The notes beneath the pieces were generated by a model that saw nothing but the letters and a program-made list of their open reading frames with translations, did not search any database and was not told where the DNA came from. Of a DNA stretch of 64,000 bases, positions 1-64,000 are shown piece by piece. Location: contig NZ_JAEULP010000001.1 in the NCBI RefSeq assembly GCF_016792905.1, forward strand, positions 1-64,000, in the 5' to 3' direction. The position numbers were made by a program, and so were the translations under genes. Numbering within the stretch: the first letter of the stretch is position 1; each line of letters begins with the position of its first letter. Source of the stretch: Tabrizicola sp. (GTDB lineage Bacteria; Pseudomonadota; Alphaproteobacteria; Rhodobacterales; Rhodobacteraceae).

Positions 1-1657
1 GGTCGATCTGGCGGACATGGGTGATGCCGATCCCGCGCAGGGCCTTGGCGATGGGGTTCTTCGTGGCCTTTGACGCGTTGTCGGCACGGGAGGACATGAC
101 GTCCTGCCCCCCGGTCGCGGCGGAGTAGTAGTTGTCGACGATGATCGCCACGCCGTCGGACTTGTTGAAGGCCATGTTGGTGAAGCTGGAGGAGAGGCCG
201 TTGTGCCAGAACCCGCCATCGCCGATGATCGCGATGGGGCGCTTTTCGCCGCCGCCGTCGAAGGCCCCGTTCGCGGCGGGGCCGAGGCCGTAGCCCATGG
301 TGGCGCCGCCGATCTCGAACGGGGGAAGGCTGGCGAAGAGGTGGCAGCCGATGTCGGCGGCGATCTGGTGCTTGCCGAGTTCCTTTTCCACCAGCTTCAT
401 CGCGGCGAAGATCGGGCGCTCCGGGCAGCCGGTGCAGAAGCCGGGGGGACGGATCGGGACGGTTTTCGTCAGGTCCGGGATCGCCGGGCGGTCGACGTTC
501 GGCGCGCGGACTTGGGCGGAAAGCATGTAGGGGGCGGCCTGACGCAGAAAGCCCTCGACGGCGTCCAGCATCACCGCGCCGGTGTATTCCCCGGCCATCG
601 GGAACAGGCCCTTGCCGTGGAGTTTCACCCCGGACCCGGCGCGGTAGAGGAAGCTGCCGAGCTGGGTTTCGATGAATTCCGGCTGGCCTTCCTCGACGAC
701 GAGGATGTTGTCCTTGCCCTGGCAAAAGTCGAGAAACTCGCTGGAAATCAGCGGGTAGGTGACATTCAGGACATAGATCGGCACCTCCGTCGCGCCGTAG
801 ATGTCGGCGAGGCCGAGGCGTTGCAGGGCGCGGATCAACCCGTTGTACATGCCGCCCTGCACCACGATGCCGAAGGGGGCGTCCTTCGGGCCGAAGATCT
901 CGTTCATGCCTTTGTCACGGATGAAGGCTTCGGCGGCGGGCCAGCGGTTCTTTACCTTGTCCTGTTCATGCGCATAGGACATTGGCGGCAGGACGACGCG
1001 GTTGAAGTCGCTGCGGGGGTTCGAGAGGGCGTCCTTCACGGTCAGCTTGGGGCGTTGGTTGTCCCGCGCGGTGAAGCTGCCGGTGACATGGCAGGACCGG
1101 ATGCGGACCATCAGCATGACCGGGGTGTTCGAGGCCTCGCTGAGGTCGAAGCCGTCCGACACCGCCTTGACGATGGAGGGCAGGTTCGGGCGCGGGTCCA
1201 GAAGCCACATCTGCGCCTTCATGGCGAAGGGGTGGGTGCGTTCCTGCATGATCGAGGAGCCTTCGCCGTAATCCTCGCCCACGATGACCAGCGCCCCGCC
1301 GGTCACGCCGGAGGAGGAGAGGTTGGCGAGCGCGTCGGAGGCGACGTTGACGCCGACCGGGCCCTTGAAGGTGACGGCGCCGCGGATCGGGTAGTGGACC
1401 GAGGCGGCCAGCATGGCGGCGGCGGCGGCTTCGTTGGCATTGGCTTCGTAGCGGACACCAAGGTCAGCCAGCAGCTCCTCGGCGTCGGCGAGAACGTCCA
1501 TCAGGTGGCTGATCGGCGCGCCCTGGTAGCCGCCGACATAGCCCACGCCGGATTCGAGGAGCGCCTTGGTGATGGCAAGGATGCCTTCGCCGGTGAAGGT
1601 TTCCCCCGCGCCCAGCTTGAGGTCCTGCACCTGCGCCTTGAAGCTGCGTTCGGCCAT
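1..1657 (-). CDS. iorA: Indolepyruvate:ferredoxin oxidoreductase-like, ThDP-dependent subunit (3' end outside window)
   Basis: About 552 codons are visible, reading from ATG at 1657 toward the left edge with no stop, so the C-terminus is missing. The N-terminus has the 2-oxoacid oxidoreductase fold (GYVGGYQGAPISHLMDVL; EANANEA), and further on there is a cysteine motif FCTGCPERPIF and a ThDP-binding stretch AIIGDGGFWHNGL, as in IorA-type enzymes that oxidatively decarboxylate aryl pyruvates to acyl-CoA with ferredoxin. The C-terminal 4Fe-4S domain of IorA would lie beyond the window. It starts one base after the MarR stop codon and is evidently co-transcribed with the MarR and cyclase genes. 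The family is well supported; the real 2-oxoacid substrate is not known, and context suggests an aromatic compound pathway. Confidence 0.85.
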   Translation of the reverse strand, partial: MAERSFKAQVQDLKLGAGETFTGEGILAITKALLESGVGYVGGYQGAPISHLMDVLADAEELLADLGVRYEANANEAAAAAMLAASVHYPIRGAVTFKGPVGVNVASDALANLSSSGVTGGALVIVGEDYGEGSSIMQERTHPFAMKAQMWLLDPRPNLPSIVKAVSDGFDLSEASNTPVMLMVRIRSCHVTGSFTARDNQRPKLTVKDALSNPRSDFNRVVLPPMSYAHEQDKVKNRWPAAEAFIRDKGMNEIFGPKDAPFGIVVQGGMYNGLIRALQRLGLADIYGATEVPIYVLNVTYPLISSEFLDFCQGKDNILVVEEGQPEFIETQLGSFLYRAGSGVKLHGKGLFPMAGEYTGAVMLDAVEGFLRQAAPYMLSAQVRAPNVDRPAIPDLTKTVPIRPPGFCTGCPERPIFAAMKLVEKELGKHQIAADIGCHLFASLPPFEIGGATMGYGLGPAANGAFDGGGEKRPIAIIGDGGFWHNGLSSSFTNMAFNKSDGVAIIVDNYYSAATGGQDVMSSRADNASKATKNPIAKALRGIGITHVRQID

Positions 1658-1658
1658 G

Positions 1659-2123
1659 TCAGATCTCGTGCTTGCGGATGTTGACCAGCATCTTCTGGAG
1701 CGTGGCGGTGAAGGCCTGCCGCTCGGCGGCCGGAATGCCGCGGAACATCCGCTCCTGCGCGTCATGCATGTGCGGCCAGAGGTCGGCGAAGACGGCACGT
1801 CCGGCGTCGGTGATGACGATCCGGACCGCGCGGCTGTCACTGGCATCGGCCTCGCGGCGGATCAGGGCCTCGGCCTGCAACTGGTCAAGCGCGCGGGACA
1901 GGGTGGATTGCTCGGTGACGGTGTAGACGGCAAGTTCCCCGACGAGGGGTGCCTCGACGACCGACAGCACGGCAAGGGCGCGGGCCTTGGGCGTGGTCAG
2001 GCCAAGCCCGGCCAGTTCCTCGCGAAAGCCCGCGTTGTAGCGGCCCATGATCCGGTTCATCAGGTAGGGGGCGAAATTGGTCAGGCCAATCTCGCCCAAT
2101 CCCCGGGGGGCCGCGCCGTCCAT
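1659..2123 (-). CDS. MarR-family transcriptional regulator
   Basis: A 154-residue protein with the MarR winged-helix layout: dimerising N-terminal helices, recognition region EQSTLSRALDQLQAEALIRR around residues 70-90, and the wing with DSRAVRIVITDAG following. MarR proteins normally repress divergent or own operons and are released by small phenolic or aromatic ligands. It sits in the middle of the leftward operon cyclase-marR-iorA, which diverges from the molybdenum hydroxylase operon. The most likely targets are therefore the two promoters in the 2919-3135 gap. The ligand cannot be read from the sequence. Confidence 0.85.
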   Translation of the reverse strand: MDGAAPRGLGEIGLTNFAPYLMNRIMGRYNAGFREELAGLGLTTPKARALAVLSVVEAPLVGELAVYTVTEQSTLSRALDQLQAEALIRREADASDSRAVRIVITDAGRAVFADLWPHMHDAQERMFRGIPAAERQAFTATLQKMLVNIRKHEI

Positions 2124-2126
2124 GGC

Positions 2127-2918
2127 TCAGGTCCGGGGGACGAGCGCCAGCGCACGAATGGGCGAGCCGGTGCCGTGCTGGATCTTCAAGGGCGCGGCGA
2201 TCAGGATCGCCCCCTTCGGCGGCAGTTTCGACAGGTTGGCCAGCGAGGCGAGGCCGTAGCAGTTGTTCTTGTGCAGCAGGTTGTGCGCCGGGAAGGGCGG
2301 GTTCATGCCGCCCGCCTGACCGGCGTCGGTGCCGATGCACTGGCTGCCCCAGCCGACGATGCCCTTGTCGATCAGGTACTGGATGACCTCGGCGGTCGGG
2401 CCGGGCGTGTGCGGGCCGGTCTCGTTGGCGTTGAGGAACAGGTTTTCGTCATGCGATCGGCTGTCCCAGTCCGACCGCAGGACCACCCATTCGCCCTTGC
2501 CGATGGGGCCATGCTTGGCCTCCCAGGCCTTCACATGGTCGATGGTCAGGAGGAAGTCCGGGTCGGCGCTGCATTCCTTGCTGAAGTCCAGCACGTTGAC
2601 CGGGGCGACAAGGCGCTGGACCGGCAGGGTGTCGGTGTAGCCGTCGGCATAGTCCTTGCCGGTGATCCAGTGGTGCGGCGCGTCGAAATGGGTTCCGGAG
2701 TGTTCGCCCAGCTCCAGCCAGTTCCAGGCCCAGAACGGCCCGTCCTTGTCGTATTCGCTGATCCGGTGGATCTTGATCGGCGGGGTGTCCTTGGCGAAAT
2801 CGGGGGGAAGCTTCAGAAGCGGCGTGTCCGGGCCAAGTACGCCGGTGCAGTCCACCACCTGAATCCCGCCCGAGGCGATCATCGCGCCCAGTTGCGCCAG
2901 AACATTTTCCGCTGCCAT
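2127..2918 (-). CDS. Cyclase-family (kynurenine formamidase-like) metal-dependent hydrolase
   Basis: A 263-residue protein with the cyclase-family metal motif HSGTHFDAPHH near residue 73 (HxGTHxDxPxH), which in bacterial kynurenine formamidase and related amide or lactone hydrolases binds Zn or Mn. Further conserved stretches are GEWVVLRSDWD and GIVGWGSQCIGTDAGQ. It is the first gene of the leftward operon, followed after 3 bp by the MarR gene. Its neighbours (MarR, ferredoxin oxidoreductase, molybdenum hydroxylase) indicate a catabolic step, probably opening a cyclic amide or lactone. Tryptophan catabolism genes are absent, so kynurenine is not supported as the substrate. Confidence 0.8.
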   Translation of the reverse strand: MAAENVLAQLGAMIASGGIQVVDCTGVLGPDTPLLKLPPDFAKDTPPIKIHRISEYDKDGPFWAWNWLELGEHSGTHFDAPHHWITGKDYADGYTDTLPVQRLVAPVNVLDFSKECSADPDFLLTIDHVKAWEAKHGPIGKGEWVVLRSDWDSRSHDENLFLNANETGPHTPGPTAEVIQYLIDKGIVGWGSQCIGTDAGQAGGMNPPFPAHNLLHKNNCYGLASLANLSKLPPKGAILIAAPLKIQHGTGSPIRALALVPRT

Positions 2919-2968
2919 CGCAATCCCTCCCCGGTGGTGACATGCTTCTTTGCGGGAATCGGTACGTC

Positions 2969-2994
2969 AATTTAAATGCAAATGCAAATAAATT
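2969..2994. promoter_or_regulatory. AT-rich candidate MarR operator/divergent promoter
   Basis: In an otherwise GC-rich divergent gap there is a 26-bp AT-rich block with outer AATTT and AAATT ends and an internal direct repeat ATGCAA-ATGCAA. It lies about 50 bp upstream of the cyclase start and 140 bp upstream of the FAD-subunit start. MarR proteins commonly bind AT-rich imperfect palindromes in such gaps. This is an inference from position and composition only. Confidence 0.35.
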
Positions 2995-3135
2995 CGGGGC
3001 TGGCGCCGAAGGGCGCCGGACCGCCCGGGGCGAAGGCCGGACGCAGACTGCCCATTGCGGCTTCGCGCCGGGTGCAGCAAAGTCAGGAACGAGCGGCGAC
3101 GGCAGATCGCCAGCAGACAGGTCAGGGAGGCGCTG

Positions 3136-4002
3136 ATGCGATACCACACCCCGAGGAGTTTTTCCGACGCAGCGACGATAGCCGAGGCTTCCACCGGAAC
3201 CCTGCGGTTCCTGGCCGGGGGCACGGATGTCCTGGTGCAGATGCGCGCGGGCATGGTGCAGCCGGACGACCTGATCGATCTGAAGCACATCCCCGGCGTT
3301 GACCGGATCACCCCGACGCCCGAGGGCGGTTGGCGAATCGGCGTGGCGGTTCCGGGGATCGTGCTGGGCGCGCATGAGGGACTGCTGCGCGACTGGCCCG
3401 GCGTGGTCGAGGGGATGAACCTCGTGGGCTCGACGCAGGTGCAGGGCCGGGCAACACTGGCGGGCAACCTGTGCAACGGCTCACCGGCGGCGGATTCGGT
3501 GCCGGGGATGGTTGCGGCGGGCGCAGTGGTCACGGTGACGGGGCCGAAGGGCGACCGCGACCTTCCGGTGGAACAGGTGCCGACCGGGCCAGGGCGGACC
3601 AGCCTTGCGAAGGGCGAGGTGATCTCGGCCATCACGCTGCCGCCAAGGGGCAAGAACGGCGGCGACGCCTATCTGCGCTTCATTCCCCGGACCGAGATGG
3701 ACATTGCCGTCGTCGGCTGCGCGGTGAACCTGCGGCTGGACGGCGACAGGATCGTCGAGGCGCGGGTGGCACTGGGAGCGGTGGCGCCGACGGTGATCCT
3801 GTCCGAAGCGGCGGCGAAGGCGATCATCGGCACCACGCTGGGCGAGGCTGCTTTGGCGGCACTGGCCAAGGCGGCAGAGGCGGCGGCAAAGCCGATCTCC
3901 GACAAGCGCGGCACGAAGGAGTTCCGGATCGAGGTGGCGGGGGTTCTGGCCCGCCGGGCGGCGCAGATCGCCTATGACCGGGCGAAAGGATTGAAAGCAT
4001 GA
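3136..4002 (+). CDS. Molybdenum hydroxylase, FAD-binding medium subunit
   Basis: A 288-residue CoxM/HcrB-type subunit. The N-terminal FAD-binding domain has LRFLAGGTDVLVQMRAG near residues 23-39 and the second FAD motif TLAGNLCNGSPAADSVPG near residues 111-128; the C-terminal CODH flavoprotein domain follows. The ATG at 3136 was chosen because GGGAGG lies 5-6 bases upstream; a longer frame from 3055 lacks such a site. It relays electrons from the iron-sulfur subunit to an acceptor. The protein is short and has no four-cysteine insertion, so it does not match the extra 4Fe-4S loop of 4-hydroxybenzoyl-CoA reductase HcrB. Its stop overlaps the start of the next gene by 4 bp. Confidence 0.85.
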   Translation: MRYHTPRSFSDAATIAEASTGTLRFLAGGTDVLVQMRAGMVQPDDLIDLKHIPGVDRITPTPEGGWRIGVAVPGIVLGAHEGLLRDWPGVVEGMNLVGSTQVQGRATLAGNLCNGSPAADSVPGMVAAGAVVTVTGPKGDRDLPVEQVPTGPGRTSLAKGEVISAITLPPRGKNGGDAYLRFIPRTEMDIAVVGCAVNLRLDGDRIVEARVALGAVAPTVILSEAAAKAIIGTTLGEAALAALAKAAEAAAKPISDKRGTKEFRIEVAGVLARRAAQIAYDRAKGLKA

Positions 4003-4475
4003 GCAAGATTCACGTCACCACCACCGTCAACGGCGACCCGGTCGAGTTTCTGGCGGACCCGCGCGAGACGCTGCTTGACGCGCTGCGCAACCATCTGGAC
4101 CTGACGGGGACGAAGGAAGGCTGCGGCACGGGCGACTGCGGGGCCTGTTCGGTCACGGTCGACGGGACGCTGGTCTGCTCCTGCCTGATGCTGGCGGCGG
4201 AAGCCAACGGCAAGCGGGTGGAAACCATCGAGGGAATGGCGGGCGAGGAGCTGCACCCGTTGCAGCGCAAGTTCATCGAACATGCGGCCTTGCAGTGCGG
4301 GTTCTGTACTCCTGGTATTCTGGTGGCGGCGAAGGCGCTCTTGGAGCGGAACGCGAATCCAACGGATACGGAAATCCGCTATTGGCTGGCCGGGAACCTG
4401 TGCCGCTGCACGGGCTATGACAAGATCATCCGCGCCGTTCAGGACGCGGCGGCGGAAATGCGGGGGGCTGCGTGA
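3999..4475 (+). CDS. Molybdenum hydroxylase, [2Fe-2S] small subunit
   Basis: A 158-residue CoxS-type protein with both expected clusters: plant-type ferredoxin cysteines in EGCGTGDCGACSV plus a later Cys near residues 40-62, and the second, all-helical cluster formed by CGFCTPG near residue 100 and CRCTGY near residue 136. It passes electrons from the molybdopterin site to FAD. The start codon overlaps the upstream gene by 4 bp (ATGA) and its stop overlaps the downstream ATG, the tight translational coupling typical of these three-subunit enzymes. Length and cysteine spacing are normal for the family. Confidence 0.92.
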   Translation: MSKIHVTTTVNGDPVEFLADPRETLLDALRNHLDLTGTKEGCGTGDCGACSVTVDGTLVCSCLMLAAEANGKRVETIEGMAGEELHPLQRKFIEHAALQCGFCTPGILVAAKALLERNANPTDTEIRYWLAGNLCRCTGYDKIIRAVQDAAAEMRGAA

Positions 4476-6721
4476 TGGCACGGGATGATGTGAAGACCGG
4501 ATACAAGCTGATCGGCACCCGGCCGAACCGCCCCGACGGGCTGGACAAGGTGACGGGCCGGGCGCGCTATGGCGCGGATTTCGCGCTGCCGGGGATGCTG
4601 CACGCCGCCGTGGTGCGCTCGCCCCATGCCCATGCGCGGATCGTGAAGATCGACGCCTCGAAGGCCTTGGCGCTGGACGGGGTCAAGGCGGTGGTCACGC
4701 GGGCCGACCTGCCGACCGGGCTGACGGGCGAGGACCTGAACCTGCAGGACAACACGCTGGCGGGGGAGAAGGCGCTGTATGACGGGCACGCCGTGGCAGC
4801 GGTGGCGGCGACCTCGCAGCTTCTGGCGCAGGACGCGGCGCGGCTGATCGAGGTCACCTATGAGGTCCTGCCGCATGTGACCGATGTCGATGCGGCGATG
4901 GCGCCCGGTGCCCCGGTCATCCGCGAGGGTGTGGCGGACTATTCGGTGCCGGAAGGCATGAACGGCAACGTCGCGCGGCACATGGAGTTCGGGCATGGCG
5001 ACGTCGAGGCGGGTTTTGCCGCTGCCGACATCGTGCGGGAGCAGACTTACAAGACCGAGGCGACCCATCAGGGTTACATCGAACCGCATGCCTGCGTCGC
5101 CCAGATGGGCGAGGACGGGCGCGGCGAGATGTGGGTCTGCACGCAAGGGCACTGGTATATCCGGCGGATGTGCGCTTCTGTGCTGGGGATCGAGGCGGCG
5201 AACCTGCGGGTGACGCCCTCCGAGATTGGCGGCGGCTTTGGCGGCAAGACCACGATCTTCATGGAGCCCTTGCCGCTGGCGCTGTCGAAGAAGGCGGGCG
5301 GGCGTCCGGTGAAGCTGGTGATGAGCCGGTCGGAAGTCTTGCGGGCGACGGGGCCGACGGCCAGTGCCTCGATGGACGTGAAGATCGGCATGAAGAAAGA
5401 CGGCACGATCACGGCCGGACAGGTGTTCTTCCGGATGCAGGGCGGGGCCTTCCCCGGCATGTCGCCCATCGGCGAGGCTCTGCCTTGCGCCTTTGCCTGC
5501 TATGATATCCCGGCGCTGAAGCACGAGGCGGTGGAGGTGATCGCCAACCGCCCCAAAGCGGCGGCCTATCGTGCGCCGGGTTCGCCCATGGCGGCGTTTG
5601 CGGTGGAAAGCCTGGTCGACGAGATGTGCCGCGAGTTGAAGCTGGACCCGATCGCGGTGCGGCTGAAGAACGGGGCCAGGAACGGGTCGAAGTCGAGCTA
5701 CGGCCCGGTCTACAACGTGATTGGTCTGGCCGAGACGCTGGAGGCCGCGAAGGCGCATCCGAACTACGCCATCCCCCTGGGCAAGAACCAGGGCCGGGGT
5801 GTCGCCTCGGGCTTCTGGTTCAACCATGGCGGCGAGACTTCGGTATCGCTGGCGGTGGGCGAGGACGGGACGGCGACGGTGATGATCGGGACGCCGGACA
5901 TCGGCGGGAGCCGCGCCTCCATCGGGCTGATGGTGGCCGAGACGCTGGGCATTCCCTATGAGGATGTCCGGGTGAACGTGGTGGAGACTGGGGCGCTGGG
6001 GGTCAACGAGCCGACCCACGGCAGCCGGGCGACCTTTGCCAGCGGCAAGGCGGCGGTGGAGGCCGCGCGGGCCGCGATCAAGGAGATGTGCAAGCGCGCG
6101 GCGGCGGAATGGGAGATCGACGCCGAGGCCGTCGAATGGAAGGACGGGGCGGCGCATCCCGCTGGCCCGAACGCGGGGAAGTTCCCGCCCATGACCATCG
6201 GCGAGATCGGTTCTAAGATGGGCGGCTCGGGCGGGCCGATCTCGGGCCACCATGAGGTGACAGCCGAAGGTGTCGGCGCCAGCTTCGGCACCCATGTCGT
6301 CGACGTGGAGGTCGACCCGGAAACCGGGCGGACCACGGTGTTGCGCTATCTGGTGGTGCAGGATGCGGGCACGGCGATCCACCCGGCCTATGTCGAGGGC
6401 CAGTATCAGGGCGGGGCGGCGCAGGGCATCGGCTGGGCGCTGAACGAGGAATATGTCTACGGGACGGACGGGCGGTTGCAGAACCCGATTTTCCTGGATT
6501 ATCGCATCCCGGTGGCCAGTGACCTGCCGATGATCGACACGGTGATCGTCGAGGTGCCGAACCCCGGCCACCCCTATGGCGTGCGCGGCGTGGGCGAGAC
6601 GGGGATCACCCCGCCGCTGCCTGCGGTTGCTTCGGCCATCGCGGGGGCGACGGGTGTGCGCATCCGCAGCCTGCCGTGTTCGCCGCCCAAGGTGCTGGCG
6701 GCGATCAAGGCGAAAGGCTGA
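4475..6721 (+). CDS. Molybdenum hydroxylase (xanthine dehydrogenase family), molybdopterin-binding large subunit
   Basis: A 748-residue large subunit carrying the molybdopterin cytosine dinucleotide motifs: GGGFGGK near residue 252, AYRAPGSP near residue 365, and the C-terminal GVRGVGETGITPP in which Glu is the catalytic base of the xanthine oxidase family. The active-site loop AYRAPG is neither AYxCSFR of form I CO dehydrogenase nor AYRGAGR of form II, so a CO substrate is unlikely. ATG at 4475 overlaps the previous stop and the gene's own stop overlaps the MoaD-like start. It hydroxylates a C-H bond next to a heteroatom or reduces an aromatic acyl group; the substrate is not identifiable here. 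Confidence 0.88.
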   Translation: MARDDVKTGYKLIGTRPNRPDGLDKVTGRARYGADFALPGMLHAAVVRSPHAHARIVKIDASKALALDGVKAVVTRADLPTGLTGEDLNLQDNTLAGEKALYDGHAVAAVAATSQLLAQDAARLIEVTYEVLPHVTDVDAAMAPGAPVIREGVADYSVPEGMNGNVARHMEFGHGDVEAGFAAADIVREQTYKTEATHQGYIEPHACVAQMGEDGRGEMWVCTQGHWYIRRMCASVLGIEAANLRVTPSEIGGGFGGKTTIFMEPLPLALSKKAGGRPVKLVMSRSEVLRATGPTASASMDVKIGMKKDGTITAGQVFFRMQGGAFPGMSPIGEALPCAFACYDIPALKHEAVEVIANRPKAAAYRAPGSPMAAFAVESLVDEMCRELKLDPIAVRLKNGARNGSKSSYGPVYNVIGLAETLEAAKAHPNYAIPLGKNQGRGVASGFWFNHGGETSVSLAVGEDGTATVMIGTPDIGGSRASIGLMVAETLGIPYEDVRVNVVETGALGVNEPTHGSRATFASGKAAVEAARAAIKEMCKRAAAEWEIDAEAVEWKDGAAHPAGPNAGKFPPMTIGEIGSKMGGSGGPISGHHEVTAEGVGASFGTHVVDVEVDPETGRTTVLRYLVVQDAGTAIHPAYVEGQYQGGAAQGIGWALNEEYVYGTDGRLQNPIFLDYRIPVASDLPMIDTVIVEVPNPGHPYGVRGVGETGITPPLPAVASAIAGATGVRIRSLPCSPPKVLAAIKAKG

Positions 6722-6966
6722 TGGCGAAGGTCCATCTCTGGGCCAGCCTGCGGCGGTTCGCCGAGGGGCAGGAGGTGGTGGAGGTGGAGGCTGCAACCGT
6801 GGGACAGTTGCTGGATGCGCTTGAGAGGGCGCATCCGGGGCTGGGACCGGCGATCAAGGCCGGGCTGTCGGTGGCGGTGGATGGCGAGGTCATCGCCAAC
6901 AACCGCGCCGCGCCGGTGGCCCCCGGAAGCGAGGTCTTCCTGTTGCAGCGCCTGAAGGGCGGTTAG
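6721..6966 (+). CDS. MoaD/ThiS-family sulfur carrier protein
   Basis: An 81-residue ubiquitin-fold protein ending in LKGG, the C-terminal Gly-Gly that is adenylated and thiocarboxylated in MoaD. Internal residues VAVDGEVIANN and GSEVFLLQRLKGG match the beta-grasp family. It starts on the stop codon of the large subunit (TGATG), so it is the last gene of the hydroxylase operon. A dedicated MoaD next to a molybdenum hydroxylase probably boosts molybdopterin dithiolene formation during induction. No moaE is adjacent, so it would have to work with a MoaE encoded elsewhere. The 3' end overlaps the convergent GntR gene by 4 bp. Confidence 0.8.
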   Translation: MAKVHLWASLRRFAEGQEVVEVEAATVGQLLDALERAHPGLGPAIKAGLSVAVDGEVIANNRAAPVAPGSEVFLLQRLKGG

Positions 6967-7682
6967 GCCGCCGGTCCAAGCGAGACGATGGGCGCGTCCT
7001 TCAGGTAGTTCTGCTTCATGTAATTGATGAAGTTGTCGCGGAACTGCCGGGTATGGGCATGCGCCAGCGCATCCGCGCGGGCCACGTCGCGGTCGCGGAT
7101 CGCGGCCAGCATCTCGTCATGCTCGTCGGTCAGCAGCACCTCGCCATCGCCCTGCTCCAGATAGGCGAAGTGGAGGTGCAGCATGCGGCGGCCCTGGTTC
7201 AGCAGGCGTTCGTAGAAGGCTGACAGGTAAGGGTTCCGCCCGGCATGGGCGATGGCCATGTGGAAGTTCTTGTTCCCTTCCGACATTGCCAGATGCTCGC
7301 CCTTGTTCACGGTCGCGACGAATTCCTTCTGGCGCCGCGCGATGGTCTTGAGGTCGAGCTCGGTGCGCAGCTCCGCCGCAAGCCGGGTGTTCATCCGCTG
7401 GGCGACGTCCAACGCCTCGACGTATTTCGGGAAGCTCTGCAGGTCGATCGGCGCGACGACGGTTGAACGGTTCGAAAGCGTGACGACCAGATCGTCCCCG
7501 GCCAGCCGGATCAGCGCCTCGCGCACCGGCGACCGGGACATGCCGAAGCGTTCGGCCAACGAGGTTTCGTCCAGCACCGCACCGGGTTCGAGGTCGAGGG
7601 ACAGGATTTCGTCGCGCAGCGTCTCGTAGGCGAACTTCACGCCCGAGCCCTTGACCCGTTTCGGTTCGGTCTCGTCGCGCAT
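6963..7682 (-). CDS. GntR-family (FadR/FCD) transcriptional regulator
   Basis: A 239-residue regulator with the GntR winged helix in the first 80 residues (VLDETSLAERFGMSRSPVREALIRLAGDDLV) and a C-terminal all-helical FCD ligand domain with metal-binding histidines (HMAIAHAGRNP; TDEHDEMLAAI; HAHTRQFRDNF). The start at 7682 is preferred over an upstream ATG at 7712, because GAGGGG lies 7 bases before it and no ribosome-binding site precedes the upstream ATG. It is divergent from the hydroxyproline-type genes beginning at 7836 and probably controls them. FCD regulators bind small carboxylic acids, which fits an amino-acid or keto-acid inducer. Confidence 0.85.
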   Translation of the reverse strand: MRDETEPKRVKGSGVKFAYETLRDEILSLDLEPGAVLDETSLAERFGMSRSPVREALIRLAGDDLVVTLSNRSTVVAPIDLQSFPKYVEALDVAQRMNTRLAAELRTELDLKTIARRQKEFVATVNKGEHLAMSEGNKNFHMAIAHAGRNPYLSAFYERLLNQGRRMLHLHFAYLEQGDGEVLLTDEHDEMLAAIRDRDVARADALAHAHTRQFRDNFINYMKQNYLKDAPIVSLGPAA

Positions 7683-7757
7683 TGCGGCCCCCTCGCTGTA
7701 TCCCGGCAGCATAGCGAAGCGAGGCGATCAAGTCGACACGGTACACTCTCGATTTGA

Positions 7758-7778
7758 CATGTCGTCACCATGTCGTCA
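7758..7778. promoter_or_regulatory. Tandem CATGTCGTCA repeat, candidate GntR operator
   Basis: The 10-mer CATGTCGTCA occurs at 7758-7767 and again at 7769-7778, one helical turn apart (11 bp), in the 153-bp divergent gap between the GntR regulator and the deaminase gene. Direct placement suggests a two-site operator. No footprint or family-specific consensus was matched exactly. Confidence 0.4.
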
Positions 7779-7835
7779 TGATGGATACGAAATCGGGCGG
7801 GCCGCGGCGCTGCCTTTCAGGAAAGGAATCGCCTC

Positions 7836-8720
7836 ATGCTGAAACTCTCCGGCGTCATGCCTGCGCTTGTCACGCCCTTCGACGCCAAGGGCCAGATCGA
7901 CTTCAAGGCCTTCGAGAAGCACCTTGTTGCCCTGCGTGCGGCCGGGGTTTCGGGCTGGGTGCCCTGCGGGTCCTCGGGGGAATACAACCTGATGAGCGAC
8001 GATGAGCGCGACCAGGTGCTGCGCTTCGTGAAGGACTTCGCCAAGCCGGGAGAGACACTGATCGCCGGGACCAACGCCCCCTCCACTGCCGGGGTGATCG
8101 CGAACACGCGGCGGGCCAAGGACATGGGCTATCACGCCGTCCTTCTGGCGGTACCGTTCTACACCAAGCCGACGCAGGCCGAGATCATCCGCCATTTCAA
8201 CGCGGTGATCGAGGCGACTGACATGAATGTCGTCCTCTACTCCTACCCCGGCAAGGACGGGGTGGAGATCGAGTATGAGGCGCTGGACGCGCTGGCCGAC
8301 AATCCCCGGATCATCGGGATCAAGGAGTCTTCGGGCGTCTTGCAGCGCGCCATCGGGATTTCGACGCGCTACAAGGGGCGCATCCAGCTGGTGTCGGGGT
8401 CCGACGACATCGCCTGGGACTTCATGCACTGGGGGGCGGATTCGTGGATCTGCGGCCCGGCCAACTGCATGGCGAAGCCGGTCTGCGAGATGGACGCGGC
8501 CTTCCGGGCGGGCGACCATGCCCGGGCGAAGCAGATCATGCAGGCGGTCTGGCCCGCGATGAACGTGCTGGAATCGGGCAAGTTCGTGCAGAAGCTGAAA
8601 TATGGCTGTGAGTTGCAGGGCAACCCGGTGGGCGAATGCCGGATGCCCTTCGGCCCGCTGACCGATGCCGAGAAGGCCGAGTTCGCGGCGGCTATGCGGC
8701 CGATCCTGAACTGGAAATGA
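7836..8720 (+). CDS. DapA/NAL-fold lyase, probable pyrroline-4-hydroxy-2-carboxylate deaminase
   Basis: A 294-residue TIM-barrel protein of the dihydrodipicolinate synthase/N-acetylneuraminate lyase family. The Schiff-base lysine lies in IGIKESSG near residue 162, the conserved tyrosine in VLYSYPGK near residue 135, and the GSSGEYN phosphate/carboxylate loop near residue 46. Next to an FAD D-amino-acid oxidase and a hydroxyproline-type epimerase, the best role is deamination of 1-pyrroline-4-hydroxy-2-carboxylate to alpha-ketoglutarate semialdehyde. A lysine-biosynthetic DapA is unlikely in this setting. The alternative is L-2-keto-3-deoxyarabonate dehydratase (the same fold in Azospirillum), since an arabinose operon is close by. 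A ribosome-binding site GGAAAGGAA precedes the ATG. Confidence 0.75.
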   Translation: MLKLSGVMPALVTPFDAKGQIDFKAFEKHLVALRAAGVSGWVPCGSSGEYNLMSDDERDQVLRFVKDFAKPGETLIAGTNAPSTAGVIANTRRAKDMGYHAVLLAVPFYTKPTQAEIIRHFNAVIEATDMNVVLYSYPGKDGVEIEYEALDALADNPRIIGIKESSGVLQRAIGISTRYKGRIQLVSGSDDIAWDFMHWGADSWICGPANCMAKPVCEMDAAFRAGDHARAKQIMQAVWPAMNVLESGKFVQKLKYGCELQGNPVGECRMPFGPLTDAEKAEFAAAMRPILNWK

Positions 8721-9949
8721 CCACTGTAGTCGTAGGCGCGGGCATCATCGGCACCGCCATCGCGCATGATCTTCAGAAGCGCGGCCGTCAGGTGGTGCTG
8801 GTCGACCGCGATACGCCGGGCATGGGGGCCTCCTTCGGCAACATGGCCAGTATCGCGGTGACGGAGTTCATGCCCGCCTCGCGGCCTTCGGTCTGGCGGC
8901 AGATTCCGGGCTGGATGCTGGACCCGGAGGGGCCGGTGCGGGTGCGACCGTCCTACATGCCGAAGCTGGCGCCGTGGTTCCTGCGCTTTATCGCGGCCTC
9001 GCGCCCGTCCAGGCTGAGGGAGCTGGAGGCGCAAGGGGCGGCCCTCTGTTCGCGGGCACTGGACGATACAATGGCGCTCCTGCGCGAGACGGGGCTGGAG
9101 GACCAGATCAGCGCGGAAGGCTGTCTGTCGCTGTATGCGGACGAGGCCGAGTTCAGGGCCGACCGTGAGCACATCGAAATTCTCGAACGCTTCGGTTTCC
9201 CGCATGAGGTGATCGGGCGGCAGGCGATCAATGCGCTGGAGCCGGAGCTGTCTGACCGGATCGGCATGGCGGTGCTCTTCCCGCAGAATCGGTCGATGAG
9301 GGACCCCTACAGGCTGGTTCTGGCTTTGGCCGAACGGTTTGCGGGGCTTGGAGGCCGAATCGAGCGCGAGGAGGTGGTGGGTTTCACCAGATCCGACGCG
9401 ATGCGGGAGGTGGTGCTGAAGGACGGGCGTCGCCTGCCCGCCGATGAAGTGGTGATCTGCGCCGGGGCGTTCTCGGCCAGGCTTGCGAAGGCGTTGGGCG
9501 AACCGATCCCGCTGGAGACGGAGCGGGGCTATCACACGCAGATCATGGCGCCGGGGATCTCGATGAAGCATTCGATCATCTGGCCCGCGAAGGCGTTCAT
9601 GGTGACGCCGACGGCGGGCGGCATCCGGGTCGGCGGCACGGTGGAAATGGCGGGGCTGGATGCCGCTCCGGACTATCGCCGCGCAAAGGTGACGGTGAAG
9701 CGGGCGAAGGAGGCCCTGCCCAACCTGCGCTGCGAGGCGTTTACCGAATGGATGGGCCACCGCCCTGCCCTGCCAGACACGGTGCCGATACTCTCGGCCA
9801 GCGCGAAGATGAAGGGGCTGTTCTACGCCACCGGGCACGGGCATCTTGGCCTGACCTATGCCGCGACGACGGCAAGGTTGATGGGAGAGCTGATCACCGG
9901 GGCGAAGCCTTCGGTCGATCTGCATCCCTATCGGGTGAACAGGTTCTGA
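8717..9949 (+). CDS. FAD-dependent D-amino acid oxidase/dehydrogenase, probable cis-4-hydroxy-D-proline oxidase
   Basis: A 410-residue DadA-type flavoprotein. The N-terminal dinucleotide-binding motif is VVVGAGIIGTAIAHDL, and the C-terminal FAD contacts lie in MGHRPALPDTVPIL and ATGHGHLGLTYA. ATG at 8717 overlaps the deaminase stop by 4 bp (ATGA), so the two are translationally coupled. In the hydroxyproline route this enzyme oxidises cis-4-hydroxy-D-proline to pyrroline-4-hydroxy-2-carboxylate, the substrate of the preceding gene product. The family assignment is firm; the D-hydroxyproline specificity follows from the adjacent epimerase and deaminase, and another D-amino acid cannot be excluded. 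Confidence 0.78.
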   Translation: MTTVVVGAGIIGTAIAHDLQKRGRQVVLVDRDTPGMGASFGNMASIAVTEFMPASRPSVWRQIPGWMLDPEGPVRVRPSYMPKLAPWFLRFIAASRPSRLRELEAQGAALCSRALDDTMALLRETGLEDQISAEGCLSLYADEAEFRADREHIEILERFGFPHEVIGRQAINALEPELSDRIGMAVLFPQNRSMRDPYRLVLALAERFAGLGGRIEREEVVGFTRSDAMREVVLKDGRRLPADEVVICAGAFSARLAKALGEPIPLETERGYHTQIMAPGISMKHSIIWPAKAFMVTPTAGGIRVGGTVEMAGLDAAPDYRRAKVTVKRAKEALPNLRCEAFTEWMGHRPALPDTVPILSASAKMKGLFYATGHGHLGLTYAATTARLMGELITGAKPSVDLHPYRVNRF

Positions 9950-9959
9950 GGGGGAAGCG

Positions 9960-10976
9960 ATGCGCTGGAGCCGGACGATACAGACGGTGGATGTCCATTG
10001 CGCGGGCGAGATTGGGCGCGTGATCACCGGGGGCGTCCTGAACGTTCCGGGCGTGACGATGGCCGAGAAGCTGCATCACCTGAATACGGTCGACGACAGC
10101 CTGCGCCGCTGGCTGTGTTCGGAGCCCCGGTCGGGCCCGGTGGGGTCGTTCTGCCTTCTGGTCCCGGCCTGCGACCCCCGTGCCGACGTGGGCTTCATCG
10201 TCCTGCAACCGGATCAGGCCCATGCGATGTCGGGCTCGAACGCGATGTGCGCGACGACGGCGCTCTTGGAAACCGGGATGATCCGGATGGTTGAACCCAC
10301 CAGTATGGTGACGTTCGACACGGCGGCGGGACTGGTGGTAGCGACGGCGACTTGCCGGGACGGCAAGGTGGTGAAGGTGACGCTGGACATGCCGCCGGCC
10401 TTCGTCGTGCAGCAGGACGCGGTGATCGAGACGGCGGAATGGGGGCCGGTACGATATGACCTTTGCTTCGGCGGGGTGTTCTACGCACTGGTCGATGTGG
10501 ATCAGATCGGGCTGGCCATCGCGCCCGAGAACGCTCGGGAGCTGGCGACGATCGGGGTGGACCTGCGCAGCAGGATTGCCGCAGTGGAACCTGCGTTGCA
10601 TCCGGTGGTGCCCGCCCTGAACGGGCTGGCCTACGTCATGTTTCGCAGCAACGAAGCGGATGGCACCCTGCGCACATGCACCACCATGCGCCCGGGTCGC
10701 GCGGATCGGTCGCCCTGCGGGACGGGATCGAATTCCAGCATGGCCTCGCGATATGCCCGGGGTTTGGCAAGACCGGGGGATGTCGTCGTGTCACGGTCGA
10801 TCATCGGTGGCGAGTTTGTGACCGAGTTCGTCGAGGAGACCACGGTCGGCCGCTACAGGGCGACACGGAACCGGGTGTCGGGCCAGTCGTGGATCTATGG
10901 GGTCAGCCAGATCGGACTGGACCCGAGCGATCCGTTCCCTACGGGATTCACGCTATCGGACACCTGGGGTGGGTGA
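9960..10976 (+). CDS. Proline racemase-family protein, probable 4-hydroxyproline 2-epimerase (Ser/Cys type)
   Basis: A 338-residue member of the proline racemase family. The second catalytic site is intact (SPCGTGSNSS, Cys253). At the first site the usual MCGHG is replaced by MSGSN, placing Ser91 where the first catalytic Cys normally is. Ser/Cys pairs are known in characterised hydroxyproline epimerases of this superfamily, whereas classical proline racemases have Cys/Cys and trans-3-hydroxyproline dehydratases typically Cys/Thr. It would convert trans-4-hydroxy-L-proline to cis-4-hydroxy-D-proline for the oxidase encoded 10 bp upstream. The start is preceded by GAGGGGGAAG. No transporter for hydroxyproline is seen in the window. 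Confidence 0.78.
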   Translation: MRWSRTIQTVDVHCAGEIGRVITGGVLNVPGVTMAEKLHHLNTVDDSLRRWLCSEPRSGPVGSFCLLVPACDPRADVGFIVLQPDQAHAMSGSNAMCATTALLETGMIRMVEPTSMVTFDTAAGLVVATATCRDGKVVKVTLDMPPAFVVQQDAVIETAEWGPVRYDLCFGGVFYALVDVDQIGLAIAPENARELATIGVDLRSRIAAVEPALHPVVPALNGLAYVMFRSNEADGTLRTCTTMRPGRADRSPCGTGSNSSMASRYARGLARPGDVVVSRSIIGGEFVTEFVEETTVGRYRATRNRVSGQSWIYGVSQIGLDPSDPFPTGFTLSDTWGG

Positions 10977-10988
10977 CAAAGACGGTGG

Positions 10989-12014
10989 CTATGGTGCGGG
11001 GCTGAAGTCGAAGCGCATCAAGTGGCGATAGGTCTGCCCGGGGTTCAGCCGCGCCGAGGGGAATTGCGGGTTGTTCGGTGCGTCGGGGAAGCGCTGGGTT
11101 TCCACCGCGAAGCCGGCGAAGCGGGAATAGCGGGCGCCGACCTTGCCGGGCCCGTTGGCGAAATGCGCGCCGGTGTAGAGTTGGACGCCGGGCTCGGTGG
11201 TGGACAGACGCATCCGGCGGTCCGAGGCGGGGTCGCTGGCGATGAGGCAGGGGCGGAGGCCATCCGCACCGGCAGGGCCGGAAAGACAAAAGTTGTGATC
11301 GAACCCGCCTGGACCGGGAATCGCGGCACCGATGGGGCGGGACTGGCGAAAATCGAAGGCGGTGTTTGCGACCGAAAGAACCTCGCCCGTCGGGATCAGC
11401 TGCGCATCGACGGGAAGGTAGTGGCGGGCTTCGATCTGAAGCTGGTGGTCCATGATGTCACCTGCGCCCTGTCCGGCGAGATTGAAGTAGGCGTGGTTGA
11501 CAAGGTTGACGATGGTTGGGGCGTCGGTGGTGGCTTCCATCTCGATCGTCAGGGCGGCGCCGTCGATCCGGTAGGTTGTCCGGGCCTGAAGGGTGCCGGG
11601 GAAGCCCATCTCGCCATCGGGTGAGGTGGTGGCGAAGGTGACATGGGCGTCGGAGTGGCTGTCGATGGTCCAGTGCTTCTGGTCGAATCCGTGGCTCCCG
11701 CCATGCAGCGTGTTCCGGCCTTCGTTCCGGTCGAGTTGAATGGCCCTGTCATCAAGCGGGAAGCGACCTCCGGCGATGCGGTTGGCATAGCGTCCGCAGG
11801 TGGCCCCGACATAGGTGCCGTGGGCCTGCCAGTCGGAAAGGGTGTCGTGACCGAGGACGATGTCGGCAAGCGAGCCGGTGACGTCAGGTACCCAGAGCTG
11901 GGCCAAACGTGCGCCCCAGGTCAGGAGGACCACGCGGAGACCATTCGGGCCGGTGAGGGTGGCCTGATGAACCGCGAGCCCGTCGATCTGCCCGACCCCG
12001 GTGATCATGGCCAT
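10989..12014 (-). CDS. galM: Aldose 1-epimerase (mutarotase)
   Basis: A 341-residue GalM-family protein. Recognisable elements are the N-terminal NGLRVVLLTWGARL, TCGRYANRI, the catalytic histidine region IVNLVNHAYFNLAG near residue 175, and the C-terminal acid FAGFAVETQRFPDAPNN. It interconverts alpha and beta anomers so that the following 1-dehydrogenase receives the right sugar anomer. The start at 12014 lies 4 bp after the stop of the aldehyde dehydrogenase, with an in-frame ATG at 12008 also possible. It is the last gene of the leftward chvE operon and convergent with the hydroxyproline cluster. Confidence 0.88.
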   Translation of the reverse strand: MAMITGVGQIDGLAVHQATLTGPNGLRVVLLTWGARLAQLWVPDVTGSLADIVLGHDTLSDWQAHGTYVGATCGRYANRIAGGRFPLDDRAIQLDRNEGRNTLHGGSHGFDQKHWTIDSHSDAHVTFATTSPDGEMGFPGTLQARTTYRIDGAALTIEMEATTDAPTIVNLVNHAYFNLAGQGAGDIMDHQLQIEARHYLPVDAQLIPTGEVLSVANTAFDFRQSRPIGAAIPGPGGFDHNFCLSGPAGADGLRPCLIASDPASDRRMRLSTTEPGVQLYTGAHFANGPGKVGARYSRFAGFAVETQRFPDAPNNPQFPSARLNPGQTYRHLMRFDFSPAP

Positions 12015-12018
12015 CTGC

Positions 12019-13524
12019 TCAGGCCCAGTCCGGCGGCAGAAGGGCGTCGGGCATGTTCTGGTAGGCCACGGGACGGAGCCAGCGGCGGATCGACATCGTG
12101 CCGACCGAGGTTGCGCCGAAGTTGGTCGAAGCGGGATAGGGGCCGCCGTGGACCTGTGCGTCCACGACTTCGACCCCGGTGGGGAACCCGTTGGCAAGGA
12201 CGCGGCCCGCCTTGCGTTCGATGACGGGCATCAGGGCACGGGCCAGGTCGGTGTCGGCACCGTCGAGGTGGAGGGTGCAGGTGAGCTGGCCTTGCAGGCT
12301 GCGGGCGATGTCCTGCATTTCGGTCGCGTGGCGGACGCGGACGATGAGACCGAGGGGGCCGAAGACTTCCTCGGCGAGGGCGTGGTCGGAGAGCCAGTCG
12401 CTGCCGGAGACTTCGTAAAGGTAGGGAGTGGCATTGCGAAGGTCGCAGGTAGTGGCGAGGACGGACCGCACGCCGTTGCCCGCCGCGATCCGGTCGCGCC
12501 CCGAGCGGTAGGCTTCGGCGATGCCGTCGGTGAGCATGGTCTGGGGGCCAACCGCGCCGAGGGCGGTCTTGGCGGCCTCGACGAAGCTGTCGGCGGCCTT
12601 GCCGTCGATCACCACGGCTATGCCGGGGTTGGTGCAGAACTGGCCCGCGCCCTGGGTGAGCGACCCGGCCCAGCCTTTCGCGATGGCTTCTCCGCGCGCG
12701 GCGAGGGCGGCGGGGAGGAGGAACATGGGGTTGACCGAGCCAAGCTCGCCGAAGAAGGGGATCGGCTCGGACCGTGCGGCGCAGAGATTGAAGAGCGCGC
12801 GGCCCCCGGCGAGCGACCCGGTGAAGCCGACGGCCTTGATCAGCGGGTGCTGGACGAGGGCTTCGCCGACGTCACGCTTGCCGCCTTGGATGAGGGAGAA
12901 GGTGCCTGGGGGCATGCCGGTGGCACGGATGGCGGCGTCGATGGCTTGCGCCACGATCTCTCCGGTGCCGGGGTGAGCGGAGTGGCCCTTCACCACGACC
13001 GGGCAACCGGCGGCGAGGGCCGAGGCGGTGTCGCCCCCGGCGGTGGAGAAGGCGAGCGGGAAGTTCGAGGCGCCGAAGACGGCGACGGGGCCGATGGGTC
13101 TTTGGACAAGTTTGAGGTCGGGGCGCGGGGCGGGCTGGCGGTCGGGCAGCGCCGCGTCATGGCGGCGGTCGAGCCAGTCGTCTTTCAGGATGTGGTTCGC
13201 GAAGAGGCGGAGCTGCATGGTGGTGCGGCCGCGTTCGCCTTCGAGGCGGGCTGCGGGGAGGCCGGTTTCCTGGGTGCCGATCTCGGTGATTTCGGCGCCC
13301 CGCGCCTCGATCTCGTCGGCGATGCGGTTCAGGAAGGCGGCGCGTTCGGCGCGGGACCTGGCGATGTAGGCTGGAAAGGCGGTTTCGGCGGCTTCGCAGG
13401 CGGCGGCGACATGGGCGGGGGTGCCGATGGAGAACTGGTGCGACGGACCATGCGCGGGGGAAGAGGCGAAGGTCTGGTCGTTTGCGATCCAGTCGCCCGC
13501 GATCAGGTGGTTTCCGGTCAGCAT
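12019..13524 (-). CDS. Aldehyde dehydrogenase, probable alpha-ketoglutarate semialdehyde dehydrogenase
   Basis: A 501-residue member of the NADP-type aldehyde dehydrogenase group that includes known alpha-ketoglutarate-semialdehyde dehydrogenases. Visible are the cofactor segment GPVAVFGASNFPLAFST, the glutamate motif FFGELGSVNP, and the nucleophilic cysteine in GAGQFCTNPG. It oxidises alpha-ketoglutarate semialdehyde to alpha-ketoglutarate, the final step of the non-phosphorylative pentose route and of hydroxyproline catabolism. It sits in the arabinose-type operon 12 bp after the sugar dehydrogenase and also close to the hydroxyproline genes, which lack an aldehyde dehydrogenase of their own. 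The family assignment is strong; the substrate rests on context. Confidence 0.82.
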   Translation of the reverse strand: MLTGNHLIAGDWIANDQTFASSPAHGPSHQFSIGTPAHVAAACEAAETAFPAYIARSRAERAAFLNRIADEIEARGAEITEIGTQETGLPAARLEGERGRTTMQLRLFANHILKDDWLDRRHDAALPDRQPAPRPDLKLVQRPIGPVAVFGASNFPLAFSTAGGDTASALAAGCPVVVKGHSAHPGTGEIVAQAIDAAIRATGMPPGTFSLIQGGKRDVGEALVQHPLIKAVGFTGSLAGGRALFNLCAARSEPIPFFGELGSVNPMFLLPAALAARGEAIAKGWAGSLTQGAGQFCTNPGIAVVIDGKAADSFVEAAKTALGAVGPQTMLTDGIAEAYRSGRDRIAAGNGVRSVLATTCDLRNATPYLYEVSGSDWLSDHALAEEVFGPLGLIVRVRHATEMQDIARSLQGQLTCTLHLDGADTDLARALMPVIERKAGRVLANGFPTGVEVVDAQVHGGPYPASTNFGATSVGTMSIRRWLRPVAYQNMPDALLPPDWA

Positions 13525-13535
13525 GGTCGGTCCTT

Positions 13536-14456
13536 TCAGAAGTCGAAAGCGTCGGTGGTGAGCCGTTCGCCAAGGGTCAGGGCATCGGCGACATGGACCA
13601 TGGGGGAGAGGTCGACGTCCGAAGCCTTGCGGCGCACGAGGTCGGCCATCCGGGCGTAGAGGGCGGGGTATTCGCCCATGATGCTGCTTTCACCCGCCAC
13701 CGGCTTGCCGTCGATCTCCAGCATGTTGCCGCCCATGCGGAGGGCGAGGTGGCTCTTCTCAGTTTCGATCTCGATGTCCCAGGTCTGCGGACCTTCCTGG
13801 CGCCAGTCGAAATCGGCGGTGACGTTGCCGGAGAAGGTCAGTTGCGCGGCAATGGGGGTCTGGCGGTTCTTTGGGAAGTCGAGCCGGGCGGTGGTCATGT
13901 GGACGGGCTGGGGCAGGATTTCGGTCAGGATGGAAAGGGCGTTGATGCCGGGGTCGAAGACGCCCATCCCGCCGGGTTGGAAGACCCAGTCCTGGCCGGG
14001 GTGCCATTTGCGCACGTCCTCGCGCCAGGTGATGTGGGCTTTGCGGATGCTCTTGTCCTTGAGCCACGCCTTCGCGGGCGCGACCGCATGGGCCATCCGG
14101 CTGTGCCAGGTGGCGTATAGGGTGACGCCTTTGGCTTTGGCCTGGGCCTCAAGGGCATGGACCTCGGCGAGCGTCGCGCCGGGCGGCTTTTCCAGCATGA
14201 GGTGGCGCCCGGCGAGGAGCGCGGCTTCGGCATAGGCGAAGCGGGGGACGGGGGGCATGCAGAGCGAGACGACCGGCACGTCGGGGCGTTCGGCAAGGAA
14301 GGCGGCGAAGTCGGTGAAGGCTTGCACGCCCGGGACTTGGCCGTTGCGGCTGACGGTCGCCGCCAGTTCCCAATCGGGGGAGGCATGGATCGCCGGGACG
14401 TGCTGGTCGAGGGCGATCTTGCCGATGCCGACGAGGGCGATCTTGGTGCGGGTCAT
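13536..14456 (-). CDS. Gfo/Idh/MocA-family dehydrogenase, probable L-arabinose/D-galactose 1-dehydrogenase
   Basis: A 306-residue oxidoreductase. The N-terminal Rossmann motif is VGIGKIALDQHVPAI and the catalytic lysine motif EKPPGATLAEVHAL near residue 89; the C-terminal Gfo/Idh domain includes FDPGINALSIL. Length and fold match the Gfo/Idh-type L-arabinose (D-galactose) 1-dehydrogenase of Azospirillum, which forms the 1,4-lactone. Placement between the sugar-acid dehydratase and the semialdehyde dehydrogenase supports this reading. No lactonase gene is present in the operon, so the lactone would open spontaneously or by an enzyme encoded elsewhere. Confidence 0.78.
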   Translation of the reverse strand: MTRTKIALVGIGKIALDQHVPAIHASPDWELAATVSRNGQVPGVQAFTDFAAFLAERPDVPVVSLCMPPVPRFAYAEAALLAGRHLMLEKPPGATLAEVHALEAQAKAKGVTLYATWHSRMAHAVAPAKAWLKDKSIRKAHITWREDVRKWHPGQDWVFQPGGMGVFDPGINALSILTEILPQPVHMTTARLDFPKNRQTPIAAQLTFSGNVTADFDWRQEGPQTWDIEIETEKSHLALRMGGNMLEIDGKPVAGESSIMGEYPALYARMADLVRRKASDVDLSPMVHVADALTLGERLTTDAFDF

Positions 14457-14504
14457 GGGATCGTCTCATTTCTTGCTGCGTCGGAAGCGGGGTCGGTGTG
14501 GCTC

Positions 14505-14544
14505 CCCCTCACCCCATCCCTCTCCCCCGAGGGGAGAGGGGGCG
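14505..14544. repeat. GC-rich palindromic intergenic repeat, copy 1
   Basis: A CCCCTCACCCC tract leads into a hairpin with a perfect 10-bp stem (14518-14527 with 14531-14540, loop CGA). The same block, a C-rich lead followed by a CCCTCTCCC/GGGAGAGGG hairpin, recurs at 31459-31494 in the same orientation. It fills the space between the sugar dehydratase and the Gfo/Idh gene inside the operon, where it may act as an mRNA hairpin. Confidence 0.7.
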
Positions 14545-14588
14545 TCTGGGCGTAGCGTTGGTCGCCGTGACGAACGCTGCGCAACTTA

Positions 14589-16331
14589 TCAATGGCTCTC
14601 CCGGGCCACCGCGTTGCCCCGGCAGCCGACGAGGAAGTCCATGTCGGCGCCCTTGTCGGCACCCTGGACGTGGTCGTGGTAGAGCTTGGCGTAGCCTCCG
14701 GTCGGGGGCTCGACGGCGGGTTTCCAGGCGGCGAGGCGGGCTTTCAGTTCCGCGTCCGTGATGTCGAGGTGCAGGCGGCGGTTGGCGACGTCAAGCTCGA
14801 TGAAATCGCCCGACCGCACCACCGCCAGCGGACCGCCGCGCGCAGCTTCGGGCGAAGTGTGGAGAACCACGGTGCCATAGGCGGTACCGGACATGCGGGC
14901 ATCGGAAATGCGGACCATGTCGGTGATACCCTTGCGCAGGACTTTCGGCGGCAGGCCCATGTTTCCAACCTCTGCCATGCCGGGATAGCCGCGCGGGCCG
15001 CAGTTCTTCATCACCATCACGCAGGTTTCGTCGATATCCAGAGTCTCGTCCTCGATCCGGGCCTTGTAGTCGTCGATATCCTCGAACACGACAGCGCGGC
15101 CCCGGTGCTGCATCAGGGCTGGCGTCGCGGCGGAGGGTTTCAGGACCGCGCCATCGGGGGCGAGGTTGCCCTTGACCACAACGATGCCGCCGGACTGGGT
15201 GAGGGCCTTGTCGGCGGGAAGGATCACGTCGTCATTGTCGATGCGGGCATCCTTGACCTCATCCCAGACGCCGCCACCGGACACGGTCAGCGCGTCCTTG
15301 TTCAGGAGGCCGGCTTCGCCGAGGCGTTTGATCACGGCGGGAAGGCCTCCGGCGTAGAAGAATTCCTCCATCAGGTATTTGCCCGAGGGCATCAGATTGA
15401 CCACGGTCGGCACGTTGCGGCCCCAGTCGTCCCAGTCGTTCAGCGTCAGCGGCACGCCGATCCGCCCCGCGATGGCGAGGAGGTGGATGACGGCGTTGGT
15501 CGAGCCACCGATGGCGGCATTGGTGCGGATCGCGTTCTGGAAGGCCTGGCGGGTGAGAATGTCGGAGGGTTTCAGGTCGTCCTTCACCATCTGGACGATG
15601 CGCCGCCCGGTCAGTTGCGCCATGACGCGGCGGCGGCTGTCGACAGCCGGGATCGCGGCATTGCCGGAGAGGGTCATGCCCAGCGCTTCGACCATGGAGG
15701 CCATCGTGGAAGCGGTGCCCATGGTGTTGCAGGAGCCGGGGGAACGCGACATCGAGGCTTCGGCCTCGACGAATTCCTCGGCAGTCATTTCGCCCGCCTT
15801 CACCGCCTCGGAGAATTTCCAGAGATGGGTGCCCGAGCCGACCCGTTCGCCCCGGTAATAGCCGTTCAGCATCGGGCCGCCGGAGACCATGATGGTCGGC
15901 AGGTCAACGCTGGCCGCGCCCATCAGGAGCGAGGGCGTCGTCTTGTCGCAGCCGACGAGGCAGACGACTCCATCCATCTGCTGTCCGCGGATGGTTTCCT
16001 CGACCGCCATGGCGGCGAGGTTGCGGAACATCATCGCGGTGGGGCGGAAGCCGGATTCGCTGACGCTGAAGACGGGGACGATGACGGGGAAGCCTCCTGC
16101 CTCATACACGCCATGCTTCACCCGTTCGGCAAGGTCGTTCAGGTGGGCGTTGCAGGGGTTGAGTTCGCTGAACGTATTCAGGATGCCGATCACCGGGCGG
16201 CCGTCGAACAGGTCGGCGGGGAGACCCTGATTCTTCATCCAGGAGCGGTGATAGATCGCGTCCTTCGAGGTGCCCGCGAACCATTCCTGCGAGCGCAGTT
16301 TCCGGGGCCACTTGGCGGGTTTGAAGGTCAT
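14589..16331 (-). CDS. IlvD/Edd-family sugar-acid dehydratase, probable L-arabinonate dehydratase
   Basis: A 580-residue dehydratase. Cysteines that bind the iron-sulfur cluster are present in NPCNAHL near residue 59, VGCDKTTP near residue 127 and SPGSCNTMGTAS near residue 199, the pattern of the IlvD/Edd superfamily. Its size and the pentonate-type neighbourhood favour L-arabinonate (or D-galactonate/D-fuconate) dehydratase, producing 2-keto-3-deoxy-L-arabonate, rather than branched-chain dihydroxyacid dehydratase or phosphogluconate dehydratase. It lies 12 bp downstream of gguC in the same operon. The exact aldonate cannot be settled from sequence alone. Confidence 0.85.
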   Translation of the reverse strand: MTFKPAKWPRKLRSQEWFAGTSKDAIYHRSWMKNQGLPADLFDGRPVIGILNTFSELNPCNAHLNDLAERVKHGVYEAGGFPVIVPVFSVSESGFRPTAMMFRNLAAMAVEETIRGQQMDGVVCLVGCDKTTPSLLMGAASVDLPTIMVSGGPMLNGYYRGERVGSGTHLWKFSEAVKAGEMTAEEFVEAEASMSRSPGSCNTMGTASTMASMVEALGMTLSGNAAIPAVDSRRRVMAQLTGRRIVQMVKDDLKPSDILTRQAFQNAIRTNAAIGGSTNAVIHLLAIAGRIGVPLTLNDWDDWGRNVPTVVNLMPSGKYLMEEFFYAGGLPAVIKRLGEAGLLNKDALTVSGGGVWDEVKDARIDNDDVILPADKALTQSGGIVVVKGNLAPDGAVLKPSAATPALMQHRGRAVVFEDIDDYKARIEDETLDIDETCVMVMKNCGPRGYPGMAEVGNMGLPPKVLRKGITDMVRISDARMSGTAYGTVVLHTSPEAARGGPLAVVRSGDFIELDVANRRLHLDITDAELKARLAAWKPAVEPPTGGYAKLYHDHVQGADKGADMDFLVGCRGNAVARESH

Positions 16332-16343
16332 GACGCGGACTCC

Positions 16344-17324
16344 TTACAGCGGGTGGACCCTGGTGGCGCCGTGGGTTTTCGGCGCGAAGGTCAGGGTATT
16401 GCGGAGAGGCTGGCCGAAATCGGCGACTTCGATTTCGAAGGTGTCCCCGGCTTCGGTCCTGACCCCGTCGGCAAAGGACAGGGTGGCCGTGCCGAAGTAG
16501 TGGACATGCAGGTCGCCCGGCTGGCGGAAGATCGGGTATTTGAAGTGATGGTGCTCGAGGTTGGTGAAGCTGTGGGACATGTTCGCCTCACCCGACAGGA
16601 AGGGCTTTTCCCAAAGGGTCTTGCCGTCCCGCAGGATACGGCTGGAGCCGCGCAGATCCGCTGGCAGGTCGCCGACCAGAATTTCGGGGCCGTAGGAGGC
16701 GACACGCAGCTTGGAATGGGCGAGCCAGAGATAGTTCACCCGTTCCGTCACATGGTCGGAGAATTCGTTGCCCAGGGCCCAGCCGATCCTGTGCGGGGTG
16801 CCGTCCGGGCCGATCAGGTAGATCCCTGCGATTTCGGGTTCCTCGCCGCCATCCTGGGCGAAACCGGGGGCTTCCAGCGCAGCGCCGGGGGCGACGGCGG
16901 CGTAGCCGTTGCCCTTGTAGAACCATTCCGGTTGCGCCCCGACCTGACCGGCAGCGGGGCGACCGCCTTCGAGGCCCATGCGGAACATCTTCATACTGTC
17001 GGTCAGGCTCTCCGCACCTTCCAGTTTCGCGTGCATCGCATCGCGGGCAGAGGCCGAGCCAAGGTGAGTCAACCCGGTGCCGGTCAGGTGGAGATGCGCC
17101 GGGTCCGGGTGACTGACCGGCAGGTCGAAGGCGACGCGGTTCAGGTCGACCGTCTCGCCCAGACCGCGCGCGGCGACTTCGGCGGCAAGGGAATGGCCCG
17201 CCTTGATGGCCGCATTTGCCAGGTCGTAGACCGAGGCGGTGTTGCGCAGGGTCCTTGCTTCGGCGCCGTCGCGCACGACGACTCCGGCGCCCCTGACGGT
17301 GGACAGATGCATGGCGGAACTCAC
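16344..17324 (-). CDS. gguC: GguC/AraD1-family protein, probable 2-keto-3-deoxy-L-arabonate dehydratase
   Basis: A 326-residue FAH-fold protein of the GguC (AraD1) type, always found beside chvE-gguAB. Visible family stretches include WFYKGNGYAAVAPGAALEAPG, EPEIAGIYLIGPDGTPHRIG and GNEFSDHVTERVNYLWLAHS (metal-binding acids). In the non-phosphorylative pathway it would dehydrate the 2-keto-3-deoxy sugar acid to alpha-ketoglutarate semialdehyde. The GTG at 17324 overlaps the gguB stop by 4 bp; an ATG at 17312 is an alternative start. Substrate assignment follows from the neighbours on both sides. Confidence 0.82.
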   Translation of the reverse strand: MSSAMHLSTVRGAGVVVRDGAEARTLRNTASVYDLANAAIKAGHSLAAEVAARGLGETVDLNRVAFDLPVSHPDPAHLHLTGTGLTHLGSASARDAMHAKLEGAESLTDSMKMFRMGLEGGRPAAGQVGAQPEWFYKGNGYAAVAPGAALEAPGFAQDGGEEPEIAGIYLIGPDGTPHRIGWALGNEFSDHVTERVNYLWLAHSKLRVASYGPEILVGDLPADLRGSSRILRDGKTLWEKPFLSGEANMSHSFTNLEHHHFKYPIFRQPGDLHVHYFGTATLSFADGVRTEAGDTFEIEVADFGQPLRNTLTFAPKTHGATRVHPL

Positions 17325-18490
17325 TTGTTCTTGTTGTAGACGTCGAAGATCACGGCGGCCAAAAGGACCAACCCCTTGATCATCTGCTGGTAGTCGATGC
17401 CGATGCCGAGGATCGACATGCCCATGTTCATCACACCCATGATCAGCGCGCCGATGACGACGCCGATGATCTTGCCCGAGCCGCCCGTCATCGAAGCCCC
17501 GCCGATGAAGACGGCGGCGATGGCGTCAAGCTCGAACCCCGTGCCGGCCTTGGGCGTGGCGGAGTTGAGGCGGGCCGTGACCATCATGCCGGCAAGTGCT
17601 GCAAGGACGCCCATGTTGACGAAGCAGAAGAACACCAGCCGGTCGGTGCGGATGCCGGAAAGCTTGGCGGCTTTCTCGTTGCCGCCGACGGCATAGATGC
17701 GGCGGCCCTGGACGGTGTTTTCGGTGAAGAAGGCATAAAGGACGATCAGGATGGCCAGCACGACCAACACGTTCGGCAGGCCCCGGAACGAGGCCAGCTG
17801 GTAGCCGACGAAGGCCATGGCGGCGGCGATGATCGCGGTGCGGCCCCAGAACAGGCCGGTGGGTTCGGGGGTGATCCCGAATTCGGCATCACGGGCGCGG
17901 GCGCGGAGGCCGACCCAGACCACGGCGGCAATCACCAAAGCGGTGATGATCAGCGTCAGGCCGTGGGGTTTCATCAGTCCGGTCAGGTCGGGAATGAAGC
18001 CCGAGGACATGGACTGGAAGGCCTTGGGGAACGGCCCGATGTTCTGCCCGCCGAGAAGGAGCAGGGTGGCACCCCGGAAGACCATCATCCCGGCCAGGGT
18101 CACGATGAAGGACGGAATGCGCCAGAATGCGACCCAGTAGCCCTGCGCCGCCCCGATCAGCCCGCCGACGATCAGGGTCAACGGAATCACCAGCCAGAAG
18201 GGCAGGCCTGCGTCGACGGTCAGGTAGGCGGCGACCGCTCCGGTGAAGGCGGCGACGGAGCCCACCGACAGGTCGATGTGGCCGGAGACAATGATCAGCA
18301 GCATCCCCAGCGCCAGGATGATGACATGGCCGTTCTGCAGGAAGATGTTGGTGATGTTCGGCGCCTGCAGGAACATCGGCTTGCCCTGCGCCGAAACGAG
18401 GATCGAGAACAGCGCGACGATGGCGACCAGCGCCAGGAGCATGCCGTTTTCCCGCAGGTGGCCGCCGAGAGAGCTTTGCTTGTCAGCCAT
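17321..18490 (-). CDS. gguB: Multiple-sugar ABC transporter permease GguB/MmsB
   Basis: A 389-residue inner-membrane permease of the branched-chain/ribose type (BPD_transp_2), rich in hydrophobic helices. Examples are ILALGMLLIIVSGHIDLSVG near residue 54, FIVTLAGMMVFRGATLLLLG and the C-terminal IGVVIGALIMGVMNMGMSIL. The SGHIDLSVG loop is the characteristic cytoplasmic coupling segment. It forms the membrane channel with GguA and receives sugar from ChvE. The gene begins directly after the gguA stop and overlaps gguC by 4 bp. Confidence 0.9.
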   Translation of the reverse strand: MADKQSSLGGHLRENGMLLALVAIVALFSILVSAQGKPMFLQAPNITNIFLQNGHVIILALGMLLIIVSGHIDLSVGSVAAFTGAVAAYLTVDAGLPFWLVIPLTLIVGGLIGAAQGYWVAFWRIPSFIVTLAGMMVFRGATLLLLGGQNIGPFPKAFQSMSSGFIPDLTGLMKPHGLTLIITALVIAAVVWVGLRARARDAEFGITPEPTGLFWGRTAIIAAAMAFVGYQLASFRGLPNVLVVLAILIVLYAFFTENTVQGRRIYAVGGNEKAAKLSGIRTDRLVFFCFVNMGVLAALAGMMVTARLNSATPKAGTGFELDAIAAVFIGGASMTGGSGKIIGVVIGALIMGVMNMGMSILGIGIDYQQMIKGLVLLAAVIFDVYNKNK

Positions 18491-20026
18491 TTACGCCACC
18501 TTGCCCTTGTTGTTGTCCCTGACGATCAGCGCCATGATCTTTTCCTGGTCCGCTTCGTCGCGGCCGAGTTCCCCGACGATCCGGCCTTCGTTCATCACAT
18601 AGATGCGGTCGCACATGCCCAGAAGCTCGGGCATCTCGGAGCTGATCATCAGGACGCCCCGGCCCTGTTCGGCCAGATCCTTCATTATAGTGTAGATCTC
18701 GAACTTCGCGCCGACGTCGATGCCGCGGGTGGGTTCGTCAAGGATCAGAAGCTGGGGGTCGGTGAAGAGCCACTTCGACAGGACGACCTTCTGCTGGTTG
18801 CCCCCCGAGAGGTTCACCACCTTCTGCTGCACCCCCGGCGTGCGGATGCCAAGCTGCTTGCGGTAGCCTTCGGCGACCTGCGCCTCGCGCCGCTTGTCGA
18901 GGACCGAGCGTTTCGCGATGCCGACAAGGTTCGCGAGACTGATGTTGCGAAGGATCGGCTCTTCCAGGATCAGGCCCAGCGCCTTGCGGTCTTCGGTGAC
19001 ATAGGAGATGCCCGCCTCGATGGCCTTGCCGACCGTCGTGACGTCGACGGGCTTGCCGTTCATCCGGACCGTGCCTTCGTGGCCCTTGCCGTAGCTGTGG
19101 CCGAAGATCGACATGGCAAGCTCGGTCCGCCCGGTGCCCATCAGACCGGCGATGCCAACGATCTCGCCCTTGCGGACGTTCAGCGAGACGCCCTTGATCA
19201 TCTTGCGGCCCGCCTGTTCGGGGTGCCAGCAGGACCAGTTTTCCACCTCGAACAGCACGTCTCCGGGGTTCGGGGTGCGTTCTGGGTAGCGGTGCGCCAT
19301 ATCGCGTCCGACCATGTCGCGGATGATGCGGTCTTCCGAGATTTCGTCCTTGGACAGGGTCGAGACGGAGGTGCCGTCGCGGATCACGGTGATGCGGTCG
19401 GCGACGCGGGAGATTTCGTTCAGCTTGTGGCTGATGATGATCTGGGTGACACCCTGCGCCTTCAGTTCCAGCATCAGATCAAGCAGGCGGTCGGCGTCGG
19501 CTTCCTGCAAGGCGGCGGTCGGTTCGTCGAGAATCAGAAGGCGGACGTTCTTCGACAGGGCCTTGGCGATCTCGATCAGCTGCTGCTTGCCGACGCCCAG
19601 CTTGCCGACCACGGCGCCGGGGGGTTCGTTCAGGCCGACCTGACGGAGCAGGGCCTCGGTCTTCTTGAAGGCCATCGGCCAGGAGATGACGCCGTTCGTC
19701 GCCACCTCGTTGCCCATGAACAGGTTCTCGGCGATCGACAACAGCGGGATCAGCGCGAGTTCCTGGTGGATGATGATGATGCCCTTGTGCTCGCTGTCAC
19801 GGATGTCGCGGTTGGCGAGGGGTTCGCCGTCATAGGTGATGTCGCCGTCATAGCTGCCATGGGGATAGACCCCCGATAGCACCTTCATCAGCGTGGATTT
19901 CCCGGCGCCGTTCTCGCCGCAGATGGCGTGGATTTCGCCGACTTCGACCGTGAGACTGACCCGGTCCAATGCCTTGACGCCCGGGAAGACCTTGGTGATC
20001 TCCCGCATTTCCAGAAGTGTGGTCAT
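18491..20026 (-). CDS. gguA: Multiple-sugar ABC transporter ATP-binding protein GguA/MmsA
   Basis: A 511-residue tandem ATPase of the ribose/xylose class. The first half has Walker [15 protein letters not shown], a [14 protein letters not shown] signature and Walker [12 protein letters not shown]. The second half has the usual degenerate P-loop region ([19 protein letters not shown]), an intact signature [15 protein letters not shown] and Walker [15 protein letters not shown]. It powers uptake of monosaccharides such as arabinose, galactose or xylose. It lies 63 bp downstream of chvE, beyond a strong hairpin, and is followed immediately by gguB. Confidence 0.92.
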
Positions 20027-20045
20027 GTCCCCTCCCCCAAGGGGA

Positions 20046-20074
20046 CCTGCCCGCGCGGGAGCCGCGCGGGCAGG
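20046..20074 (-). promoter_or_regulatory. Strong intercistronic hairpin between chvE and gguA
   Basis: A perfect 13-bp GC stem (20046-20058 with 20062-20074) with a 3-base loop lies in the 63-bp gap after the binding-protein gene. No T-run follows on the minus strand, so it is not a canonical intrinsic terminator. Such hairpins commonly stabilise the upstream mRNA or reduce read-through, giving more binding protein than transporter. Confidence 0.65.
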
Positions 20075-20089
20075 CCCTTCGGATGAAGC

Positions 20090-21160
20090 TTACTTCAGCT
20101 GGTCGGCGGTGTAGTAGCCCGAACCGACGAGGATCGCTTCGTAGTTCGTGGCGTTCACCGGCACCGGCTCCAAGAGGTAGGACGGTACCACCTTCACGCC
20201 GTTGTCGTAGGTCGAGGTGTCGTTGATTTCCGGCTCGCCGCCCGAAAGCACGGCGTCGACCATCTTGACGGTGACTTTCGCCAGCTCGCGGGTGTCCTTG
20301 AAGATCGAGGAATACTGCTCGCCAGCGATCATCGACTTGACCGAGGGGACCTCGCAGTCCTGGCCGGTGACGATCGGCATCTTCAGGTCGCCCGAGCCGT
20401 AGCCCACGCCCTTGACCGACGACAGGATGCCGATCGACAGCCCGTCATAGGGCGACAGCGCGCCGTGCAACTGCTTGTCGCCGTAGTTCGAGGACAGGAG
20501 GTTGTCCATCCGGGCCTGCGCCACCGCGCCGTCCCAGCGCAGGGTGCCGACCACATCCATGCCCATCTGGCCAGACGGAATGGCAATTTCGCCGGAGTCG
20601 ATCATCGGTTGCAGGACCGACATCGCGCCGTTGTAGAAGAAGAAGGCGTTGTTGTCGTCGGGCGAGCCGCCGAACAGTTCGACGTTCCAGGGCTTCACGT
20701 CGGGGAAGCGTTCCTTGAGGCCCTCGACCAGCGAGGTGGCCTGCTGCACGCCGACCTTGAAGTTGTCGAAGGTGGCGTAATAGTCGACCGAACCGGAATC
20801 GCGGATCAGGCGGTCGTAGGCGATGACCTTGATGCCCGCAGCGGCGGCGTTGTCCAGCGCGTTCGACAGCGTGGTGCCGTCGATGGCCGCGATCACCAGC
20901 GCCTTGACTCCGCTCGTGATCATATTCTCGATCTGGCTCAGCTGGGTCGGGATGTCATCTTCGGCATACTGAAGGTCGGCGGTGTAACCTGCATCGGTGA
21001 AGGCCTTCACCATCGACTCGCCGTCCGAAATCCAGCGCGACGAGGATTTGGTCGGCATCGCGATACCGACGGCGCCCTTGTCCTGGGCAAAGACGGGCAA
21101 AGCCGACAGGGCGGCGGTGGTGCCGGCAAGGGCCATCAGGCCACGGCGGGTCAAGATCAT
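20090..21160 (-). CDS. chvE: Periplasmic multiple-sugar-binding protein ChvE
   Basis: A 356-residue solute-binding protein of the ChvE/XylF class. The N-terminus [20 protein letters not shown] ending PVFAQ is a signal peptide with a twin-arginine-like TRRGLMAL motif, so Tat export is possible. The mature region contains [20 protein letters not shown] and [20 protein letters not shown], as in ChvE. In Agrobacterium ChvE binds arabinose, galactose and other sugars. ATG at 21160 is favoured by GGGAGGAAACAG immediately upstream; the longer frame to 21265 has no such site. It heads the eight-gene leftward operon and is divergent from gbpR. Confidence 0.9.
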
Positions 21161-21272
21161 CTGTTTCCTCCCGATGATTCTTCGTTTGCATCCGCTTTGG
21201 GCACGCCTTTGCGCCCCCTGCACACGGACGAGGCGCAGATTGCGCAGAAGACCCATATCTGTCAAATAGGGC

Positions 21273-21284
21273 TTGAGCGCTCAA
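21273..21284. promoter_or_regulatory. TTGAGCGCTCAA palindrome, candidate GbpR operator
   Basis: A perfect 12-bp palindrome lies in the 140-bp chvE/gbpR divergent gap, 16 bp before the gbpR start. LysR regulators usually bind such dyads and repress their own gene while activating the divergent one. The assignment is positional. Confidence 0.45.
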
Positions 21285-21300
21285 TCATGGCCAGATTGTT

Positions 21301-22233
21301 ATGAATATCGTCGCCTCGTCCCTCGCTGGCCAGTTGCGCCGTCTCAAGCCGGTGCATCTACGCCTGCTTGCCGAGCTTGACCACACCGGCGCCCTTGGCC
21401 TTGCCGCCATTCGGATCGGCATTGCCCAGCCCGCGGCTTCGCGGCTGCTGGCCGAGATGGAGGAATTGCTCGGCCTGTCGCTGCACGAACGGCAGGGCCG
21501 CGGGCTTCGGTTGACCCATGTCGGGCAGGCGCTGGCGCGGCGGGCCGCCCGGATCGAGATCGAGCTGACCGATGCCGCCCGTGATCTGGCCGAGGCCGCC
21601 ACTGGGCGCGCAGGCGTCGTGCGGGTCGGGTCGGTGACCGGTCCGGCACTAAGCCTGGTGCTGCCGGTGCTGATTGCGATCCAGCGCGCCCTGCCCGACT
21701 TTCGCGCCGAGGTCACGGTGGCGACGTCTGTCAACCTTTGCGATCTCTTGCGCGATGGGCGGCTGGACTTTGCCCTTGCCCGCCTCAGCCCCGGCGAAAC
21801 CCAGCTTGAGGCGCAGGTCATTGCCGGCGAACCCCTGTCGCTGGTCGTACGCCGGGGGCATCCCGTGCTGGTGCGGCCGGAGATTTCGATAGATGACCTG
21901 CTCCGTCACGACTGGGTCATGGGTGATGACGAAACCCTGCTGACGCAGACGGTCATCGCCCGGCTTTCCGAACTTGGGCTGCCCCTGCCCCAGCGGCGAA
22001 TCTCGACCTCGTCCTTCCTGTTCACGCTTGCGCTCTTGAACCAGACCGATGCCATAGCGCCGTTGGCGACGTCGGTTGTCGACAGTTTCGCGGGAAACCC
22101 TTCGGTTCCGTTCGTGTCTCTGCCGGTGGACTTCGGCCTGTCCGTCGCACCTTTCAGCCTGGTGACCCGGACAGGCGCACAGATGACCCCGTCAGCGCAG
22201 CGGCTGATCGACGGAATTCTCGCCGCCGTCTAA
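21301..22233 (+). CDS. gbpR: LysR-family regulator GbpR
   Basis: A 310-residue LysR-type regulator. The N-terminal helix-turn-helix includes HLRLLAELDHTGALGLAAIR and IAQPAASRLLAEMEELLG near residues 17-58; the periplasmic-binding-like effector domain follows (VRVGSVTGPALSLVLPVLIA; FLFTLALLNQTDAIAPL). Divergent placement next to chvE is the hallmark of GbpR, the galactose-binding-protein regulator of Agrobacterium and Azospirillum, which activates chvE in response to arabinose or galactose. The rightward gene ends at a hairpin shared with the convergent PanB-like gene. Confidence 0.88.
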   Translation: MNIVASSLAGQLRRLKPVHLRLLAELDHTGALGLAAIRIGIAQPAASRLLAEMEELLGLSLHERQGRGLRLTHVGQALARRAARIEIELTDAARDLAEAATGRAGVVRVGSVTGPALSLVLPVLIAIQRALPDFRAEVTVATSVNLCDLLRDGRLDFALARLSPGETQLEAQVIAGEPLSLVVRRGHPVLVRPEISIDDLLRHDWVMGDDETLLTQTVIARLSELGLPLPQRRISTSSFLFTLALLNQTDAIAPLATSVVDSFAGNPSVPFVSLPVDFGLSVAPFSLVTRTGAQMTPSAQRLIDGILAAV

Positions 22234-22237
22234 AGGA

Positions 22238-22274
22238 AAGGGCCGGACCAGGGGGAGCGCCCGGCCCGGCCCTT
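22238..22274. terminator. Bidirectional hairpin between convergent gbpR and PanB-like gene
   Basis: AAGGGCCGG at 22238-22246 pairs perfectly with CCGGCCCTT at 22266-22274 (9 bp, 19-base loop). It fills the gap between two converging genes. It lacks a long T-run, so factor-dependent termination is also possible. Confidence 0.5.
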
Positions 22275-22283
22275 CGCAGCGGA

Positions 22284-23081
22284 TCAGGCGTTCTGATCCA
22301 GCCAGTCGGCGAAGGCCGAGACGACTTCGGGCTCGCAGTCCACCAGATGCTGTGGCGCCGGGTAGTCGCCCTCGTGCACGTCCCTGGCGAAGCGGCCCAA
22401 CGCCTCGATCCGCATCGCCTGGAGACGGTCGTACTCGCTGGCGAAATCGGCATAGACCTTGGCATGGCGCGGAATCTTGCCCCGGTTCTGGCCCAGCACA
22501 TCATCGGTGAAGAGATACTGTGCATGGCCCGCGACACCGGCGCCCATCGAGATCAGGAACAGGTTGGTGCGCTCGGCGATCAGCCGGGTGATGGAGTGCG
22601 GCACGACCTCGATTTCCACCGCGAAGGCGCCTGCGTCTTCCAATGCCTTGCACTGGTTCCAGACCAGTTGCGCGGTTTCCAGTGTCTTGCCCACCGCCTT
22701 GAACCCCCCGGTCCAGGTGCGTTTCGAGGGGATCAGGCCGACATGGCCGCAGACCGGGAGCGCATGGTCGGCCATTGCCCGAACCGTCGCGAGCGAGCCC
22801 GAGCAATAGAAGGCATCCGCGCCCTGCTTGTAGAGCGGGAAGGCCCAGCGCAGGAAATCGTCGGTCCCGCCGATTTCGTAGAAGTTGTCGCCGGGGAAAA
22901 TGAAAGCGTCCGGGGCAACCTCGCGGAAGCGACGGTCCATGACCATGGACGGCGGAACCGAGAGCAGTTCCACCCCGGCTTTCGCCGCTGCTTCGGCTTC
23001 GTCCAGAGTCTCGACCCGCAGCATGGCGAATTGGTGTTTGCCGCGCTGGTCCAGCAGGTCGCGGACGGTTGGCGGTGCCAT
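22284..23081 (-). CDS. PanB-fold (ketopantoate hydroxymethyltransferase-like) protein with altered active site
   Basis: A 265-residue protein recognisably related to PanB by PVCGHVGLIPSKRTWTGGFK near residues 109-128, VEIEVVP near residue 155 and an overall PanB length. The canonical metal-binding VGDS is replaced by SVPP (residues 41-44), and the usual active-site lysine segment VKIEGG by FYCSGS near residue 91, while His113 and Glu158 equivalents remain. It is therefore unlikely to make ketopantoate. It is the last gene of the leftward operon desaturase-Rieske-panB-like, its start overlapping the Rieske stop. A C1-linked or carbon-carbon lyase step in catabolism of the imported compound is an inference. 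Ordinary PanB with an unusual site is the alternative. Confidence 0.7.
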   Translation of the reverse strand: MAPPTVRDLLDQRGKHQFAMLRVETLDEAEAAAKAGVELLSVPPSMVMDRRFREVAPDAFIFPGDNFYEIGGTDDFLRWAFPLYKQGADAFYCSGSLATVRAMADHALPVCGHVGLIPSKRTWTGGFKAVGKTLETAQLVWNQCKALEDAGAFAVEIEVVPHSITRLIAERTNLFLISMGAGVAGHAQYLFTDDVLGQNRGKIPRHAKVYADFASEYDRLQAMRIEALGRFARDVHEGDYPAPQHLVDCEPEVVSAFADWLDQNA

Positions 23082-23392
23082 CACGCGACCTCGACGAAGA
23101 CGCGGTCGCCTTCGACCTTCACCGGGAAAGTCCGAAGGTTGATGCAGACCGGAGCGCGCATCGCCTCGCCCGTGCGATAGTCGAACTGGCCGTTGTGCTT
23201 GGGGCATTCGATCAGGTTGCCCATCACGAGGCCGTCACAGAGGTGGACGTTCTCATGCGTGCAAAGCCCGGCGGTGGCGAAGAAATCTCCCTCGGGAGAG
23301 TGGTAGATCGCGAAGGTCTTCCCGGCGTGATCCCAGCGGATCAAGTCTTCCTCGTCGATGTCGTCGGTGGCGCAGGCGTCGATCCAGGGCAT
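23081..23392 (-). CDS. mocE: MocE-family Rieske-type [2Fe-2S] ferredoxin
   Basis: A 103-residue stand-alone Rieske ferredoxin with both cluster motifs, CTHENVHL near residue 44 and CPKHNGQFD near residue 63 (CxH ... CxxH). It transfers single electrons to a partner oxygenase. The gene lies 10 bp after the desaturase-fold oxygenase gene and overlaps the PanB-like start by one base, so the partner is almost certainly the upstream gene product. MocE is the ferredoxin of the rhizopine catabolism genes of rhizobia. No ferredoxin reductase gene is present in the window. Confidence 0.85.
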   Translation of the reverse strand: MPWIDACATDDIDEEDLIRWDHAGKTFAIYHSPEGDFFATAGLCTHENVHLCDGLVMGNLIECPKHNGQFDYRTGEAMRAPVCINLRTFPVKVEGDRVFVEVA

Positions 23393-23402
23393 GTCTTGTC
23401 CT

Positions 23403-24494
23403 TCATTCTGCGGCGGCGGGGCGCATCATGCCCGGCACATACTGGTGGAAATCCTCGCGGTAGGGCTTGGCGGTGGGCGGCAGGTCGCGCTTGAGGAAAT
23501 ACTCCTCGCTGAGGACCTGGCGCTTGATCGCCGGCCACATCTCGCGGAAGGCCTCGGCAATGGAGCGGTTCGGCGGGGGCAGGTCGTCCTTGATGGTCGC
23601 GTGCAGGCGCGGCAGGGCGTGGTAGGGCACCATCGGGAACATGTGGTGTTCGACATGGTAGTTCATGTTCCAGTAGATGAAGCGGCTGACCGGGTTCATG
23701 TAGACGGTGCGGCTGTTCAGGCGGTGGTCGATGACATTGTCGGCCAGCCCGCCGTGCTGGAGAAGGCCAGTCATGATGTGGTGCCAGGCGCCATACATGC
23801 GGGGCAGGCCGATGATCATCAGCGGCAGGATCGAATGCCAGGCCATCGCCGACAGGATCGTCGCGGCATAGATCGCGACATAGATGATGGCGACCTTCTG
23901 CACCTTCGGCCATTCGCTTTCCGGCACGAAGGTCTTTTCCTCGGGCGTCGGGCCAGAGATGGCGTTGCGGAGGATCAGCGGGACGAACTTGATGACGTCG
24001 ATGATGCCGAAGAAATTCAGGATCAGCTTGGCCAGTTCTGGCGGCCGCATCACGGCAATCTCGGGGTCGCGGCCGACGAGGTAGGTTTCGGAGTGGTGGC
24101 GCGCATGGCTCCAGCGCCAGGTCGCGGAATTGCGCATGATCATGAAGCTGGCGATCTGGTAGACCCAGTTGTTCATCCAGGGCGTCTTGAAGGCGGTTCC
24201 ATGGCTGCATTCATGCCAGCGCGAATCGGAGGCGGATCCGTAGAGCACGCCGTAGGCCAGCCAGAAGGGGGCCGACCACCAGGACGGCCAAAGCGCGATG
24301 CCGATCGCGACAAGGACGATCATGCTGCCGTAAAGGATGATCGTGTCGCGGATGGCGGGCTGGTCGCTGCGCGCCATCAGGTCCTTCATCACCTTGCGCG
24401 GCACTTCGGTATGATACCACTCCGCCGCCGTCAGCCCGCTTTCGACCGCGCGCTTGGCGTCGGGCCCGAAGGGGCTGTAATCCCGCTTGCTCAT
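23403..24494 (-). CDS. Fatty-acid-desaturase-fold membrane di-iron oxygenase, MocD-like
   Basis: A 363-residue membrane protein with the three histidine boxes of the desaturase/hydroxylase superfamily: HECSHGTAF near residue 94, HARHHSETY near residue 130, and YHVEHHMFP near residue 286. Hydrophobic spans IILYGSMIVLVAIGIALW and VAIIYVAIYAATILSAMAW flank them. Paired with a MocE ferredoxin and next to inositol-type genes, it resembles MocD, the hydrocarbon-oxygenase-like protein needed for catabolism of 3-O-methyl-scyllo-inosamine. An oxidative demethylation or hydroxylation of an inositol derivative is the favoured role; lipid desaturation is the alternative. It is divergent from the LacI regulator. 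Confidence 0.78.
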   Translation of the reverse strand: MSKRDYSPFGPDAKRAVESGLTAAEWYHTEVPRKVMKDLMARSDQPAIRDTIILYGSMIVLVAIGIALWPSWWSAPFWLAYGVLYGSASDSRWHECSHGTAFKTPWMNNWVYQIASFMIMRNSATWRWSHARHHSETYLVGRDPEIAVMRPPELAKLILNFFGIIDVIKFVPLILRNAISGPTPEEKTFVPESEWPKVQKVAIIYVAIYAATILSAMAWHSILPLMIIGLPRMYGAWHHIMTGLLQHGGLADNVIDHRLNSRTVYMNPVSRFIYWNMNYHVEHHMFPMVPYHALPRLHATIKDDLPPPNRSIAEAFREMWPAIKRQVLSEEYFLKRDLPPTAKPYREDFHQYVPGMMRPAAAE

Positions 24495-24597
24495 CTGTGA
24501 CCTCCATTCCCCCGCCCCCGGTGTCGGGAGCGCCTCATCGAGTCGTGGATAAGTCGGGCGTGACCAAATCTCCAATAGTCCTGCTTGCAGGTTTCGT

Positions 24598-24611
24598 CAT
24601 GATCCATCATG
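24598..24611. promoter_or_regulatory. CATGAT-CC-ATCATG palindrome, candidate LacI-family operator
   Basis: A 14-bp inverted repeat with perfect 6-bp arms lies in the 153-bp divergent gap, 37 bp before the LacI gene start and 104 bp before the desaturase start. It could control both directions. Binding is inferred from symmetry and position. Confidence 0.45.
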
Positions 24612-24647
24612 GTCTGGCAAAGGCCTGATGGGATTTCGTCAAGCACG

Positions 24648-25679
24648 ATGGCAAACCGCCCCACCATCCATGATGTGGCCCGCGAGGCCGGGGTATCCAG
24701 CGCGACGGTCGACCGTGTCCTGAACGGGCGCGAGAAGGTGCGCGAGGAAACCGCCCGCAAGGTCTATGAGGCCGCCCGGCTGATCGGCTATCACGCGGCG
24801 CCGCTGATCGGGCAGCGGGTGCAGGCGGATCTGCCAAGGCTGCGGCTGGGGCTGGTGCTGCACAAGGAGCGCCAGGCCTTCTACCAGCAGTTCAAGGCCG
24901 AGGCGGAGCGCGCGGTCGGCCAGGCCACCGGGGTGCGTGCGACGGTGCAGGTGGCCTTCGCTTCGTCGCAATCGCCCAAGGATTTCACAGAGCTGATGGA
25001 GGGGATGGCGGGCCGTGTCGACGCGATTGCCGCGACCGCCGTTACCCATCCCGAAGTGACAGAGGCGGTGATCCGGCTGAATGCCAAGGGTATCCCATGC
25101 TTTTCGCTGCTGAACGATTTCGGGCAGGGGGTTCGGCAAAACTACCTTGGACTCAACAACTTGAAGGTCGGGCGCATCGCTGCGCACATGATCGCCACCG
25201 CCTCGCACCATGCCGGAAAGATCGCGGTTTTCGTCGGAGGCTACCGCTGGCACGGGCACGAGCTGCGCGAGACCGGGGTGCGCAGCTATTTCCGCGAACA
25301 TGCCCCGCAGTTCCAGATCCTCGACACGCTGATCAACCTGGAAACCCGGCAGCTGACCTATGAGGCGACGCTCGACCTGCTGGGCCGCCACCCGGACCTG
25401 CGCGGCATCTATTGTGCCGGGGGCGGGATGGAGGGCGCCATCGCTGCGGTGCGCGAGGCGCGGGCACCGGGCGAGGTGGCGCTGGTCGTCAATGAGCTTA
25501 CCCCCGAAAGCCGCGCTGCGCTGATCGGGCGCCATGTGACGATGGTCATCGGCACGCCATTGCCCCGGCTGTGCGATGACCTCGTGCGGCTTGCCGCCGA
25601 GACGGTCAGCGATGGCATGACCCCGGTGCAAGGCCAGCACTTCCTGCAGCCCGACCTTTACCTTCCCGAAAGCGTCTGA
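24648..25679 (+). CDS. LacI-family transcriptional regulator of the moc/inositol-like genes
   Basis: A 343-residue LacI-type regulator. The N-terminal helix-turn-helix reads TIHDVAREAGVSSATVDRVL and the hinge follows near residue 55. The periplasmic-binding-like sensor domain includes LRLGLVLHKERQAFYQQF and QNYLGLNNLKVGRIAAHMIA. It sits between the leftward oxygenase operon and the rightward catabolic/transport operon and probably represses both until an inositol-type ligand binds. ATG at 24648 places the helix-turn-helix directly at the N-terminus; the ATG at 24609 adds a non-conserved extension. The ligand is unknown; rhizobial moc genes use MocR (a GntR-type regulator) instead, so the regulation differs. 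Confidence 0.85.
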   Translation: MANRPTIHDVAREAGVSSATVDRVLNGREKVREETARKVYEAARLIGYHAAPLIGQRVQADLPRLRLGLVLHKERQAFYQQFKAEAERAVGQATGVRATVQVAFASSQSPKDFTELMEGMAGRVDAIAATAVTHPEVTEAVIRLNAKGIPCFSLLNDFGQGVRQNYLGLNNLKVGRIAAHMIATASHHAGKIAVFVGGYRWHGHELRETGVRSYFREHAPQFQILDTLINLETRQLTYEATLDLLGRHPDLRGIYCAGGGMEGAIAAVREARAPGEVALVVNELTPESRAALIGRHVTMVIGTPLPRLCDDLVRLAAETVSDGMTPVQGQHFLQPDLYLPESV

Positions 25680-25700
25680 CGAAAAAGCGTCAGCGTCATG

Positions 25701-25726
25701 CGCGTCATTTCGTCACAAATGATGCG
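25701..25726. promoter_or_regulatory. 26-bp near-perfect palindrome upstream of the MocC-like gene
   Basis: Two 10-bp arms with one mismatch (core TCATTT and AAATGA, spacer CGTCAC) span 25701-25726, after the LacI stop and 84 bp before the MocC-like ATG. The size and spacing suit a dimeric LacI-type operator for the rightward operon. It could alternatively form a terminator hairpin, but no T-run follows. Confidence 0.5.
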
Positions 25727-25809
25727 TTCGCCCCGCGACGGATTGACGCGACCTTGCTGTCTCGGGGATGGTCCGGCCAACGAAATTGCCGCGGTTGGGG
25801 AGGCCGGGA

Positions 25810-26628
25810 ATGATCCACTTCGCTTTGAACCACATGACGGTGGCCCGGCTTTCCTTCCGCGAGCTTGTGGCCTTGTCGAAGGGCCTTGGCTGCGTCGGCA
25901 TCGAGGTCCGCAACGACCTGCCCCAGCCGCTGTTCGACGGTATGGACCCGGCCGAAGCAGGAGCCTTCATCCGCGACAGCGGGCTGCGCCTGCTGGCCGT
26001 GGCCGAGGTGAAGCGCTTCAACGACTGGTCCACGGACAAGGAAGCCGAAGCGCTGGCGCTGATGAAGATCGCCAAGGCCGCCGGGGCCGAAGCGGTCAGC
26101 CTGATCCCGCGCAACGACAATCTTGGGATGGGCAACGGCGAGCGGCAGGCAAACCTGCGCGTCGCGCTGAAGGCGCTGAAGACGATGCTGGAAGATCACG
26201 GCCTTGTCGGCATGGTCGAGCCCCTGGGGTTCGAGATCTGCGCGCTGCGCTACAAGGCGGAGGCGGTCGAGGGGATCGAGGCCGTCGGCGGCAAGGGCCG
26301 CTTCAAGCTGGTGCATGACACGTTCCATCACACGCTGGCCCACGGCGGCCCGCTGTTCCCGGACCATACCGGCATCGTCCATGTCTCTGGCGTCGTCGAC
26401 CAGCAGGTGAGCGTCGCCGACATGCGCGATCCGCATCGGGTGCTTGTCACCCCGGCCGACCGGCTGGGCAATGTGGAACAGATCGCCGCCTTGCAAGCCG
26501 CGGGCTGGAACGGTCCCGTCAGCTATGAGGCCTTCTCGCCGGAGGTTCACGCCTATGCCGATCCGGCGGGCGAACTGTCCAAGTCTTTTGATTTCATCCG
26601 CCAAAGCCTCGCTGCGCGCGCGGCCTGA
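25810..26628 (+). CDS. Sugar phosphate isomerase/epimerase-family TIM-barrel protein, MocC-like
   Basis: A 272-residue AP-endonuclease-2-type TIM barrel. The N-terminal MIHFALNHMTVARLSF and GCVGIEVRNDLP, and metal-ligand segments MVEPLGFE, KLVHDTFHH, HVSGVVDQQ and SYEAFSPEVH, match the IolE/IolI/MocC group. In rhizobia, MocC is required for breakdown of scyllo-inosamine; IolE/IolI enzymes act on inosose and ketogluconate intermediates. It is the first gene of the rightward operon and precedes an inositol-type binding protein by 79 bp. The ATG at 25810 follows a GGGAGGCCGGG stretch. Confidence 0.78.
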   Translation: MIHFALNHMTVARLSFRELVALSKGLGCVGIEVRNDLPQPLFDGMDPAEAGAFIRDSGLRLLAVAEVKRFNDWSTDKEAEALALMKIAKAAGAEAVSLIPRNDNLGMGNGERQANLRVALKALKTMLEDHGLVGMVEPLGFEICALRYKAEAVEGIEAVGGKGRFKLVHDTFHHTLAHGGPLFPDHTGIVHVSGVVDQQVSVADMRDPHRVLVTPADRLGNVEQIAALQAAGWNGPVSYEAFSPEVHAYADPAGELSKSFDFIRQSLAARAA

Positions 26629-26707
26629 GCGACGGCTTCAGACCCAGGGAGAACGGGTCTTCCGGTTCAATCCAGGATGTGCCGGACATCCACCAAGGGA
26701 GAGAGAC

Positions 26708-27649
26708 ATGAAAAAGACGCTTCTTGCTGCGGGCCTGACCGCGCTGATGGGCACGACCGCCATGGCGGACGGCATCGGCGTGTCGATGGCGCTGTTCGAC
26801 GACAACTTCCTGACCGTGCTGCGCAACGGCATCCAGTCGCAGGCCGATTCGGCCGGCCTGAAGGTGCAGATCGAGGATGCGCAGAACGACGTCGCCAAGC
26901 AGCTGGACCAGATCAACAACTTCATCGCCTCGGGCGTTGACGCGATCATCGTGAACCCGGTCGATACCTCGGCGACGCAGGCGATGTCGGATGCCGCCGC
27001 TGCCGCGAACATCCCGCTGGTCTATGTGAACCGCCAGCCGATCAACGTCGACACCCTGCCCGACAACCAAGCCTTCGTCGCCTCGAACGAAGTGGAATCC
27101 GGCACGCTGGAAACCATCCAGCTCTGCGACAACTGGGCGGCCGAAGGGAAGACTGAGGTCAACGTCTATGTCATGCAGGGCGAACTGTCGAACCAGGCCG
27201 CCGTGCAGCGGACCCAGGACATCCATGATGTGATGGGCGACGGCCGCTGCAAGGTGAAGATCAACATCATCGACGAGCAGACCGCCAACTGGTCGCGTGA
27301 TCAGGCCCAGACCCTGATGACCAACTGGCTGTCGACCGGTGCGGCGTTCGATGGCGTGATCGCCAACAACGACGAAATGGCGATCGGCGCGATCCAGGCG
27401 ATGAAGGCCGCGGGCATCGACATGGCGACGGTGCAGGTCGGCGGCGTCGACGCGACGCAGGACGCCCTGGCCGCGATGCAGGCGGGTGAACTGGACGTGA
27501 CCGTGTTCCAGAACGCGGCGGCCCAGGGTGGCGGCGCGCTGGATGCGGCGACCAAGCTCGCCAAGGGCGAGGCGGTTGACCAGAAGGTCTATGTTCCGTT
27601 CGAACTGGTCACTCCGGCGAACGTCGCCGACTACGCTTCGAAGAACTGA
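26708..27649 (+). CDS. Periplasmic sugar/inositol-type binding protein (MocB-like)
   Basis: A 313-residue solute-binding protein with a clear Sec signal peptide (MKKTLLAAGLTALMGTTAMA, cleavage after AMA) and a ribose/inositol-binding fold: GVSMALFDDNFLTVLRNGIQ near residue 24, ASGVDAIIVNPVDTSATQAM near residue 76 and GVIANNDEMAIGAIQAMKAA near residue 217. In rhizobial moc clusters the equivalent is the rhizopine-binding protein MocB. The start has an excellent ribosome-binding site (GGGAGAGAGAC). A hairpin follows the stop, separating it from the permease gene. Confidence 0.82.
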   Translation: MKKTLLAAGLTALMGTTAMADGIGVSMALFDDNFLTVLRNGIQSQADSAGLKVQIEDAQNDVAKQLDQINNFIASGVDAIIVNPVDTSATQAMSDAAAAANIPLVYVNRQPINVDTLPDNQAFVASNEVESGTLETIQLCDNWAAEGKTEVNVYVMQGELSNQAAVQRTQDIHDVMGDGRCKVKINIIDEQTANWSRDQAQTLMTNWLSTGAAFDGVIANNDEMAIGAIQAMKAAGIDMATVQVGGVDATQDALAAMQAGELDVTVFQNAAAQGGGALDAATKLAKGEAVDQKVYVPFELVTPANVADYASKN

Positions 27650-27666
27650 GCCCCTTCCGGGCACCT

Positions 27667-27696
27667 GGGGCGGCTGGAGACAGTCGCCCCTTTCTT
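27667..27696 (+). terminator. GAGA-loop hairpin plus TTTCTT after the binding-protein gene
   Basis: GGGGCGGCTG pairs with CAGTCGCCCC around a GAGA tetraloop (one G-T pair) and is followed by TTTCTT. It lies 17 bp after the binding-protein stop and 69 bp before the permease start. It is probably a partial terminator that lowers permease and ATPase expression relative to the binding protein. Confidence 0.7.
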
Positions 27697-27764
27697 GCTG
27701 GTCCAGATGGGGCAACATCGGCCAGAGTTTTCCGAAATCGCATCTTTGGGGAGGAGGAAGCGAC

Positions 27765-28877
27765 GTGGCTGAAGCGACCCATGGCCTTGGCGGCCTGAAA
27801 TACGACCCGGCAAAGCGCACCCGCGCGCCGGAGTGGAACGTGTTCGGCGCGCTGGTGCTGATCGTCCTGATCTTCGAGATCCTGAACCGGATGCAGGGCG
27901 GATCCTTCCTGTTCAACATGCGCGACAACGTGGATGCGATCTTCAACCAGCAGCGGCTGGATATCATGATTCTCCAGGTTGCCATCGTCGGGATCATCGC
28001 GCTGGGCGTGACGCAGGTGATCATCATCGGCGGGATCGACCTGTCGTCGGGGTCGGTCGTCGGCGTGACGGCGATGGTGGTGATGAGCTTCGCTCAGACG
28101 GCCCTGGTCAACGGCAACCCGAACCCGAAGGCGATCTTCGGCGACTGGGCGATGGACCTGCCGGTCATCGTGCCGATTGTCGTGGGACTGGCCTGCGGGC
28201 TGCTCGCCGGGCTGATCAACGGCTTGCTGGTCGCCTACACCAAGATTCCGCCCTTTATCGCAACGCTGGGCATGATGGTTTCGGCCCGGGGCGCGGCGCG
28301 ATGGTGGTCGAACGGCCAACCGGTGAGCTTTCCGACGGAAAACTTCGGCAGCCTGGCAAATGGCGACCTTCTGGGCAGCATGACCTTTGGCGTGCTCCAC
28401 TGGCCCGGACAGAACCCGGCGGTGGTCTTTGTCCTGCTGGCGATCCTGTTCCATGTCATCATGACGTACACGCTGTACGGCAAGCGCAGCTATGCCATCG
28501 GGTCGAACGAGGCGGCGGCGCGGATGTCGGGGATCAACGTCGATCACCACAAGGTGCTGGTCTATACCATCGCGGGTATCCTCGCGGCAGTCGCGGCAGT
28601 GCTTTTGACCTCGAAGAACCTGACCGCACAAGCGGGAATGGGGGTCATGTACGAACTTGACGCCATCGCCATGGCGGTGATCGGCGGCATCAGCCTTGCG
28701 GGCGGGCGCGGCTCGATCCTTGGAACGGTGCTGGGCGCGATGATCTTTTCGGTCATCATCTCGGGGTTCACCTCGATCAAGCTGGACGCCTATTACCAGG
28801 AGATGGTCAAGGGCGCGATCATTGTCGGCGCCGTGGTGCTGGACCAATGGCGGCAACGCAAACGGACCCGGGGGTAA
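27765..28877 (+). CDS. Inositol/ribose-type ABC transporter permease
   Basis: A 370-residue BPD_transp_2 permease. Hydrophobic helices include VFGALVLIVLIFEIL, MILQVAIVGIIALGVTQVII and GAMIFSVIISGFTSI, with the conserved loop GGIDLSSGSVVG near residue 92. The GTG at 27765 was chosen because the strong site GAGGAGGAAG lies 4 bases upstream; a longer in-frame extension to 27528 would overlap the binding-protein gene. It forms the channel for the substrate bound by the upstream protein and works with the following ATPase. Confidence 0.88.
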   Translation: MAEATHGLGGLKYDPAKRTRAPEWNVFGALVLIVLIFEILNRMQGGSFLFNMRDNVDAIFNQQRLDIMILQVAIVGIIALGVTQVIIIGGIDLSSGSVVGVTAMVVMSFAQTALVNGNPNPKAIFGDWAMDLPVIVPIVVGLACGLLAGLINGLLVAYTKIPPFIATLGMMVSARGAARWWSNGQPVSFPTENFGSLANGDLLGSMTFGVLHWPGQNPAVVFVLLAILFHVIMTYTLYGKRSYAIGSNEAAARMSGINVDHHKVLVYTIAGILAAVAAVLLTSKNLTAQAGMGVMYELDAIAMAVIGGISLAGGRGSILGTVLGAMIFSVIISGFTSIKLDAYYQEMVKGAIIVGAVVLDQWRQRKRTRG

Positions 28878-28882
28878 CGGAC

Positions 28883-29650
28883 ATGTCGAAGATCATTCTG
28901 GAAACCCGTGGCCTGACCAAGCACTATGGCGGCGTACATGCGCTGGAAGACGCGAACTTCATCCTGCACGAAGGCGAGCATGTCGCCGTGGTGGGCGATA
29001 ACGGGGCGGGGAAGTCCACGTTCGTGCGCCAGGTCACGGCGGTAGAGCAGCGGTCCTCCGGTGAGGTTATCTTTGACGGCCAGCCGGTGAATTTCTCCGG
29101 CCCACTGGAGGCGCGACAGGCCGGGATCGAGACGGTCTTTCAGACCTTGGCGCTGGCTGACGATCTGGACGTGCCCTCGAACCTGTTCCTGGGGCGCGAG
29201 CTGTTCAAGTTCAAGCTTGGGCCATTCTCCTGGCTGGACCGCAAGACGATGCGCGACCGGACGATGGAGGCGCTGAAGACCACGGCGGTGAAAATCCCCA
29301 ATGTCGACAACCCGATCCGCAACATGTCGGGCGGGCAGCGGCAGTGCGTGTCCATCGCCCGGACGGCAGCCTTTGCGTCGAAGCTGGTGATCATGGACGA
29401 ACCGACGGCGGCGCTGGGGGTGCAGGAGACGGCGCAGGTCGAGAACATCATCCGGGGGCTGAAGGAGCGCGGCATCCCGATGATCCTGATCAGCCACAAC
29501 CTGCGGCAGGTTTTCGACCTGGTGGACCGGATCGTCGTGTTCCGTCGCGGGCGCATCGTGGCGTCACTGCGGAAGGATGAAACCGACGGCAATGACATCG
29601 TGAGCTACATCACCGGGGTGAAGGGTGCCTCGGATGCGGCGTTCGCCTGA
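28883..29650 (+). CDS. Single-domain sugar ABC transporter ATP-binding protein
   Basis: A 255-residue ATPase with Walker A GDNGAGKSTF near residue 38, signature MSGGQRQCVSIART near residue 138 and Walker B KLVIMDEPTAAL. It has one nucleotide-binding domain, unlike the tandem ~500-residue ATPases usual for ribose-type systems (for example GguA in this window), and resembles the short FrcA class; two copies would assemble with the permease. ATG at 28883 is preferred over 28847, which would lie inside the permease frame. The gap to the permease is 5 bp. Confidence 0.85.
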   Translation: MSKIILETRGLTKHYGGVHALEDANFILHEGEHVAVVGDNGAGKSTFVRQVTAVEQRSSGEVIFDGQPVNFSGPLEARQAGIETVFQTLALADDLDVPSNLFLGRELFKFKLGPFSWLDRKTMRDRTMEALKTTAVKIPNVDNPIRNMSGGQRQCVSIARTAAFASKLVIMDEPTAALGVQETAQVENIIRGLKERGIPMILISHNLRQVFDLVDRIVVFRRGRIVASLRKDETDGNDIVSYITGVKGASDAAFA

Positions 29651-29687
29651 GCGCCTTGCAATGATCGTTGCAGGAAGATAGAAGTTC

Positions 29688-29707
29688 GGCAACCTTGTTG
29701 CCAACAA
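29688..29707. promoter_or_regulatory. Overlapping palindromes upstream of iolG
   Basis: GGCAAC-CTT-GTTGCC (29688-29702) overlaps a second dyad TTGTT-GCC-AACAA (29695-29707). As RNA, the two hairpins exclude one another; as DNA, they could be a regulator site. A separate dyad TGCAA...TTGCA sits at 29657-29672. All lie in the 84-bp gap between the ATPase and iolG. Confidence 0.45.
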
Positions 29708-29734
29708 GAAACAGGCTTTGAAAGAGGACAGGCT

Positions 29735-30736
29735 ATGACGATCAGGTTCGGGCTTCTGGGCGCGGGGCGCATCGGGAAGGTTCATGCGAAGGCGGTGACG
29801 GGGAACCCGGCCGCGAAGCTGGTGGCGGTGTCGGACGCGATGGCCCCGGCGGCGCAGGCGATTGCGGATCAGTATGGCTGCGATGTGCGCAGCATCGACG
29901 CGATTGCTTCGGCGAAGGACATCGACGCGGTGGTGATCTGCACGCCGACGGATACCCATGCTGACCTGATCGAGCAGTTCGTGAAGGCCGGGAAGGCGGT
30001 GTTCTGCGAAAAGCCCATCGACCTGTCGCTGGCCCGCGTCAAACAGTGCCTGGAGGTCGTCCACGCCGAGAAGGGGGTGCTGATGGTCGGCTTCAACCGC
30101 CGCTTCGACCCGCATTTCGCTGCCGTCCGGGGCGAGATCGACAAGGGCAGCATCGGGACGGTAGAGATGGTGACGATCACCAGCCGCGACCCGGGGGCGC
30201 CGCCCTTGGACTACATCGCGCGGTCGGGCGGGATCTTCCGGGACATGACGATCCATGACTTCGACATGGCGCGGTTCCTGCTGGGCGAGGAAGTCACCGA
30301 GGTTTCGGCGATGGCGGCGGTGCTGGTCGATCCGGCGATCGGGAAGGCGGGGGACAGCGACTCGGTTCAGGTCATGCTGAAGACGGGCTCGGGCAAGATG
30401 GCGGTGATCTCGAACTCGCGCCGGGCGACCTATGGCTACGACCAGCGGATCGAGGTGCACGGGTCGAAGGGGGTCGCCTCGGCCGAGAACCAGCGGCCGG
30501 TTTCCATCGAGGTGGCGACCGGGGCGGGCTATACCCGGCCGCCGCTGCATGACTTCTTCATGACCCGCTATACCGAGGCCTATGCGGCCGAGATCGCGGC
30601 CTTCATCGACGTGATCGGCGGCAAGGCCAAGGCGAGCCCGTCGGGCGAGGACGGGCTCTTGGCCCTGGCCCTGGCCGAGGCTGCGCTGAAGTCGGTCGCC
30701 GAGGGGCGGACTGTGAAGATGAGTGAGGTTCTCTGA
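29735..30736 (+). CDS. iolG: Inositol 2-dehydrogenase / Gfo-Idh-MocA family
   Basis: A 333-residue NAD(P)-dependent dehydrogenase. It has the Rossmann motif FGLLGAGRIGKVHAKAV, the catalytic lysine motif CEKPIDLSLARVKQC near residue 89, and the inositol-dehydrogenase segments FNRRFDPHFAAVRGEI and RDMTIHDFDMARFLLGEE (catalytic His in TIHDFD near residue 174). It oxidises myo- or scyllo-inositol-type cyclitols to inososes. Its length fits IolG. MocA of rhizopine clusters is in the same family, so the product may act on an inosamine derivative. It is last in the rightward operon and followed by a terminator. Confidence 0.85.
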   Translation: MTIRFGLLGAGRIGKVHAKAVTGNPAAKLVAVSDAMAPAAQAIADQYGCDVRSIDAIASAKDIDAVVICTPTDTHADLIEQFVKAGKAVFCEKPIDLSLARVKQCLEVVHAEKGVLMVGFNRRFDPHFAAVRGEIDKGSIGTVEMVTITSRDPGAPPLDYIARSGGIFRDMTIHDFDMARFLLGEEVTEVSAMAAVLVDPAIGKAGDSDSVQVMLKTGSGKMAVISNSRRATYGYDQRIEVHGSKGVASAENQRPVSIEVATGAGYTRPPLHDFFMTRYTEAYAAEIAAFIDVIGGKAKASPSGEDGLLALALAEAALKSVAEGRTVKMSEVL

Positions 30737-30752
30737 GTTGAGCCGGAGGATG

Positions 30753-30767
30753 TGTCCACGGTGGACA
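30753..30767. repeat. TGTCCACGGTGGACA palindrome, copy 1
   Basis: This perfect 15-bp palindrome lies 16 bp after iolG. The identical 15-mer recurs at 59070-59084, in both cases just downstream of a rightward gene and before an A/T-rich TCCAA/ATCAA stretch. Here it is followed by GATTTTCC and could itself end transcripts. Confidence 0.6.
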
Positions 30768-30828
30768 GATTTTCCAGTCCAATGAAATCAAGGCCTTGCT
30801 TGCGGGTGTTCATGAAATCTTAAGACTC

Positions 30829-30852
30829 GGCCGACCTTCGGGTCGGCCTTTT
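30829..30852 (+). terminator. Intrinsic terminator between iolG and secB
   Basis: GGCCGACC-TTCG-GGTCGGCC is a perfect 8-bp stem with a stable TTCG loop, followed directly by TTTT. It ends transcription from the inositol-type operon ahead of secB. Confidence 0.85.
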
Positions 30853-30930
30853 CCGTGCTGGACAACCGCAGCATTGAGAGCGGGCCGCTGACCTGATAGA
30901 AGGCGGCAAATCCGTTTGGGAGACCCGGAA

Positions 30931-31449
30931 ATGGCAGACGAAACCCCGGCTGGGAACGGCGCTACCGCCGCTCCGCAACAAGTCAAGATGCAGGTGCTGG
31001 CGCAGTATGTGCGCGACATGTCCTTCGAGAACATGGTGGTGCAGAAGGGCCTGTCGGCTGGCGAAGTGCAGCCGGACATCCAGGTCGCAGTGAGCCTTGA
31101 CGCCCGCAAGCGCCCGGTGCCGAACCAGTACGAAGTCATCACCAAGTTCAAGGTGACGTCGAAGAACAAGGTCAACGGCGACGTGCTGTTCCTTCTTGAG
31201 CTGGAATACGGCTCGACCTTCCACGTCGAGGGTGTCAGCGACGACCAGATGCATCCGTTCCTGCTGATCGAATGCCCGCGACTGATGTTCCCCTTCGTGC
31301 GTCGGATCATCTCGGACGTGACGCGCGACGGTGGCTTCCCGCCGCTGAACGTGGATACCGTCGATTTCATGGCACTTTACCGGCAGGAGCTGGCGCGTCG
31401 GGCGCAGGCACAGGCGGCAGCTGCGGCGCCGACCGAAAAGGTCAACTGA
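30931..31449 (+). CDS. secB: Protein-export chaperone SecB
   Basis: A 172-residue SecB. Conserved stretches are VRDMSFENM, EVQPDIQVAVSLDARK, LELEYGSTFHVEGV and CPRLMFPFVRRIISDVTRDGGFPP. It holds precursor proteins unfolded and delivers them to SecA. The start MADETPAG at 30931 was chosen; the track of sequence upstream adds a non-conserved five-residue extension. It is convergent with dnaQ, a gene order conserved next to the alphaproteobacterial origin. Confidence 0.95.
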   Translation: MADETPAGNGATAAPQQVKMQVLAQYVRDMSFENMVVQKGLSAGEVQPDIQVAVSLDARKRPVPNQYEVITKFKVTSKNKVNGDVLFLLELEYGSTFHVEGVSDDQMHPFLLIECPRLMFPFVRRIISDVTRDGGFPPLNVDTVDFMALYRQELARRAQAQAAAAAPTEKVN

Positions 31450-31458
31450 AGCGTTTTC

Positions 31459-31494
31459 CCCTCACCCTGACCCTCTCCCCCAGGGGGAGAGGGG
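31459..31494. repeat. GC-rich palindromic intergenic repeat, copy 2
   Basis: CCCCTCACCC leads into a CCCTCTCCC/GGGAGAGGG hairpin (31471-31479 with 31485-31493). It shares layout and most bases with 14505-14544. It lies between the convergent secB and dnaQ genes, where it may end both transcripts. Confidence 0.7.
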
Positions 31495-31530
31495 ACGCGG
31501 GCTGGACCGGCGGTGCGTGACGATCAGCCG

Positions 31531-32265
31531 TTACGCGTTCTGCTTCCAGATCGCAGCATCGCCCAGTTTCGCGAGCATCGCCGCATGGGCCGCGGTTTCT
31601 GCTTCGGTGATCCGCGGCGGCAGCGGTTCCGGGCGGGGACGGGGGCGCCAGGTTGTGTCGCCTGTCGCGCCCATTGCCGGGGCCGGGGCAGCGCTGCCGA
31701 GCACCAGATCCGGTTGGCGGCCGCCGATCAGTTCCAGATAGACCTCGGCGAGAATTTCGCTGTCGAGGAGCGCACCGTGTTTTTCGCGCATGGAGTTGTC
31801 GATGCCGAAGCGGCGGCAAAGGGCATCGAGCGAAGCGGGCGAGCCGGGGAATTTGGTCCGGGCCATGGCCGCCGTGTCGATGGCACGCGCGCCCGGAAGG
31901 CCGGGGAGACCGGCCCGTTCCAGTTCGAAGTTCAGGAACTTCATGTCAAACCCGGCATTGTGCGCCACAAGCCGCGCATCGCCGATGAAATCGAGAAAGG
32001 CCTGACCGATGCGGGCAAAGACAGGCTTGTCCCGCAGTGTGACGCCGCCTGGAACCGGCTGGCCGGGCTGTTCCAGGATGTCGTGCCCGATGCCGTGGAT
32101 GTTGAAGGCCCCGAGCGGCATTCCGCGTTCCGGGTTGATATACTGGTGGTAGGTCTTGCCGGTGGGCAGGTGGTTGAACAGTTCCACCGCGCCGATTTCG
32201 ACGATGCGGTCGCCCTCGGTCGGTTCAAGCCCGGTGGTTTCGGTGTCGAGGACGATTTCACGCAT
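31531..32265 (-). CDS. dnaQ: DNA polymerase III epsilon subunit (3'-5' exonuclease)
   Basis: A 244-residue DEDDh exonuclease. ExoI is [12 protein letters not shown] near residue 4, ExoII is [16 protein letters not shown] near residue 98, and ExoIII is [16 protein letters not shown] near residue 160 with the catalytic His. It proofreads replication as part of the Pol III core. The C-terminal tail is proline- and arginine-rich and varies in length in this group. ATG at 32265 overlaps the coaE stop by 8 bp in the conserved maf-aroE-coaE-dnaQ operon. Confidence 0.95.
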
Positions 32266-32860
32266 GTCTGGTGATCCGGCGGCGGATGTCGGCCAGCACA
32301 TCCTTTACCGCCTGACGCGCGGCTTCAAGGCTGGTCGTTGGGATGATGTAGTCCGCCCTTGCGCGTTTCTCGGCATCGGGCATCTGGCGGGCGAGAATGG
32401 TCCGGAACTCGGCCTCGGTCATCGCGCCGCGCGACAGGACACGGTCCCGCTGGACTTCGCGCGGCGCGGAGACCACGACCACGGCATCGCAGGCTGTGTT
32501 GACGCGGGATTCGAAAAGCAGGGGCACGTCGAGGAGGACGATGGGGGCGCTTTCGTTCGCCGTCAGGAAGGCCGCGCGGTCATCCGCGACGAGCGGGTGG
32601 ACGGCGGCGTTGAGGCGGTCGAGCACGGTGACGTCGGTCCGGATCAAGCTGCGCAGGGTGGCGCGGTTGACGCTGCCGTCTTTGTCTATGGCAACGGGAA
32701 AGAGCTGTCCGACGGCCAGTGCTGCTGGCTGACCCGGCTGATAGAGGCGATGGACGGCGGAATCGGCGTCCCAGACGGGCAGGCCCGCATCGGCGAACAT
32801 CTGGGCCGTGGTGGACTTGCCCATGCCGATGGAGCCGGTAAGGCCGAGGACGAAGCTCAT
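32258..32860 (-). CDS. coaE: Dephospho-CoA kinase
   Basis: A 200-residue P-loop kinase with Walker [20 protein letters not shown], the CoaE signature [12 protein letters not shown] near residue 29 and the lid region [20 protein letters not shown]. It phosphorylates dephospho-CoA in the last step of CoA synthesis. Its start overlaps the aroE stop by 4 bp, and its end overlaps dnaQ. Confidence 0.95.
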
Positions 32861-33696
32861 GCCGCAAGAACGGCTTTGCGGGCGGCCTCGTCCACTTCGG
32901 GGCGGGTGCCGAACCAGCGTTCGAAACCCGGGGCGGCCTGGTGGAGCAGCATGCCGAGGCCGTCGACCACTGAGGCGCCCCGTTCTTCGGCCTCGATCAG
33001 GAACTGCGTCTTGAGGGGGGTGTAGACCAGGTCATTGCAAAGCGCGCCGGGGTTGAGGCGGTGGAGGGGTACATGAAACTCTTGCTTGCCGGTCATGCCG
33101 AGCGAGGTGGTGTTGATGACAGTGATTGCATCGTCGAGGAGGTTCGGGGCCTGCACCCATTCGTGAACATGGATCTTGGCGCCGAAGTCCTGGCGGATGG
33201 CGTCGGCCCGGGCGCGCGTCCGGTTGGCAAGGCGGATTTCCGGCACGCCGACCTCGATCAGGGCGGCGACGACGGCCCGGGCGGCCCCGCCTGCGCCAAG
33301 GACGACGGCGGGACCGGAGGCGGGTTTCCAGTCGGGCGCGTTCTGGCGCAGGTTGGCGATGAAGCCGGAGCCGTCGGTGTTGTCGGCGTGGATCTTGCCG
33401 TCCTTGCGGAAGATCAGCGTGTTGGCGGCCCCGATCAGCGCGGCGCGGTCTGTCACCACGTCGGCGATCTGGAGGATGGCCTCCTTGTGCGGGATAGTGA
33501 CGTTGCAGCCGACGAAGCCAAGCTCGGGCAGGGTGCGCAAGAGGCGCGAGAGGTCGACCGGAACGATGTCGATGGGAATGTAGTGGCCCTTGATGCCGTA
33601 GCGTTTCAGCCAGTAATTGTGCAGCGCGGGGCTGCGGCTGTGGGCGATCGGGTGGCCGATGACGGCAGCAAGCGGGATACGGGGGTGGTCGGTCAT
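32857..33696 (-). CDS. aroE: Shikimate 5-dehydrogenase
   Basis: A 279-residue AroE. The substrate-binding region is [16 protein letters not shown], the catalytic lysine is in [28 protein letters not shown] follows, and the NADP motif is [16 protein letters not shown]. It reduces 3-dehydroshikimate to shikimate. The ATG at 33696 overlaps the maf stop by 4 bp; a longer frame to 33726 would overlap maf more and is not preferred. Confidence 0.95.
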
Positions 33697-34280
33697 CGGG
33701 CGATCATGCCCCGGTTGCCCATCCATGCCAACAGCGGCAGAAGCGGCAGGCCGAGAATGGTGAAATGATCGCCGGCGATGGCGGAAAACAGCCGAACGCC
33801 TTCTTCCTCGACCTTGTAGCAGCCGACGGAGTGGCGGACGCTGTCCCAGTTTCTGTCGAGGTAGGCGTCAAGGTAGGCGTCGGAGATGTCGTGCATGGTC
33901 AGGCGGGCCTCGCCGACATGGCGCCAGACGGGTTCGGCATTTTCGTAGATGACGAGGGCGGAAAGGAGCTTGTGGGTCTTGCCTCTCAGGCGGCGGAGGT
34001 GCTGGCGGGCGTCCTCGGGGGTTTCGGGCTTGGCGAAGGTGTCGCGGTCAAGCGCGAGGACCTGGTCGCAGCCGAGGACGAGGGCCTCGGGGTGTTTCTC
34101 GGCGACCTTGCGGGCCTTCATCTCGGCCAGGGTGTCGGCGATGTCGCGGGGGTGGGCGCCCTCGGCTGTCAGCGCGTCGCGGATGCTGGCTTCGTCGACG
34201 CGGGGGGCGATGGGCGTGGGGTCGAGGCCCGCGGCGCGGAGCATCTGGAGCCGGGTGAGCGAGGTGGAGGCGAGGATCAT
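33693..34280 (-). CDS. maf: Maf/YceF-family nucleotide pyrophosphatase
   Basis: A 195-residue Maf-like protein. It begins [13 protein letters not shown] and has [22 protein letters not shown] and the C-terminal [17 protein letters not shown]. Maf proteins hydrolyse modified nucleoside triphosphates, which keeps them out of nucleic acids. It is the first gene of the leftward maf-aroE-coaE-dnaQ operon and diverges from hemJ across a 412-bp gap proposed here as an origin. Confidence 0.9.
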
Positions 34281-34692
34281 GGGGGCTGTGGATATCCGCG
34301 GTTTGTTCCTGAGGCCCTGACGGGGGAGAAGGCGGGTGTTGCGGGCTGGCTGTGGGCATGTGCCGCAATCCGGGGCTGTTGGGGCAGAGATATCCCGCTG
34401 TTGAGAGGCTTGTCACGCGGGACGGGAGAAAATCTTGTGCCTTGGGTGGGGATAGGGCTGACCTGTGGATGGCGGCGGTTGCGGCCTTTCTGTAAGTAGT
34501 TGAAATGTTTATGTGTTCTTTGTGATATGTTCGCTGCTGCGGTCTTTTCCCGGATTTGTCCCCAAGCCCCTCCTTGTGGAGCGTTCTGGGGGCGGTCGGG
34601 CAAATCCCGTTCTGCACAGGGCCTACATCATCCACATTCCTTCTTTTCTTTATTCTTTATAGAAGACAGGCGTGGCCTGCAGGGTGGACGAG
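34281..34692. other. Candidate chromosomal replication origin (oriC) between maf and hemJ
   Basis: A 412-bp gene-free gap with three 9-mers close to the DnaA box TTATCCACA: 34287-34295 (ATATCCACA on the minus strand), 34464-34472 (CCATCCACA on the minus strand) and 34628-34636 (TCATCCACA on the plus strand). Two AT-rich stretches, about 34495-34530 and 34636-34664, could be unwinding elements. Genes on both sides read away from it. In Caulobacter and relatives the origin lies next to this same maf-aroE-coaE-dnaQ-secB block, beside hemE. Boxes are imperfect and no CtrA dyad was seen, so the call is inferential. Confidence 0.5.
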
Positions 34693-35154
34693 ATGCTTGA
34701 GACGATCACGGATTTTCTGGCCGACTGGTATCCGGTCACGAAATCGCTGCACGTCGTGTCGGTGATCTCCTGGATGGCGGGGATGTTCTACCTGCCGCGG
34801 CTGTTCGTCTATCACGCCGAACAGGTGGAGCCGGGATCGAAGACCGACGCGATGTTCCAGACCATGGAACGGCGCCTGCTGCGGGGGATCATCAACCCGG
34901 CGATGATCGCGACCTTCGTCTTCGGGCTGGCGCTGGTCTTCACGCCGGGGGTGGTGGACTGGTCCTTCGCCTGGCCCTGGGTCAAGGCGGGGGCCGTGCT
35001 GGTGATGGGCTGGTTCCACGGCTGGCTGTCGGCCCGGCGCAAGGACTTCGTCCGGGGGACAAACACCCGCAGCGGGCGGACCTACCGGATCATGAACGAG
35101 GTGCCGACCGTGCTGATGCTGATCATCGTCTTCTCGGTGATCCTGCGCTACTGA
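34693..35154 (+). CDS. hemJ: HemJ, protoporphyrinogen IX oxidase
   Basis: A 153-residue integral membrane protein of the HemJ (UPF0093) family. The first helix carries the conserved histidine in KSLHVVSVISWMAGMFYLPRLF near residue 15, and further helices are MIATFVFGLALVFTP and VLMLIIVFSVIL. HemJ oxidises protoporphyrinogen to protoporphyrin in heme and chlorophyll synthesis. ATG at 34693 gives the usual N-terminus; the earlier ATG at 34672 is less likely. It lies directly beside the candidate origin and upstream of rho. Confidence 0.9.
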   Translation: MLETITDFLADWYPVTKSLHVVSVISWMAGMFYLPRLFVYHAEQVEPGSKTDAMFQTMERRLLRGIINPAMIATFVFGLALVFTPGVVDWSFAWPWVKAGAVLVMGWFHGWLSARRKDFVRGTNTRSGRTYRIMNEVPTVLMLIIVFSVILRY

Positions 35155-35163
35155 TTGACTTTT

Positions 35164-35212
35164 GCCGCAGGTGACATTACCTGCGGCGGTGCAGGGCCGT
35201 CCGGCCCACCGC
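35164..35212 (+). promoter_or_regulatory. Two overlapping hairpins in the rho leader
   Basis: GCCGCAGGT (35164-35172) pairs perfectly with ACCTGCGGC (35179-35187). A second dyad, GCGGT...ACCGC (35186-35190 with 35208-35212) enclosing GGGCC/GGCCC, overlaps its last bases, so the two RNA folds compete. They lie in the 120-bp leader before rho. rho is autoregulated by attenuation in other bacteria; a hemJ terminator is the other reading. Confidence 0.4.
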
Positions 35213-35274
35213 ATCTCCCTTGCCATCCTGCCCGTGATCCGCCCTGTAGGGGCCGGTCCGCCCAAAGGTTTTCC

Positions 35275-36546
35275 ATGAACGTTGAACGCTTGAACCTCGC
35301 CCAACTCAAGGCCAAGACCCCGGCCGATCTTCTGGCCATGGCCGAAGAGTGGGAGATCGAGAACGCCCCCTCCATGCGCAAGGGCGAGATGATGTTCTCG
35401 ATCCTGAAGGAGCATGCCGAGGAAGGCTGGGAGATCGGCGGCGACGGCGTGCTGGAGGTGTTGCAGGACGGGTTCGGCTTCCTGCGGTCGCCCGAGGCGA
35501 ACTATCTGCCCGGCCCGGATGACATCTACGTCTCGCCCGAGATGATCCGCCAATTTTCGCTGCGCACCGGCGATTCCATCGAAGGGGTGATCAAGGCCCC
35601 GTCGGAGAACGAGCGCTATTTCAGCCTGACGAAGGCCACGAAGATCAACTTCGACGACCCGGAAAAGGCCAAGCACAAGGTCCACTTCGACAACCTGACG
35701 CCGCTTTACCCGGATGAGCGGCTGAAGATGGAAGTCGAGGATCCGACGATCAAGGACCGCTCGGCCCGGATCATCGACCTGGTCTCGCCCATCGGGAAGG
35801 GTCAGCGCGGGCTGATCGTGGCGCCGCCGCGGACGGGTAAAACCGTGCTGTTGCAGAACATCGCGCATTCCATCGCGACCAATCATCCGGAATGCTACCT
35901 GATCGTCCTCTTGATCGACGAACGCCCCGAGGAAGTGACCGACATGCAGCGGTCGGTGAAGGGCGAGGTGGTGTCCTCGACCTTCGACGAACCGGCGACG
36001 CGGCACGTCGCGGTGGCGGAGATGGTGATCGAGAAGGCCAAGCGGCTGGTCGAGCACAAGCGCGACGTGGTGATCCTGCTCGATTCGATCACCCGCCTGG
36101 GCCGGGCCTTCAACACCGTGGTGCCGTCTTCCGGCAAGGTGCTGACCGGCGGTGTCGATGCGAACGCCCTGCAACGCCCGAAGCGGTTCTTCGGCGCGGC
36201 GCGGAACATCGAGGAGGGCGGGTCGCTGACGATCATCGCCACCGCGCTGATCGACACCGGCAGCCGGATGGACGAAGTGATCTTCGAAGAATTCAAGGGC
36301 ACGGGTAACAGCGAGATCGTGCTCGACCGCAAGGTTGCCGACAAGCGGGTGTTCCCGGCGATGGACATCCTGAAGTCCGGCACAAGGAAAGAGGACCTGC
36401 TGGTCGACAAGACCGACCTGCAGAAGACCTATGTGCTGCGCCGCATCCTGAACCCGATGGGCACGACGGATGCCATCGAGTTCCTGATCTCGAAGCTGAA
36501 GCAGACCAAGACCAACTCGGAATTCTTCGAGTCGATGAACACCTGA
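35275..36546 (+). CDS. rho: Transcription termination factor Rho
   Basis: A 423-residue Rho. It has the N-terminal Rho_N helices, an RNA-binding cold-shock-like domain ([20 protein letters not shown]), Walker [13 protein letters not shown] near residue 183 and the Walker B/Q-loop regions [18 protein letters not shown] and [20 protein letters not shown]. The hexamer terminates transcription at rut sites. ATG at 35275 follows an AAAGG site and gives the conserved start [12 protein letters not shown]. It begins the rho-mnmE-mnmG-rsmG-parA-parB series. Confidence 0.97.
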
Positions 36547-36559
36547 CAGGCGGGCGGCG

Positions 36560-37846
36560 ATGGACACGATCTATGCCCTCGCCACGGCGCGGGGTCGGTC
36601 GGGCCTGGCCGTGGTTCGCGTCTCGGGGCCGGCGGCGTTTGCGGCCGGTCTCGCGCTCTGCGGGTCGCTGCCTGCGCCGCGGGTGGCGGGCTTGCGGCGG
36701 CTGACCTGGGGCGGCGAGTTGCTGGACGAGGCACTCGTTGTCAGCTTTGCCGAAGGGGCGAGCTTCACCGGCGAGGCGGTGGTGGAGCTGCACTGCCATG
36801 GCGGTCCGGCGGTGGTGGGGGCGGTGCTGCGGGCCTTGGCGGACCAGCCGGGGCTGCGGCTGGCCGAACCGGGCGAGTTCACCCGCCGCGGGCTGGAGAA
36901 CGGCGTGCTGGACCTTGCGCAGGTGGAGGGGCTGGCTGACCTGATCGATGCCGAGACCGAGGCGCAGCGGCGGCAGGCGGTGCGGGTTCTGTCGGGGTCG
37001 GTCGGGCAGAAGGTGGAGGGCTGGCGGCGCGACCTGATCCGGGCGGGGGCATTGCTGGAAGCCACGATTGATTTCGCGGATGAGGACGTGCCGGTGGATG
37101 TTTCGCCGGAAGTTCTGACACTCATCGACGGCCTGATGACGGACTTCGGGCGCGAGGCGGCAGGGGTTGCGGCGGCGGAACGCATCCGGGACGGGTTCGA
37201 AGTGGCGATTGTCGGTGCGCCGAATGCGGGCAAGTCGACGCTGTTGAACCAGCTGGCGGGGCGCGAGGCGGCCATCACCTCGGAGATCGCCGGGACGACG
37301 CGGGATGTGATCGAGGTGCGGATGGAGATTGCCGGGCTGCCGGTGACGTTCCTGGACACGGCAGGCCTGCGCGACACCGAGGACCGGCTGGAACAGGCGG
37401 GGATCGACCGCGCATTGGCGCGCGCCGAAGCGGCGGATTTGCGCCTGTTCCTGACGGACGGCTCGGCTGTACCGGGGCTGGAGCCGACCGGGGATGATCT
37501 GGTGGTTCTTGGCAAGGCTGACACCAAATCTGGTTTTTCCGGCTTGGCTGTGTCGGGCAAAACGGGTGCAGGGGTCGCTGAAGTGATGGCCCGGATCGGC
37601 GCGATCTTGCAGGAAAGAGTGGCGTCGGCAGGCGCTTTGGTGCGTGAACGGCACCGGCTGGCAGTAACATCTGCAATTCGCTCTCTGGCCGAGTCACGGG
37701 CGGAAGTGGTAAGACCTGACTCGCGCGTCGAGCTGGCGGCGGAACATCTTCGACAGGCTGTGCGGGCGCTGGATGCGTTGGTTGGCCGGGTGGATGTGGA
37801 CGACCTGCTCGGCGAGATTTTCGCCAGCTTCTGCATCGGCAAGTGA
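36560..37846 (+). CDS. mnmE: tRNA modification GTPase MnmE (TrmE)
   Basis: A 428-residue GTPase. The N-terminal folate-binding domain starts [20 protein letters not shown]; the central G domain has [15 protein letters not shown] near residue 217 and [12 protein letters not shown]. It ends in the invariant C-terminal motif FCIGK. With MnmG it makes 5-carboxymethylaminomethyluridine at the wobble position of some tRNAs. It lies 13 bp after rho and 16 bp before mnmG. Confidence 0.96.
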
Positions 37847-37862
37847 AGGGTGTTCCCAGGGA

Positions 37863-39737
37863 GTGTTCCACGTGAAACACTACGACGTCATCGTGATCGG
37901 CGGCGGCCATGCGGGCGCTGAAGCGGCTGCCGCAGCGGCCCGGATGGGTGTGTCTGTTGCACTGGTGACGCTGCGGGTGGAGACGCTGGGGGCGATGTCC
38001 TGCAATCCGGCGATAGGGGGCCTCGGGAAGGGGCACCTTGTCCGCGAGATAGACGCGCTGGATGGCGTGATGGGCCGGATAGCGGATCGGGCGGGCATCC
38101 AGTTCCGCTTGCTGAACCGGCGCAAGGGACCGGCTGTGCAGGGGCCGCGGGCGCAGATCGACCGGCGGCTTTACCGCGAGGCGATGCGGGCAGAACTTCT
38201 GGCGACGCCGGGGCTGGAGGTGATCGAGGGCGAAGTCGCCGGGCTGCGTCTGGTCGGCGGGGCGGTGGCCGGGGTTGTGCTGGCCTCGGGGGTAGAGTTT
38301 GCGTCGGGCCGGGTGGTGCTGACCGCGGGGACTTTCCTGAATGGGGTGATCCACATCGGCGACCGGCGGATGTCGGGCGGGCGGATGGGCGATTCGCCGT
38401 CACGGCTGCTGGCGGCACAGCTTGCCGAGCTGGCGCTGCCGGTCGGGCGGCTGAAGACGGGCACGCCGCCGCGGCTGGACGGGCGGACGATCGACTGGGC
38501 GCGGCTGGAAAGCCAGCCGGGGGACGAGCATCCGGCGGTGTTTTCCTTCCTGAACCGGGTGCCGGAAGCCCGGCAGATTTCCTGCGGGATCACGCATACT
38601 TCGGAGGCGACCCACCAGATCGTGCGGGACAACCTTGGCCGCTCCGCTATGTATGGGGGACATATCGAGGGCGTCGGCCCGCGCTATTGCCCGTCGATCG
38701 AGGACAAGGTGGTGCGCTTTGCCGACAAGAGCTCGCACCAGGTGTTCCTGGAGCCGGAGGGGCTGGACGACCATACGGTCTATCCGAACGGGCTGTCGAC
38801 CTCGCTGCCGGAAGAGGTTCAGCACGCCTATATCCGCACGATTGCGGGGCTGGAGCGGACAGCGGTCCTGCAACCGGGCTATGCGATTGAGTACGACTAT
38901 TTCGATCCGCGCGGGCTGCATCGGACGCTGGAGACGCGCGCGGTGCCCGGGCTGTATTTCGCGGGCCAGATCAATGGGACAACAGGGTATGAGGAGGCCG
39001 GGGCACAAGGGCTTGTAGCTGGGCTGAACGCTGCTGCTGCCGCTGGTGGCCGCGCGCCGGTCGAGTTCAGCCGGACCGACAGCTATATCGGCGTGATGAT
39101 CGACGACCTCACTTCGCGCGGGGTGACGGAACCCTACCGCATGTTCACGTCGCGGGCCGAGTTCCGGCTGACAGTGCGCGCTGACAACGCCGACCGGCGG
39201 CTGACGCCCATCGGATTGCAGGCGGGCTGCGTGTCGGAGGCGCGGCGAGTTGCGTTTGATGCGAAGCTCGATGCCCTGGAATCCGGGCGCGATGCCCTGT
39301 CCGAAGTGCTGATCGGGCCGAAGGCGCTGAACGATGCGGGGATCGCAGTCAGCCGGGATGGCGGGAAGCGCTCGGCCTATGACGTGCTGTCGCTGCCGGG
39401 GGTGGAACTTGATGTAGTAGCGGAGGCTTTTCCTGCCTACCAGAATTTGAGCATCGAGGTGCTGGCGCAGCTGCAGATCGATTCGACCTACAACCAGTAT
39501 TCGGATCGCCAGGCGAAGGAAGTTGCTGATTTGCGGCGCCAGGAAACGCAGCGGATACCCGGGGACTTCGACTACAGCCGGATTTCCGGCCTTTCGAATG
39601 AGCTGAAGCAGAAGCTTTCGCGCGCTCAGCCGGATACGATTCTGCAAGCTTCGCGCATTGAAGGCGTTACTCCGGCGGCTTTGCTGCTTGTGCTTGCCCA
39701 TTTGCGGAAACCGCAGTCGGAACGGCTGGCGGGATGA
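37863..39737 (+). CDS. mnmG: tRNA uridine 5-carboxymethylaminomethyl modification enzyme MnmG (GidA)
   Basis: A 624-residue FAD protein. The N-terminal [41 protein letters not shown] and the C-terminal [19 protein letters not shown] and [16 protein letters not shown] regions are diagnostic. It partners MnmE in tRNA wobble modification. The GTG at 37863 gives the start residues (M)FHVKH that are typical of alphaproteobacterial MnmG; these codons contain a parS-like site. The 3' end overlaps rsmG by 4 bp. Confidence 0.96.
37864..37879. other. parS-like ParB-binding site within the mnmG start
   Basis: TGTTCCACGTGAAACA matches the 16-bp parS palindrome TGTTTCACGTGAAACA at 15 of 16 positions. It overlaps the first codons of mnmG, about 3.3 kb upstream of parB and 3.2 kb from the candidate origin. 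Confidence 0.85.
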
Positions 39738-40369
39738 CGGACGCAGCAGAAGAGTCAGTTGCGGGTCTGAATGTTTCACGTGAAACATTCGCCAAGCTGA
39801 GGGAGTTCGAAGCGCTCGTGCGGCGCTGGAACTCCGCAATCAACCTTGTGAGCAAAGCAACACTTGCAGATCTCTGGAGCCGACACATTGTTGATTCAGC
39901 ACAGGTCTTTTCGCTTTACCCGCCGAAAGCGCAGTCCTGGGTCGACTTGGGGTCGGGCGGCGGCTTTCCCGGGCTCGTAGTGGCCATACTTGCGCAAGAG
40001 ATGAAGCCGGACCTGCGCGTAACGCTGGTCGAATCCGATCTTCGCAAAGCCACATTCCTGCGCCAGGCCTCACAAGCGCTTGGCGTTCCCGTGACGGTGA
40101 GGACCGAGAGAATCGAATCGCTTGCGCCGCAGAACGCTGATGTCCTGTCCGCGCGCGCTCTTGCGTCGCTTGCGGACCTTCTGGGCTTTGCCGAGCGGCA
40201 TTTGCGTGCAGACGGCCTCGCGATCTTCCCGAAAGGCGCGCGTTGGGCGGAGGAGCTTGCTCAAGCCCGAACGATGTGGGCGTTTGACCCTTACAGTCGG
40301 CAAAGCCTGTCCGAGGCCGAAGCTGCAATTCTTGAGATCAGGAACATCCATCGTGCCAGACAAGACTGA
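39734..40369 (+). CDS. rsmG: 16S rRNA (guanine-N7) methyltransferase RsmG (GidB)
   Basis: A 211-residue methyltransferase. The N-terminal [20 protein letters not shown] and [19 protein letters not shown], the SAM-binding [17 protein letters not shown] near residue 68, and [20 protein letters not shown] are characteristic. It methylates G527 of 16S rRNA. The start overlaps mnmG by 4 bp. Its N-terminal codons hold a perfect parS site, and its 3' end overlaps the parA start by 17 bp. Confidence 0.95.
39772..39787. other. Perfect parS site within rsmG
   Basis: TGTTTCACGTGAAACA is the exact 16-bp ParB-binding palindrome. It falls in rsmG codons for NVSRET, 1.4 kb upstream of parB. ParB loads here and spreads, forming the partition complex close to the chromosomal origin. 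Confidence 0.95.
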
Positions 40370-41168
40370 CCGGCAGCCTCATATCCTCGCGCTGGCGAAC
40401 CAGAAGGGCGGCGTTGGCAAGACAACGACTGCAATAAACCTGGCTGCCGGGCTTGCCGAGCTGGGCAAGAGAATCCTGCTGGTGGACATCGATCCGCAGG
40501 GCAACTCATCAACCGGGCTTGGCATCCGGCCGGATGCGCGCAAGAAGACCAGCTATGACTTGATTGTTGATGGCGTGGCTCTACAGGATGTTGTGATCGA
40601 AACCGGCATTCCGGAAGTGATGATCATTCCAGCCAATGCCGACTTGTCCTCGGCCGACCTCGACATCGTGTCGAACGAGAAGCGCAGCTACTTGCTGCAT
40701 GATGCTCTCCGCCGCCCCGAAATGGAAGCTTACGGTTTCGACTACATCCTGATCGACTGCCCGCCCGCGCTGAGCCTGCTGACTGTCAATGCACTTGTCG
40801 CCTGCAACTCGGTCCTTGTCCCGTTGCAGTGCGAGTTCTTCGCGCTGGAAGGCCTGTCCCAGCTGATGCTGACGATTCGCGATGTGCGCCGGTCGGCCAA
40901 CCCGGACCTGCGGATCGAAGGGGTTGTGTTGACGATGCATGACCGCCGCAACAGGTTGACGGCCCAGGTCGAAGCGGACGCTCGTGCCAACATGGGCGAT
41001 CTGGTGATGAAGACGACGATTCCCCGCAACGTGCGAATCAGCGAGGCGCCGTCCTATGCACTGCCCGTCCTGACCTACGATCCGGGCTCCAAGGGTGCCG
41101 AGGCCTATCGCGCCCTTGCGCGGGAGATTTCGGACCGCCGCAAGACACCAGAAGTATCAGAGGCTTGA
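40353..41168 (+). CDS. parA: Chromosome partitioning ATPase ParA
   Basis: A 271-residue ParA with the deviant Walker A ALANQKGGVGKTTTAINLAA, the A' motif ILLVDIDPQGNSSTGLG and Walker B YILIDCPPALSLLTVNAL. It drives movement of ParB-bound origins. The GTG start at 40353 lies within the end of rsmG and gives the usual N-terminus (M)[16 protein letters not shown]; a longer frame to 40122 would be a shadow of rsmG. The parB ATG begins 3 bp after its stop. Confidence 0.95.
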   Translation: MPDKTDRQPHILALANQKGGVGKTTTAINLAAGLAELGKRILLVDIDPQGNSSTGLGIRPDARKKTSYDLIVDGVALQDVVIETGIPEVMIIPANADLSSADLDIVSNEKRSYLLHDALRRPEMEAYGFDYILIDCPPALSLLTVNALVACNSVLVPLQCEFFALEGLSQLMLTIRDVRRSANPDLRIEGVVLTMHDRRNRLTAQVEADARANMGDLVMKTTIPRNVRISEAPSYALPVLTYDPGSKGAEAYRALAREISDRRKTPEVSEA

Positions 41169-41171
41169 TTG

Positions 41172-42071
41172 ATGAGTGGCAAGAACGAAAAGCGGGGCCT
41201 GGGGCGCGGACTTTCGGCGCTGATGGCGGATGTCCATCTGGCGGGGCCGGAGCAGATGGCGACGCCGCGCAGGGCTGAGCAGCATCTGCCTGTCGACAAG
41301 CTGGAACCGAACCCGCAGCAGCCTCGGATGGACTTCAAGCGCGAGGAGCTTGAGTCGCTGGCCGATTCGATTCGGCAGAAGGGTGTGATCCAGCCGCTGA
41401 TCGTGCGGCGGAAATCGGGGCGCGACGTCTATGAGATCGTCGCCGGCGAACGGCGCTGGCGGGCGGCACAGCTGGCGCAACTGCATGAAGTTCCTGTCAT
41501 TGTTCGCGATCTTGACGATACCGAAGTGCTGGAAGTCGCGATCATCGAGAATATCCAGCGGGCCGACCTGAACGCGATCGAAGAGGCGCTGGGCTTCCGG
41601 CAGTTGATGACCCGATTCGGGCACACGCAGGAGAAGCTGGCCGAAGCGCTGAGCCGCAGCCGCAGCCATGTTGCAAACCTGTTGCGGCTGCTGACTCTGC
41701 CAGCCGATGTGCAGGACATGGTGCGGGACGCCGCGCTTTCGGCCGGGCATGCGCGGGCGCTGATCGGCAGCCCGAACGCATCGGATCTGGCGGCGCAGAT
41801 TGTCGCCAAGGGGCTGTCGGTTCGCGAGACGGAGCGACTGGTCAAGGCCGAGGCAGCGATGAAGCCCGCCGGGAAGCCTGCCGTCAAGGCGCCGGAGAAG
41901 GATGCCGACACCAGGGCGCTGGAGGCCGATTTGTCCGCGAACCTTAAGATGGCGGTGCGGATCAACCACGCTTCCGGCGGCGAGAGTGGTGAGCTGACGA
42001 TCCGCTATGCGTCGCTGGATGACCTCGATACCTTGTGCCGCATGCTTTCGCAGCTACCAGATGAAGATTGA
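41172..42071 (+). CDS. parB: Chromosome partitioning protein ParB
   Basis: A 299-residue ParB. Its start KRGLGRGLSALMAD binds ParA. The ParB/CTPase core has LEPNPQQPRMDF and IVAGERRWRAAQLAQL (CTP-binding C-motifs including GERRWRA), and the helix-turn-helix SRSRSHVANLLRLLTLP near residue 157. The C-terminal dimer domain follows. It binds the two parS sites in mnmG and rsmG. The ATG at 41172 is preferred over an adjacent TTG. Confidence 0.95.
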   Translation: MSGKNEKRGLGRGLSALMADVHLAGPEQMATPRRAEQHLPVDKLEPNPQQPRMDFKREELESLADSIRQKGVIQPLIVRRKSGRDVYEIVAGERRWRAAQLAQLHEVPVIVRDLDDTEVLEVAIIENIQRADLNAIEEALGFRQLMTRFGHTQEKLAEALSRSRSHVANLLRLLTLPADVQDMVRDAALSAGHARALIGSPNASDLAAQIVAKGLSVRETERLVKAEAAMKPAGKPAVKAPEKDADTRALEADLSANLKMAVRINHASGGESGELTIRYASLDDLDTLCRMLSQLPDED

Positions 42072-43244
42072 TCAGCCCGCGCTCTGCCGGTCTGCCAGCA
42101 GGGCGCGGAGGATGCCGTTCAGCACCATCACCCCGGATCCGGTGGTGCGGAGCTGATCTTCCTCCTGGTGCAGGAACCCGAGATCGGCCATTTCCGACAG
42201 CGCGCCGGGGGCGAGCGGGGCGCCCGCAAGCGCCGCGAACCGGCTGAGCGACGCGCCTTCCTTCAGGCGAAGCGCGAACATCAGGTATTCGGCGGCGCGG
42301 TCTTCGGGAGAAAGGCGGTCGGATGTCTCGGCGGAACCGGAGCGGTTGAGGGTCTGGTCGAGCCAGGGCATCGGCTGTCGTTCCGCTTCCGTCGCGAATC
42401 GGGCCGAATCGAGGGTGAGTCGGCCATGCGCCCCGGGGCCGATTCCGGCGTAATCGCCCATGCGCCAGTAGATCAGGTTGTGGCGCGATTCGTCACCGGG
42501 GCGGGCATGATTCGACACCTCATAGGCGGGGAGACCGGCGTTTGCCGTGATCTCCTGTGTCAGATCGAACATGTCGGCGGAGAGGTCTTCCTCGGGCAGG
42601 CCGCGCAGGAGGTTCTTGGCGTGCATCTGGCCGAAGACGGTGCCGTCCTCGATGGTGAGCTGGTAGAGCGAGAGATGCGAGGTGCCAAAGTCGAGTGCTC
42701 GGTGCAGTTCGTCGCGCCAGGCGGCGAGGGTCTGGTTCTGGCGGGCGTAGATCAGGTCGATGGAGACGCGCTGGAAGGTGGATTGGGCGATGGCGATGGC
42801 GGCGCTCGCCTCGTCAACGGAGTGCATCCGGCCCAAACGGCGGAGGTCTTCCGGGTCAAGTGATTGGATTCCAAGGGAAACCCGGTTAACGCCTGCCTTG
42901 GCGTAGGCCTCGAACCGGGCGGCTTCGACCGAACCGGGGTTGGCCTCCAGCGTGATCTCCACGTCGTTGGCGAGAGTCCAGGTGCTGCGGACGCGGTCGA
43001 GGATGCCCTGGACAGTGGCGGCCTCCATCAGCGAGGGGGTGCCGCCGCCGAAGAAGACAGTGTTCAGGATGCGGCCCTGCGTCAGGGCGCCGATGCGGTC
43101 GATCTCGGCTTCGAAGGCCCCTAGCCAGCGGGACTGGTCGACGCGGGCGGCGACGTGGCTGTTGAAGTCGCAGTAGGGGCATTTCGACTGGCAGAAGGGC
43201 CAGTGGAGATACAGGCCGAAGCCGGCGTGGCGCCAGTCTTCCAT
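42072..43244 (-). CDS. hemW: HemW radical-SAM heme chaperone (coproporphyrinogen oxidase-like)
   Basis: A 390-residue radical-SAM protein. The cluster motif CQSKCPYCDFNSH (CxxxCxxC) near residue 18, FFGGGTPSLMEAATVQGIL, NRVSLGIQSLDPEDLRRLGR and the C-terminal HemN-type domain are present. It is now regarded as a heme-trafficking protein rather than a coproporphyrinogen oxidase. It abuts parB convergently and its ATG shares a base with the rdgB stop. Confidence 0.92.
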   Translation of the reverse strand: MEDWRHAGFGLYLHWPFCQSKCPYCDFNSHVAARVDQSRWLGAFEAEIDRIGALTQGRILNTVFFGGGTPSLMEAATVQGILDRVRSTWTLANDVEITLEANPGSVEAARFEAYAKAGVNRVSLGIQSLDPEDLRRLGRMHSVDEASAAIAIAQSTFQRVSIDLIYARQNQTLAAWRDELHRALDFGTSHLSLYQLTIEDGTVFGQMHAKNLLRGLPEEDLSADMFDLTQEITANAGLPAYEVSNHARPGDESRHNLIYWRMGDYAGIGPGAHGRLTLDSARFATEAERQPMPWLDQTLNRSGSAETSDRLSPEDRAAEYLMFALRLKEGASLSRFAALAGAPLAPGALSEMADLGFLHQEEDQLRTTGSGVMVLNGILRALLADRQSAG

Positions 43245-43849
43245 TACGGGAAGCAGGCCGCGACCAGTTTGGCGAAGGCGTCGGCGCGGTGAGAGAGGCG
43301 GTTCTTCTCCCAGCGGCCCATCTCGCCAAAAGTCTGGCTGTGGCCGTCAGGCATGAAGATCGGATCGAAGCCGTGACCTTGTTCACCGCGACCGGGCCAG
43401 ACCAGGTGGCCGGGGGATTTTCCTTCGAAGACAAGGTCATGGCCATCCGGGTGGGCGAGAACCAGGGTGCAGCAGAATTGCGCGCGGCGGGGTTCGGGGG
43501 CGCGGATGGCTTCAAGCTCGCGCCAGACACGCTCCATGCCGACCGCGAAGTCGCGGCCTTTTGACGTGGTGGCCCAGTCGGCGGTGAAGACGCCGGGTGC
43601 TCCGTTCAGGGCATCGACTGCCAGGCCGGAGTCGTCGGCCAGAGCAACCAGTCCGGAGGCCCGGGCGGCGGCATGGGCCTTCAGGCGCGCATTGCCGATG
43701 AAGGTGGTCTCGGTTTCCTCGGGTTCGGGCAGGCCGAGGTCTCCGGCGCCGAGGACGGTCACGTTGAAGGGACGCAGAAGATCGGCGATCTCTTCCAGCT
43801 TGCCACGGTTGTGGGTGGCGACCAGCAGGCGATCCCCGCGTTTCAGCAT
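43244..43849 (-). CDS. rdgB: RdgB/HAM1 non-canonical purine NTP pyrophosphatase
   Basis: A 201-residue Ham1-type protein with VATHNRGKLEEIADLL at the N-terminus, ALADDSGLAVDALNGAPGVF near residue 71 and the C-terminal MGRWEKNRLSHRADAFAKL. It removes ITP, dITP and XTP. The ATG at 43849 gives the normal N-terminus (MLKRGDRLLVATHN); a longer extension is not conserved-looking. It follows rph by 1 bp. Confidence 0.93.
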   Translation of the reverse strand: MLKRGDRLLVATHNRGKLEEIADLLRPFNVTVLGAGDLGLPEPEETETTFIGNARLKAHAAARASGLVALADDSGLAVDALNGAPGVFTADWATTSKGRDFAVGMERVWRELEAIRAPEPRRAQFCCTLVLAHPDGHDLVFEGKSPGHLVWPGRGEQGHGFDPIFMPDGHSQTFGEMGRWEKNRLSHRADAFAKLVAACFP

Positions 43850-43850
43850 C

Positions 43851-44567
43851 TTAAAGGCCCAGCGCCGCCCGTTGCGCCGCAACCAGCGCGGCGTTGCCCT
43901 GACGGGCGAGGTCGAGGAGGTGGAGAAGCTCGTCCTGGCTGAAGGCGGAGCCCTCGGCGGACATCTGCACTTCGATCAGCTTTCCCGCGCCGGTCATCAC
44001 GAAATTGCCGTCGGTTCCGGCGGCCGAATCCTCGGCATAGTCGAGATCGAGCACCGGCTGGCCCGCATAGATGCCACAGGAGACCGCGGAAACATGGTCC
44101 AGGATCGGGTCCGACACGATCACGCCCGAGGTCAGGAGCTTGTTCACCGCCAGCCGCAGCGCGACCCAGCCGCCGGTGATCGAGGCGCAACGGGTGCCGC
44201 CGTCGGCCTGGATCACGTCGCAGTCCACGACGATCTGGCGTTCGCCCAGCGCCTGGCGGTCGACGCCTGCGCGCAGCGAGCGCCCGATAAGCCGTTGGAT
44301 TTCCTGCGTCCGGCCCGATTGCTTGCCTGCCGCCGCCTCACGCCGGGTCCGCGAGTTGGTAGCGCGGGGCAACATGCCGTATTCCGCCGTCACCCAGCCC
44401 TGACCGGTGTTCTTCAGGAAGGGGGGCGCCTTGTCCTCGATCGTCGCGGAGCAGAGGACGTGAGTTTCGCCCATCTTGATCAGGCACGAGCCCTCGGCAT
44501 GCTTCATCACGCCGGTTTCGATTGAAACCGCCCGAAGATCGCTTAGTTTTCTGCCTGACGGGCGCAT
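43851..44567 (-). CDS. rph: Ribonuclease PH
   Basis: A 238-residue RNase PH. It begins [47 protein letters not shown] and [19 protein letters not shown] are the phosphate- and RNA-binding stretches. It trims tRNA 3' ends using phosphate. The ATG at 44567 starts the leftward rph-rdgB-hemW operon and is divergent from hrcA. Confidence 0.95.
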
Positions 44568-44598
44568 GATCCGACCTTTCAAAGGAATGCGGCCACAT

Positions 44599-45711
44599 AT
44601 GCAACCACAGGCGGGGGATGCAACCCCGAAACCCGAACCGATGTCGAGCCCGCAGGCCATTCTGACCGAGATGAACGACCGCACGCGCGAGGTGTTTCGC
44701 CGCGTGGTGGAGGGCTATCTGACCTCGGGAGAGCCGGTGGGGTCGCGGACGCTGACCCGGACGCTGTCGGAAAAGGTCTCGGCCGCGACGGTCCGCAACG
44801 TGATGCAGGATCTGGAATACCTGGGGCTTCTGGACAGTCCGCATGTCTCGGCGGGGCGGGTGCCGACGCAGGCCGGATTGCGGATGTTCGTCGACAGTCT
44901 GCTGGAGGTTGGCCAGGTCGCGCCGGAGGATCAGGAGAAGATCGACGCCACCTTGGGGATCAACGACCAGGATGTGACGACCCTGCTGGACGAGGTTGGG
45001 GCCGCATTGTCGGTGATCACCCGCGGGGCCAGCGTTGTGCTGGCGCCGAAGCGGGAAGCGGCGATCCGGCATATCGAGTTCGTCAGCCTCTCCGCCGACC
45101 GAGCGCTCGTGGTGCTGGTGCTTGCGGATGGCCAGGTGGAGAACCGTGTGTTTGTGCCGCCGCCGGGGCAGACCCCGTCTTCCATGCGCGAGGCGGCGAA
45201 TTTCCTGAATGCGCTGGCCGAAGGGCGCACCCTGTCCGAGCTGCGCACCAGCATGGTGAGGGAAATTGCCGTTCGCAGGCAGGAAATCGATTCGCTGGCG
45301 CAACAGCTTGTCGAAAGCGGGCTGGCGCTGTGGGAAAATGCAGGGGAATCATCAGAGCGGCTGATCGTGCGCGGGCGGTCGAACCTGATCGGCGAGGCGG
45401 CGGATCAGGCGGAGATCGACCGGATTCGCGTTCTGTTCGACGACCTGGAGCGCAAGCGCGACATCGCCGAGTTCCTGAACCTGACCGAGGCAGGCGAGGG
45501 TGTGCGCATTTTTATCGGCTCGGAGAACAAGCTTTTTTCACTTTCCGGTTCAAGTCTGGTGGTTTCTCCCTATATGAACGCTGATCGAAAGATCATCGGC
45601 GCGGTGGGCGTCATCGGTCCGACCCGGCTGAACTACGGCCGTATCGTTCCGATCGTCGACTACACCGCACAGCTGGTGGGCCGCCTGGTCAGTGACCGCG
45701 GCAAGGCGTGA
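44599..45711 (+). CDS. hrcA: Heat-inducible repressor HrcA
   Basis: A 370-residue HrcA. The N-terminal winged helix has [24 protein letters not shown] near residues 24-45 and [23 protein letters not shown]; the C-terminal domain has [19 protein letters not shown] and [22 protein letters not shown]. It represses heat-shock genes at CIRCE elements. Several in-frame ATGs exist (44587, 44599, 44641); 44599 is a compromise with an AAGGA site upstream. No CIRCE inverted repeat was seen in this gap, so its targets lie elsewhere. grpE follows after 15 bp. Confidence 0.92.
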
Positions 45712-45726
45712 CAAGAGGACGTGAGA

Positions 45727-46260
45727 ATGCCGCAGGATGAAGCCGCTTCGCCGCAGGTGGAGCTGGAAGAGTTTGAAGTGACCCCGGAGGACGCCGAGCT
45801 AGACGCTCTGCGGGCCGAGCGCGACGAGCTGCGCGACAAGTTCATGCGGGTGCTGGCCGACGCCGAGAATTCCCGCAAGCGGGCCGAGCGCGACCGGAAA
45901 GAGGCCGAGATGTATGGCGGGACGCGGCTGGCGCGTGACCTTCTGCCGGTCTACGACAACCTGAACCGCGCGATACAGGCGATCCCCGAGGAAAGCCGGG
46001 CAGCCTCGTCTGCGCTGATCGAGGGGGTCGAGCTGACCCTGCGCGAGCTGACCAACGTGATGACCAAGCACGGGGTGACGCCGATTTCTCCGGCGGTGGG
46101 CGACATGTTCGATCCGCAGATGCATCAGGCGATGTTCGAGGCTCCCCTTCCTGGGACGAAGGCCGGGCAGATCATCCAGGTGCTGACGGAGGGCTTCCTG
46201 CTGCACGACCGGCTGTTGCGCCCGGCGCAGGTGGGCGTGTCGTCGAACACGGCGGGATGA
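45727..46260 (+). CDS. grpE: Nucleotide exchange factor GrpE
   Basis: A 177-residue GrpE. A long N-terminal helix (LDALRAERDELRDKFMRVLADAEN...) is followed by the conserved core LLPVYDNLNRAIQAI, MTKHGVTPISPAVGDMFDPQ and HQAMFEAPLP. It releases ADP from DnaK. ATG at 45727 is chosen with AAGAGGAC 8 bases upstream; the GTG at 45721 is too close to it. A long palindrome begins 2 bp after the stop. Confidence 0.94.
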   Translation: MPQDEAASPQVELEEFEVTPEDAELDALRAERDELRDKFMRVLADAENSRKRAERDRKEAEMYGGTRLARDLLPVYDNLNRAIQAIPEESRAASSALIEGVELTLRELTNVMTKHGVTPISPAVGDMFDPQMHQAMFEAPLPGTKAGQIIQVLTEGFLLHDRLLRPAQVGVSSNTAG

Positions 46261-46262
46261 TC

Positions 46263-46329
46263 GTAGGGTGGGTGTCAACCCACCGTGCCCGCCTTGAACC
46301 TTGGGATGGTGGGTTGGCACCCACCCTAC
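46263..46329. repeat. Long palindromic repeat between grpE and mutS
   Basis: GTAGGGTGGGTG at 46263-46274 pairs perfectly with 46318-46329, and AACCCACC at 46277-46284 with 46308-46315, with one 2-base mismatch between them and a 23-base loop. The whole fills the gap between converging genes, and its right end supplies the mutS stop codon (46326-46328). It looks like a mobile palindromic repeat that also ends both transcripts. Confidence 0.75.
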
Positions 46330-48944
46330 ATCAAGCCCTTGATTTCATAAACCAAACGCAGCGCCTCCATCGGCGTTAGCTCATCGGGGTGGACCCCTTT
46401 CAGCCGCTCCTCCACCGCCGAGGCTTTCTGCGCCTTTGGTGGAGGGGGCGGTGCAGCGCGGAACAAGGGAAGGTCGTCGATCAGCGTCGATTGTTTCCCG
46501 CCCTCGCGGTCGCCTTGTTCCAGTGCCTCCAGCACCACTTTCGCCCGCTCGATCACCGAAGGCGGCAGGCCCGCCAGCCGGGCGACCTGCACGCCATAGC
46601 TGCGGTCGGCGGCGCCCTCGCGGACCTCGTGCAGGAAGATGACCTCGCCCTCCCATTCCTTCACTGTCACCGTGGCGTTCTTCACTCCCGGCAGCTTGCC
46701 CGCGAGAGCCGTCATTTCGTGGTAATGCGTGGCGAAGAGGGCGCGGCAGCGGTTGACCTCGTGCAGGTGTTCCAGCGTGGCCCAGGCGATGGAGAGGCCG
46801 TCATAGGTTGCGGTGCCGCGGCCGATCTCGTCCAGAATCACCAGCGCGCGGTCATCGGCCTGGTTCAGGATGGCGGCGGTTTCCACCATCTCGACCATGA
46901 AGGTCGACCGACCGCGTGCCAGGTCGTCGGAGGCGCCCACCCGGCTGAACAGTTGGCTGACAAGGCCGATCCGCGCCTCCGTCGCGGGGACATGGCTGCC
47001 CGCTTGCGCCAGCAAGGCGATCAGCGCGTTCTGGCGCAGGAAGGTGGACTTCCCGGCCATGTTCGGGCCAGTCAAAAGCCAGATGGCAGGGGTCGTGCTG
47101 TCAGTCAGGGCGCAGTCGTTGGCGACAAAGGGCTGGCCCTCGCGGCGGAGCGCGCGTTCCACAACGGGGTGTCGACCGCCGGTGATCTGAAACGCGCGGC
47201 TGTCGTCCACCTCCGGCGCGCACCATCCCTCTTCCGCCGAAAGATCGGCGAAGGCGGCGGCAAGGTCGATCTCGGCAAGGGCGCGGGCAGCTAGGGCGAT
47301 GGGGGCGGAGGCGTCGAGAATCCGGGCTTTCAGGCCATGATAGTGACGCTTTTCGATCTCCAGCGCATGGTTCCCGGCGTTCAGGATCCGGGTTTCCAGA
47401 TCGCTGAGGGGCAGAGTGGTGAAGCGCACCTGTCCGGCCGTGGTCTGGCGGTGGATGAAGGTCTCCGGCATGGCGCGCATCCGGTCTTCATGAGTCGTGG
47501 TGGTCTCGATGAAATAACCGAGCACATTGTTGTGCTTGATCTTCAGGCTGGGGATGCCCGTGGTCTGTATATACTCGGCCTGCATCCGGGCAATGACGCC
47601 GCGGCCTTCGTCGCGGAGCGCGCGGGTCTCGTCGAGTTCGGCGTCATAGCCGGGGGCGATATAGCCGCCGTCGCGGGAAAGGAGCGGGGGTTCGGCAACG
47701 AGGGCTTTGGCCAGGAGGGTGACGAGGTCGGTGTGGCCGACGAGGGCGGTGGCGGCCTCGGAGAGGAGCGGTGGGGCGTCGGTCAGGAGGATTGCGATCC
47801 GTTCGGCCTGTTCCAGTCCGGCGCGGATGGCGGTCATGTCGCGGGGGCCGTCTCGGTCGAGGGCGAGACGGGAAAGGGCGCGGTCGATGTCGGGGACGTG
47901 GGCCAGGGCGTCGCGCAGCTGACCGCGGAGCGAGGGAGCTTCGAGGAGGTGGTCGAGCGCAGCCTGCCGGGCGTGGATGGTGTGAAGGTCGAGCGAGGGG
48001 GAGGAAAGGCGGCGTTCAAGGAGTCGCGCACCCCCGGCGGTGACGGTGCGGTCGATGGCGGCGAGGAGCGAGCCGTCGCGGCCACCAGTGAGGGACTGGG
48101 TGAGTTCCAGGTTTCGGCGGGTGGCCGCGTCGATCTGCATCGTGCCGCCCGAGGGTTCGCGAACCGGGGGGCGGAGAAGCGGCATGCGGCCGCGCTGGGT
48201 CAGGTGCAGGTAGTCGACCAAGGCGCCCATGGCGGAGACTTCGGCACGGTCGAAGGTGCCGAAAGCGTCGAGGGAAGCGACGTGGAAGAGGTCGCAGAGA
48301 CGCTTCCCGGCGTTGGTGGAATCGAAGCTGCCACGGGAGAGCGGGGTGACGGAAACCCCGGTTTCAGCCATGTCAGAGACGATTTCCCGTTCCCGCGCCT
48401 CGCTAAGGAGGAGTTCGCGGGGGGCGATGCGGGCGAGGTCGGGGCCAAGGCGGGTGAGCGAGGAGGGCATCACCCGGAACTCGCCGGTCGAGATGTCGGC
48501 CCAGGCGAGGGCGGCTTGGTCACGCACCTCGGAGAAGGCAGCGAGGAAGTTGTGGCGGCGGGCTTCGAGGAGGGAGTCCTCGGTCAGGGTGCCGGGGGTG
48601 ACGAGGCGGACGACGTCGCGTTTGACGACGGCCTTGTAGCCGCGCTTCTTCGCCTCGGCCGGATCTTCCAGCTGCTCGGCGATGGCGACGCGGAAGCCCT
48701 TGCGGATCAGGGTGAGAAGGTAGCCTTCCGCCGCGTGGACCGGGACGCCGCACATGGCGATGGGCTCGCCCAAGTGGAAGCCGCGCTTGGTGAGGGCGAT
48801 GTCCAGCGCAGCGGCGGCGGCCACGGCGTCGTCGAAGAACATTTCGTAGAAATCGCCCATCCGGTAGAACAGAAGCGCGCCGGGGTTCTGTGCCTTGATC
48901 GCCAGATACTGCGCCATCATCGGCGTGACGGTGTCGTCAGTCAC
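46326..48944 (-). CDS. mutS: DNA mismatch repair protein MutS
   Basis: An 872-residue MutS. The mismatch-binding motif [15 protein letters not shown] near residue 24, the clamp/lever region, Walker [21 protein letters not shown] near residue 620 and Walker [22 protein letters not shown] are all present. It recognises base mismatches and small loops. It stands alone on the minus strand; no mutL is in the window. Its TAG stop lies inside the palindromic repeat described separately. Confidence 0.97.
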
Positions 48945-49013
48945 TTTGGACTCCCCGGTTGCGCGACGACCCTACAAAAGCCACGGCAACGGGGGAAGCC
49001 CGGTTTCCGGCGA

Positions 49014-50312
49014 TCAAAGAACGTAGCGCGAGATGTCGGCGGAGCGGGCGAGCGCGCCCAGATTCGTCTCTACGAAGGCCGAATCCACCGTCACCCTGTG
49101 GCCGGAGCGGTCGGGCGCGTTGAAGGAGAGCTCTTCGAAGACGCGCTCCATCACCGTGTAAAGCCGCCGCGCGCCGATATTTTCCACGCTGCGGTTCACC
49201 TCGGCGGCGATGCGGGCCAGGGCCGCGATGCCGTCGGGGGTGAAGGTGACGGTCACTTCCTCGGTCGCCATCAGGGCGGTATATTGCCGGGTGAGCGCGT
49301 TGTCGGTTTCGGTGAGGATGCGGACGAAATCCTCTTCGGTCAGCGGCGCGAGTTCGACGCGGATCGGCAGGCGGCCCTGGAGTTCGGGCAGGAGGTCCGA
49401 GGGCTTGGCGATGTGGAAGGCGCCGGAGGCGATGAAGAGGATGTGATCGGTCTTCACCGGGCCGTGCTTGGTGGAGACGGTGGTGCCCTCGATCAGCGGC
49501 AGCAGGTCGCGCTGGACGCCTTCGCGTGAAACATCGGCGCCGCGCGCGTCACTTCGGGCGCAGATCTTGTCGATCTCGTCGAGGAAGACGATGCCGTTTT
49601 CCTGCACCGCCTCCAGCGCGGCGGTGCGGACGGCCTCATCGTCCAGAAGTTTGTCGGCTTCCTGCCCGATCAGGATGTCGTAGCTTTGCGCCACGGTCAT
49701 CCGCTTGCGGCTGCTTCGGCTGCCGAAGGCCTTGAACAGGTCCTGCAACCCCTGCATCTGGGTTTCCATGCCGGGCATGCCGAAGCCCATCGGCATGGCG
49801 GGGGCGGCGTCCGCGACCTCGATCTCGATCATCGTGTCGTCCAGCTCGCCACGCTTCAGCTTGCCTCGGAACATCTCTCGGGTCTGCTCGCGCGCCTCCT
49901 TGCCGGCCAGCGCCTCGACCACGCGGTCCTCGGCGGCCTTGTGGGCGCGGGACTTCACGTCTTCCCGCATCTGGGCGCGGGTGTCGGTGATCGCGACATC
50001 GACAAGATCGCGCACGATTGAATCTACGTCGCGGCCGACGTAGCCGACCTCGGTGAACTTGGTTGCTTCCACTTTCAGGAACGGCGCCTTCGCGAGTTTG
50101 GCAAGGCGGCGGCTGATCTCGGTCTTGCCCACCCCTGTCGGGCCGATCATCAGGATGTTCTTCGGATAGACCTCATCGCGCAGGTCATCGCCCAGCCGCT
50201 TCCGACGCCAGCGGTTGCGCAGCGCCACAGCGACGGCGCGCTTGGCTTCCTTCTGGCCGATGATGAAGCGGTCAAGCTCGGAGACGATCTCGCGGGGGGT
50301 CAGGTCGGTCAT
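49014..50312 (-). CDS. hslU: ATP-dependent protease ATPase subunit HslU
   Basis: A 432-residue HslU (ClpY). It has [20 protein letters not shown], Walker [19 protein letters not shown], the pore motif in [14 protein letters not shown], Walker [15 protein letters not shown] and the C-terminal SADISRYVL tail that inserts into HslV. It unfolds substrates for HslV. Its start overlaps the stop of a membrane-protein gene. hslV lies 1.6 kb away rather than directly upstream, the usual arrangement being hslV-hslU. Confidence 0.96.
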
Positions 50313-51370
50313 TCGGTGGATCCATAGGGCGGCAGGCGGGATTTGCCGGGGAAATCAGGGAGCATCTGCATGACCTTGGCCCGAAGCTGCACCCACCAGG
50401 TACCGATGGCGGTGATGAAGGCGCCAAGGGCGAGGAGGACGAAGATCCAGCTGGTGCCCGCACCTTCGCCCATCACCCAGGCGATGACGATGGCGATATA
50501 GGCGATGGCGGCGGTGAGGAAGCTGCGGCGGTCGATGACCAGGGCCAGCACGGTGATCAGGACCAGCGCGATGGTCAAAAAGCCGATGCCGCCGCCATTC
50601 AGGAGGGTGACGGCGACGGTGTTGACCAGCGCGGGCGCGGCCAGGAGGTGGCACCAGAAGGCCGTGGCGGCGTAGCGGCCAAGGCGATAGGGGTCGCGGA
50701 TGTCGAACCACATGCCGGTGAGGAAGGCGCCGATCCCGAAGACCAGTGTGGCGCTGGCGAAGGCGGGGCTTTCGCCAAGGTCGAACAGTGAGCGGTAGCC
50801 CTGGAAGCCGGTGAAGAGCCCGGCGAGGTTAGAGGCGGAGGCCGTGAAGGCATAGATCGCAGCCAGGACGAAGCCACCGGTCAGGAAGGCGGAAAAGGGC
50901 AGGCGGAATCGCCGATACCAGGCAACCATTGCGAAGGCCGAGAGTGCAAAGCCCAGGATTGCCGTCATCCGATGATCCTGCCCGGCGTTTCCAAGCACGG
51001 TGAAGACGAAGATCGCGATGCCGATGCCGAAGGCGGTGGCGAGCACCATCGAGGGCAGGGTCATCCGACGCTTCAGGGTGAAGTAGCCTGCCCACCACCA
51101 GGCGATGGCGGCCGTCGCGAGCGGGACGAGCGTCAGGAGCGCGAAGCCACCGAATGCGGCGAGGAGTGCCGTGACGCCGACCAGCAGGATGACAAGGCCT
51201 ATGGAGATGAAGATCTCCGAGAAGCCGCGGAAGAACTCGAACGGCTCATCTTCGGCCGGAAGGGTGGCGCGCTTGCCGGAGCGGTCATTCGCCAGGGCCG
51301 AGAGCGAGGCCGCCTGCGCTTCGGTCACGATGCCGGCGGCGACGGCGGCGCGTAGGTCTTCTGGGGTCAT
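50309..51370 (-). CDS. Multi-spanning membrane protein of unknown function (DUF2157-like)
   Basis: A 353-residue protein. After a soluble N-terminal segment ([20 protein letters not shown]...) come about ten hydrophobic helices, for example [39 protein letters not shown] and [13 protein letters not shown]. Its N-terminal layout resembles DUF2157 proteins, but no catalytic motif was identified. The ATG at 51370 was chosen because the upstream frame extension covers promoter-like AT-rich sequence. It overlaps hslU by 4 bp and may be co-transcribed with it. Confidence 0.65.
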
Positions 51371-51480
51371 CGGTCGAATGCCTCGGCAAGAAACTGTCTT
51401 TGCAGAGATAAGGGGTTTGTCGAGGCAAACCAAGTGAGGTAAATTCCGGACCACGGGCAGTATATACGGCCTCTGGTTGC

Positions 51481-51501
51481 ATATATACAGGATGTATATA
51501 T
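51481..51501. promoter_or_regulatory. AT-rich perfect inverted repeat in the membrane protein/BrnA divergent gap
   Basis: ATATATAC (51481-51488) and GTATATAT (51494-51501) flank AGGAT, giving perfect 8-bp arms. A further TATATAC lies at 51461-51467. It is 79 bp before the BrnA-like start. BrnA-type antitoxins repress their own operons at inverted repeats, so it is a candidate operator. Confidence 0.5.
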
Positions 51502-51579
51502 AATTCCGGGCCGGAAGTGACTGAAAAATAACGATAACGTCACAGCGGCAAACGCTGGGCATCTGAGAGGGGCATGTGA

Positions 51580-51867
51580 ATGGTTGACGAAGTACCGAAG
51601 CGGCTGAGCATCGCGGAAAAGCGCGCCCTGGCCAGTCCGTTGGTGTTGAATCCGAACGATCGGATCAACGAGTTGCCGGTCGAGGCGCTTGCGACGGGCT
51701 GGACCGACGCGGTGCTGCCGGAACAATCGCGGAAGAAGCTGATCTCCCTGCGGGTGGACCCGGAGGTGCTGGACTTCTTCAAGGCACAGGGGCCAGGCTA
51801 CCAGACGCGGATGAACGCGGTGCTGACGGCCTATATGCAGGTGAAGAAGGAAATGGGGCAGGCCTAG
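51580..51867 (+). CDS. BrnA-family antitoxin-like protein without a toxin partner
   Basis: A 95-residue protein whose second half, [20 protein letters not shown] then [11 protein letters not shown], is the BrnA/ribbon-helix-helix DNA-binding signature. In type II brnTB modules BrnA neutralises the BrnT ribonuclease and represses the operon. No brnT-like gene is upstream or downstream; the gene stands between a leftward membrane-protein gene and hslV, with which it overlaps convergently by 4 bp. It may be a solitary regulator. Confidence 0.7.
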
Positions 51868-52433
51868 GTCTTCGCCGGAGCCGTGATCCGTTCGACCGTC
51901 AGGTTGCCATTGGTGTAGACGCAGATGTCGGCGGCGATGGCCATGGCCTTGCGGGCTACGTCCTCGGCTGGCAAGTCGGTGGCCATCAGGCCCCGGGCGG
52001 CTGCGAGGGCGAAGTTGCCGCCGGAACCGATGGCGGCTACGTCATGCTCGGGCTCCAGCACGTCTCCGGCGCCGGTTATGACGAAAAGGGCGGAGCCGTC
52101 GGTCACGATCAGCATGGCTTCAAGATTGCGCAGGTATTTGTCCATGCGCCAGTCCTTGGCCAGGTCGACGCAGGCGCGGGCCAACTGGCCGGGAGCAGAT
52201 TCCAGCTTTTTCTCCAGCCGTTCCAGAAGGGTGAAGGCGTCGGCGGTGGAGCCTGCAAAGCCGCAGACGACGTCATGCCCGCCGGGCGACAGGCGGCGGA
52301 CCTTGCGGGCGGTGCCCTTGATAACGGTCTGGCCGAGCGAAACCTGGCCGTCGCCCGCCACAACAACCTCGCCGCCGCGGCGGACGGCGAGGATGGTGGT
52401 GCCGTGCCAGCCGGGAAACTTGTCGTCTGCCAT
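51864..52433 (-). CDS. hslV: ATP-dependent protease proteolytic subunit HslV
   Basis: A 189-residue HslV (ClpQ). The N-terminal [20 protein letters not shown] holds the threonine exposed by removal of a short propeptide. [29 protein letters not shown] and [16 protein letters not shown] match the proteasome-beta fold. It forms the proteolytic dodecamer capped by HslU. It is separated from hslU by two unrelated genes, one on the opposite strand, so the pair cannot form a simple hslVU operon. Confidence 0.96.
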
Positions 52434-52484
52434 GAATGCCTCCGTTTGGTCCTATATGGGCGCGCGACGGTTCCGCGGCAACGC

Positions 52485-52516
52485 AAAACGCCCGCACCTT
52501 TCGGTACGGGCGTTCG
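52485..52516 (-). terminator. rpsO intrinsic terminator
   Basis: AACGCCCG (52487-52494) pairs perfectly with CGGGCGTT (52507-52514), with an inner ACC/GGT extension. Read on the minus strand it ends in TTTT, just after the rpsO stop. Confidence 0.8.
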
Positions 52517-52534
52517 CGAAACCCTTGGCCGGTC

Positions 52535-52804
52535 TTAGCGGCGCAGGCCGAGACGGGTGATCAGCGTGGAGTACCGCGCTTCGTCCGTCTTCTTCAGGTA
52601 GTCCAAGAGCTTGCGGCGCTTGGCCACCATCATCAGAAGGCCACGACGCGAGTGGTTGTCCTTCTTGTGACCCTTGAAGTGTTCGGTCAGAGTGGCGATC
52701 CGCGACGACAGGACCGCGACCTGAACTTCCGGCGAGCCGGTGTCGTTCTCTTTGGTGGCGTAGTCCTTGATCAGGCGGGCTTTTTCTTCAACGGTGATCG
52801 ACAT
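52535..52804 (-). CDS. rpsO: 30S ribosomal protein S15
   Basis: An 89-residue S15 protein with the typical N-terminus [40 protein letters not shown], and the C-terminal [20 protein letters not shown] and [13 protein letters not shown]. It binds the central domain of 16S rRNA. Normal length and motifs. A clear intrinsic terminator follows it on the minus strand. Confidence 0.98.
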
Positions 52805-53119
52805 CGGGGTCTCCTGTTCTGAAGGGTCATGGCGCAGGCCGGGATGTCGTCCAGCAAGGCCCTTGGAGGGTCCGCCCGAAAGCGGATGCGGGCGTATAGG
52901 CGGATTCGGACGGCAAGGGAAGCGGATTCAGCGCGACCCATCAAGCCACGGTTAACCCTGAGTCGAGATTCCGGGTTGCGGGACGCGAACGCCGCTTTGG
53001 CGACGGCCCGATCCATGGTATTTCTGGCCAGAGTTTCCATGCGTTACCAAATGGTTAACGTGGGTTCTGCGGTATCGGCCCGATGGTCGAAGTGGTAGGG
53101 AGTTTCGGGTTTGCTCGCC
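52805..53119. other. 315-bp gene-free gap between rpsO and the RTX gene
   Basis: It holds the rpsO leader and promoter (minus strand) and the upstream region of the RTX gene. Visible details are a GANTC methylation site (GAGTC near 52964), TTAAC repeats, and the CtrA-like dyad listed separately. The open frames here look like shadows. No RNA gene was recognised. Confidence 0.5.
53044..53058. promoter_or_regulatory. CtrA-box-like dyad TTAC-N7-TTAA upstream of the RTX gene
   Basis: TTACCAAATGGTTAA at 53044-53058 differs at one base from the CtrA consensus TTAA-N7-TTAA and also forms a CCA/TGG dyad. It lies 62 bp before the RTX gene start. CtrA controls motility and surface genes in Rhodobacterales. 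Confidence 0.35.
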
Positions 53120-54109
53120 ATGCTTGGCCTTTTCGGTGTGATGATGGCCGGCCTGGCTGCCGATGCCGTGTTCTCGTTCCGGGACGATGACAATGATGAG
53201 GCCGAGCCACCCGCTCCGGACGACGGCGAACCATCGCTTGATGACGGCGACCTCCTGGACGACCTGTCGGGCGATCCCACCATACCCACCTCCGATGACC
53301 TGGACGACCCGGTCGATCCGTCGGTCACGCTTACCGGCACCGACGGTGTGGACCAGCTTTCGGGCAACGACGCGGGGGATGACCTTCAAGGCGGCGGCGG
53401 CGACGACATGATCAACGGCCGCGGCGGGGATGACCTGATTGATGCAGGCGGCGGCAATGATGCCATCTGGGCTGGCGACGGCGATGACAGCATCCTGGCC
53501 GAGGGCGGGAGCGACACCGTCTATGGCGACGCGGGCGAAGACAGCATCGCGGGGGGTGACGGAAACGACTCCCTCGCCGGATGCGAGGGCAATGACAGCC
53601 TGCAGGGCGATGCGGGCAAGGATACGCTTCTGGGCGGGACGGGTGACGACTGGCTGGATGGCGGCGACGACGAAGACTGGCTGGTCGGTGCAGACGGAAA
53701 TGACCTTCTGACCGGGGGCGGCGACCGGGACGAACTTGATGGCATGAATGGCGACGACACCATATCGGGCGTCGAGGAGGGGCAGCAGGAGGCCGACTTC
53801 CTGAACGGCGGCGATGGCGATGATCACCTGCTTCTGGGAGCGGGGGATTTCGCCACCGGCGGCGCAGGCCATGACGAATTTGTCCTGCAGGACGGGCTGT
53901 CGAGAGATTCGGTCACGCAGATTTCCGATTACGACCCGAGCGAGGACAAGCTGGTCATTGTCTATGACTCAGCCGTCCACCCCGATCCCGTGCTTAGGGT
54001 CGAGGCGAACGAAGGCGGCGGTCACGCGATCTATCTCGATGGGGCGAAGCTCGCCGTGGTCAACGGTGCGCCGGTGAGCGAGAGCGATGTCAAGATGGTG
54101 GCCGCGTGA
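53120..54109 (+). CDS. Small RTX-type calcium-binding repeat protein
   Basis: A 329-residue protein. A short hydrophobic N-terminus ([20 protein letters not shown]) is followed by an acidic linker (about residues 22-70). Then come tandem RTX nonapeptide repeats GGxGxDxLx (for example [41 protein letters not shown]) to about residue 240. These fold into a calcium-bound beta-roll. There is no toxin, protease or lipase domain, and no type I secretion gene is adjacent. The N-terminal segment suggests a membrane anchor or an unusual signal. Its function is not recognised. Confidence 0.78.
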
Positions 54110-54114
54110 CCCGG

Positions 54115-54615
54115 CTACCAGGCCTGTGGCTGCTGGCCGTAGCCGACGTAAAGCGGATGGCGCGGCTGTCCCTGCCCGGTCAGGCCAAGATGCGAAAGCG
54201 GGGCGCCGGTGCCGCGCAGCAGGGCGGCCACCTCGTCGCCCCGGTTCAGGTGCAGCCCGTGGTTGCCCCATGCGCAGAGAATGCTGTCCGACCAATCCAC
54301 GCTGTCCAGGATCGCGCGGTCGTTGTCCGGACCAACCGGGTCATCGGCCGCGCGCATGACTTTGGGGTCGGTAGCCCGGAAGGCAAAGATGTTCGTCACC
54401 CGGAACGCCCCATAGCCCAGCGCGCGCGCGCGCCGCTCGCAGCGCTCGACCGTCGGGTCGTTCTGAACTTCGGTCGCGGTGGAGGGATTCAGCATCACGA
54501 ACAAGGCTTTCGGTCCACTACCCCAGACCCGGGTCAGCAGGTAGCGGTAGCGTTCGCAATCGGAGTAAACAGCCTCGGACAGCGCATCGCCCTTGGTAAA
54601 CCCGCGCAGGATCAT
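54115..54615 (-). CDS. DUF1643-family protein
   Basis: A 166-residue protein with the DUF1643 pattern: RYLLTRVWGSGPKALFVMLN near residue 24, PSTATEVQNDPTVERCERRA, GYGAFRVTNIFAFRATDPKV and CAWGNHG near residue 120. Function unknown; in some genomes it neighbours nucleic-acid or restriction-like genes. The ATG at 54615 is used, because a longer frame to 54789 runs into the divergent gene's upstream region. Confidence 0.75.
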   Translation of the reverse strand: MILRGFTKGDALSEAVYSDCERYRYLLTRVWGSGPKALFVMLNPSTATEVQNDPTVERCERRARALGYGAFRVTNIFAFRATDPKVMRAADDPVGPDNDRAILDSVDWSDSILCAWGNHGLHLNRGDEVAALLRGTGAPLSHLGLTGQGQPRHPLYVGYGQQPQAW

Positions 54616-54815
54616 CGTGGCAGCCCGGTCCTTCCATGCACCGGCGCGGAGATAAGCGGCGATCCGCCCCGGCGTAAAGTCCTTTCTGCCCCGACGCGCG
54701 TGACGCCCGCAGAGTCCGGTGCCCAGGGTCTGCGGTTGTGGCGATTTCCCTTGTTGGCACTTTGCTCTCCTGCCTAGATTGCCCTTCAAGCCAACCCGAC
54801 GCCGGAGCTTCGGTC

Positions 54816-55337
54816 GTGTCCGATCTGATCATTGTTCTTTACGGCAGCCAGAACGCCGCCTTCGTTGCCGGTGAGGCGCTGGCCGTTTTCCAGCAAGAGG
54901 CCGGAACCGAGCCGGAGGATATTGTCGTCGTGACCAGGGCCGAAACCGGTCGGGTGTCGGTCAACCAGTCGATCGACCTTGCCTCCGGTCGGCCATTGGG
55001 CGGCGGTCGCTGGGGGACGCTGATCGGGATGCTGTTTCTTGACCGCCGGAAACCGGGGGAACAGGACAGGGGCCTCACCGCCCGGTTTCTGGAGGCGGGC
55101 GTGGAGCAGTCCTTCCTGCTTGCGGTTGGCCAGGCGCTGGACAAGGGCGGTGCTGCGGTGGGGATGCGGGTTCGGCTTCTTGGCGCAAACCGCGTCCTGG
55201 ACCGGGTGAAAGCCCTGAAGGGCGCGCCGAAAATCCTGCAAACCCGGCTGAGCGCCGAAACCGAAGACGCGCTTTACGATATGCAGAACCAGATTCCGCA
55301 AGGCGTGCTGAACCAGTCGGCGGATGGCCCGTTCTGA
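54816..55337 (+). CDS. DUF1269-like predicted membrane-associated protein
   Basis: A 173-residue protein, GTG start at 54816. VSDLIIVLYGSQNAAFVAGE, VNQSIDLASGRPLGGGRWGT and LIGMLFLDRRKPGEQ resemble DUF1269 proteins, which often carry a glycine-rich hydrophobic hairpin. The usual glycine-zipper is only weakly present. No function can be assigned. It lies 48 bp upstream of mtgA and reads the same way. Confidence 0.5.
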   Translation: MSDLIIVLYGSQNAAFVAGEALAVFQQEAGTEPEDIVVVTRAETGRVSVNQSIDLASGRPLGGGRWGTLIGMLFLDRRKPGEQDRGLTARFLEAGVEQSFLLAVGQALDKGGAAVGMRVRLLGANRVLDRVKALKGAPKILQTRLSAETEDALYDMQNQIPQGVLNQSADGPF

Positions 55338-55385
55338 TCGAGGACGGGCTTGACGGGCCCCGCCGCTCTGCGTCCATGTAGCAGC

Positions 55386-56147
55386 ATGACCGAGAAGACC
55401 GCCGAAAAACCGGCAGACCGGGCCAAGCCGGCACCGCGCAGGCGCAAGGCAAAGGCGGAAGCGCCTGCGCCGCGATCCCGGTTGCGCGTCGTGTTGAGAT
55501 GGCTTGGCCGCGGTCTGGGCGCAGTCGCGGCTCTCTATGGCTTTCTGATCCTGCTTTTCAGCTTTGTCCCGCCGCCGATCAATCTTTACCAGATGAGCGA
55601 GGCCTGGCGCCTGGGCGGGATCGAGAAGGATTGGGTCGCATGGGAAGATATCGCGCCGGTGATGGGACGGTCGGCGGTGGCCGCCGAGGATGCGAATTTC
55701 TGCAACCACTGGGGCTTCGACATGGCCGCCATCCGCGAGGCGATCGAGCAGGGCAGCAACCGCGGCGCCAGCACGATCAGCCAGCAAGTGGTGAAGAACG
55801 TCTTCCTCTGGCAGGGTCGCAGCTGGGTGCGCAAGGCGATGGAGGCCGTCCTGACCCCCATGGTCGAGCTTGTCTGGTCCAAGCAGCGCATTCTTGAAGT
55901 CTATCTGAACGTTGCCGAGTTCGGCGAAGGCGTGTTCGGCGTGCAGGCGGCGGCGCAGCACTATTTCAAGGTCGATGCGAAGGACCTGACCGCGGTGCAG
56001 GCGGCCCGGCTGGCGGCGGTCCTGCCGAACCCCAAGGAATGGAGTGCTTCGAAGCCTTCGAGCTATGTCAGAAGCCGGGCGCGGACGCACATGTCGGGCG
56101 CCGAGACCATTGCGGCGGACGGTCGTTCCGCCTGTTTTGAGGACTGA
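55386..56147 (+). CDS. mtgA: Monofunctional biosynthetic peptidoglycan transglycosylase
   Basis: A 253-residue MtgA. A basic cytoplasmic tail is followed by one transmembrane helix (GLGAVAALYGFLILLFSFVP) and the GT51 domain with catalytic Glu in AVAAEDANFCNHWGFD near residue 105 and GASTISQQVVKNVFLW. It polymerises lipid II into glycan strands. The ATG at 55386 gives a normal N-terminus. Confidence 0.93.
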   Translation: MTEKTAEKPADRAKPAPRRRKAKAEAPAPRSRLRVVLRWLGRGLGAVAALYGFLILLFSFVPPPINLYQMSEAWRLGGIEKDWVAWEDIAPVMGRSAVAAEDANFCNHWGFDMAAIREAIEQGSNRGASTISQQVVKNVFLWQGRSWVRKAMEAVLTPMVELVWSKQRILEVYLNVAEFGEGVFGVQAAAQHYFKVDAKDLTAVQAARLAAVLPNPKEWSASKPSSYVRSRARTHMSGAETIAADGRSACFED

Positions 56148-56216
56148 CCGGCGCAAGGGATTGAATTCCGGGCGGGCTCGCGGCAAGGAGGGTGCAAGAC
56201 CGGAGGCCGCAGCCCG

Positions 56217-56894
56217 ATGAACCGCCCCTCGAACCGCCTGTATCACGTTCCGCTGTCGCCCTTCTGCCGCAAGGTGCGCCTGACGCTGGCGGAAAAGAAG
56301 ATCGAGGTCGAGCTGGTCGAGGAACGCTATTGGGAGCCCTCGCCGGAATTCCTGCGCCGAAATCCGGCGGGCAAGGTGCCAATCCTGAAGATGGGCAACC
56401 GCGTGATGAGCGAAAGCCAGGCGATCTGCGAGTTCATCGAGGAAACCGCGCCGGAACCGGCCCTGATGCCGAAAGGCGCAGAGGGGCGCTATGAGGTTCG
56501 CAGGCTATGTGCCTGGTTTGACGACAAGTTCCACAATGAAGTGACCTCGAAGCTTTTGTACGAGCGGGTGAACAAGAAGGTCACTGGGCAAGGGTATCCG
56601 GATTCGAAGAACGTCAAGCTCGGCTCGACCCGGATCAAGTATCACCTGGATTACATGGCCTGGCTCCTCGACCAGCGCCGCTGGTTGGCGGGCGATGCGA
56701 TGACGCTGGCCGATTTCACCGCGGCGGCGCATCTGAGCTGTCTCGACTACATCAGCGATGTCGACTGGAACCGCCATGCGGTGCTGAAGGACTGGTACGC
56801 CAAGATCAAGTCGCGGCCGTCGTTCCGGCCGCTGCTTGCCGACCAGATCTCGGGCTTTCCTCCGGCGCCGCATTATGCCGACCTGGATTTCTAG
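56217..56894 (+). CDS. Glutathione S-transferase-fold protein (possibly FzlA-like)
   Basis: A 225-residue GST fold. The N-terminal thioredoxin domain has YHVPLSPFCRKVRLTLAEKK, NPAGKVPILKMGNRVMSESQ and AICEFIEETAPEPALMP; the C-terminal helical domain has HLDYMAWLLDQRRWLAGDAM and TLADFTAAAHLSCLDYISDV. The catalytic position holds SPFC. The overall architecture and lengthened middle recall alphaproteobacterial FzlA, the GST-like protein that binds FtsZ, but this is not certain from motifs. It lies between mtgA and queG. Confidence 0.72.
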   Translation: MNRPSNRLYHVPLSPFCRKVRLTLAEKKIEVELVEERYWEPSPEFLRRNPAGKVPILKMGNRVMSESQAICEFIEETAPEPALMPKGAEGRYEVRRLCAWFDDKFHNEVTSKLLYERVNKKVTGQGYPDSKNVKLGSTRIKYHLDYMAWLLDQRRWLAGDAMTLADFTAAAHLSCLDYISDVDWNRHAVLKDWYAKIKSRPSFRPLLADQISGFPPAPHYADLDF

Positions 56895-56978
56895 ACCCTC
56901 CCCTCGGGGCGCTGCCCGCCGCCTTTGGTTCTCGAACCGATGGCGCTCCATAGGCGGCCCCGGGATACCTGCGCAAAG

Positions 56979-58010
56979 ATGAAAGGGCTGACGAAAGAGC
57001 AGCTGGTGGCGCGGGCCCTGGAGGAGGGGTTCGTGAAGGCGGGCGTCTGCCGCCCTGATGCGGTGCCCGAGGCGGCCGGGCGGTTGCGGATGTTCCTGGC
57101 CGAGGGGCGGCACGGGCAGATGGGATGGATGGCGGACCGCGAGGCCTGGCGCGGGTCGGCGGCGGCCCTTTGGCCCGAGGCGCGGTCGGTGATCATGCTG
57201 GCCGAGGCCTATACGCCCGATGGCGACCCGATGGCGGGGCTTTCGGCGCGCGACCGGGGGGTGATTTCGGTCTATGCCCAGGGGAAGGATTACCACGACC
57301 TGGTGAAGCCGCGGCTGAAGCGGCTTGGGCGTTGGCTGATCGACCAGGCGGGGGGCGAGATCAAGGTGTTCGTCGATACCGCCCCGGTGATGGAGAAGCC
57401 CCTGGCACAGGCGGCAGGGCTGGGGTGGCAGGGCAAGCACACCAACCTGTTGGGGCGTGATCTGGGAAGCTGGGTGTTTCTGGGGGCGATCTTCACGACC
57501 TTGGAGTTTCCGCCGGACGCGCCGGAGGTCAGCCATTGCGGCAATTGCACCGCCTGCCTGGATATTTGCCCGACCGAGGCTTTTCCTGCGCCTTATCAAT
57601 TGGATGCGCGACGATGCATCTCGTACCTGACCATCGAGCACAAGGGGCCTGTAGATACGGAGCTGCGGGGCCGCATAGGCAATCGTATATACGGTTGCGA
57701 CGATTGCCTGGCCATTTGTCCCTGGAACAAGTTCGCCGTCGCGGCGCGGGAGATCGGCTATCAGCCGAAGCACGGGCTGCCGGAGCTGGCCGAGTTGGCG
57801 ATGCTGGACGATGCCGGGTTTCGCGAGCGGTTTGCGGGCTCGCCGATCAAGCGGATCGGGCGCGACAGGTTCGTGCGGAACGTGCTTTATGCTATCGGGA
57901 ACTCTGCCCTGCCGCGGCTGGCGTTGGGAGCGGCGGAACTGGCAGAGGATGCCGACCCGGGCGTCGCCGATGCGGCGCGCTGGGCGGTAAAGCGGCTGAA
58001 GGGGGACTGA
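56979..58010 (+). CDS. queG: Epoxyqueuosine reductase QueG
   Basis: A 343-residue QueG. It has two ferredoxin-like 4Fe-4S motifs: [16 protein letters not shown] near residue 187 and [14 protein letters not shown] near residue 239. The catalytic Asp/substrate region [20 protein letters not shown] near residue 129 precedes them. It reduces epoxyqueuosine to queuosine in tRNA using cobalamin. ATG at 56979 gives the expected N-terminus. The SDR gene starts directly after its stop. Confidence 0.94.
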
Positions 58011-58775
58011 ATGGACAGGCTGAAGGGCAAGACCGCGATCATTTCGGGCGGGGCGACGGGAATGGGTGCAGCTTCGGCCCGGCTGTTTGCGGCGGAAGGC
58101 GCGGCGGTCGGTGTGATCGACCGCAACGTCGAGGCCGGGCAGGCGCTGGTGGCGGAGTTGAAGGCCAAGGGTCACAAGGCGCATTTCGCGAAAGCCGACG
58201 TATCCTCGAAAGCCGAGGTCGAGGCGGCGGTGGCCGCGGTCAATTCCGAACTGGGGCCAGTGAACGTGCTGTTCAACCATGCTGGAACCATCGTGATCAA
58301 GCCGTTCCTCGAGACCGAGGAGAGGGACTGGGACTTCCTGTTCGACGTCAACGTCAAGTCGATGTACTTGATGACCCGCGCGGTCTTGCCGCAAATGCTG
58401 GCGAACGGCGGGGGGTCCGTCGTCTGCACGTCCTCGATCTCGGCGGTCTATGCGACGCCGAACGAGGTGCTGTACGATGCGACCAAGGGCGCCGTTCACA
58501 TGTTCGCGCGGGCGATTGCCGTGGAATTCCGCGACAGGGGCATCCGCTGCAACGCGGTTTGCCCGGGCTTCATCCAGACGCCGCACGGCAACCGGGAGGT
58601 CGAGGAGCTGACGAAATACGGGGTTGATGTCTCGGACGCGGCGATCATGGCGGCGCAGGGACGGATGGGAAAGCCCGAGGATGTGGCGCGGGCGGCGCTC
58701 TACCTTGCCTCGGACGATGCGGAGTTCGTCAACGGCGCGCAGCTTTTCGTCGACAACGGGTTCTCGGCGGTCTGA
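58011..58775 (+). CDS. Short-chain dehydrogenase/reductase (SDR)
   Basis: A 254-residue classical SDR. The nucleotide-binding motif is IISGGATGMGAASARLFAAE, NHAGTIV is the conserved NxAG motif near residue 89, and the catalytic residues are Ser in TSSISAVYATPNE and Tyr/Lys in LYDATKGA near residue 158. NAVCPGFIQTPHGN follows. The substrate is not known. It starts at the queG stop and may share its transcript. Confidence 0.88.
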   Translation: MDRLKGKTAIISGGATGMGAASARLFAAEGAAVGVIDRNVEAGQALVAELKAKGHKAHFAKADVSSKAEVEAAVAAVNSELGPVNVLFNHAGTIVIKPFLETEERDWDFLFDVNVKSMYLMTRAVLPQMLANGGGSVVCTSSISAVYATPNEVLYDATKGAVHMFARAIAVEFRDRGIRCNAVCPGFIQTPHGNREVEELTKYGVDVSDAAIMAAQGRMGKPEDVARAALYLASDDAEFVNGAQLFVDNGFSAV

Positions 58776-58900
58776 GGGCCGCTTCCGGTCCCGACGGGCA
58801 AGCGGGAGTCGGCGGGATCGCGCCGGGAAGGGCCTGCAACGGGGTTGGCGGAGCGGCGATTCGGGTGCAAGCTGGGGAAAGAGCAGCCTGGGAGGAGAGC

Positions 58901-59068
58901 ATGAGCCGTCATCTTGCCGATCATCGCACCCGCACGACCGGGGGTCGCGTCAAGCATTTCCTGCGCCTGGCCCGGACACCGCGGGAAACCTGGCAGCGGT
59001 CTCGGGGATCCTCGGGGTCTACCCGGTTGATCCAGTTCCTGCGGATCGAACGGGGCCGCACCGCCTGA
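58901..59068 (+). CDS. Small basic protein (55 residues), hypothetical
   Basis: A 55-codon frame starting MSRHLADHRTRTTGGR, preceded by an excellent GGGAGGAGAGC ribosome-binding site. It is rich in arginine, lacks a membrane segment and matches no family I recognise. It ends one base before a 15-bp palindrome and a terminator, which makes a separate short transcript plausible. The coding call rests on the ribosome-binding site and the downstream terminator. Confidence 0.5.
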   Translation: MSRHLADHRTRTTGGRVKHFLRLARTPRETWQRSRGSSGSTRLIQFLRIERGRTA

Positions 59069-59069
59069 C

Positions 59070-59084
59070 TGTCCACGGTGGACA
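59070..59084. repeat. TGTCCACGGTGGACA palindrome, copy 2
   Basis: Identical to the 15-mer at 30753-30767. It starts 2 bases after the stop of the small gene and is followed by an A/T-rich CAATCCAAATCAA stretch, parallel to CAGTCCAATGAAATCAA after copy 1. Confidence 0.6.
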
Positions 59085-59086
59085 AG

Positions 59087-59128
59087 AACAGAAAATCAAT
59101 CCAAATCAAACGTTTGGATATTTCTGTT
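59087..59128. terminator. Bidirectional terminator between the small gene and ohrR
   Basis: ATCCAAA (59099-59105) pairs with TTTGGAT (59113-59119), and AACAGAAA (59087-59094) with TTTCTGTT (59121-59128), giving a two-part stem with a small internal loop and T-rich ends. Genes converge on it from both sides. Confidence 0.7.
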
Positions 59129-59568
59129 TACGATTTGTCAAGCTTTGCCGGCTTCAGGTGGTCGCGCAACCCTATGAGGATGTCCCGCAGATCGGCAAGG
59201 TCCGACAGCTGGAATCCGGTCCTGTCCGCAAAGGCGCCAGGCACCGATGCCGTCCGCGCGAAAAGGGCGCGGCCGTCATCTGTCAGAGAAAGCAGAACCT
59301 GGCGTTCGTCCCGCGCGTCACGGCTGCGGTGAACCCAGCCCGCACGCTCCATCCGCTTGAGCAGAGGGGTGAGCGTGTTCGAATCCAGCCGGAGTTCAGC
59401 CCCGAGCTTCCCAACGGTCCTTGCATCGCCGGAGTTCAGCGCCGCGAGGACCAGATATTGCGGATAGGTCAGGCCCAGCGGTTGCAGAAGTGGAGCATAG
59501 GCCGAATGCATCGCATGGGCTGCGGAATGCAACGCGAAGCAAAGCATGTCTGAGGGAGCGGTTGCCAT
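59128..59568 (-). CDS. ohrR: OhrR organic-peroxide-sensing repressor (MarR family)
   Basis: A 146-residue OhrR. The N-terminal redox-sensing cysteine lies in DMLCFALHSAAHA at residue 10. The MarR helix-turn-helix has LRLDSNTLTPLLKRMERAGW near residues 60-80 and the wing RDARDERQVLLSLTDDG. Organic peroxides oxidise the cysteine and release the DNA. It is divergent from ohr, with perfect and half palindromic operators in the shared 109-bp gap. Confidence 0.92.
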   Translation of the reverse strand: MATAPSDMLCFALHSAAHAMHSAYAPLLQPLGLTYPQYLVLAALNSGDARTVGKLGAELRLDSNTLTPLLKRMERAGWVHRSRDARDERQVLLSLTDDGRALFARTASVPGAFADRTGFQLSDLADLRDILIGLRDHLKPAKLDKS

Positions 59569-59578
59569 GGCCGCACTT

Positions 59579-59596
59579 TATATCGTGTGCGACGGA
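59579..59596. promoter_or_regulatory. Degenerate OhrR operator near ohrR
   Basis: TATATCGTG (59579-59587) is the exact left half of the perfect operator at 59637, followed by a weaker right half. It lies 10 bp upstream of the ohrR start, suited to autorepression. Confidence 0.6.
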
Positions 59597-59636
59597 AAAG
59601 CAATGAGTTGACAGCGGAGCGATTCTGTCGCCATTA

Positions 59637-59654
59637 TATATCGTGCACGATATA
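59637..59654. promoter_or_regulatory. Perfect OhrR operator upstream of ohr
   Basis: TATATCGTGCACGATATA is a perfect 18-bp palindrome, 23 bp before the ohr start. OhrR dimers bind AT-rich palindromes of this size. Confidence 0.8.
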
Positions 59655-59677
59655 GTCGAAAACGATTGGAGGAATTG

Positions 59678-60106
59678 ATGACGGTGGATGCCAAGTACTG
59701 GACCGAAGCCAAGGCAACTGGTGGCGGTCGAAACGGTGTGTCGGGGTTGGTGAACGGACAACTTACGGTCACGCATGCCAGCCCGAAGGAACTGGGCGGC
59801 TCGGGCCTGGGGCACAACCCGGAAGAACTGTTCGCCGTGGGTTATTCGGCCTGCTACCTGGGCGCGATGCGCTTTGTGGCCGGGGCCGAGAAACTGGGCA
59901 GCGTGCCAGAGAATGCGACCGTGAACGCCCATGTCGGCATCGGACCACGGTCGGATGGCGGCTTCGGCCTGAAGGTGAAGCTTGTGGTTTCGATGCCGGG
60001 GCTTGACCGCGCCGTCGCGGAAAAGATCGCAGAGCGCGGACATTTCATCTGCCCCTATTCCAACGCGACGAAGGGCAACATCGAGGTCGTGACCGAGATC
60101 GCCTGA
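59678..60106 (+). CDS. ohr: Organic hydroperoxide resistance protein Ohr
   Basis: A 142-residue OsmC/Ohr-family thiol peroxidase. The N-terminal region is SPKELGGSGLGHNPEELFAV, the first catalytic cysteine lies in GYSACYLGAM near residue 58 and the second in HFICPYSNATKGN near residue 123. It reduces organic hydroperoxides with lipoyl-dependent electrons. ATG at 59678 follows GGAGGA; TTG at 59666 is rejected. Confidence 0.95.
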   Translation: MTVDAKYWTEAKATGGGRNGVSGLVNGQLTVTHASPKELGGSGLGHNPEELFAVGYSACYLGAMRFVAGAEKLGSVPENATVNAHVGIGPRSDGGFGLKVKLVVSMPGLDRAVAEKIAERGHFICPYSNATKGNIEVVTEIA

Positions 60107-60131
60107 TCCGGTTTGGTGCTGGTGTGCAGGT

Positions 60132-60153
60132 GGGCAGGCTATCGGGCCTGCCC
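60132..60153. terminator. Hairpin between convergent ohr and ilvE
   Basis: GGGCAGGC (60132-60139) pairs with GCCTGCCC (60146-60153), a perfect 8-bp stem with a 6-base loop, 25 bp after the ohr stop and 9 bp beyond the ilvE end. No T-run follows, so it may only partly terminate. Confidence 0.5.
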
Positions 60154-60162
60154 GCAAGCCGT

Positions 60163-61029
60163 TCAGGTGCGGACCAGCTTCTCGTAATCGGTGGCCACGC
60201 GCCTTGTCAGATCACCCACTTCGAAAGTGTAGGCGCCGATCTGGCCGACGGGCGTGACTTCCGCCGCCGTGCCGGTCAGCCAGCATTGTTCGAAGCCCTC
60301 CAGCTCTTCTGGCAGGATGTGGCGTTCATGGACCTTGATCTGCATGTCCTTGAGCATCTGGATCACGGTCTGACGGGTCAGGCCGTTCAGGAAGCAGTCG
60401 GCCTTGGGGGTGTGAACCTCGCCGTCCCTGACGAAGAAGATATTGGCGCCGGTCGCCTCGGCAACATAGCCGCGATAATCGAACATCAGGGCGTCCGAGC
60501 AGCCTTTCGCCTGGGCGGCGTGCTTGGACATGGTGCAGATCATGTAAAGACCGGCAGCCTTGGCTTCTGACGGGATGGTCTCTGGCGAGGGGCGCTTCCA
60601 CCTGGCAATGTCGAGCTTCGCGCCCTTGAACTTGGCGTCGCCGTAATAGCTGCCCCAGGACCAGCAGGCGACGGCCATGCGGATCGGGTTGCCAAGCGAG
60701 GCAACGCCCATCTCGTCGCCGACACCGCGGAAGGCGATGGCGCGGATATAGGCATCGGTCAGGCCGTTGGCCTTGAGCACGGCCTCCTTGGCGGCATCGA
60801 TCTCTGTGGCGGAATAGGGGATCGGCATGTCGAGCAGGCGTCCGGATTCAAGGAGCCGCAGGGAATGTTCGTGACCCTTGAAGATCCTGCCGTTGTAACA
60901 ACGTTCGCCCTCGAAGACCGACGAGGCATAATGCAAGGCGTGGGTCAGGATATGGACATTGGCCGAACGCCACTCCACCAGCTTGCCATCCATCCAGATG
61001 ATTCCATCGCGATCGTCGTACCCAGCCAT
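60163..61029 (-). CDS. ilvE: Branched-chain amino acid aminotransferase
   Basis: A 288-residue class IV PLP aminotransferase. It has GKLVEWRSANVHILTHALHY and VFEGERCYNGRIFKG at the N-terminus, the PLP-lysine region GLYMICTMSKHAAQAKGCSD near residue 149 (catalytic Lys nearby), and YVAEATGANIFFVRDGEVHT. It transaminates leucine, isoleucine and valine. The start at 61029 has the strong site AAGGAGGTTGAG directly upstream; the much longer frame to 61635 overlaps petP and is a shadow. Confidence 0.93.
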   Translation of the reverse strand: MAGYDDRDGIIWMDGKLVEWRSANVHILTHALHYASSVFEGERCYNGRIFKGHEHSLRLLESGRLLDMPIPYSATEIDAAKEAVLKANGLTDAYIRAIAFRGVGDEMGVASLGNPIRMAVACWSWGSYYGDAKFKGAKLDIARWKRPSPETIPSEAKAAGLYMICTMSKHAAQAKGCSDALMFDYRGYVAEATGANIFFVRDGEVHTPKADCFLNGLTRQTVIQMLKDMQIKVHERHILPEELEGFEQCWLTGTAAEVTPVGQIGAYTFEVGDLTRRVATDYEKLVRT

Positions 61030-61167
61030 CTCAACCTCCTTCTTTGCAAAAGTTGCGCGAGATAGGGCCGTACCGGACAGATTCTTGCGCAAAATCGGCG
61101 GAGGGTTACGGGTTCGTACTTGGAAAGTCAACAAGGCTGACGTAAATTTGGAGGAAAGGAGAGAGCG

Positions 61168-61662
61168 ATGGCCGAGACACCGGGTGGCGAAAGCCTGTTG
61201 TTCCTGACGGATGAACAGCTGCGCAAGGGTATCGAGGCGATGTTCTTCGCCTATCGCGGATTCACGTCGGACCCGGACCGGATTCTGGAAGGCAAGGACT
61301 ATGGCCGGGCGCATCACCGGGCGATCCACTTCATCCATCGCTCGCCGGGGACGACGGTTTCGAACCTGCTGTCGATCCTCGGTGTTACAAAGCAGTCGTT
61401 GAATCGTGTGTTGCGGACACTGATCGAGGATGGCCTTGTGCGAAGCGAGAAGGGCAAGGCGGATGCGCGGGAACGGCATCTGCATTTGACGGACAAGGGA
61501 CAGATGCTGGAACGGGAATTGTCGGACGCGCAGCGGGCGCGGATGCGGGCGGCCTACCGTGCGGCGGGCCCCGTCGCGGTGGCAGGCTTCCGGCAGGTGC
61601 TGGAGGCGATGATGGACCCGGAGATGCGCAGGCAATACAGCCGGTTGAAAGAGGGCGGCTGA
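61168..61662 (+). CDS. petP: MarR-family regulator PetP
   Basis: A 164-residue MarR-type protein. The recognition helix is GVTKQSLNRVLRTLIEDGLV near residues 73-92 and the wing ADARERHLHLTDKGQML follows. It begins the two-gene petP-petR unit known from Rhodobacter capsulatus, where it lies upstream of the cytochrome bc1 operon and affects photosynthetic and respiratory growth. Here no pet genes follow. The petR start overlaps its stop by one base (TGATG). Confidence 0.8.
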   Translation: MAETPGGESLLFLTDEQLRKGIEAMFFAYRGFTSDPDRILEGKDYGRAHHRAIHFIHRSPGTTVSNLLSILGVTKQSLNRVLRTLIEDGLVRSEKGKADARERHLHLTDKGQMLERELSDAQRARMRAAYRAAGPVAVAGFRQVLEAMMDPEMRRQYSRLKEGG

Positions 61663-62357
61663 TGGGTCCCGATGCTCACCTGCTGATCGTGGATGACGAC
61701 GAGCGCATCCGGGGCCTGTTGCAGAAGTTCCTGATGCGGAGCGGATTCCTGGTTTCGGTCGCGCGCGATGCGGCGCAGGCGCGGCGGATCCTGGGCGGGT
61801 TGGAGTTCGACATGATCGTCATGGACGTGATGATGCCGGGCGAGGACGGGGTGACGCTGACCCGGGAGTTGCGCAAGCGGATGCAGACGCCGATCCTTCT
61901 GCTGACCGCGCGAGGCGAGGCCGCGAACCGGATCGAGGGGCTTGAGGCGGGGGCGGATGACTACCTGGTCAAGCCGTTCGAGCCGAAGGAATTGCTGCTG
62001 CGGATCAACGCGATCCTGCGGCGGGTGCCTGCGGTCAAGGCGGCGGAGCCGGTGCGGCAGGTGATCCATATGGGCGCGGTGCGCTATGATCTCGACCGGG
62101 GTGAGATGTGGCGCGGCGAGGCTCCGGTGCGGCTGACGGCGACGGAGGCGCAGTTGATGCGGGTGTTTGCGGCGGCGCCGGGGGTGGCGATCAGCCGGGA
62201 GAAGCTGGTGGCCGACCAAGGCAGCGTCGACGCGGCGCAGGAGCGGGCGGTGGACGTGCAGATCACCCGGCTCCGGCGGAAGATCGAGGACGACCCGAAG
62301 GCGCCGCGCTACCTGCAGACGGTGCGGGGCGAGGGCTATATGCTGCAGCCGGATTGA
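61662..62357 (+). CDS. petR: OmpR-family response regulator PetR
   Basis: A 231-residue response regulator. The receiver has acidic DDDE near residue 11, phosphoacceptor Asp in MIVMDVMMPGEDGVTLTREL near residue 56 and the conserved Lys in DYLVKPFEP near residue 107. The C-terminal OmpR winged helix ends RYLQTVRGEGYMLQPD. No sensor kinase is adjacent, as for PetR in R. capsulatus. The petP-petR overlap supports the name; targets are unknown. Confidence 0.82.
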   Translation: MGPDAHLLIVDDDERIRGLLQKFLMRSGFLVSVARDAAQARRILGGLEFDMIVMDVMMPGEDGVTLTRELRKRMQTPILLLTARGEAANRIEGLEAGADDYLVKPFEPKELLLRINAILRRVPAVKAAEPVRQVIHMGAVRYDLDRGEMWRGEAPVRLTATEAQLMRVFAAAPGVAISREKLVADQGSVDAAQERAVDVQITRLRRKIEDDPKAPRYLQTVRGEGYMLQPD

Positions 62358-62376
62358 GCTGTGGCTGGCGTCGACC

Positions 62377-62408
62377 GGGGGCCAGCCCCCGGACCCCCGG
62401 GATATTTT
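62377..62408 (+). terminator. GGGGGCCAGCCCCC-type repeat/terminator after petR
   Basis: GGGGG (62377-62381) and CCCCC (62386-62390) form a tight stem, followed by a second C/G-rich block (62393-62400) and ATATTTTTCCC. This GC block plus T-run is a familiar dispersed terminator-like repeat in Rhodobacteraceae. It ends the petPR transcript. Confidence 0.6.
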
Positions 62409-62431
62409 TCCCAGTATGAAAGGGCTTTGCG

Positions 62432-63340
62432 GTGCTTGTCTTCGCGCATGAGGCGTTTCGCGGCCATGTGACCCCGCCCGGTCATCCGGAGCGGGTGGCG
62501 CGGTTGGAAGCGGTGGAGAGGGGTTTGGCCGGGCTGCCGGTGGAGCGGCGGGAGTGCCCTATGGGGGCGGAAGCGGAGGTGCTGCGATGTCATCCGGCGG
62601 GCTATCTGGCGCGGGTGAAGGCCGCAGTGCCGGAAGAGGGCTGGGCGCAGCTGGACGGGGATACGTTTCTGTCGCCGGGGTCGTATGAGGCGGCAATGCG
62701 GGCGGTGGGCGGCATCTGCGCGGCGGTGGATGCGGTGGTGTCGGGGGAGGCGAAGACGGCGTTCGTGGCGGGGCGGCCTCCCGGGCACCATGCGGAACGC
62801 GAGACGGCGATGGGGTTCTGCCTGTTCGGGACGGTTGCGATCGGGGCGAAGCGTGCGCTGGATCACCATGGGTTGTCCCGCGTCGCCATCGTGGATTTCG
62901 ACGTGCATCACGGCAACGGGACGCAGGATTTGCTGTGGGACGAGGGGCGGTGCCTGTTCGTCTCCTCGCACCAGATGCCGCTCTATCCGGGCAGCGGGCG
63001 GCCAGAGGAGCGGGGTATGCGGGGGCAGATCGTCAACGTCCCGCTGCGGGCGGGGTCGGGCGGGCGCGAAATGCGCGAAGTCTATGAAGGCGTGGTCTTC
63101 CCGACCCTGGCGGAGTGGAGACCCGAGTTGCTGCTGATCTCTGCCGGGTTCGACGCCCATGCCGAGGATCCGCTCGCGGGCTTGGCATGGCAGGCGGAGG
63201 ACTATGGCTGGCTGACCGGGCGTCTGTGTGATTTCGCCGGCGGGCGGGTGGTATCGTCGCTGGAGGGGGGTTATGATCTTGACGCGCTGGCGGCATCCGT
63301 TGCGGCGCATGTTGGGGTACTGGAGGAACGGGGCCGATGA
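62432..63340 (+). CDS. Histone-deacetylase-family (acetoin utilisation-type) amidohydrolase
   Basis: A 302-residue class II HDAC-type enzyme, GTG start at 62432. Zinc- and acid-binding motifs are intact: RPPGHHAERETAMGFCLFGT near residue 114, IVDFDVHHGNGTQ near residue 150 (Asp and His zinc ligands), LISAGFDAHAEDPLAG near residue 232 and SLEGGYD. Bacterial members deacetylate acetylpolyamines or proteins. xseB begins at its stop with a 4-bp overlap. Confidence 0.88.
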   Translation: MLVFAHEAFRGHVTPPGHPERVARLEAVERGLAGLPVERRECPMGAEAEVLRCHPAGYLARVKAAVPEEGWAQLDGDTFLSPGSYEAAMRAVGGICAAVDAVVSGEAKTAFVAGRPPGHHAERETAMGFCLFGTVAIGAKRALDHHGLSRVAIVDFDVHHGNGTQDLLWDEGRCLFVSSHQMPLYPGSGRPEERGMRGQIVNVPLRAGSGGREMREVYEGVVFPTLAEWRPELLLISAGFDAHAEDPLAGLAWQAEDYGWLTGRLCDFAGGRVVSSLEGGYDLDALAASVAAHVGVLEERGR

Positions 63341-63576
63341 GCGACAAACCTATCCCGGAGATGAGCTTCGAGGAGGCGATGGCCGCGCTGGAGCAGGTGG
63401 TGGGCGCGCTGGAACGGGGCGAGGTGCCGCTGGAACAGTCGATTGCGCTGTATGAACGCGGGGCGGCCCTGAAGGCGCATTGCGCGAAGAAGCTGGCCGA
63501 GGCGGAAGAGAAGGTGGAGCTGATCCGGGCGCAGGAAGGCCGGGCGGTGGGGACGACTCCGGCGGAGGGGATGTGA
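63337..63576 (+). CDS. xseB: Exodeoxyribonuclease VII small subunit
   Basis: A 79-residue XseB. The conserved core is MSFEEAMAALEQVVGALERG and LEQSIALYERGAALKAHCAK. It pairs with XseA (not in the window) to degrade single-stranded DNA. Overlaps the deacetylase and ispA genes, each by 4 bp. Confidence 0.95.
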   Translation: MSDKPIPEMSFEEAMAALEQVVGALERGEVPLEQSIALYERGAALKAHCAKKLAEAEEKVELIRAQEGRAVGTTPAEGM

Positions 63577-64000
63577 CTTTCGCGGAACGGCTGGCGGCGG
63601 ATGCGGGGCTGATCGAGGCGCATCTTTCGGCGGCGCTCGCAGGACGCGCCGACCAACCTGTCACCGAGGCGATGCGCTACGCGGTTCGGGGCGGGAAGCG
63701 GCTGCGGGGCTTTCTGGTGCTGGAAGGCGGGCGGATGCTGGGTGTTCCCGAGGACAGGGCGATCGGCGCGGCGGCAGCCGTGGAAGCGCTGCATGCCTAT
63801 TCCCTCGTGCACGATGATTTGCCCTGCATGGACGATGACGACCTGCGCCGGGGACAGCCGACGGTGCACCGAAAATGGGACGAGGCAACGGCGGTTCTGG
63901 CCGGAGATGCCCTGCAGACTCTGGCGTTCGAGCTGTTGACCGATCCTGCGCTGGGTGCAGCTGAGGTGCGGATCGCTCTGGTCACAGGGTTGGCGAAGGC
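63573..64000 (+). CDS. ispA: Geranyl/farnesyl diphosphate synthase IspA (3' end outside window)
   Basis: 142 codons of a polyprenyl synthase from GTG at 63573, overlapping the xseB stop (GTGA). It shows VRGGKRLRGFLVLEGGRMLG near residue 37 and the first aspartate-rich motif HDDLPCMDDDDLRRGQPTVH near residue 80, which binds Mg-diphosphate. It makes farnesyl diphosphate for isoprenoids. The order xseB-ispA is usual in proteobacteria and normally continues with dxs outside the window. Confidence 0.93.
   Translation, partial: MTFAERLAADAGLIEAHLSAALAGRADQPVTEAMRYAVRGGKRLRGFLVLEGGRMLGVPEDRAIGAAAAVEALHAYSLVHDDLPCMDDDDLRRGQPTVHRKWDEATAVLAGDALQTLAFELLTDPALGAAEVRIALVTGLAK

What the first reader, a model, noticed from the sequence alone, without database searches (positions are those of the whole stretch)
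22284..30736. A rhizopine/inositol-like (moc/iol) divergon in a Rhodobacteraceae chromosome
A LacI regulator sits between a leftward operon (MocD-like di-iron oxygenase, MocE Rieske ferredoxin, PanB-fold protein) and a rightward operon (MocC-like TIM barrel, MocB-like binding protein, ABC permease and ATPase, inositol 2-dehydrogenase). Counterparts of MocA, B, C, D and E are all here, but MocF (ferredoxin reductase) and MocR are not, and a PanB-fold gene is added. Established: in rhizobia mocDE are needed for 3-O-methyl-scyllo-inosamine use and mocABC for scyllo-inosamine. Inference: this cluster imports and oxidises an O-methylated or aminated inositol.
Basis: partly seen in the sequence, partly recalled or inferred. 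Interest (0 to 1): 0.75.

Follow-up and report, generated by a model that had tools for sequence, protein, structure and literature searches.

The report
Sister system of rhizopine degradation genes
A bacterium carries a gene cluster, related to the one root-nodule bacteria use to eat rhizopines, that probably imports a methylated inositol, strips off its methyl group and feeds the ring into normal inositol breakdown, with an overlooked enzyme that probably handles the released one-carbon unit.

Summary
In detail: a LacI-centred divergon at 22284-30736 with MocD, MocE and a PanB-fold protein leftward, and TIM barrel, binding protein, permease, ATPase and inositol 2-dehydrogenase (IolG) rightward. 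It recurs in many Rhodobacterales and some rhizobia.

The reading needs correction. The PanB-like gene is not an addition: all 14 MocR-type rhizopine loci found on plasmids (3 sequence groups) carry mocD-mocE-mocF-PanB-like-purU, 6 of 14 also folD. In 41 genomes 32 of 36 MocE genes have a PanB-like gene within 4 kb; 0 of 36 PanB-proper-type matches do. PanB-likes have lost PanB's metal-binding acids but keep its His and Glu. They also accompany a second membrane oxygenase type (PF04116). 19 of 32 IolG genes lie beside MocE.

Against rhizopine itself: no MocR; IolG in MocA's place; the TIM barrel does not resemble the moc loci's IolE-like gene. S. meliloti RCAM1115 holds both a MocR-type and a LacI-type system.

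Best explanation: uptake and oxidative O-demethylation of a non-aminated O-methyl-inositol, PanB-like handling the C1 unit. Substrate and PanB-like chemistry are inferred. No PurU was found in the window's genome (93% complete).

The parts
22284..23081 (-). PanB-like protein (265 aa), proposed C1 (formaldehyde or hydroxymethyl) handling enzyme; ATG overlaps the mocE stop by one base
   Evidence: metal-binding acids lost, His and Glu kept; AF2 model pLDDT 92.4, best PDB match PanB 1m3u E 9e-17
23081..23392 (-). MocE-type Rieske [2Fe-2S] ferredoxin (CTH...CPKH)
   Evidence: TIGR02377 166 bits, cut-off 136; motif read
23403..24494 (-). MocD-type membrane di-iron oxygenase; His boxes H94/H98, H130/H133/H134, H280/H283/H284 invariant in 24 aligned homologues
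   Evidence: PF00487; 70% to MocD of the MocR-type locus L107; alignment A2
24495..24608 (.). divergent promoter region between mocD and lacI; no conserved operator recognised by a simple palindrome scan
24609..25679 (+). LacI-family regulator (PF00356 + PF13407); start possibly 24648
   Evidence: divergent LacI in 72 of 76 homologous loci
25768..26628 (+). xylose-isomerase-like TIM barrel, probable inosose isomerase or similar
   Evidence: PF01261; nearest PDB 2q02 and 4hgx; no NCBIfam match at E 0.001
26708..27649 (+). periplasmic sugar/cyclitol-binding protein
   Evidence: PF13407; 61% identical to MocB of L107; best PDB 4yo7
27765..28877 (+). ABC permease (CUT2 type)
   Evidence: PF02653
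28847..29650 (+). single-domain ABC ATPase; start possibly 28883
   Evidence: PF00005
29735..30736 (+). inositol 2-dehydrogenase IolG; one of two IolG in this genome over the curated cut-off
   Evidence: TIGR04380 424 bits, cut-off 355

Best explanation
A LacI-controlled uptake and oxidative O-demethylation system for a non-aminated O-methyl-inositol (ononitol-, pinitol- or sequoyitol-like), a sister of the rhizopine mocDEF system. The ABC transporter with a MocB-like binding protein imports the cyclitol. MocD, a membrane di-iron oxygenase fed electrons by MocE, hydroxylates the O-CH3 group, giving an unstable hemiacetal that yields inositol plus a formaldehyde-level C1 unit. The PanB-like protein takes up that C1 unit, most likely onto tetrahydrofolate (as free formaldehyde or straight from the hemiacetal). 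IolG oxidises the inositol, the TIM barrel probably isomerises the inosose, and the iolC-iolD-iolE-iolB cluster elsewhere in the genome finishes the job. Shown: gene identities, linkage, loss of PanB's metal-binding acids, presence of the core iol genes. Inferred: the substrate, demethylation as the reaction, and the PanB-like chemistry.
For: MocD 70% and SBP 61% identical to those of L107, whose MocR passes the rhizopine_MocR model, 765 against 650 bits. All 14 MocR-type loci (3 sequence groups) have mocD-mocE-mocF-PanB-like-purU, 6 of 14 also folD; MocR of one locus from each group passes the model. FolD and PurU turn CH2-THF into formate, and the TRIS pathway paper proposes FolD and PurU in the same role behind a formaldehyde-accepting SHMT (PMC10848231, passages). 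32 of 36 MocE have PanB-like within 4 kb, all same strand; 32 of 35 PanB-like have MocE; 0 of 36 PanB-proper-type matches. PanB-like also serves 7 fetched cassettes whose only oxygenase seen is of PF04116 type, so it fits a shared C1 product better than a shared oxygenase. 19 of 32 IolG within 12 kb of MocE; both over-cut-off IolG of this genome lie in MocE/PanB-like cassettes. Core iolC, D, E, B at C32 pass their models. No MocR here; S. meliloti RCAM1115 holds both types.
Against: No ligand or product is known. The window's genome (92.9% complete) shows no PurU over the cut-off (79.5 against 286 bits) and has a glutathione-dependent formaldehyde dehydrogenase (602 against 544 bits), so THF is not needed to dispose of formaldehyde there; PurU is in view in only 5 of the 80 named loci and FolD in 2. 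13 of 75 loci lack PanB-like within 2.7 kb, and one MocD-MocE pair of this genome (C27:88859) has none. 13 of 32 IolG are not near MocE. No ferredoxin reductase is in the cluster; the nearest in the genome is 45% identical at C80. A folate site in the PanB-like protein was not shown.
Confidence: 0.57

Rival explanations
1. MocDE hydroxylates a position other than an O-methyl group (ring carbon, C-methyl, N-methyl), and the PanB-like protein performs an aldol or retro-aldol step on the carbon skeleton.
For: PanB is an aldol-type enzyme; the nearest other folds are PEP mutase/isocitrate lyase-type C-C lyases. PurU was not found in this genome, so the protein is kept without a full THF oxidation route.
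Against: PanB-like goes with two different oxygenase types and with PurU, partly FolD, in MocR-type loci; IolG near MocE points to an intact inositol ring.
Confidence: 0.18
2. It catabolises a rhizopine (scyllo-inosamine or 3-O-methyl-scyllo-inosamine), as the aminated reading proposes.
For: SBP 61% identical to MocB of L107; MocD 70%.
Against: No MocR among the cluster's proteins; dehydrogenase is IolG and only 30% to MocA; TIM barrel unlike the IolE-like gene of the moc locus L106; LacI-type and MocR-type coexist in one strain.
Confidence: 0.07
3. Ordinary inositol or sugar uptake cluster in which MocDE is a lipid desaturase or hydroxylase pair unconnected with the sugar.
For: MocD scores in the general FA_desaturase family (PF00487) and passes no specific NCBIfam equivalog.
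Against: Divergon with transporter and IolG recurs over Rhodobacterales and rhizobia; the relatives sit in the rhizopine operon, whose mocD promoter is rhizopine-inducible (PMC10107442, passages).
Confidence: 0.1

Closest known systems
Rhizopine catabolism locus moc (mocDEF, mocR, mocBA, mocC) of S. meliloti L5-30 / R. leguminosarum
   Same: MocD 70%, MocB-like SBP 61%, PanB-like 56% identical to the MocR-type locus L107; MocE of the same family
   Different: LacI instead of MocR; IolG instead of MocA; unrelated TIM barrel instead of the IolE-like gene; no MocF, purU or folD in the cluster; its own permease and ATPase inside the rightward operon
Myo-inositol (iol) catabolism
   Same: IolG passes TIGR04380; core iolC-iolD-iolE-iolB cluster at C32 passes its models
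   Different: Adds an oxygenase-ferredoxin pair and a PanB-like enzyme before the standard entry step
Ketopantoate hydroxymethyltransferase PanB
   Same: Fold (1m3u, E 9e-17, TM 0.68-0.69); His and Glu equivalents invariant in 94 of 94 rows
   Different: Metal-binding acids and active-site Lys replaced, 6 constant columns of a PanB loop absent in all 94 rows; below both PanB cut-offs; a separate panB over the cut-off, next to what I read as panC, exists at C37
THF-linked formaldehyde recycling in TRIS degradation (SHMT + FolD + PurU; PMC10848231, passages read)
   Same: Catabolic operon carrying FolD and PurU, as in the MocR-type relatives
   Different: There a PLP-type SHMT accepts the C1; here a PanB-fold protein is proposed; neither FolD nor PurU in the window's cluster

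Membership tests
Rhizopine catabolism (moc) | MocR-type (GntR-aminotransferase) regulator, NF052281 | tested here: not met
   Not among the matches listed for the 10 proteins scanned; the regulator is LacI. L107, L143 and L146 pass (765, 757, 740 against 650)
Rhizopine catabolism (moc) | MocD and MocE | tested here: met
   MocD 70% over 350 aa; MocE TIGR02377 166 against 136 bits
Rhizopine catabolism (moc) | MocF ferredoxin reductase in the operon | tested here: not met
   No reductase hit in window 12-36 kb; nearest in the genome 45% at C80
Rhizopine catabolism (moc) | MocB binding protein | tested here: met
   61% over 314 columns to L107 MocB. NCBIfam NF052284 is no test: it misses the MocB of L107 and L106 too (43.6 and 39.8 against 420)
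Rhizopine catabolism (moc) | MocA dehydrogenase and MocC | tested here: not met
   30% to MocA; no significant similarity to the IolE-like gene taken as MocC (that identification is mine)
Rhizopine catabolism (moc) | growth on or induction by scyllo-inosamine / 3-O-methyl-scyllo-inosamine | not testable with these tools
   needs a culture
Inositol 2-dehydrogenase (IolG) | TIGR04380 curated cut-off | tested here: met
   424 against 355 bits
Ketopantoate hydroxymethyltransferase (PanB) | NCBIfam cut-offs and metal-binding acids | tested here: not met
   104 against 272 and 86 against 208 bits; D84-equivalent Gly in 92 of 94 rows, E114-equivalent Ser or Ala in 90 of 94, D45-equivalent aligned as Asp in only 9 of 94 (residue roles and E. 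coli numbers recalled)
MocD-type di-iron membrane oxygenase | three His boxes | tested here: met
   all eight His invariant in 24 sequences

The most novel reading that the evidence does not exclude
The PanB-like family is a metal-free, folate-dependent formaldehyde- or hemiacetal-capturing enzyme: a dedicated C1 transferase that partners MocE-fed membrane di-iron O-demethylases of two different types (MocD and PF04116), and that has been an unnoticed part of the rhizopine operon, where purU and, in some, folD complete the route from O-methyl to formate.
Probability: 0.35. Interest if true: 0.78.

Novelty: new variant of a known kind. Interest (0 to 1): 0.6.

Why it matters
If right, it extends the rhizopine system from a rarity of nodule bacteria to a widespread way of eating methylated inositols, which legumes commonly make (pinitol and ononitol; PMC8730688, passages), and adds two or three genes (PanB-like, purU, folD) to an operon that the text I saw describes as mocDEF only (PMC10107442, passages; its supplementary figure of the locus was not seen). 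Formaldehyde made by an oxygenase must go somewhere; a dedicated PanB-fold acceptor would be a new answer. It can be tested directly with one purified protein, THF and formaldehyde. It also warns that genes annotated 3-methyl-2-oxobutanoate hydroxymethyltransferase beside MocE are probably not that.

Tried and rejected
Rejected: 'PanB added to a moc cluster' (one search shows it in all 14 MocR-type loci). PanB as the pantothenate enzyme (a PanB over the cut-off is at C37). A conserved LacI operator: a simple palindrome scan of 74 intergenic regions found no 14-mer shared by more than 2. NF052284 as a test of the binding protein: it fails on the MocB of L106 and L107 too. The three PanB-likes without MocE (31-34% identity) lie, by my reading of the frames, after rpoA and ribosomal genes (L130, L131) or in another sugar cluster (L132): a different subfamily, uninformative. 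The oxygenase beside MocE was not seen in L116, nor in L110 and L134, which are cut by contig ends.

Paper searches: 83 papers, 30 listed; 0; 26, 15 listed; 2; neither holds panB; 10; 19, 15 listed; none of the 15 holds 'rhizopine'; 2; 5; 1. None that was listed tied PanB or PurU to moc. Bahar 1998 and 2000 were not read (seen only as references and through other papers' passages); supplements could not be searched.

Caveats: 25 of the 41 genomes are one genus including the window's own, so rows are not independent; the 14 moc loci fall into 3 sequence groups, and single loci show broken matches (MocR in two pieces in L149, MocD in L143, PanB-like in L138, L140, L149, folD in L106, L147, L148). 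In one search the split between PanB-like and PanB-proper-type matches is a line at 95 bits that I set; the lower class was not checked gene by gene. The 94 PanB-like rows are 91 distinct sequences; L102, L103 and L104 repeat L111, the window and L110, and L130 and L131 belong to the distant subfamily. PF04116 was tested by Pfam in 3 proteins; the others are called by tblastn similarity.
Full report
What is there. Leftward: mocD-like (23403-24494), mocE (23081-23392) and a PanB-like gene (22284-23081) whose ATG overlaps the mocE stop by one base. Rightward: lacI, TIM barrel, binding protein, permease, ATPase, iolG. Pfam and NCBIfam place them: MocE and IolG pass curated cut-offs (166 against 136, 424 against 355 bits); the PanB-like protein has the Pfam fold (116 bits) but fails both NCBIfam PanB cut-offs (104 against 272, 86 against 208).

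Conservation. In them MocE follows MocD in 79 of 80, PanB-like lies within 2.7 kb downstream in 62 of 75 with enough flank, a divergent LacI in 72 of 76, TIM+SBP+permease+ATPase upstream in 47 of 64, IolG in view in 38 of 80, a MocF-like FAD reductase in 10 of 75, PurU in 5 of 80, FolD in 2 of 80. Of plasmid records read, Marivivens has all the parts (with iolC) and Peteryoungia all the parts plus a MocF-like reductase and purU; R. etli Mim1 and S. meliloti 1021 and RCAM1115 have LacI, mocD, mocE, reductase and PanB-like, without transporter or IolG in view.

Comparison with the true rhizopine locus. Phyllobacterium zundukense Tri-48 (L107) carries a MocR that passes the rhizopine_MocR model (765 against 650 bits). 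Searching plasmids with this MocR gave 14 records at 86% identity or more, then a gap down to 47%. All 14 were fetched (L106, L107, L138-L149): each has mocD-mocE-FAD reductase-PanB-like-purU in line; folD follows in 6 of 14, in two pieces in three of these; PanB-like matches in two pieces in 3 (L138, L140, L149). They form 3 sequence groups; MocR of one locus from each group passes the model (L107, L143, L146). [quoted passage not shown] So the PanB-like gene in the window is not an addition; it belongs to this kind of operon. A Mesorhizobium huakuii plasmid has mocD-E-F-PanB-like-purU-folD beside a LacI-type regulator. A MocD tree of 99 rows puts L106 and L107 inside a rhizobial group of 15 rows (100/97) that is otherwise LacI-type or without a regulator in view, and the window near Tabrizicola rows (its bootstrap had not settled).

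Is the window system a rhizopine system? Against: LacI not MocR; IolG only 30% to MocA; TIM barrel without significant similarity to the IolE-like gene of L106; no reductase. For kinship: MocD 70%, PanB-like 56%, binding protein 61% to MocB. S. meliloti RCAM1115 carries a MocR-type locus on p_1 and a LacI-type locus on p_2, so the LacI type is a sister with, presumably, another substrate.

Inositol link. In the window's genome and 40 relatives (25 of the 41 one genus), 32 IolG genes pass the model at E 1e-105; 19 of 32 lie within 12 kb of a MocE gene, against 0.33 expected by uniform placement for the 24 in MocE-bearing genomes; in 12 of the 16 genomes with both, every IolG is beside MocE. In the same calls only 1 of 29 IolE is within 12 kb of MocE, and 6 of 32 IolG lie within 12 kb of an IolE. 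This genome's two IolG genes over the cut-off are the window's and one at C27, both in MocE/PanB-like cassettes, while iolC (fused to an aldolase), iolD, iolE and iolB lie at C32 and pass their models. These cassettes thus look like the entry to inositol breakdown here.

The PanB-like protein. In those 41 genomes 32 of 36 MocE genes have a PanB-like gene within 4 kb, all on the same strand; 32 of 35 PanB-likes have MocE; 0 of 36 PanB-proper-type matches do. Of the four MocE without, two lie near contig ends (L127, L128), two lack it in the stretch fetched (L126, L129). Aligned with four PanBs (three annotated panB, one over the model's cut-off), 94 PanB-like rows (91 distinct) have lost the residues that I recall as E. 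coli D45, D84, K112 and E114 (D45 position: Pro 57, Ala 16, Asp 9, Ser 7, Gly 5; D84: Gly 92, Ala 2; K112: Tyr 92, Leu 2; E114: Ser 55, Ala 35, Gly 2, Pro 2), lack six otherwise constant PanB columns of one loop in all 94, and keep H136 and E181 in 94 of 94 (roles recalled; a review places Mg2+ in the PanB active site, PMC7770189, section 9 read). Nine rows thus still align an Asp at the D45 position. HMMER alignments to solved PanBs agree for the K112-E114, H136 and E181 positions. The AlphaFold model (pLDDT 92.4) matches PanB best (1m3u, E 9e-17, TM 0.68-0.69, though rmsd is 15.6, so some part is placed differently), then isocitrate lyase-type barrels (E 4e-8).

Second oxygenase. In the 20 regions plus L110 and L111, MocE occurs in 19 of 22; of these 19, a MocD is in 8 (L115 has both kinds), a PF04116-type oxygenase alone in 8 (7 of them with PanB-like in view, the eighth cut by a contig end), neither seen in 3 (L110, L116, L134). 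A partner shared by two oxygenase types, and followed by purU and sometimes folD in the moc loci, is best explained by the product they share: the C1 unit of a demethylation. FolD and PurU are proposed to recycle folate behind a formaldehyde-accepting enzyme in TRIS degradation (PMC10848231, passages).

Limits. This genome (92.9% complete) shows no PurU over the cut-off but a glutathione-dependent formaldehyde dehydrogenase, so C1 would be assimilated or leave by another road. A MocF-like reductase exists at C80 (45%), not in the cluster. No ligand is known; the nearest solved binding proteins are 4yo7 and galactose-binding proteins (I recall 4yo7 as an inositol complex). Substrate choice among O-methyl-inositols is open.

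Verdict. A new variant of a known kind: a LacI-type sister of moc, with an overlooked and testable PanB-like partner.

Noticed in passing
window 17321-21265 (-) and 21301-22233 (+): A ChvE-type multiple-sugar binding protein (NF040907, 532 against 460 bits), a GguB permease (534 against 450), a double-domain ATPase and a LysR-like regulator (best model PcaQ, 129 against 304) directly beside the moc-like divergon.
   Followed up: partly
window 13536-14456 (-): A second Gfo/Idh/MocA-family dehydrogenase (55.7 bits) in what looks like a sugar-acid cluster.
   Followed up: no
L111 (G000:C50), L110 (end of G000:C27): Two further MocE/PanB-like cassettes in the same genome; the C50 one has a PF04116 oxygenase, the C27 one the second IolG.
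   Followed up: partly
L129 (G000:C27:82000-97000): A MocD-MocE pair without PanB-like in view, next to a DUF4432 protein (328 bits).
   Followed up: no
L107 6283-7212 and L106 6291-7220; NCBIfam NF052284: The NCBIfam model named rhizopine catabolism substrate-binding protein scores only 43.6 and 39.8 against 420 on the MocB of MocR-type loci, so the name may be misleading.
   Followed up: partly
L130, L131, L132: A more distant PanB-like subfamily (31-34% identity), by my reading after rpoA and ribosomal genes in two genomes and in an unrelated sugar cluster in a third.
   Followed up: partly
L081: Frigidibacter MocD-MocE locus without PanB-like or divergent LacI in view, with a protein resembling MocR-type regulators in the locus.
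   Followed up: no
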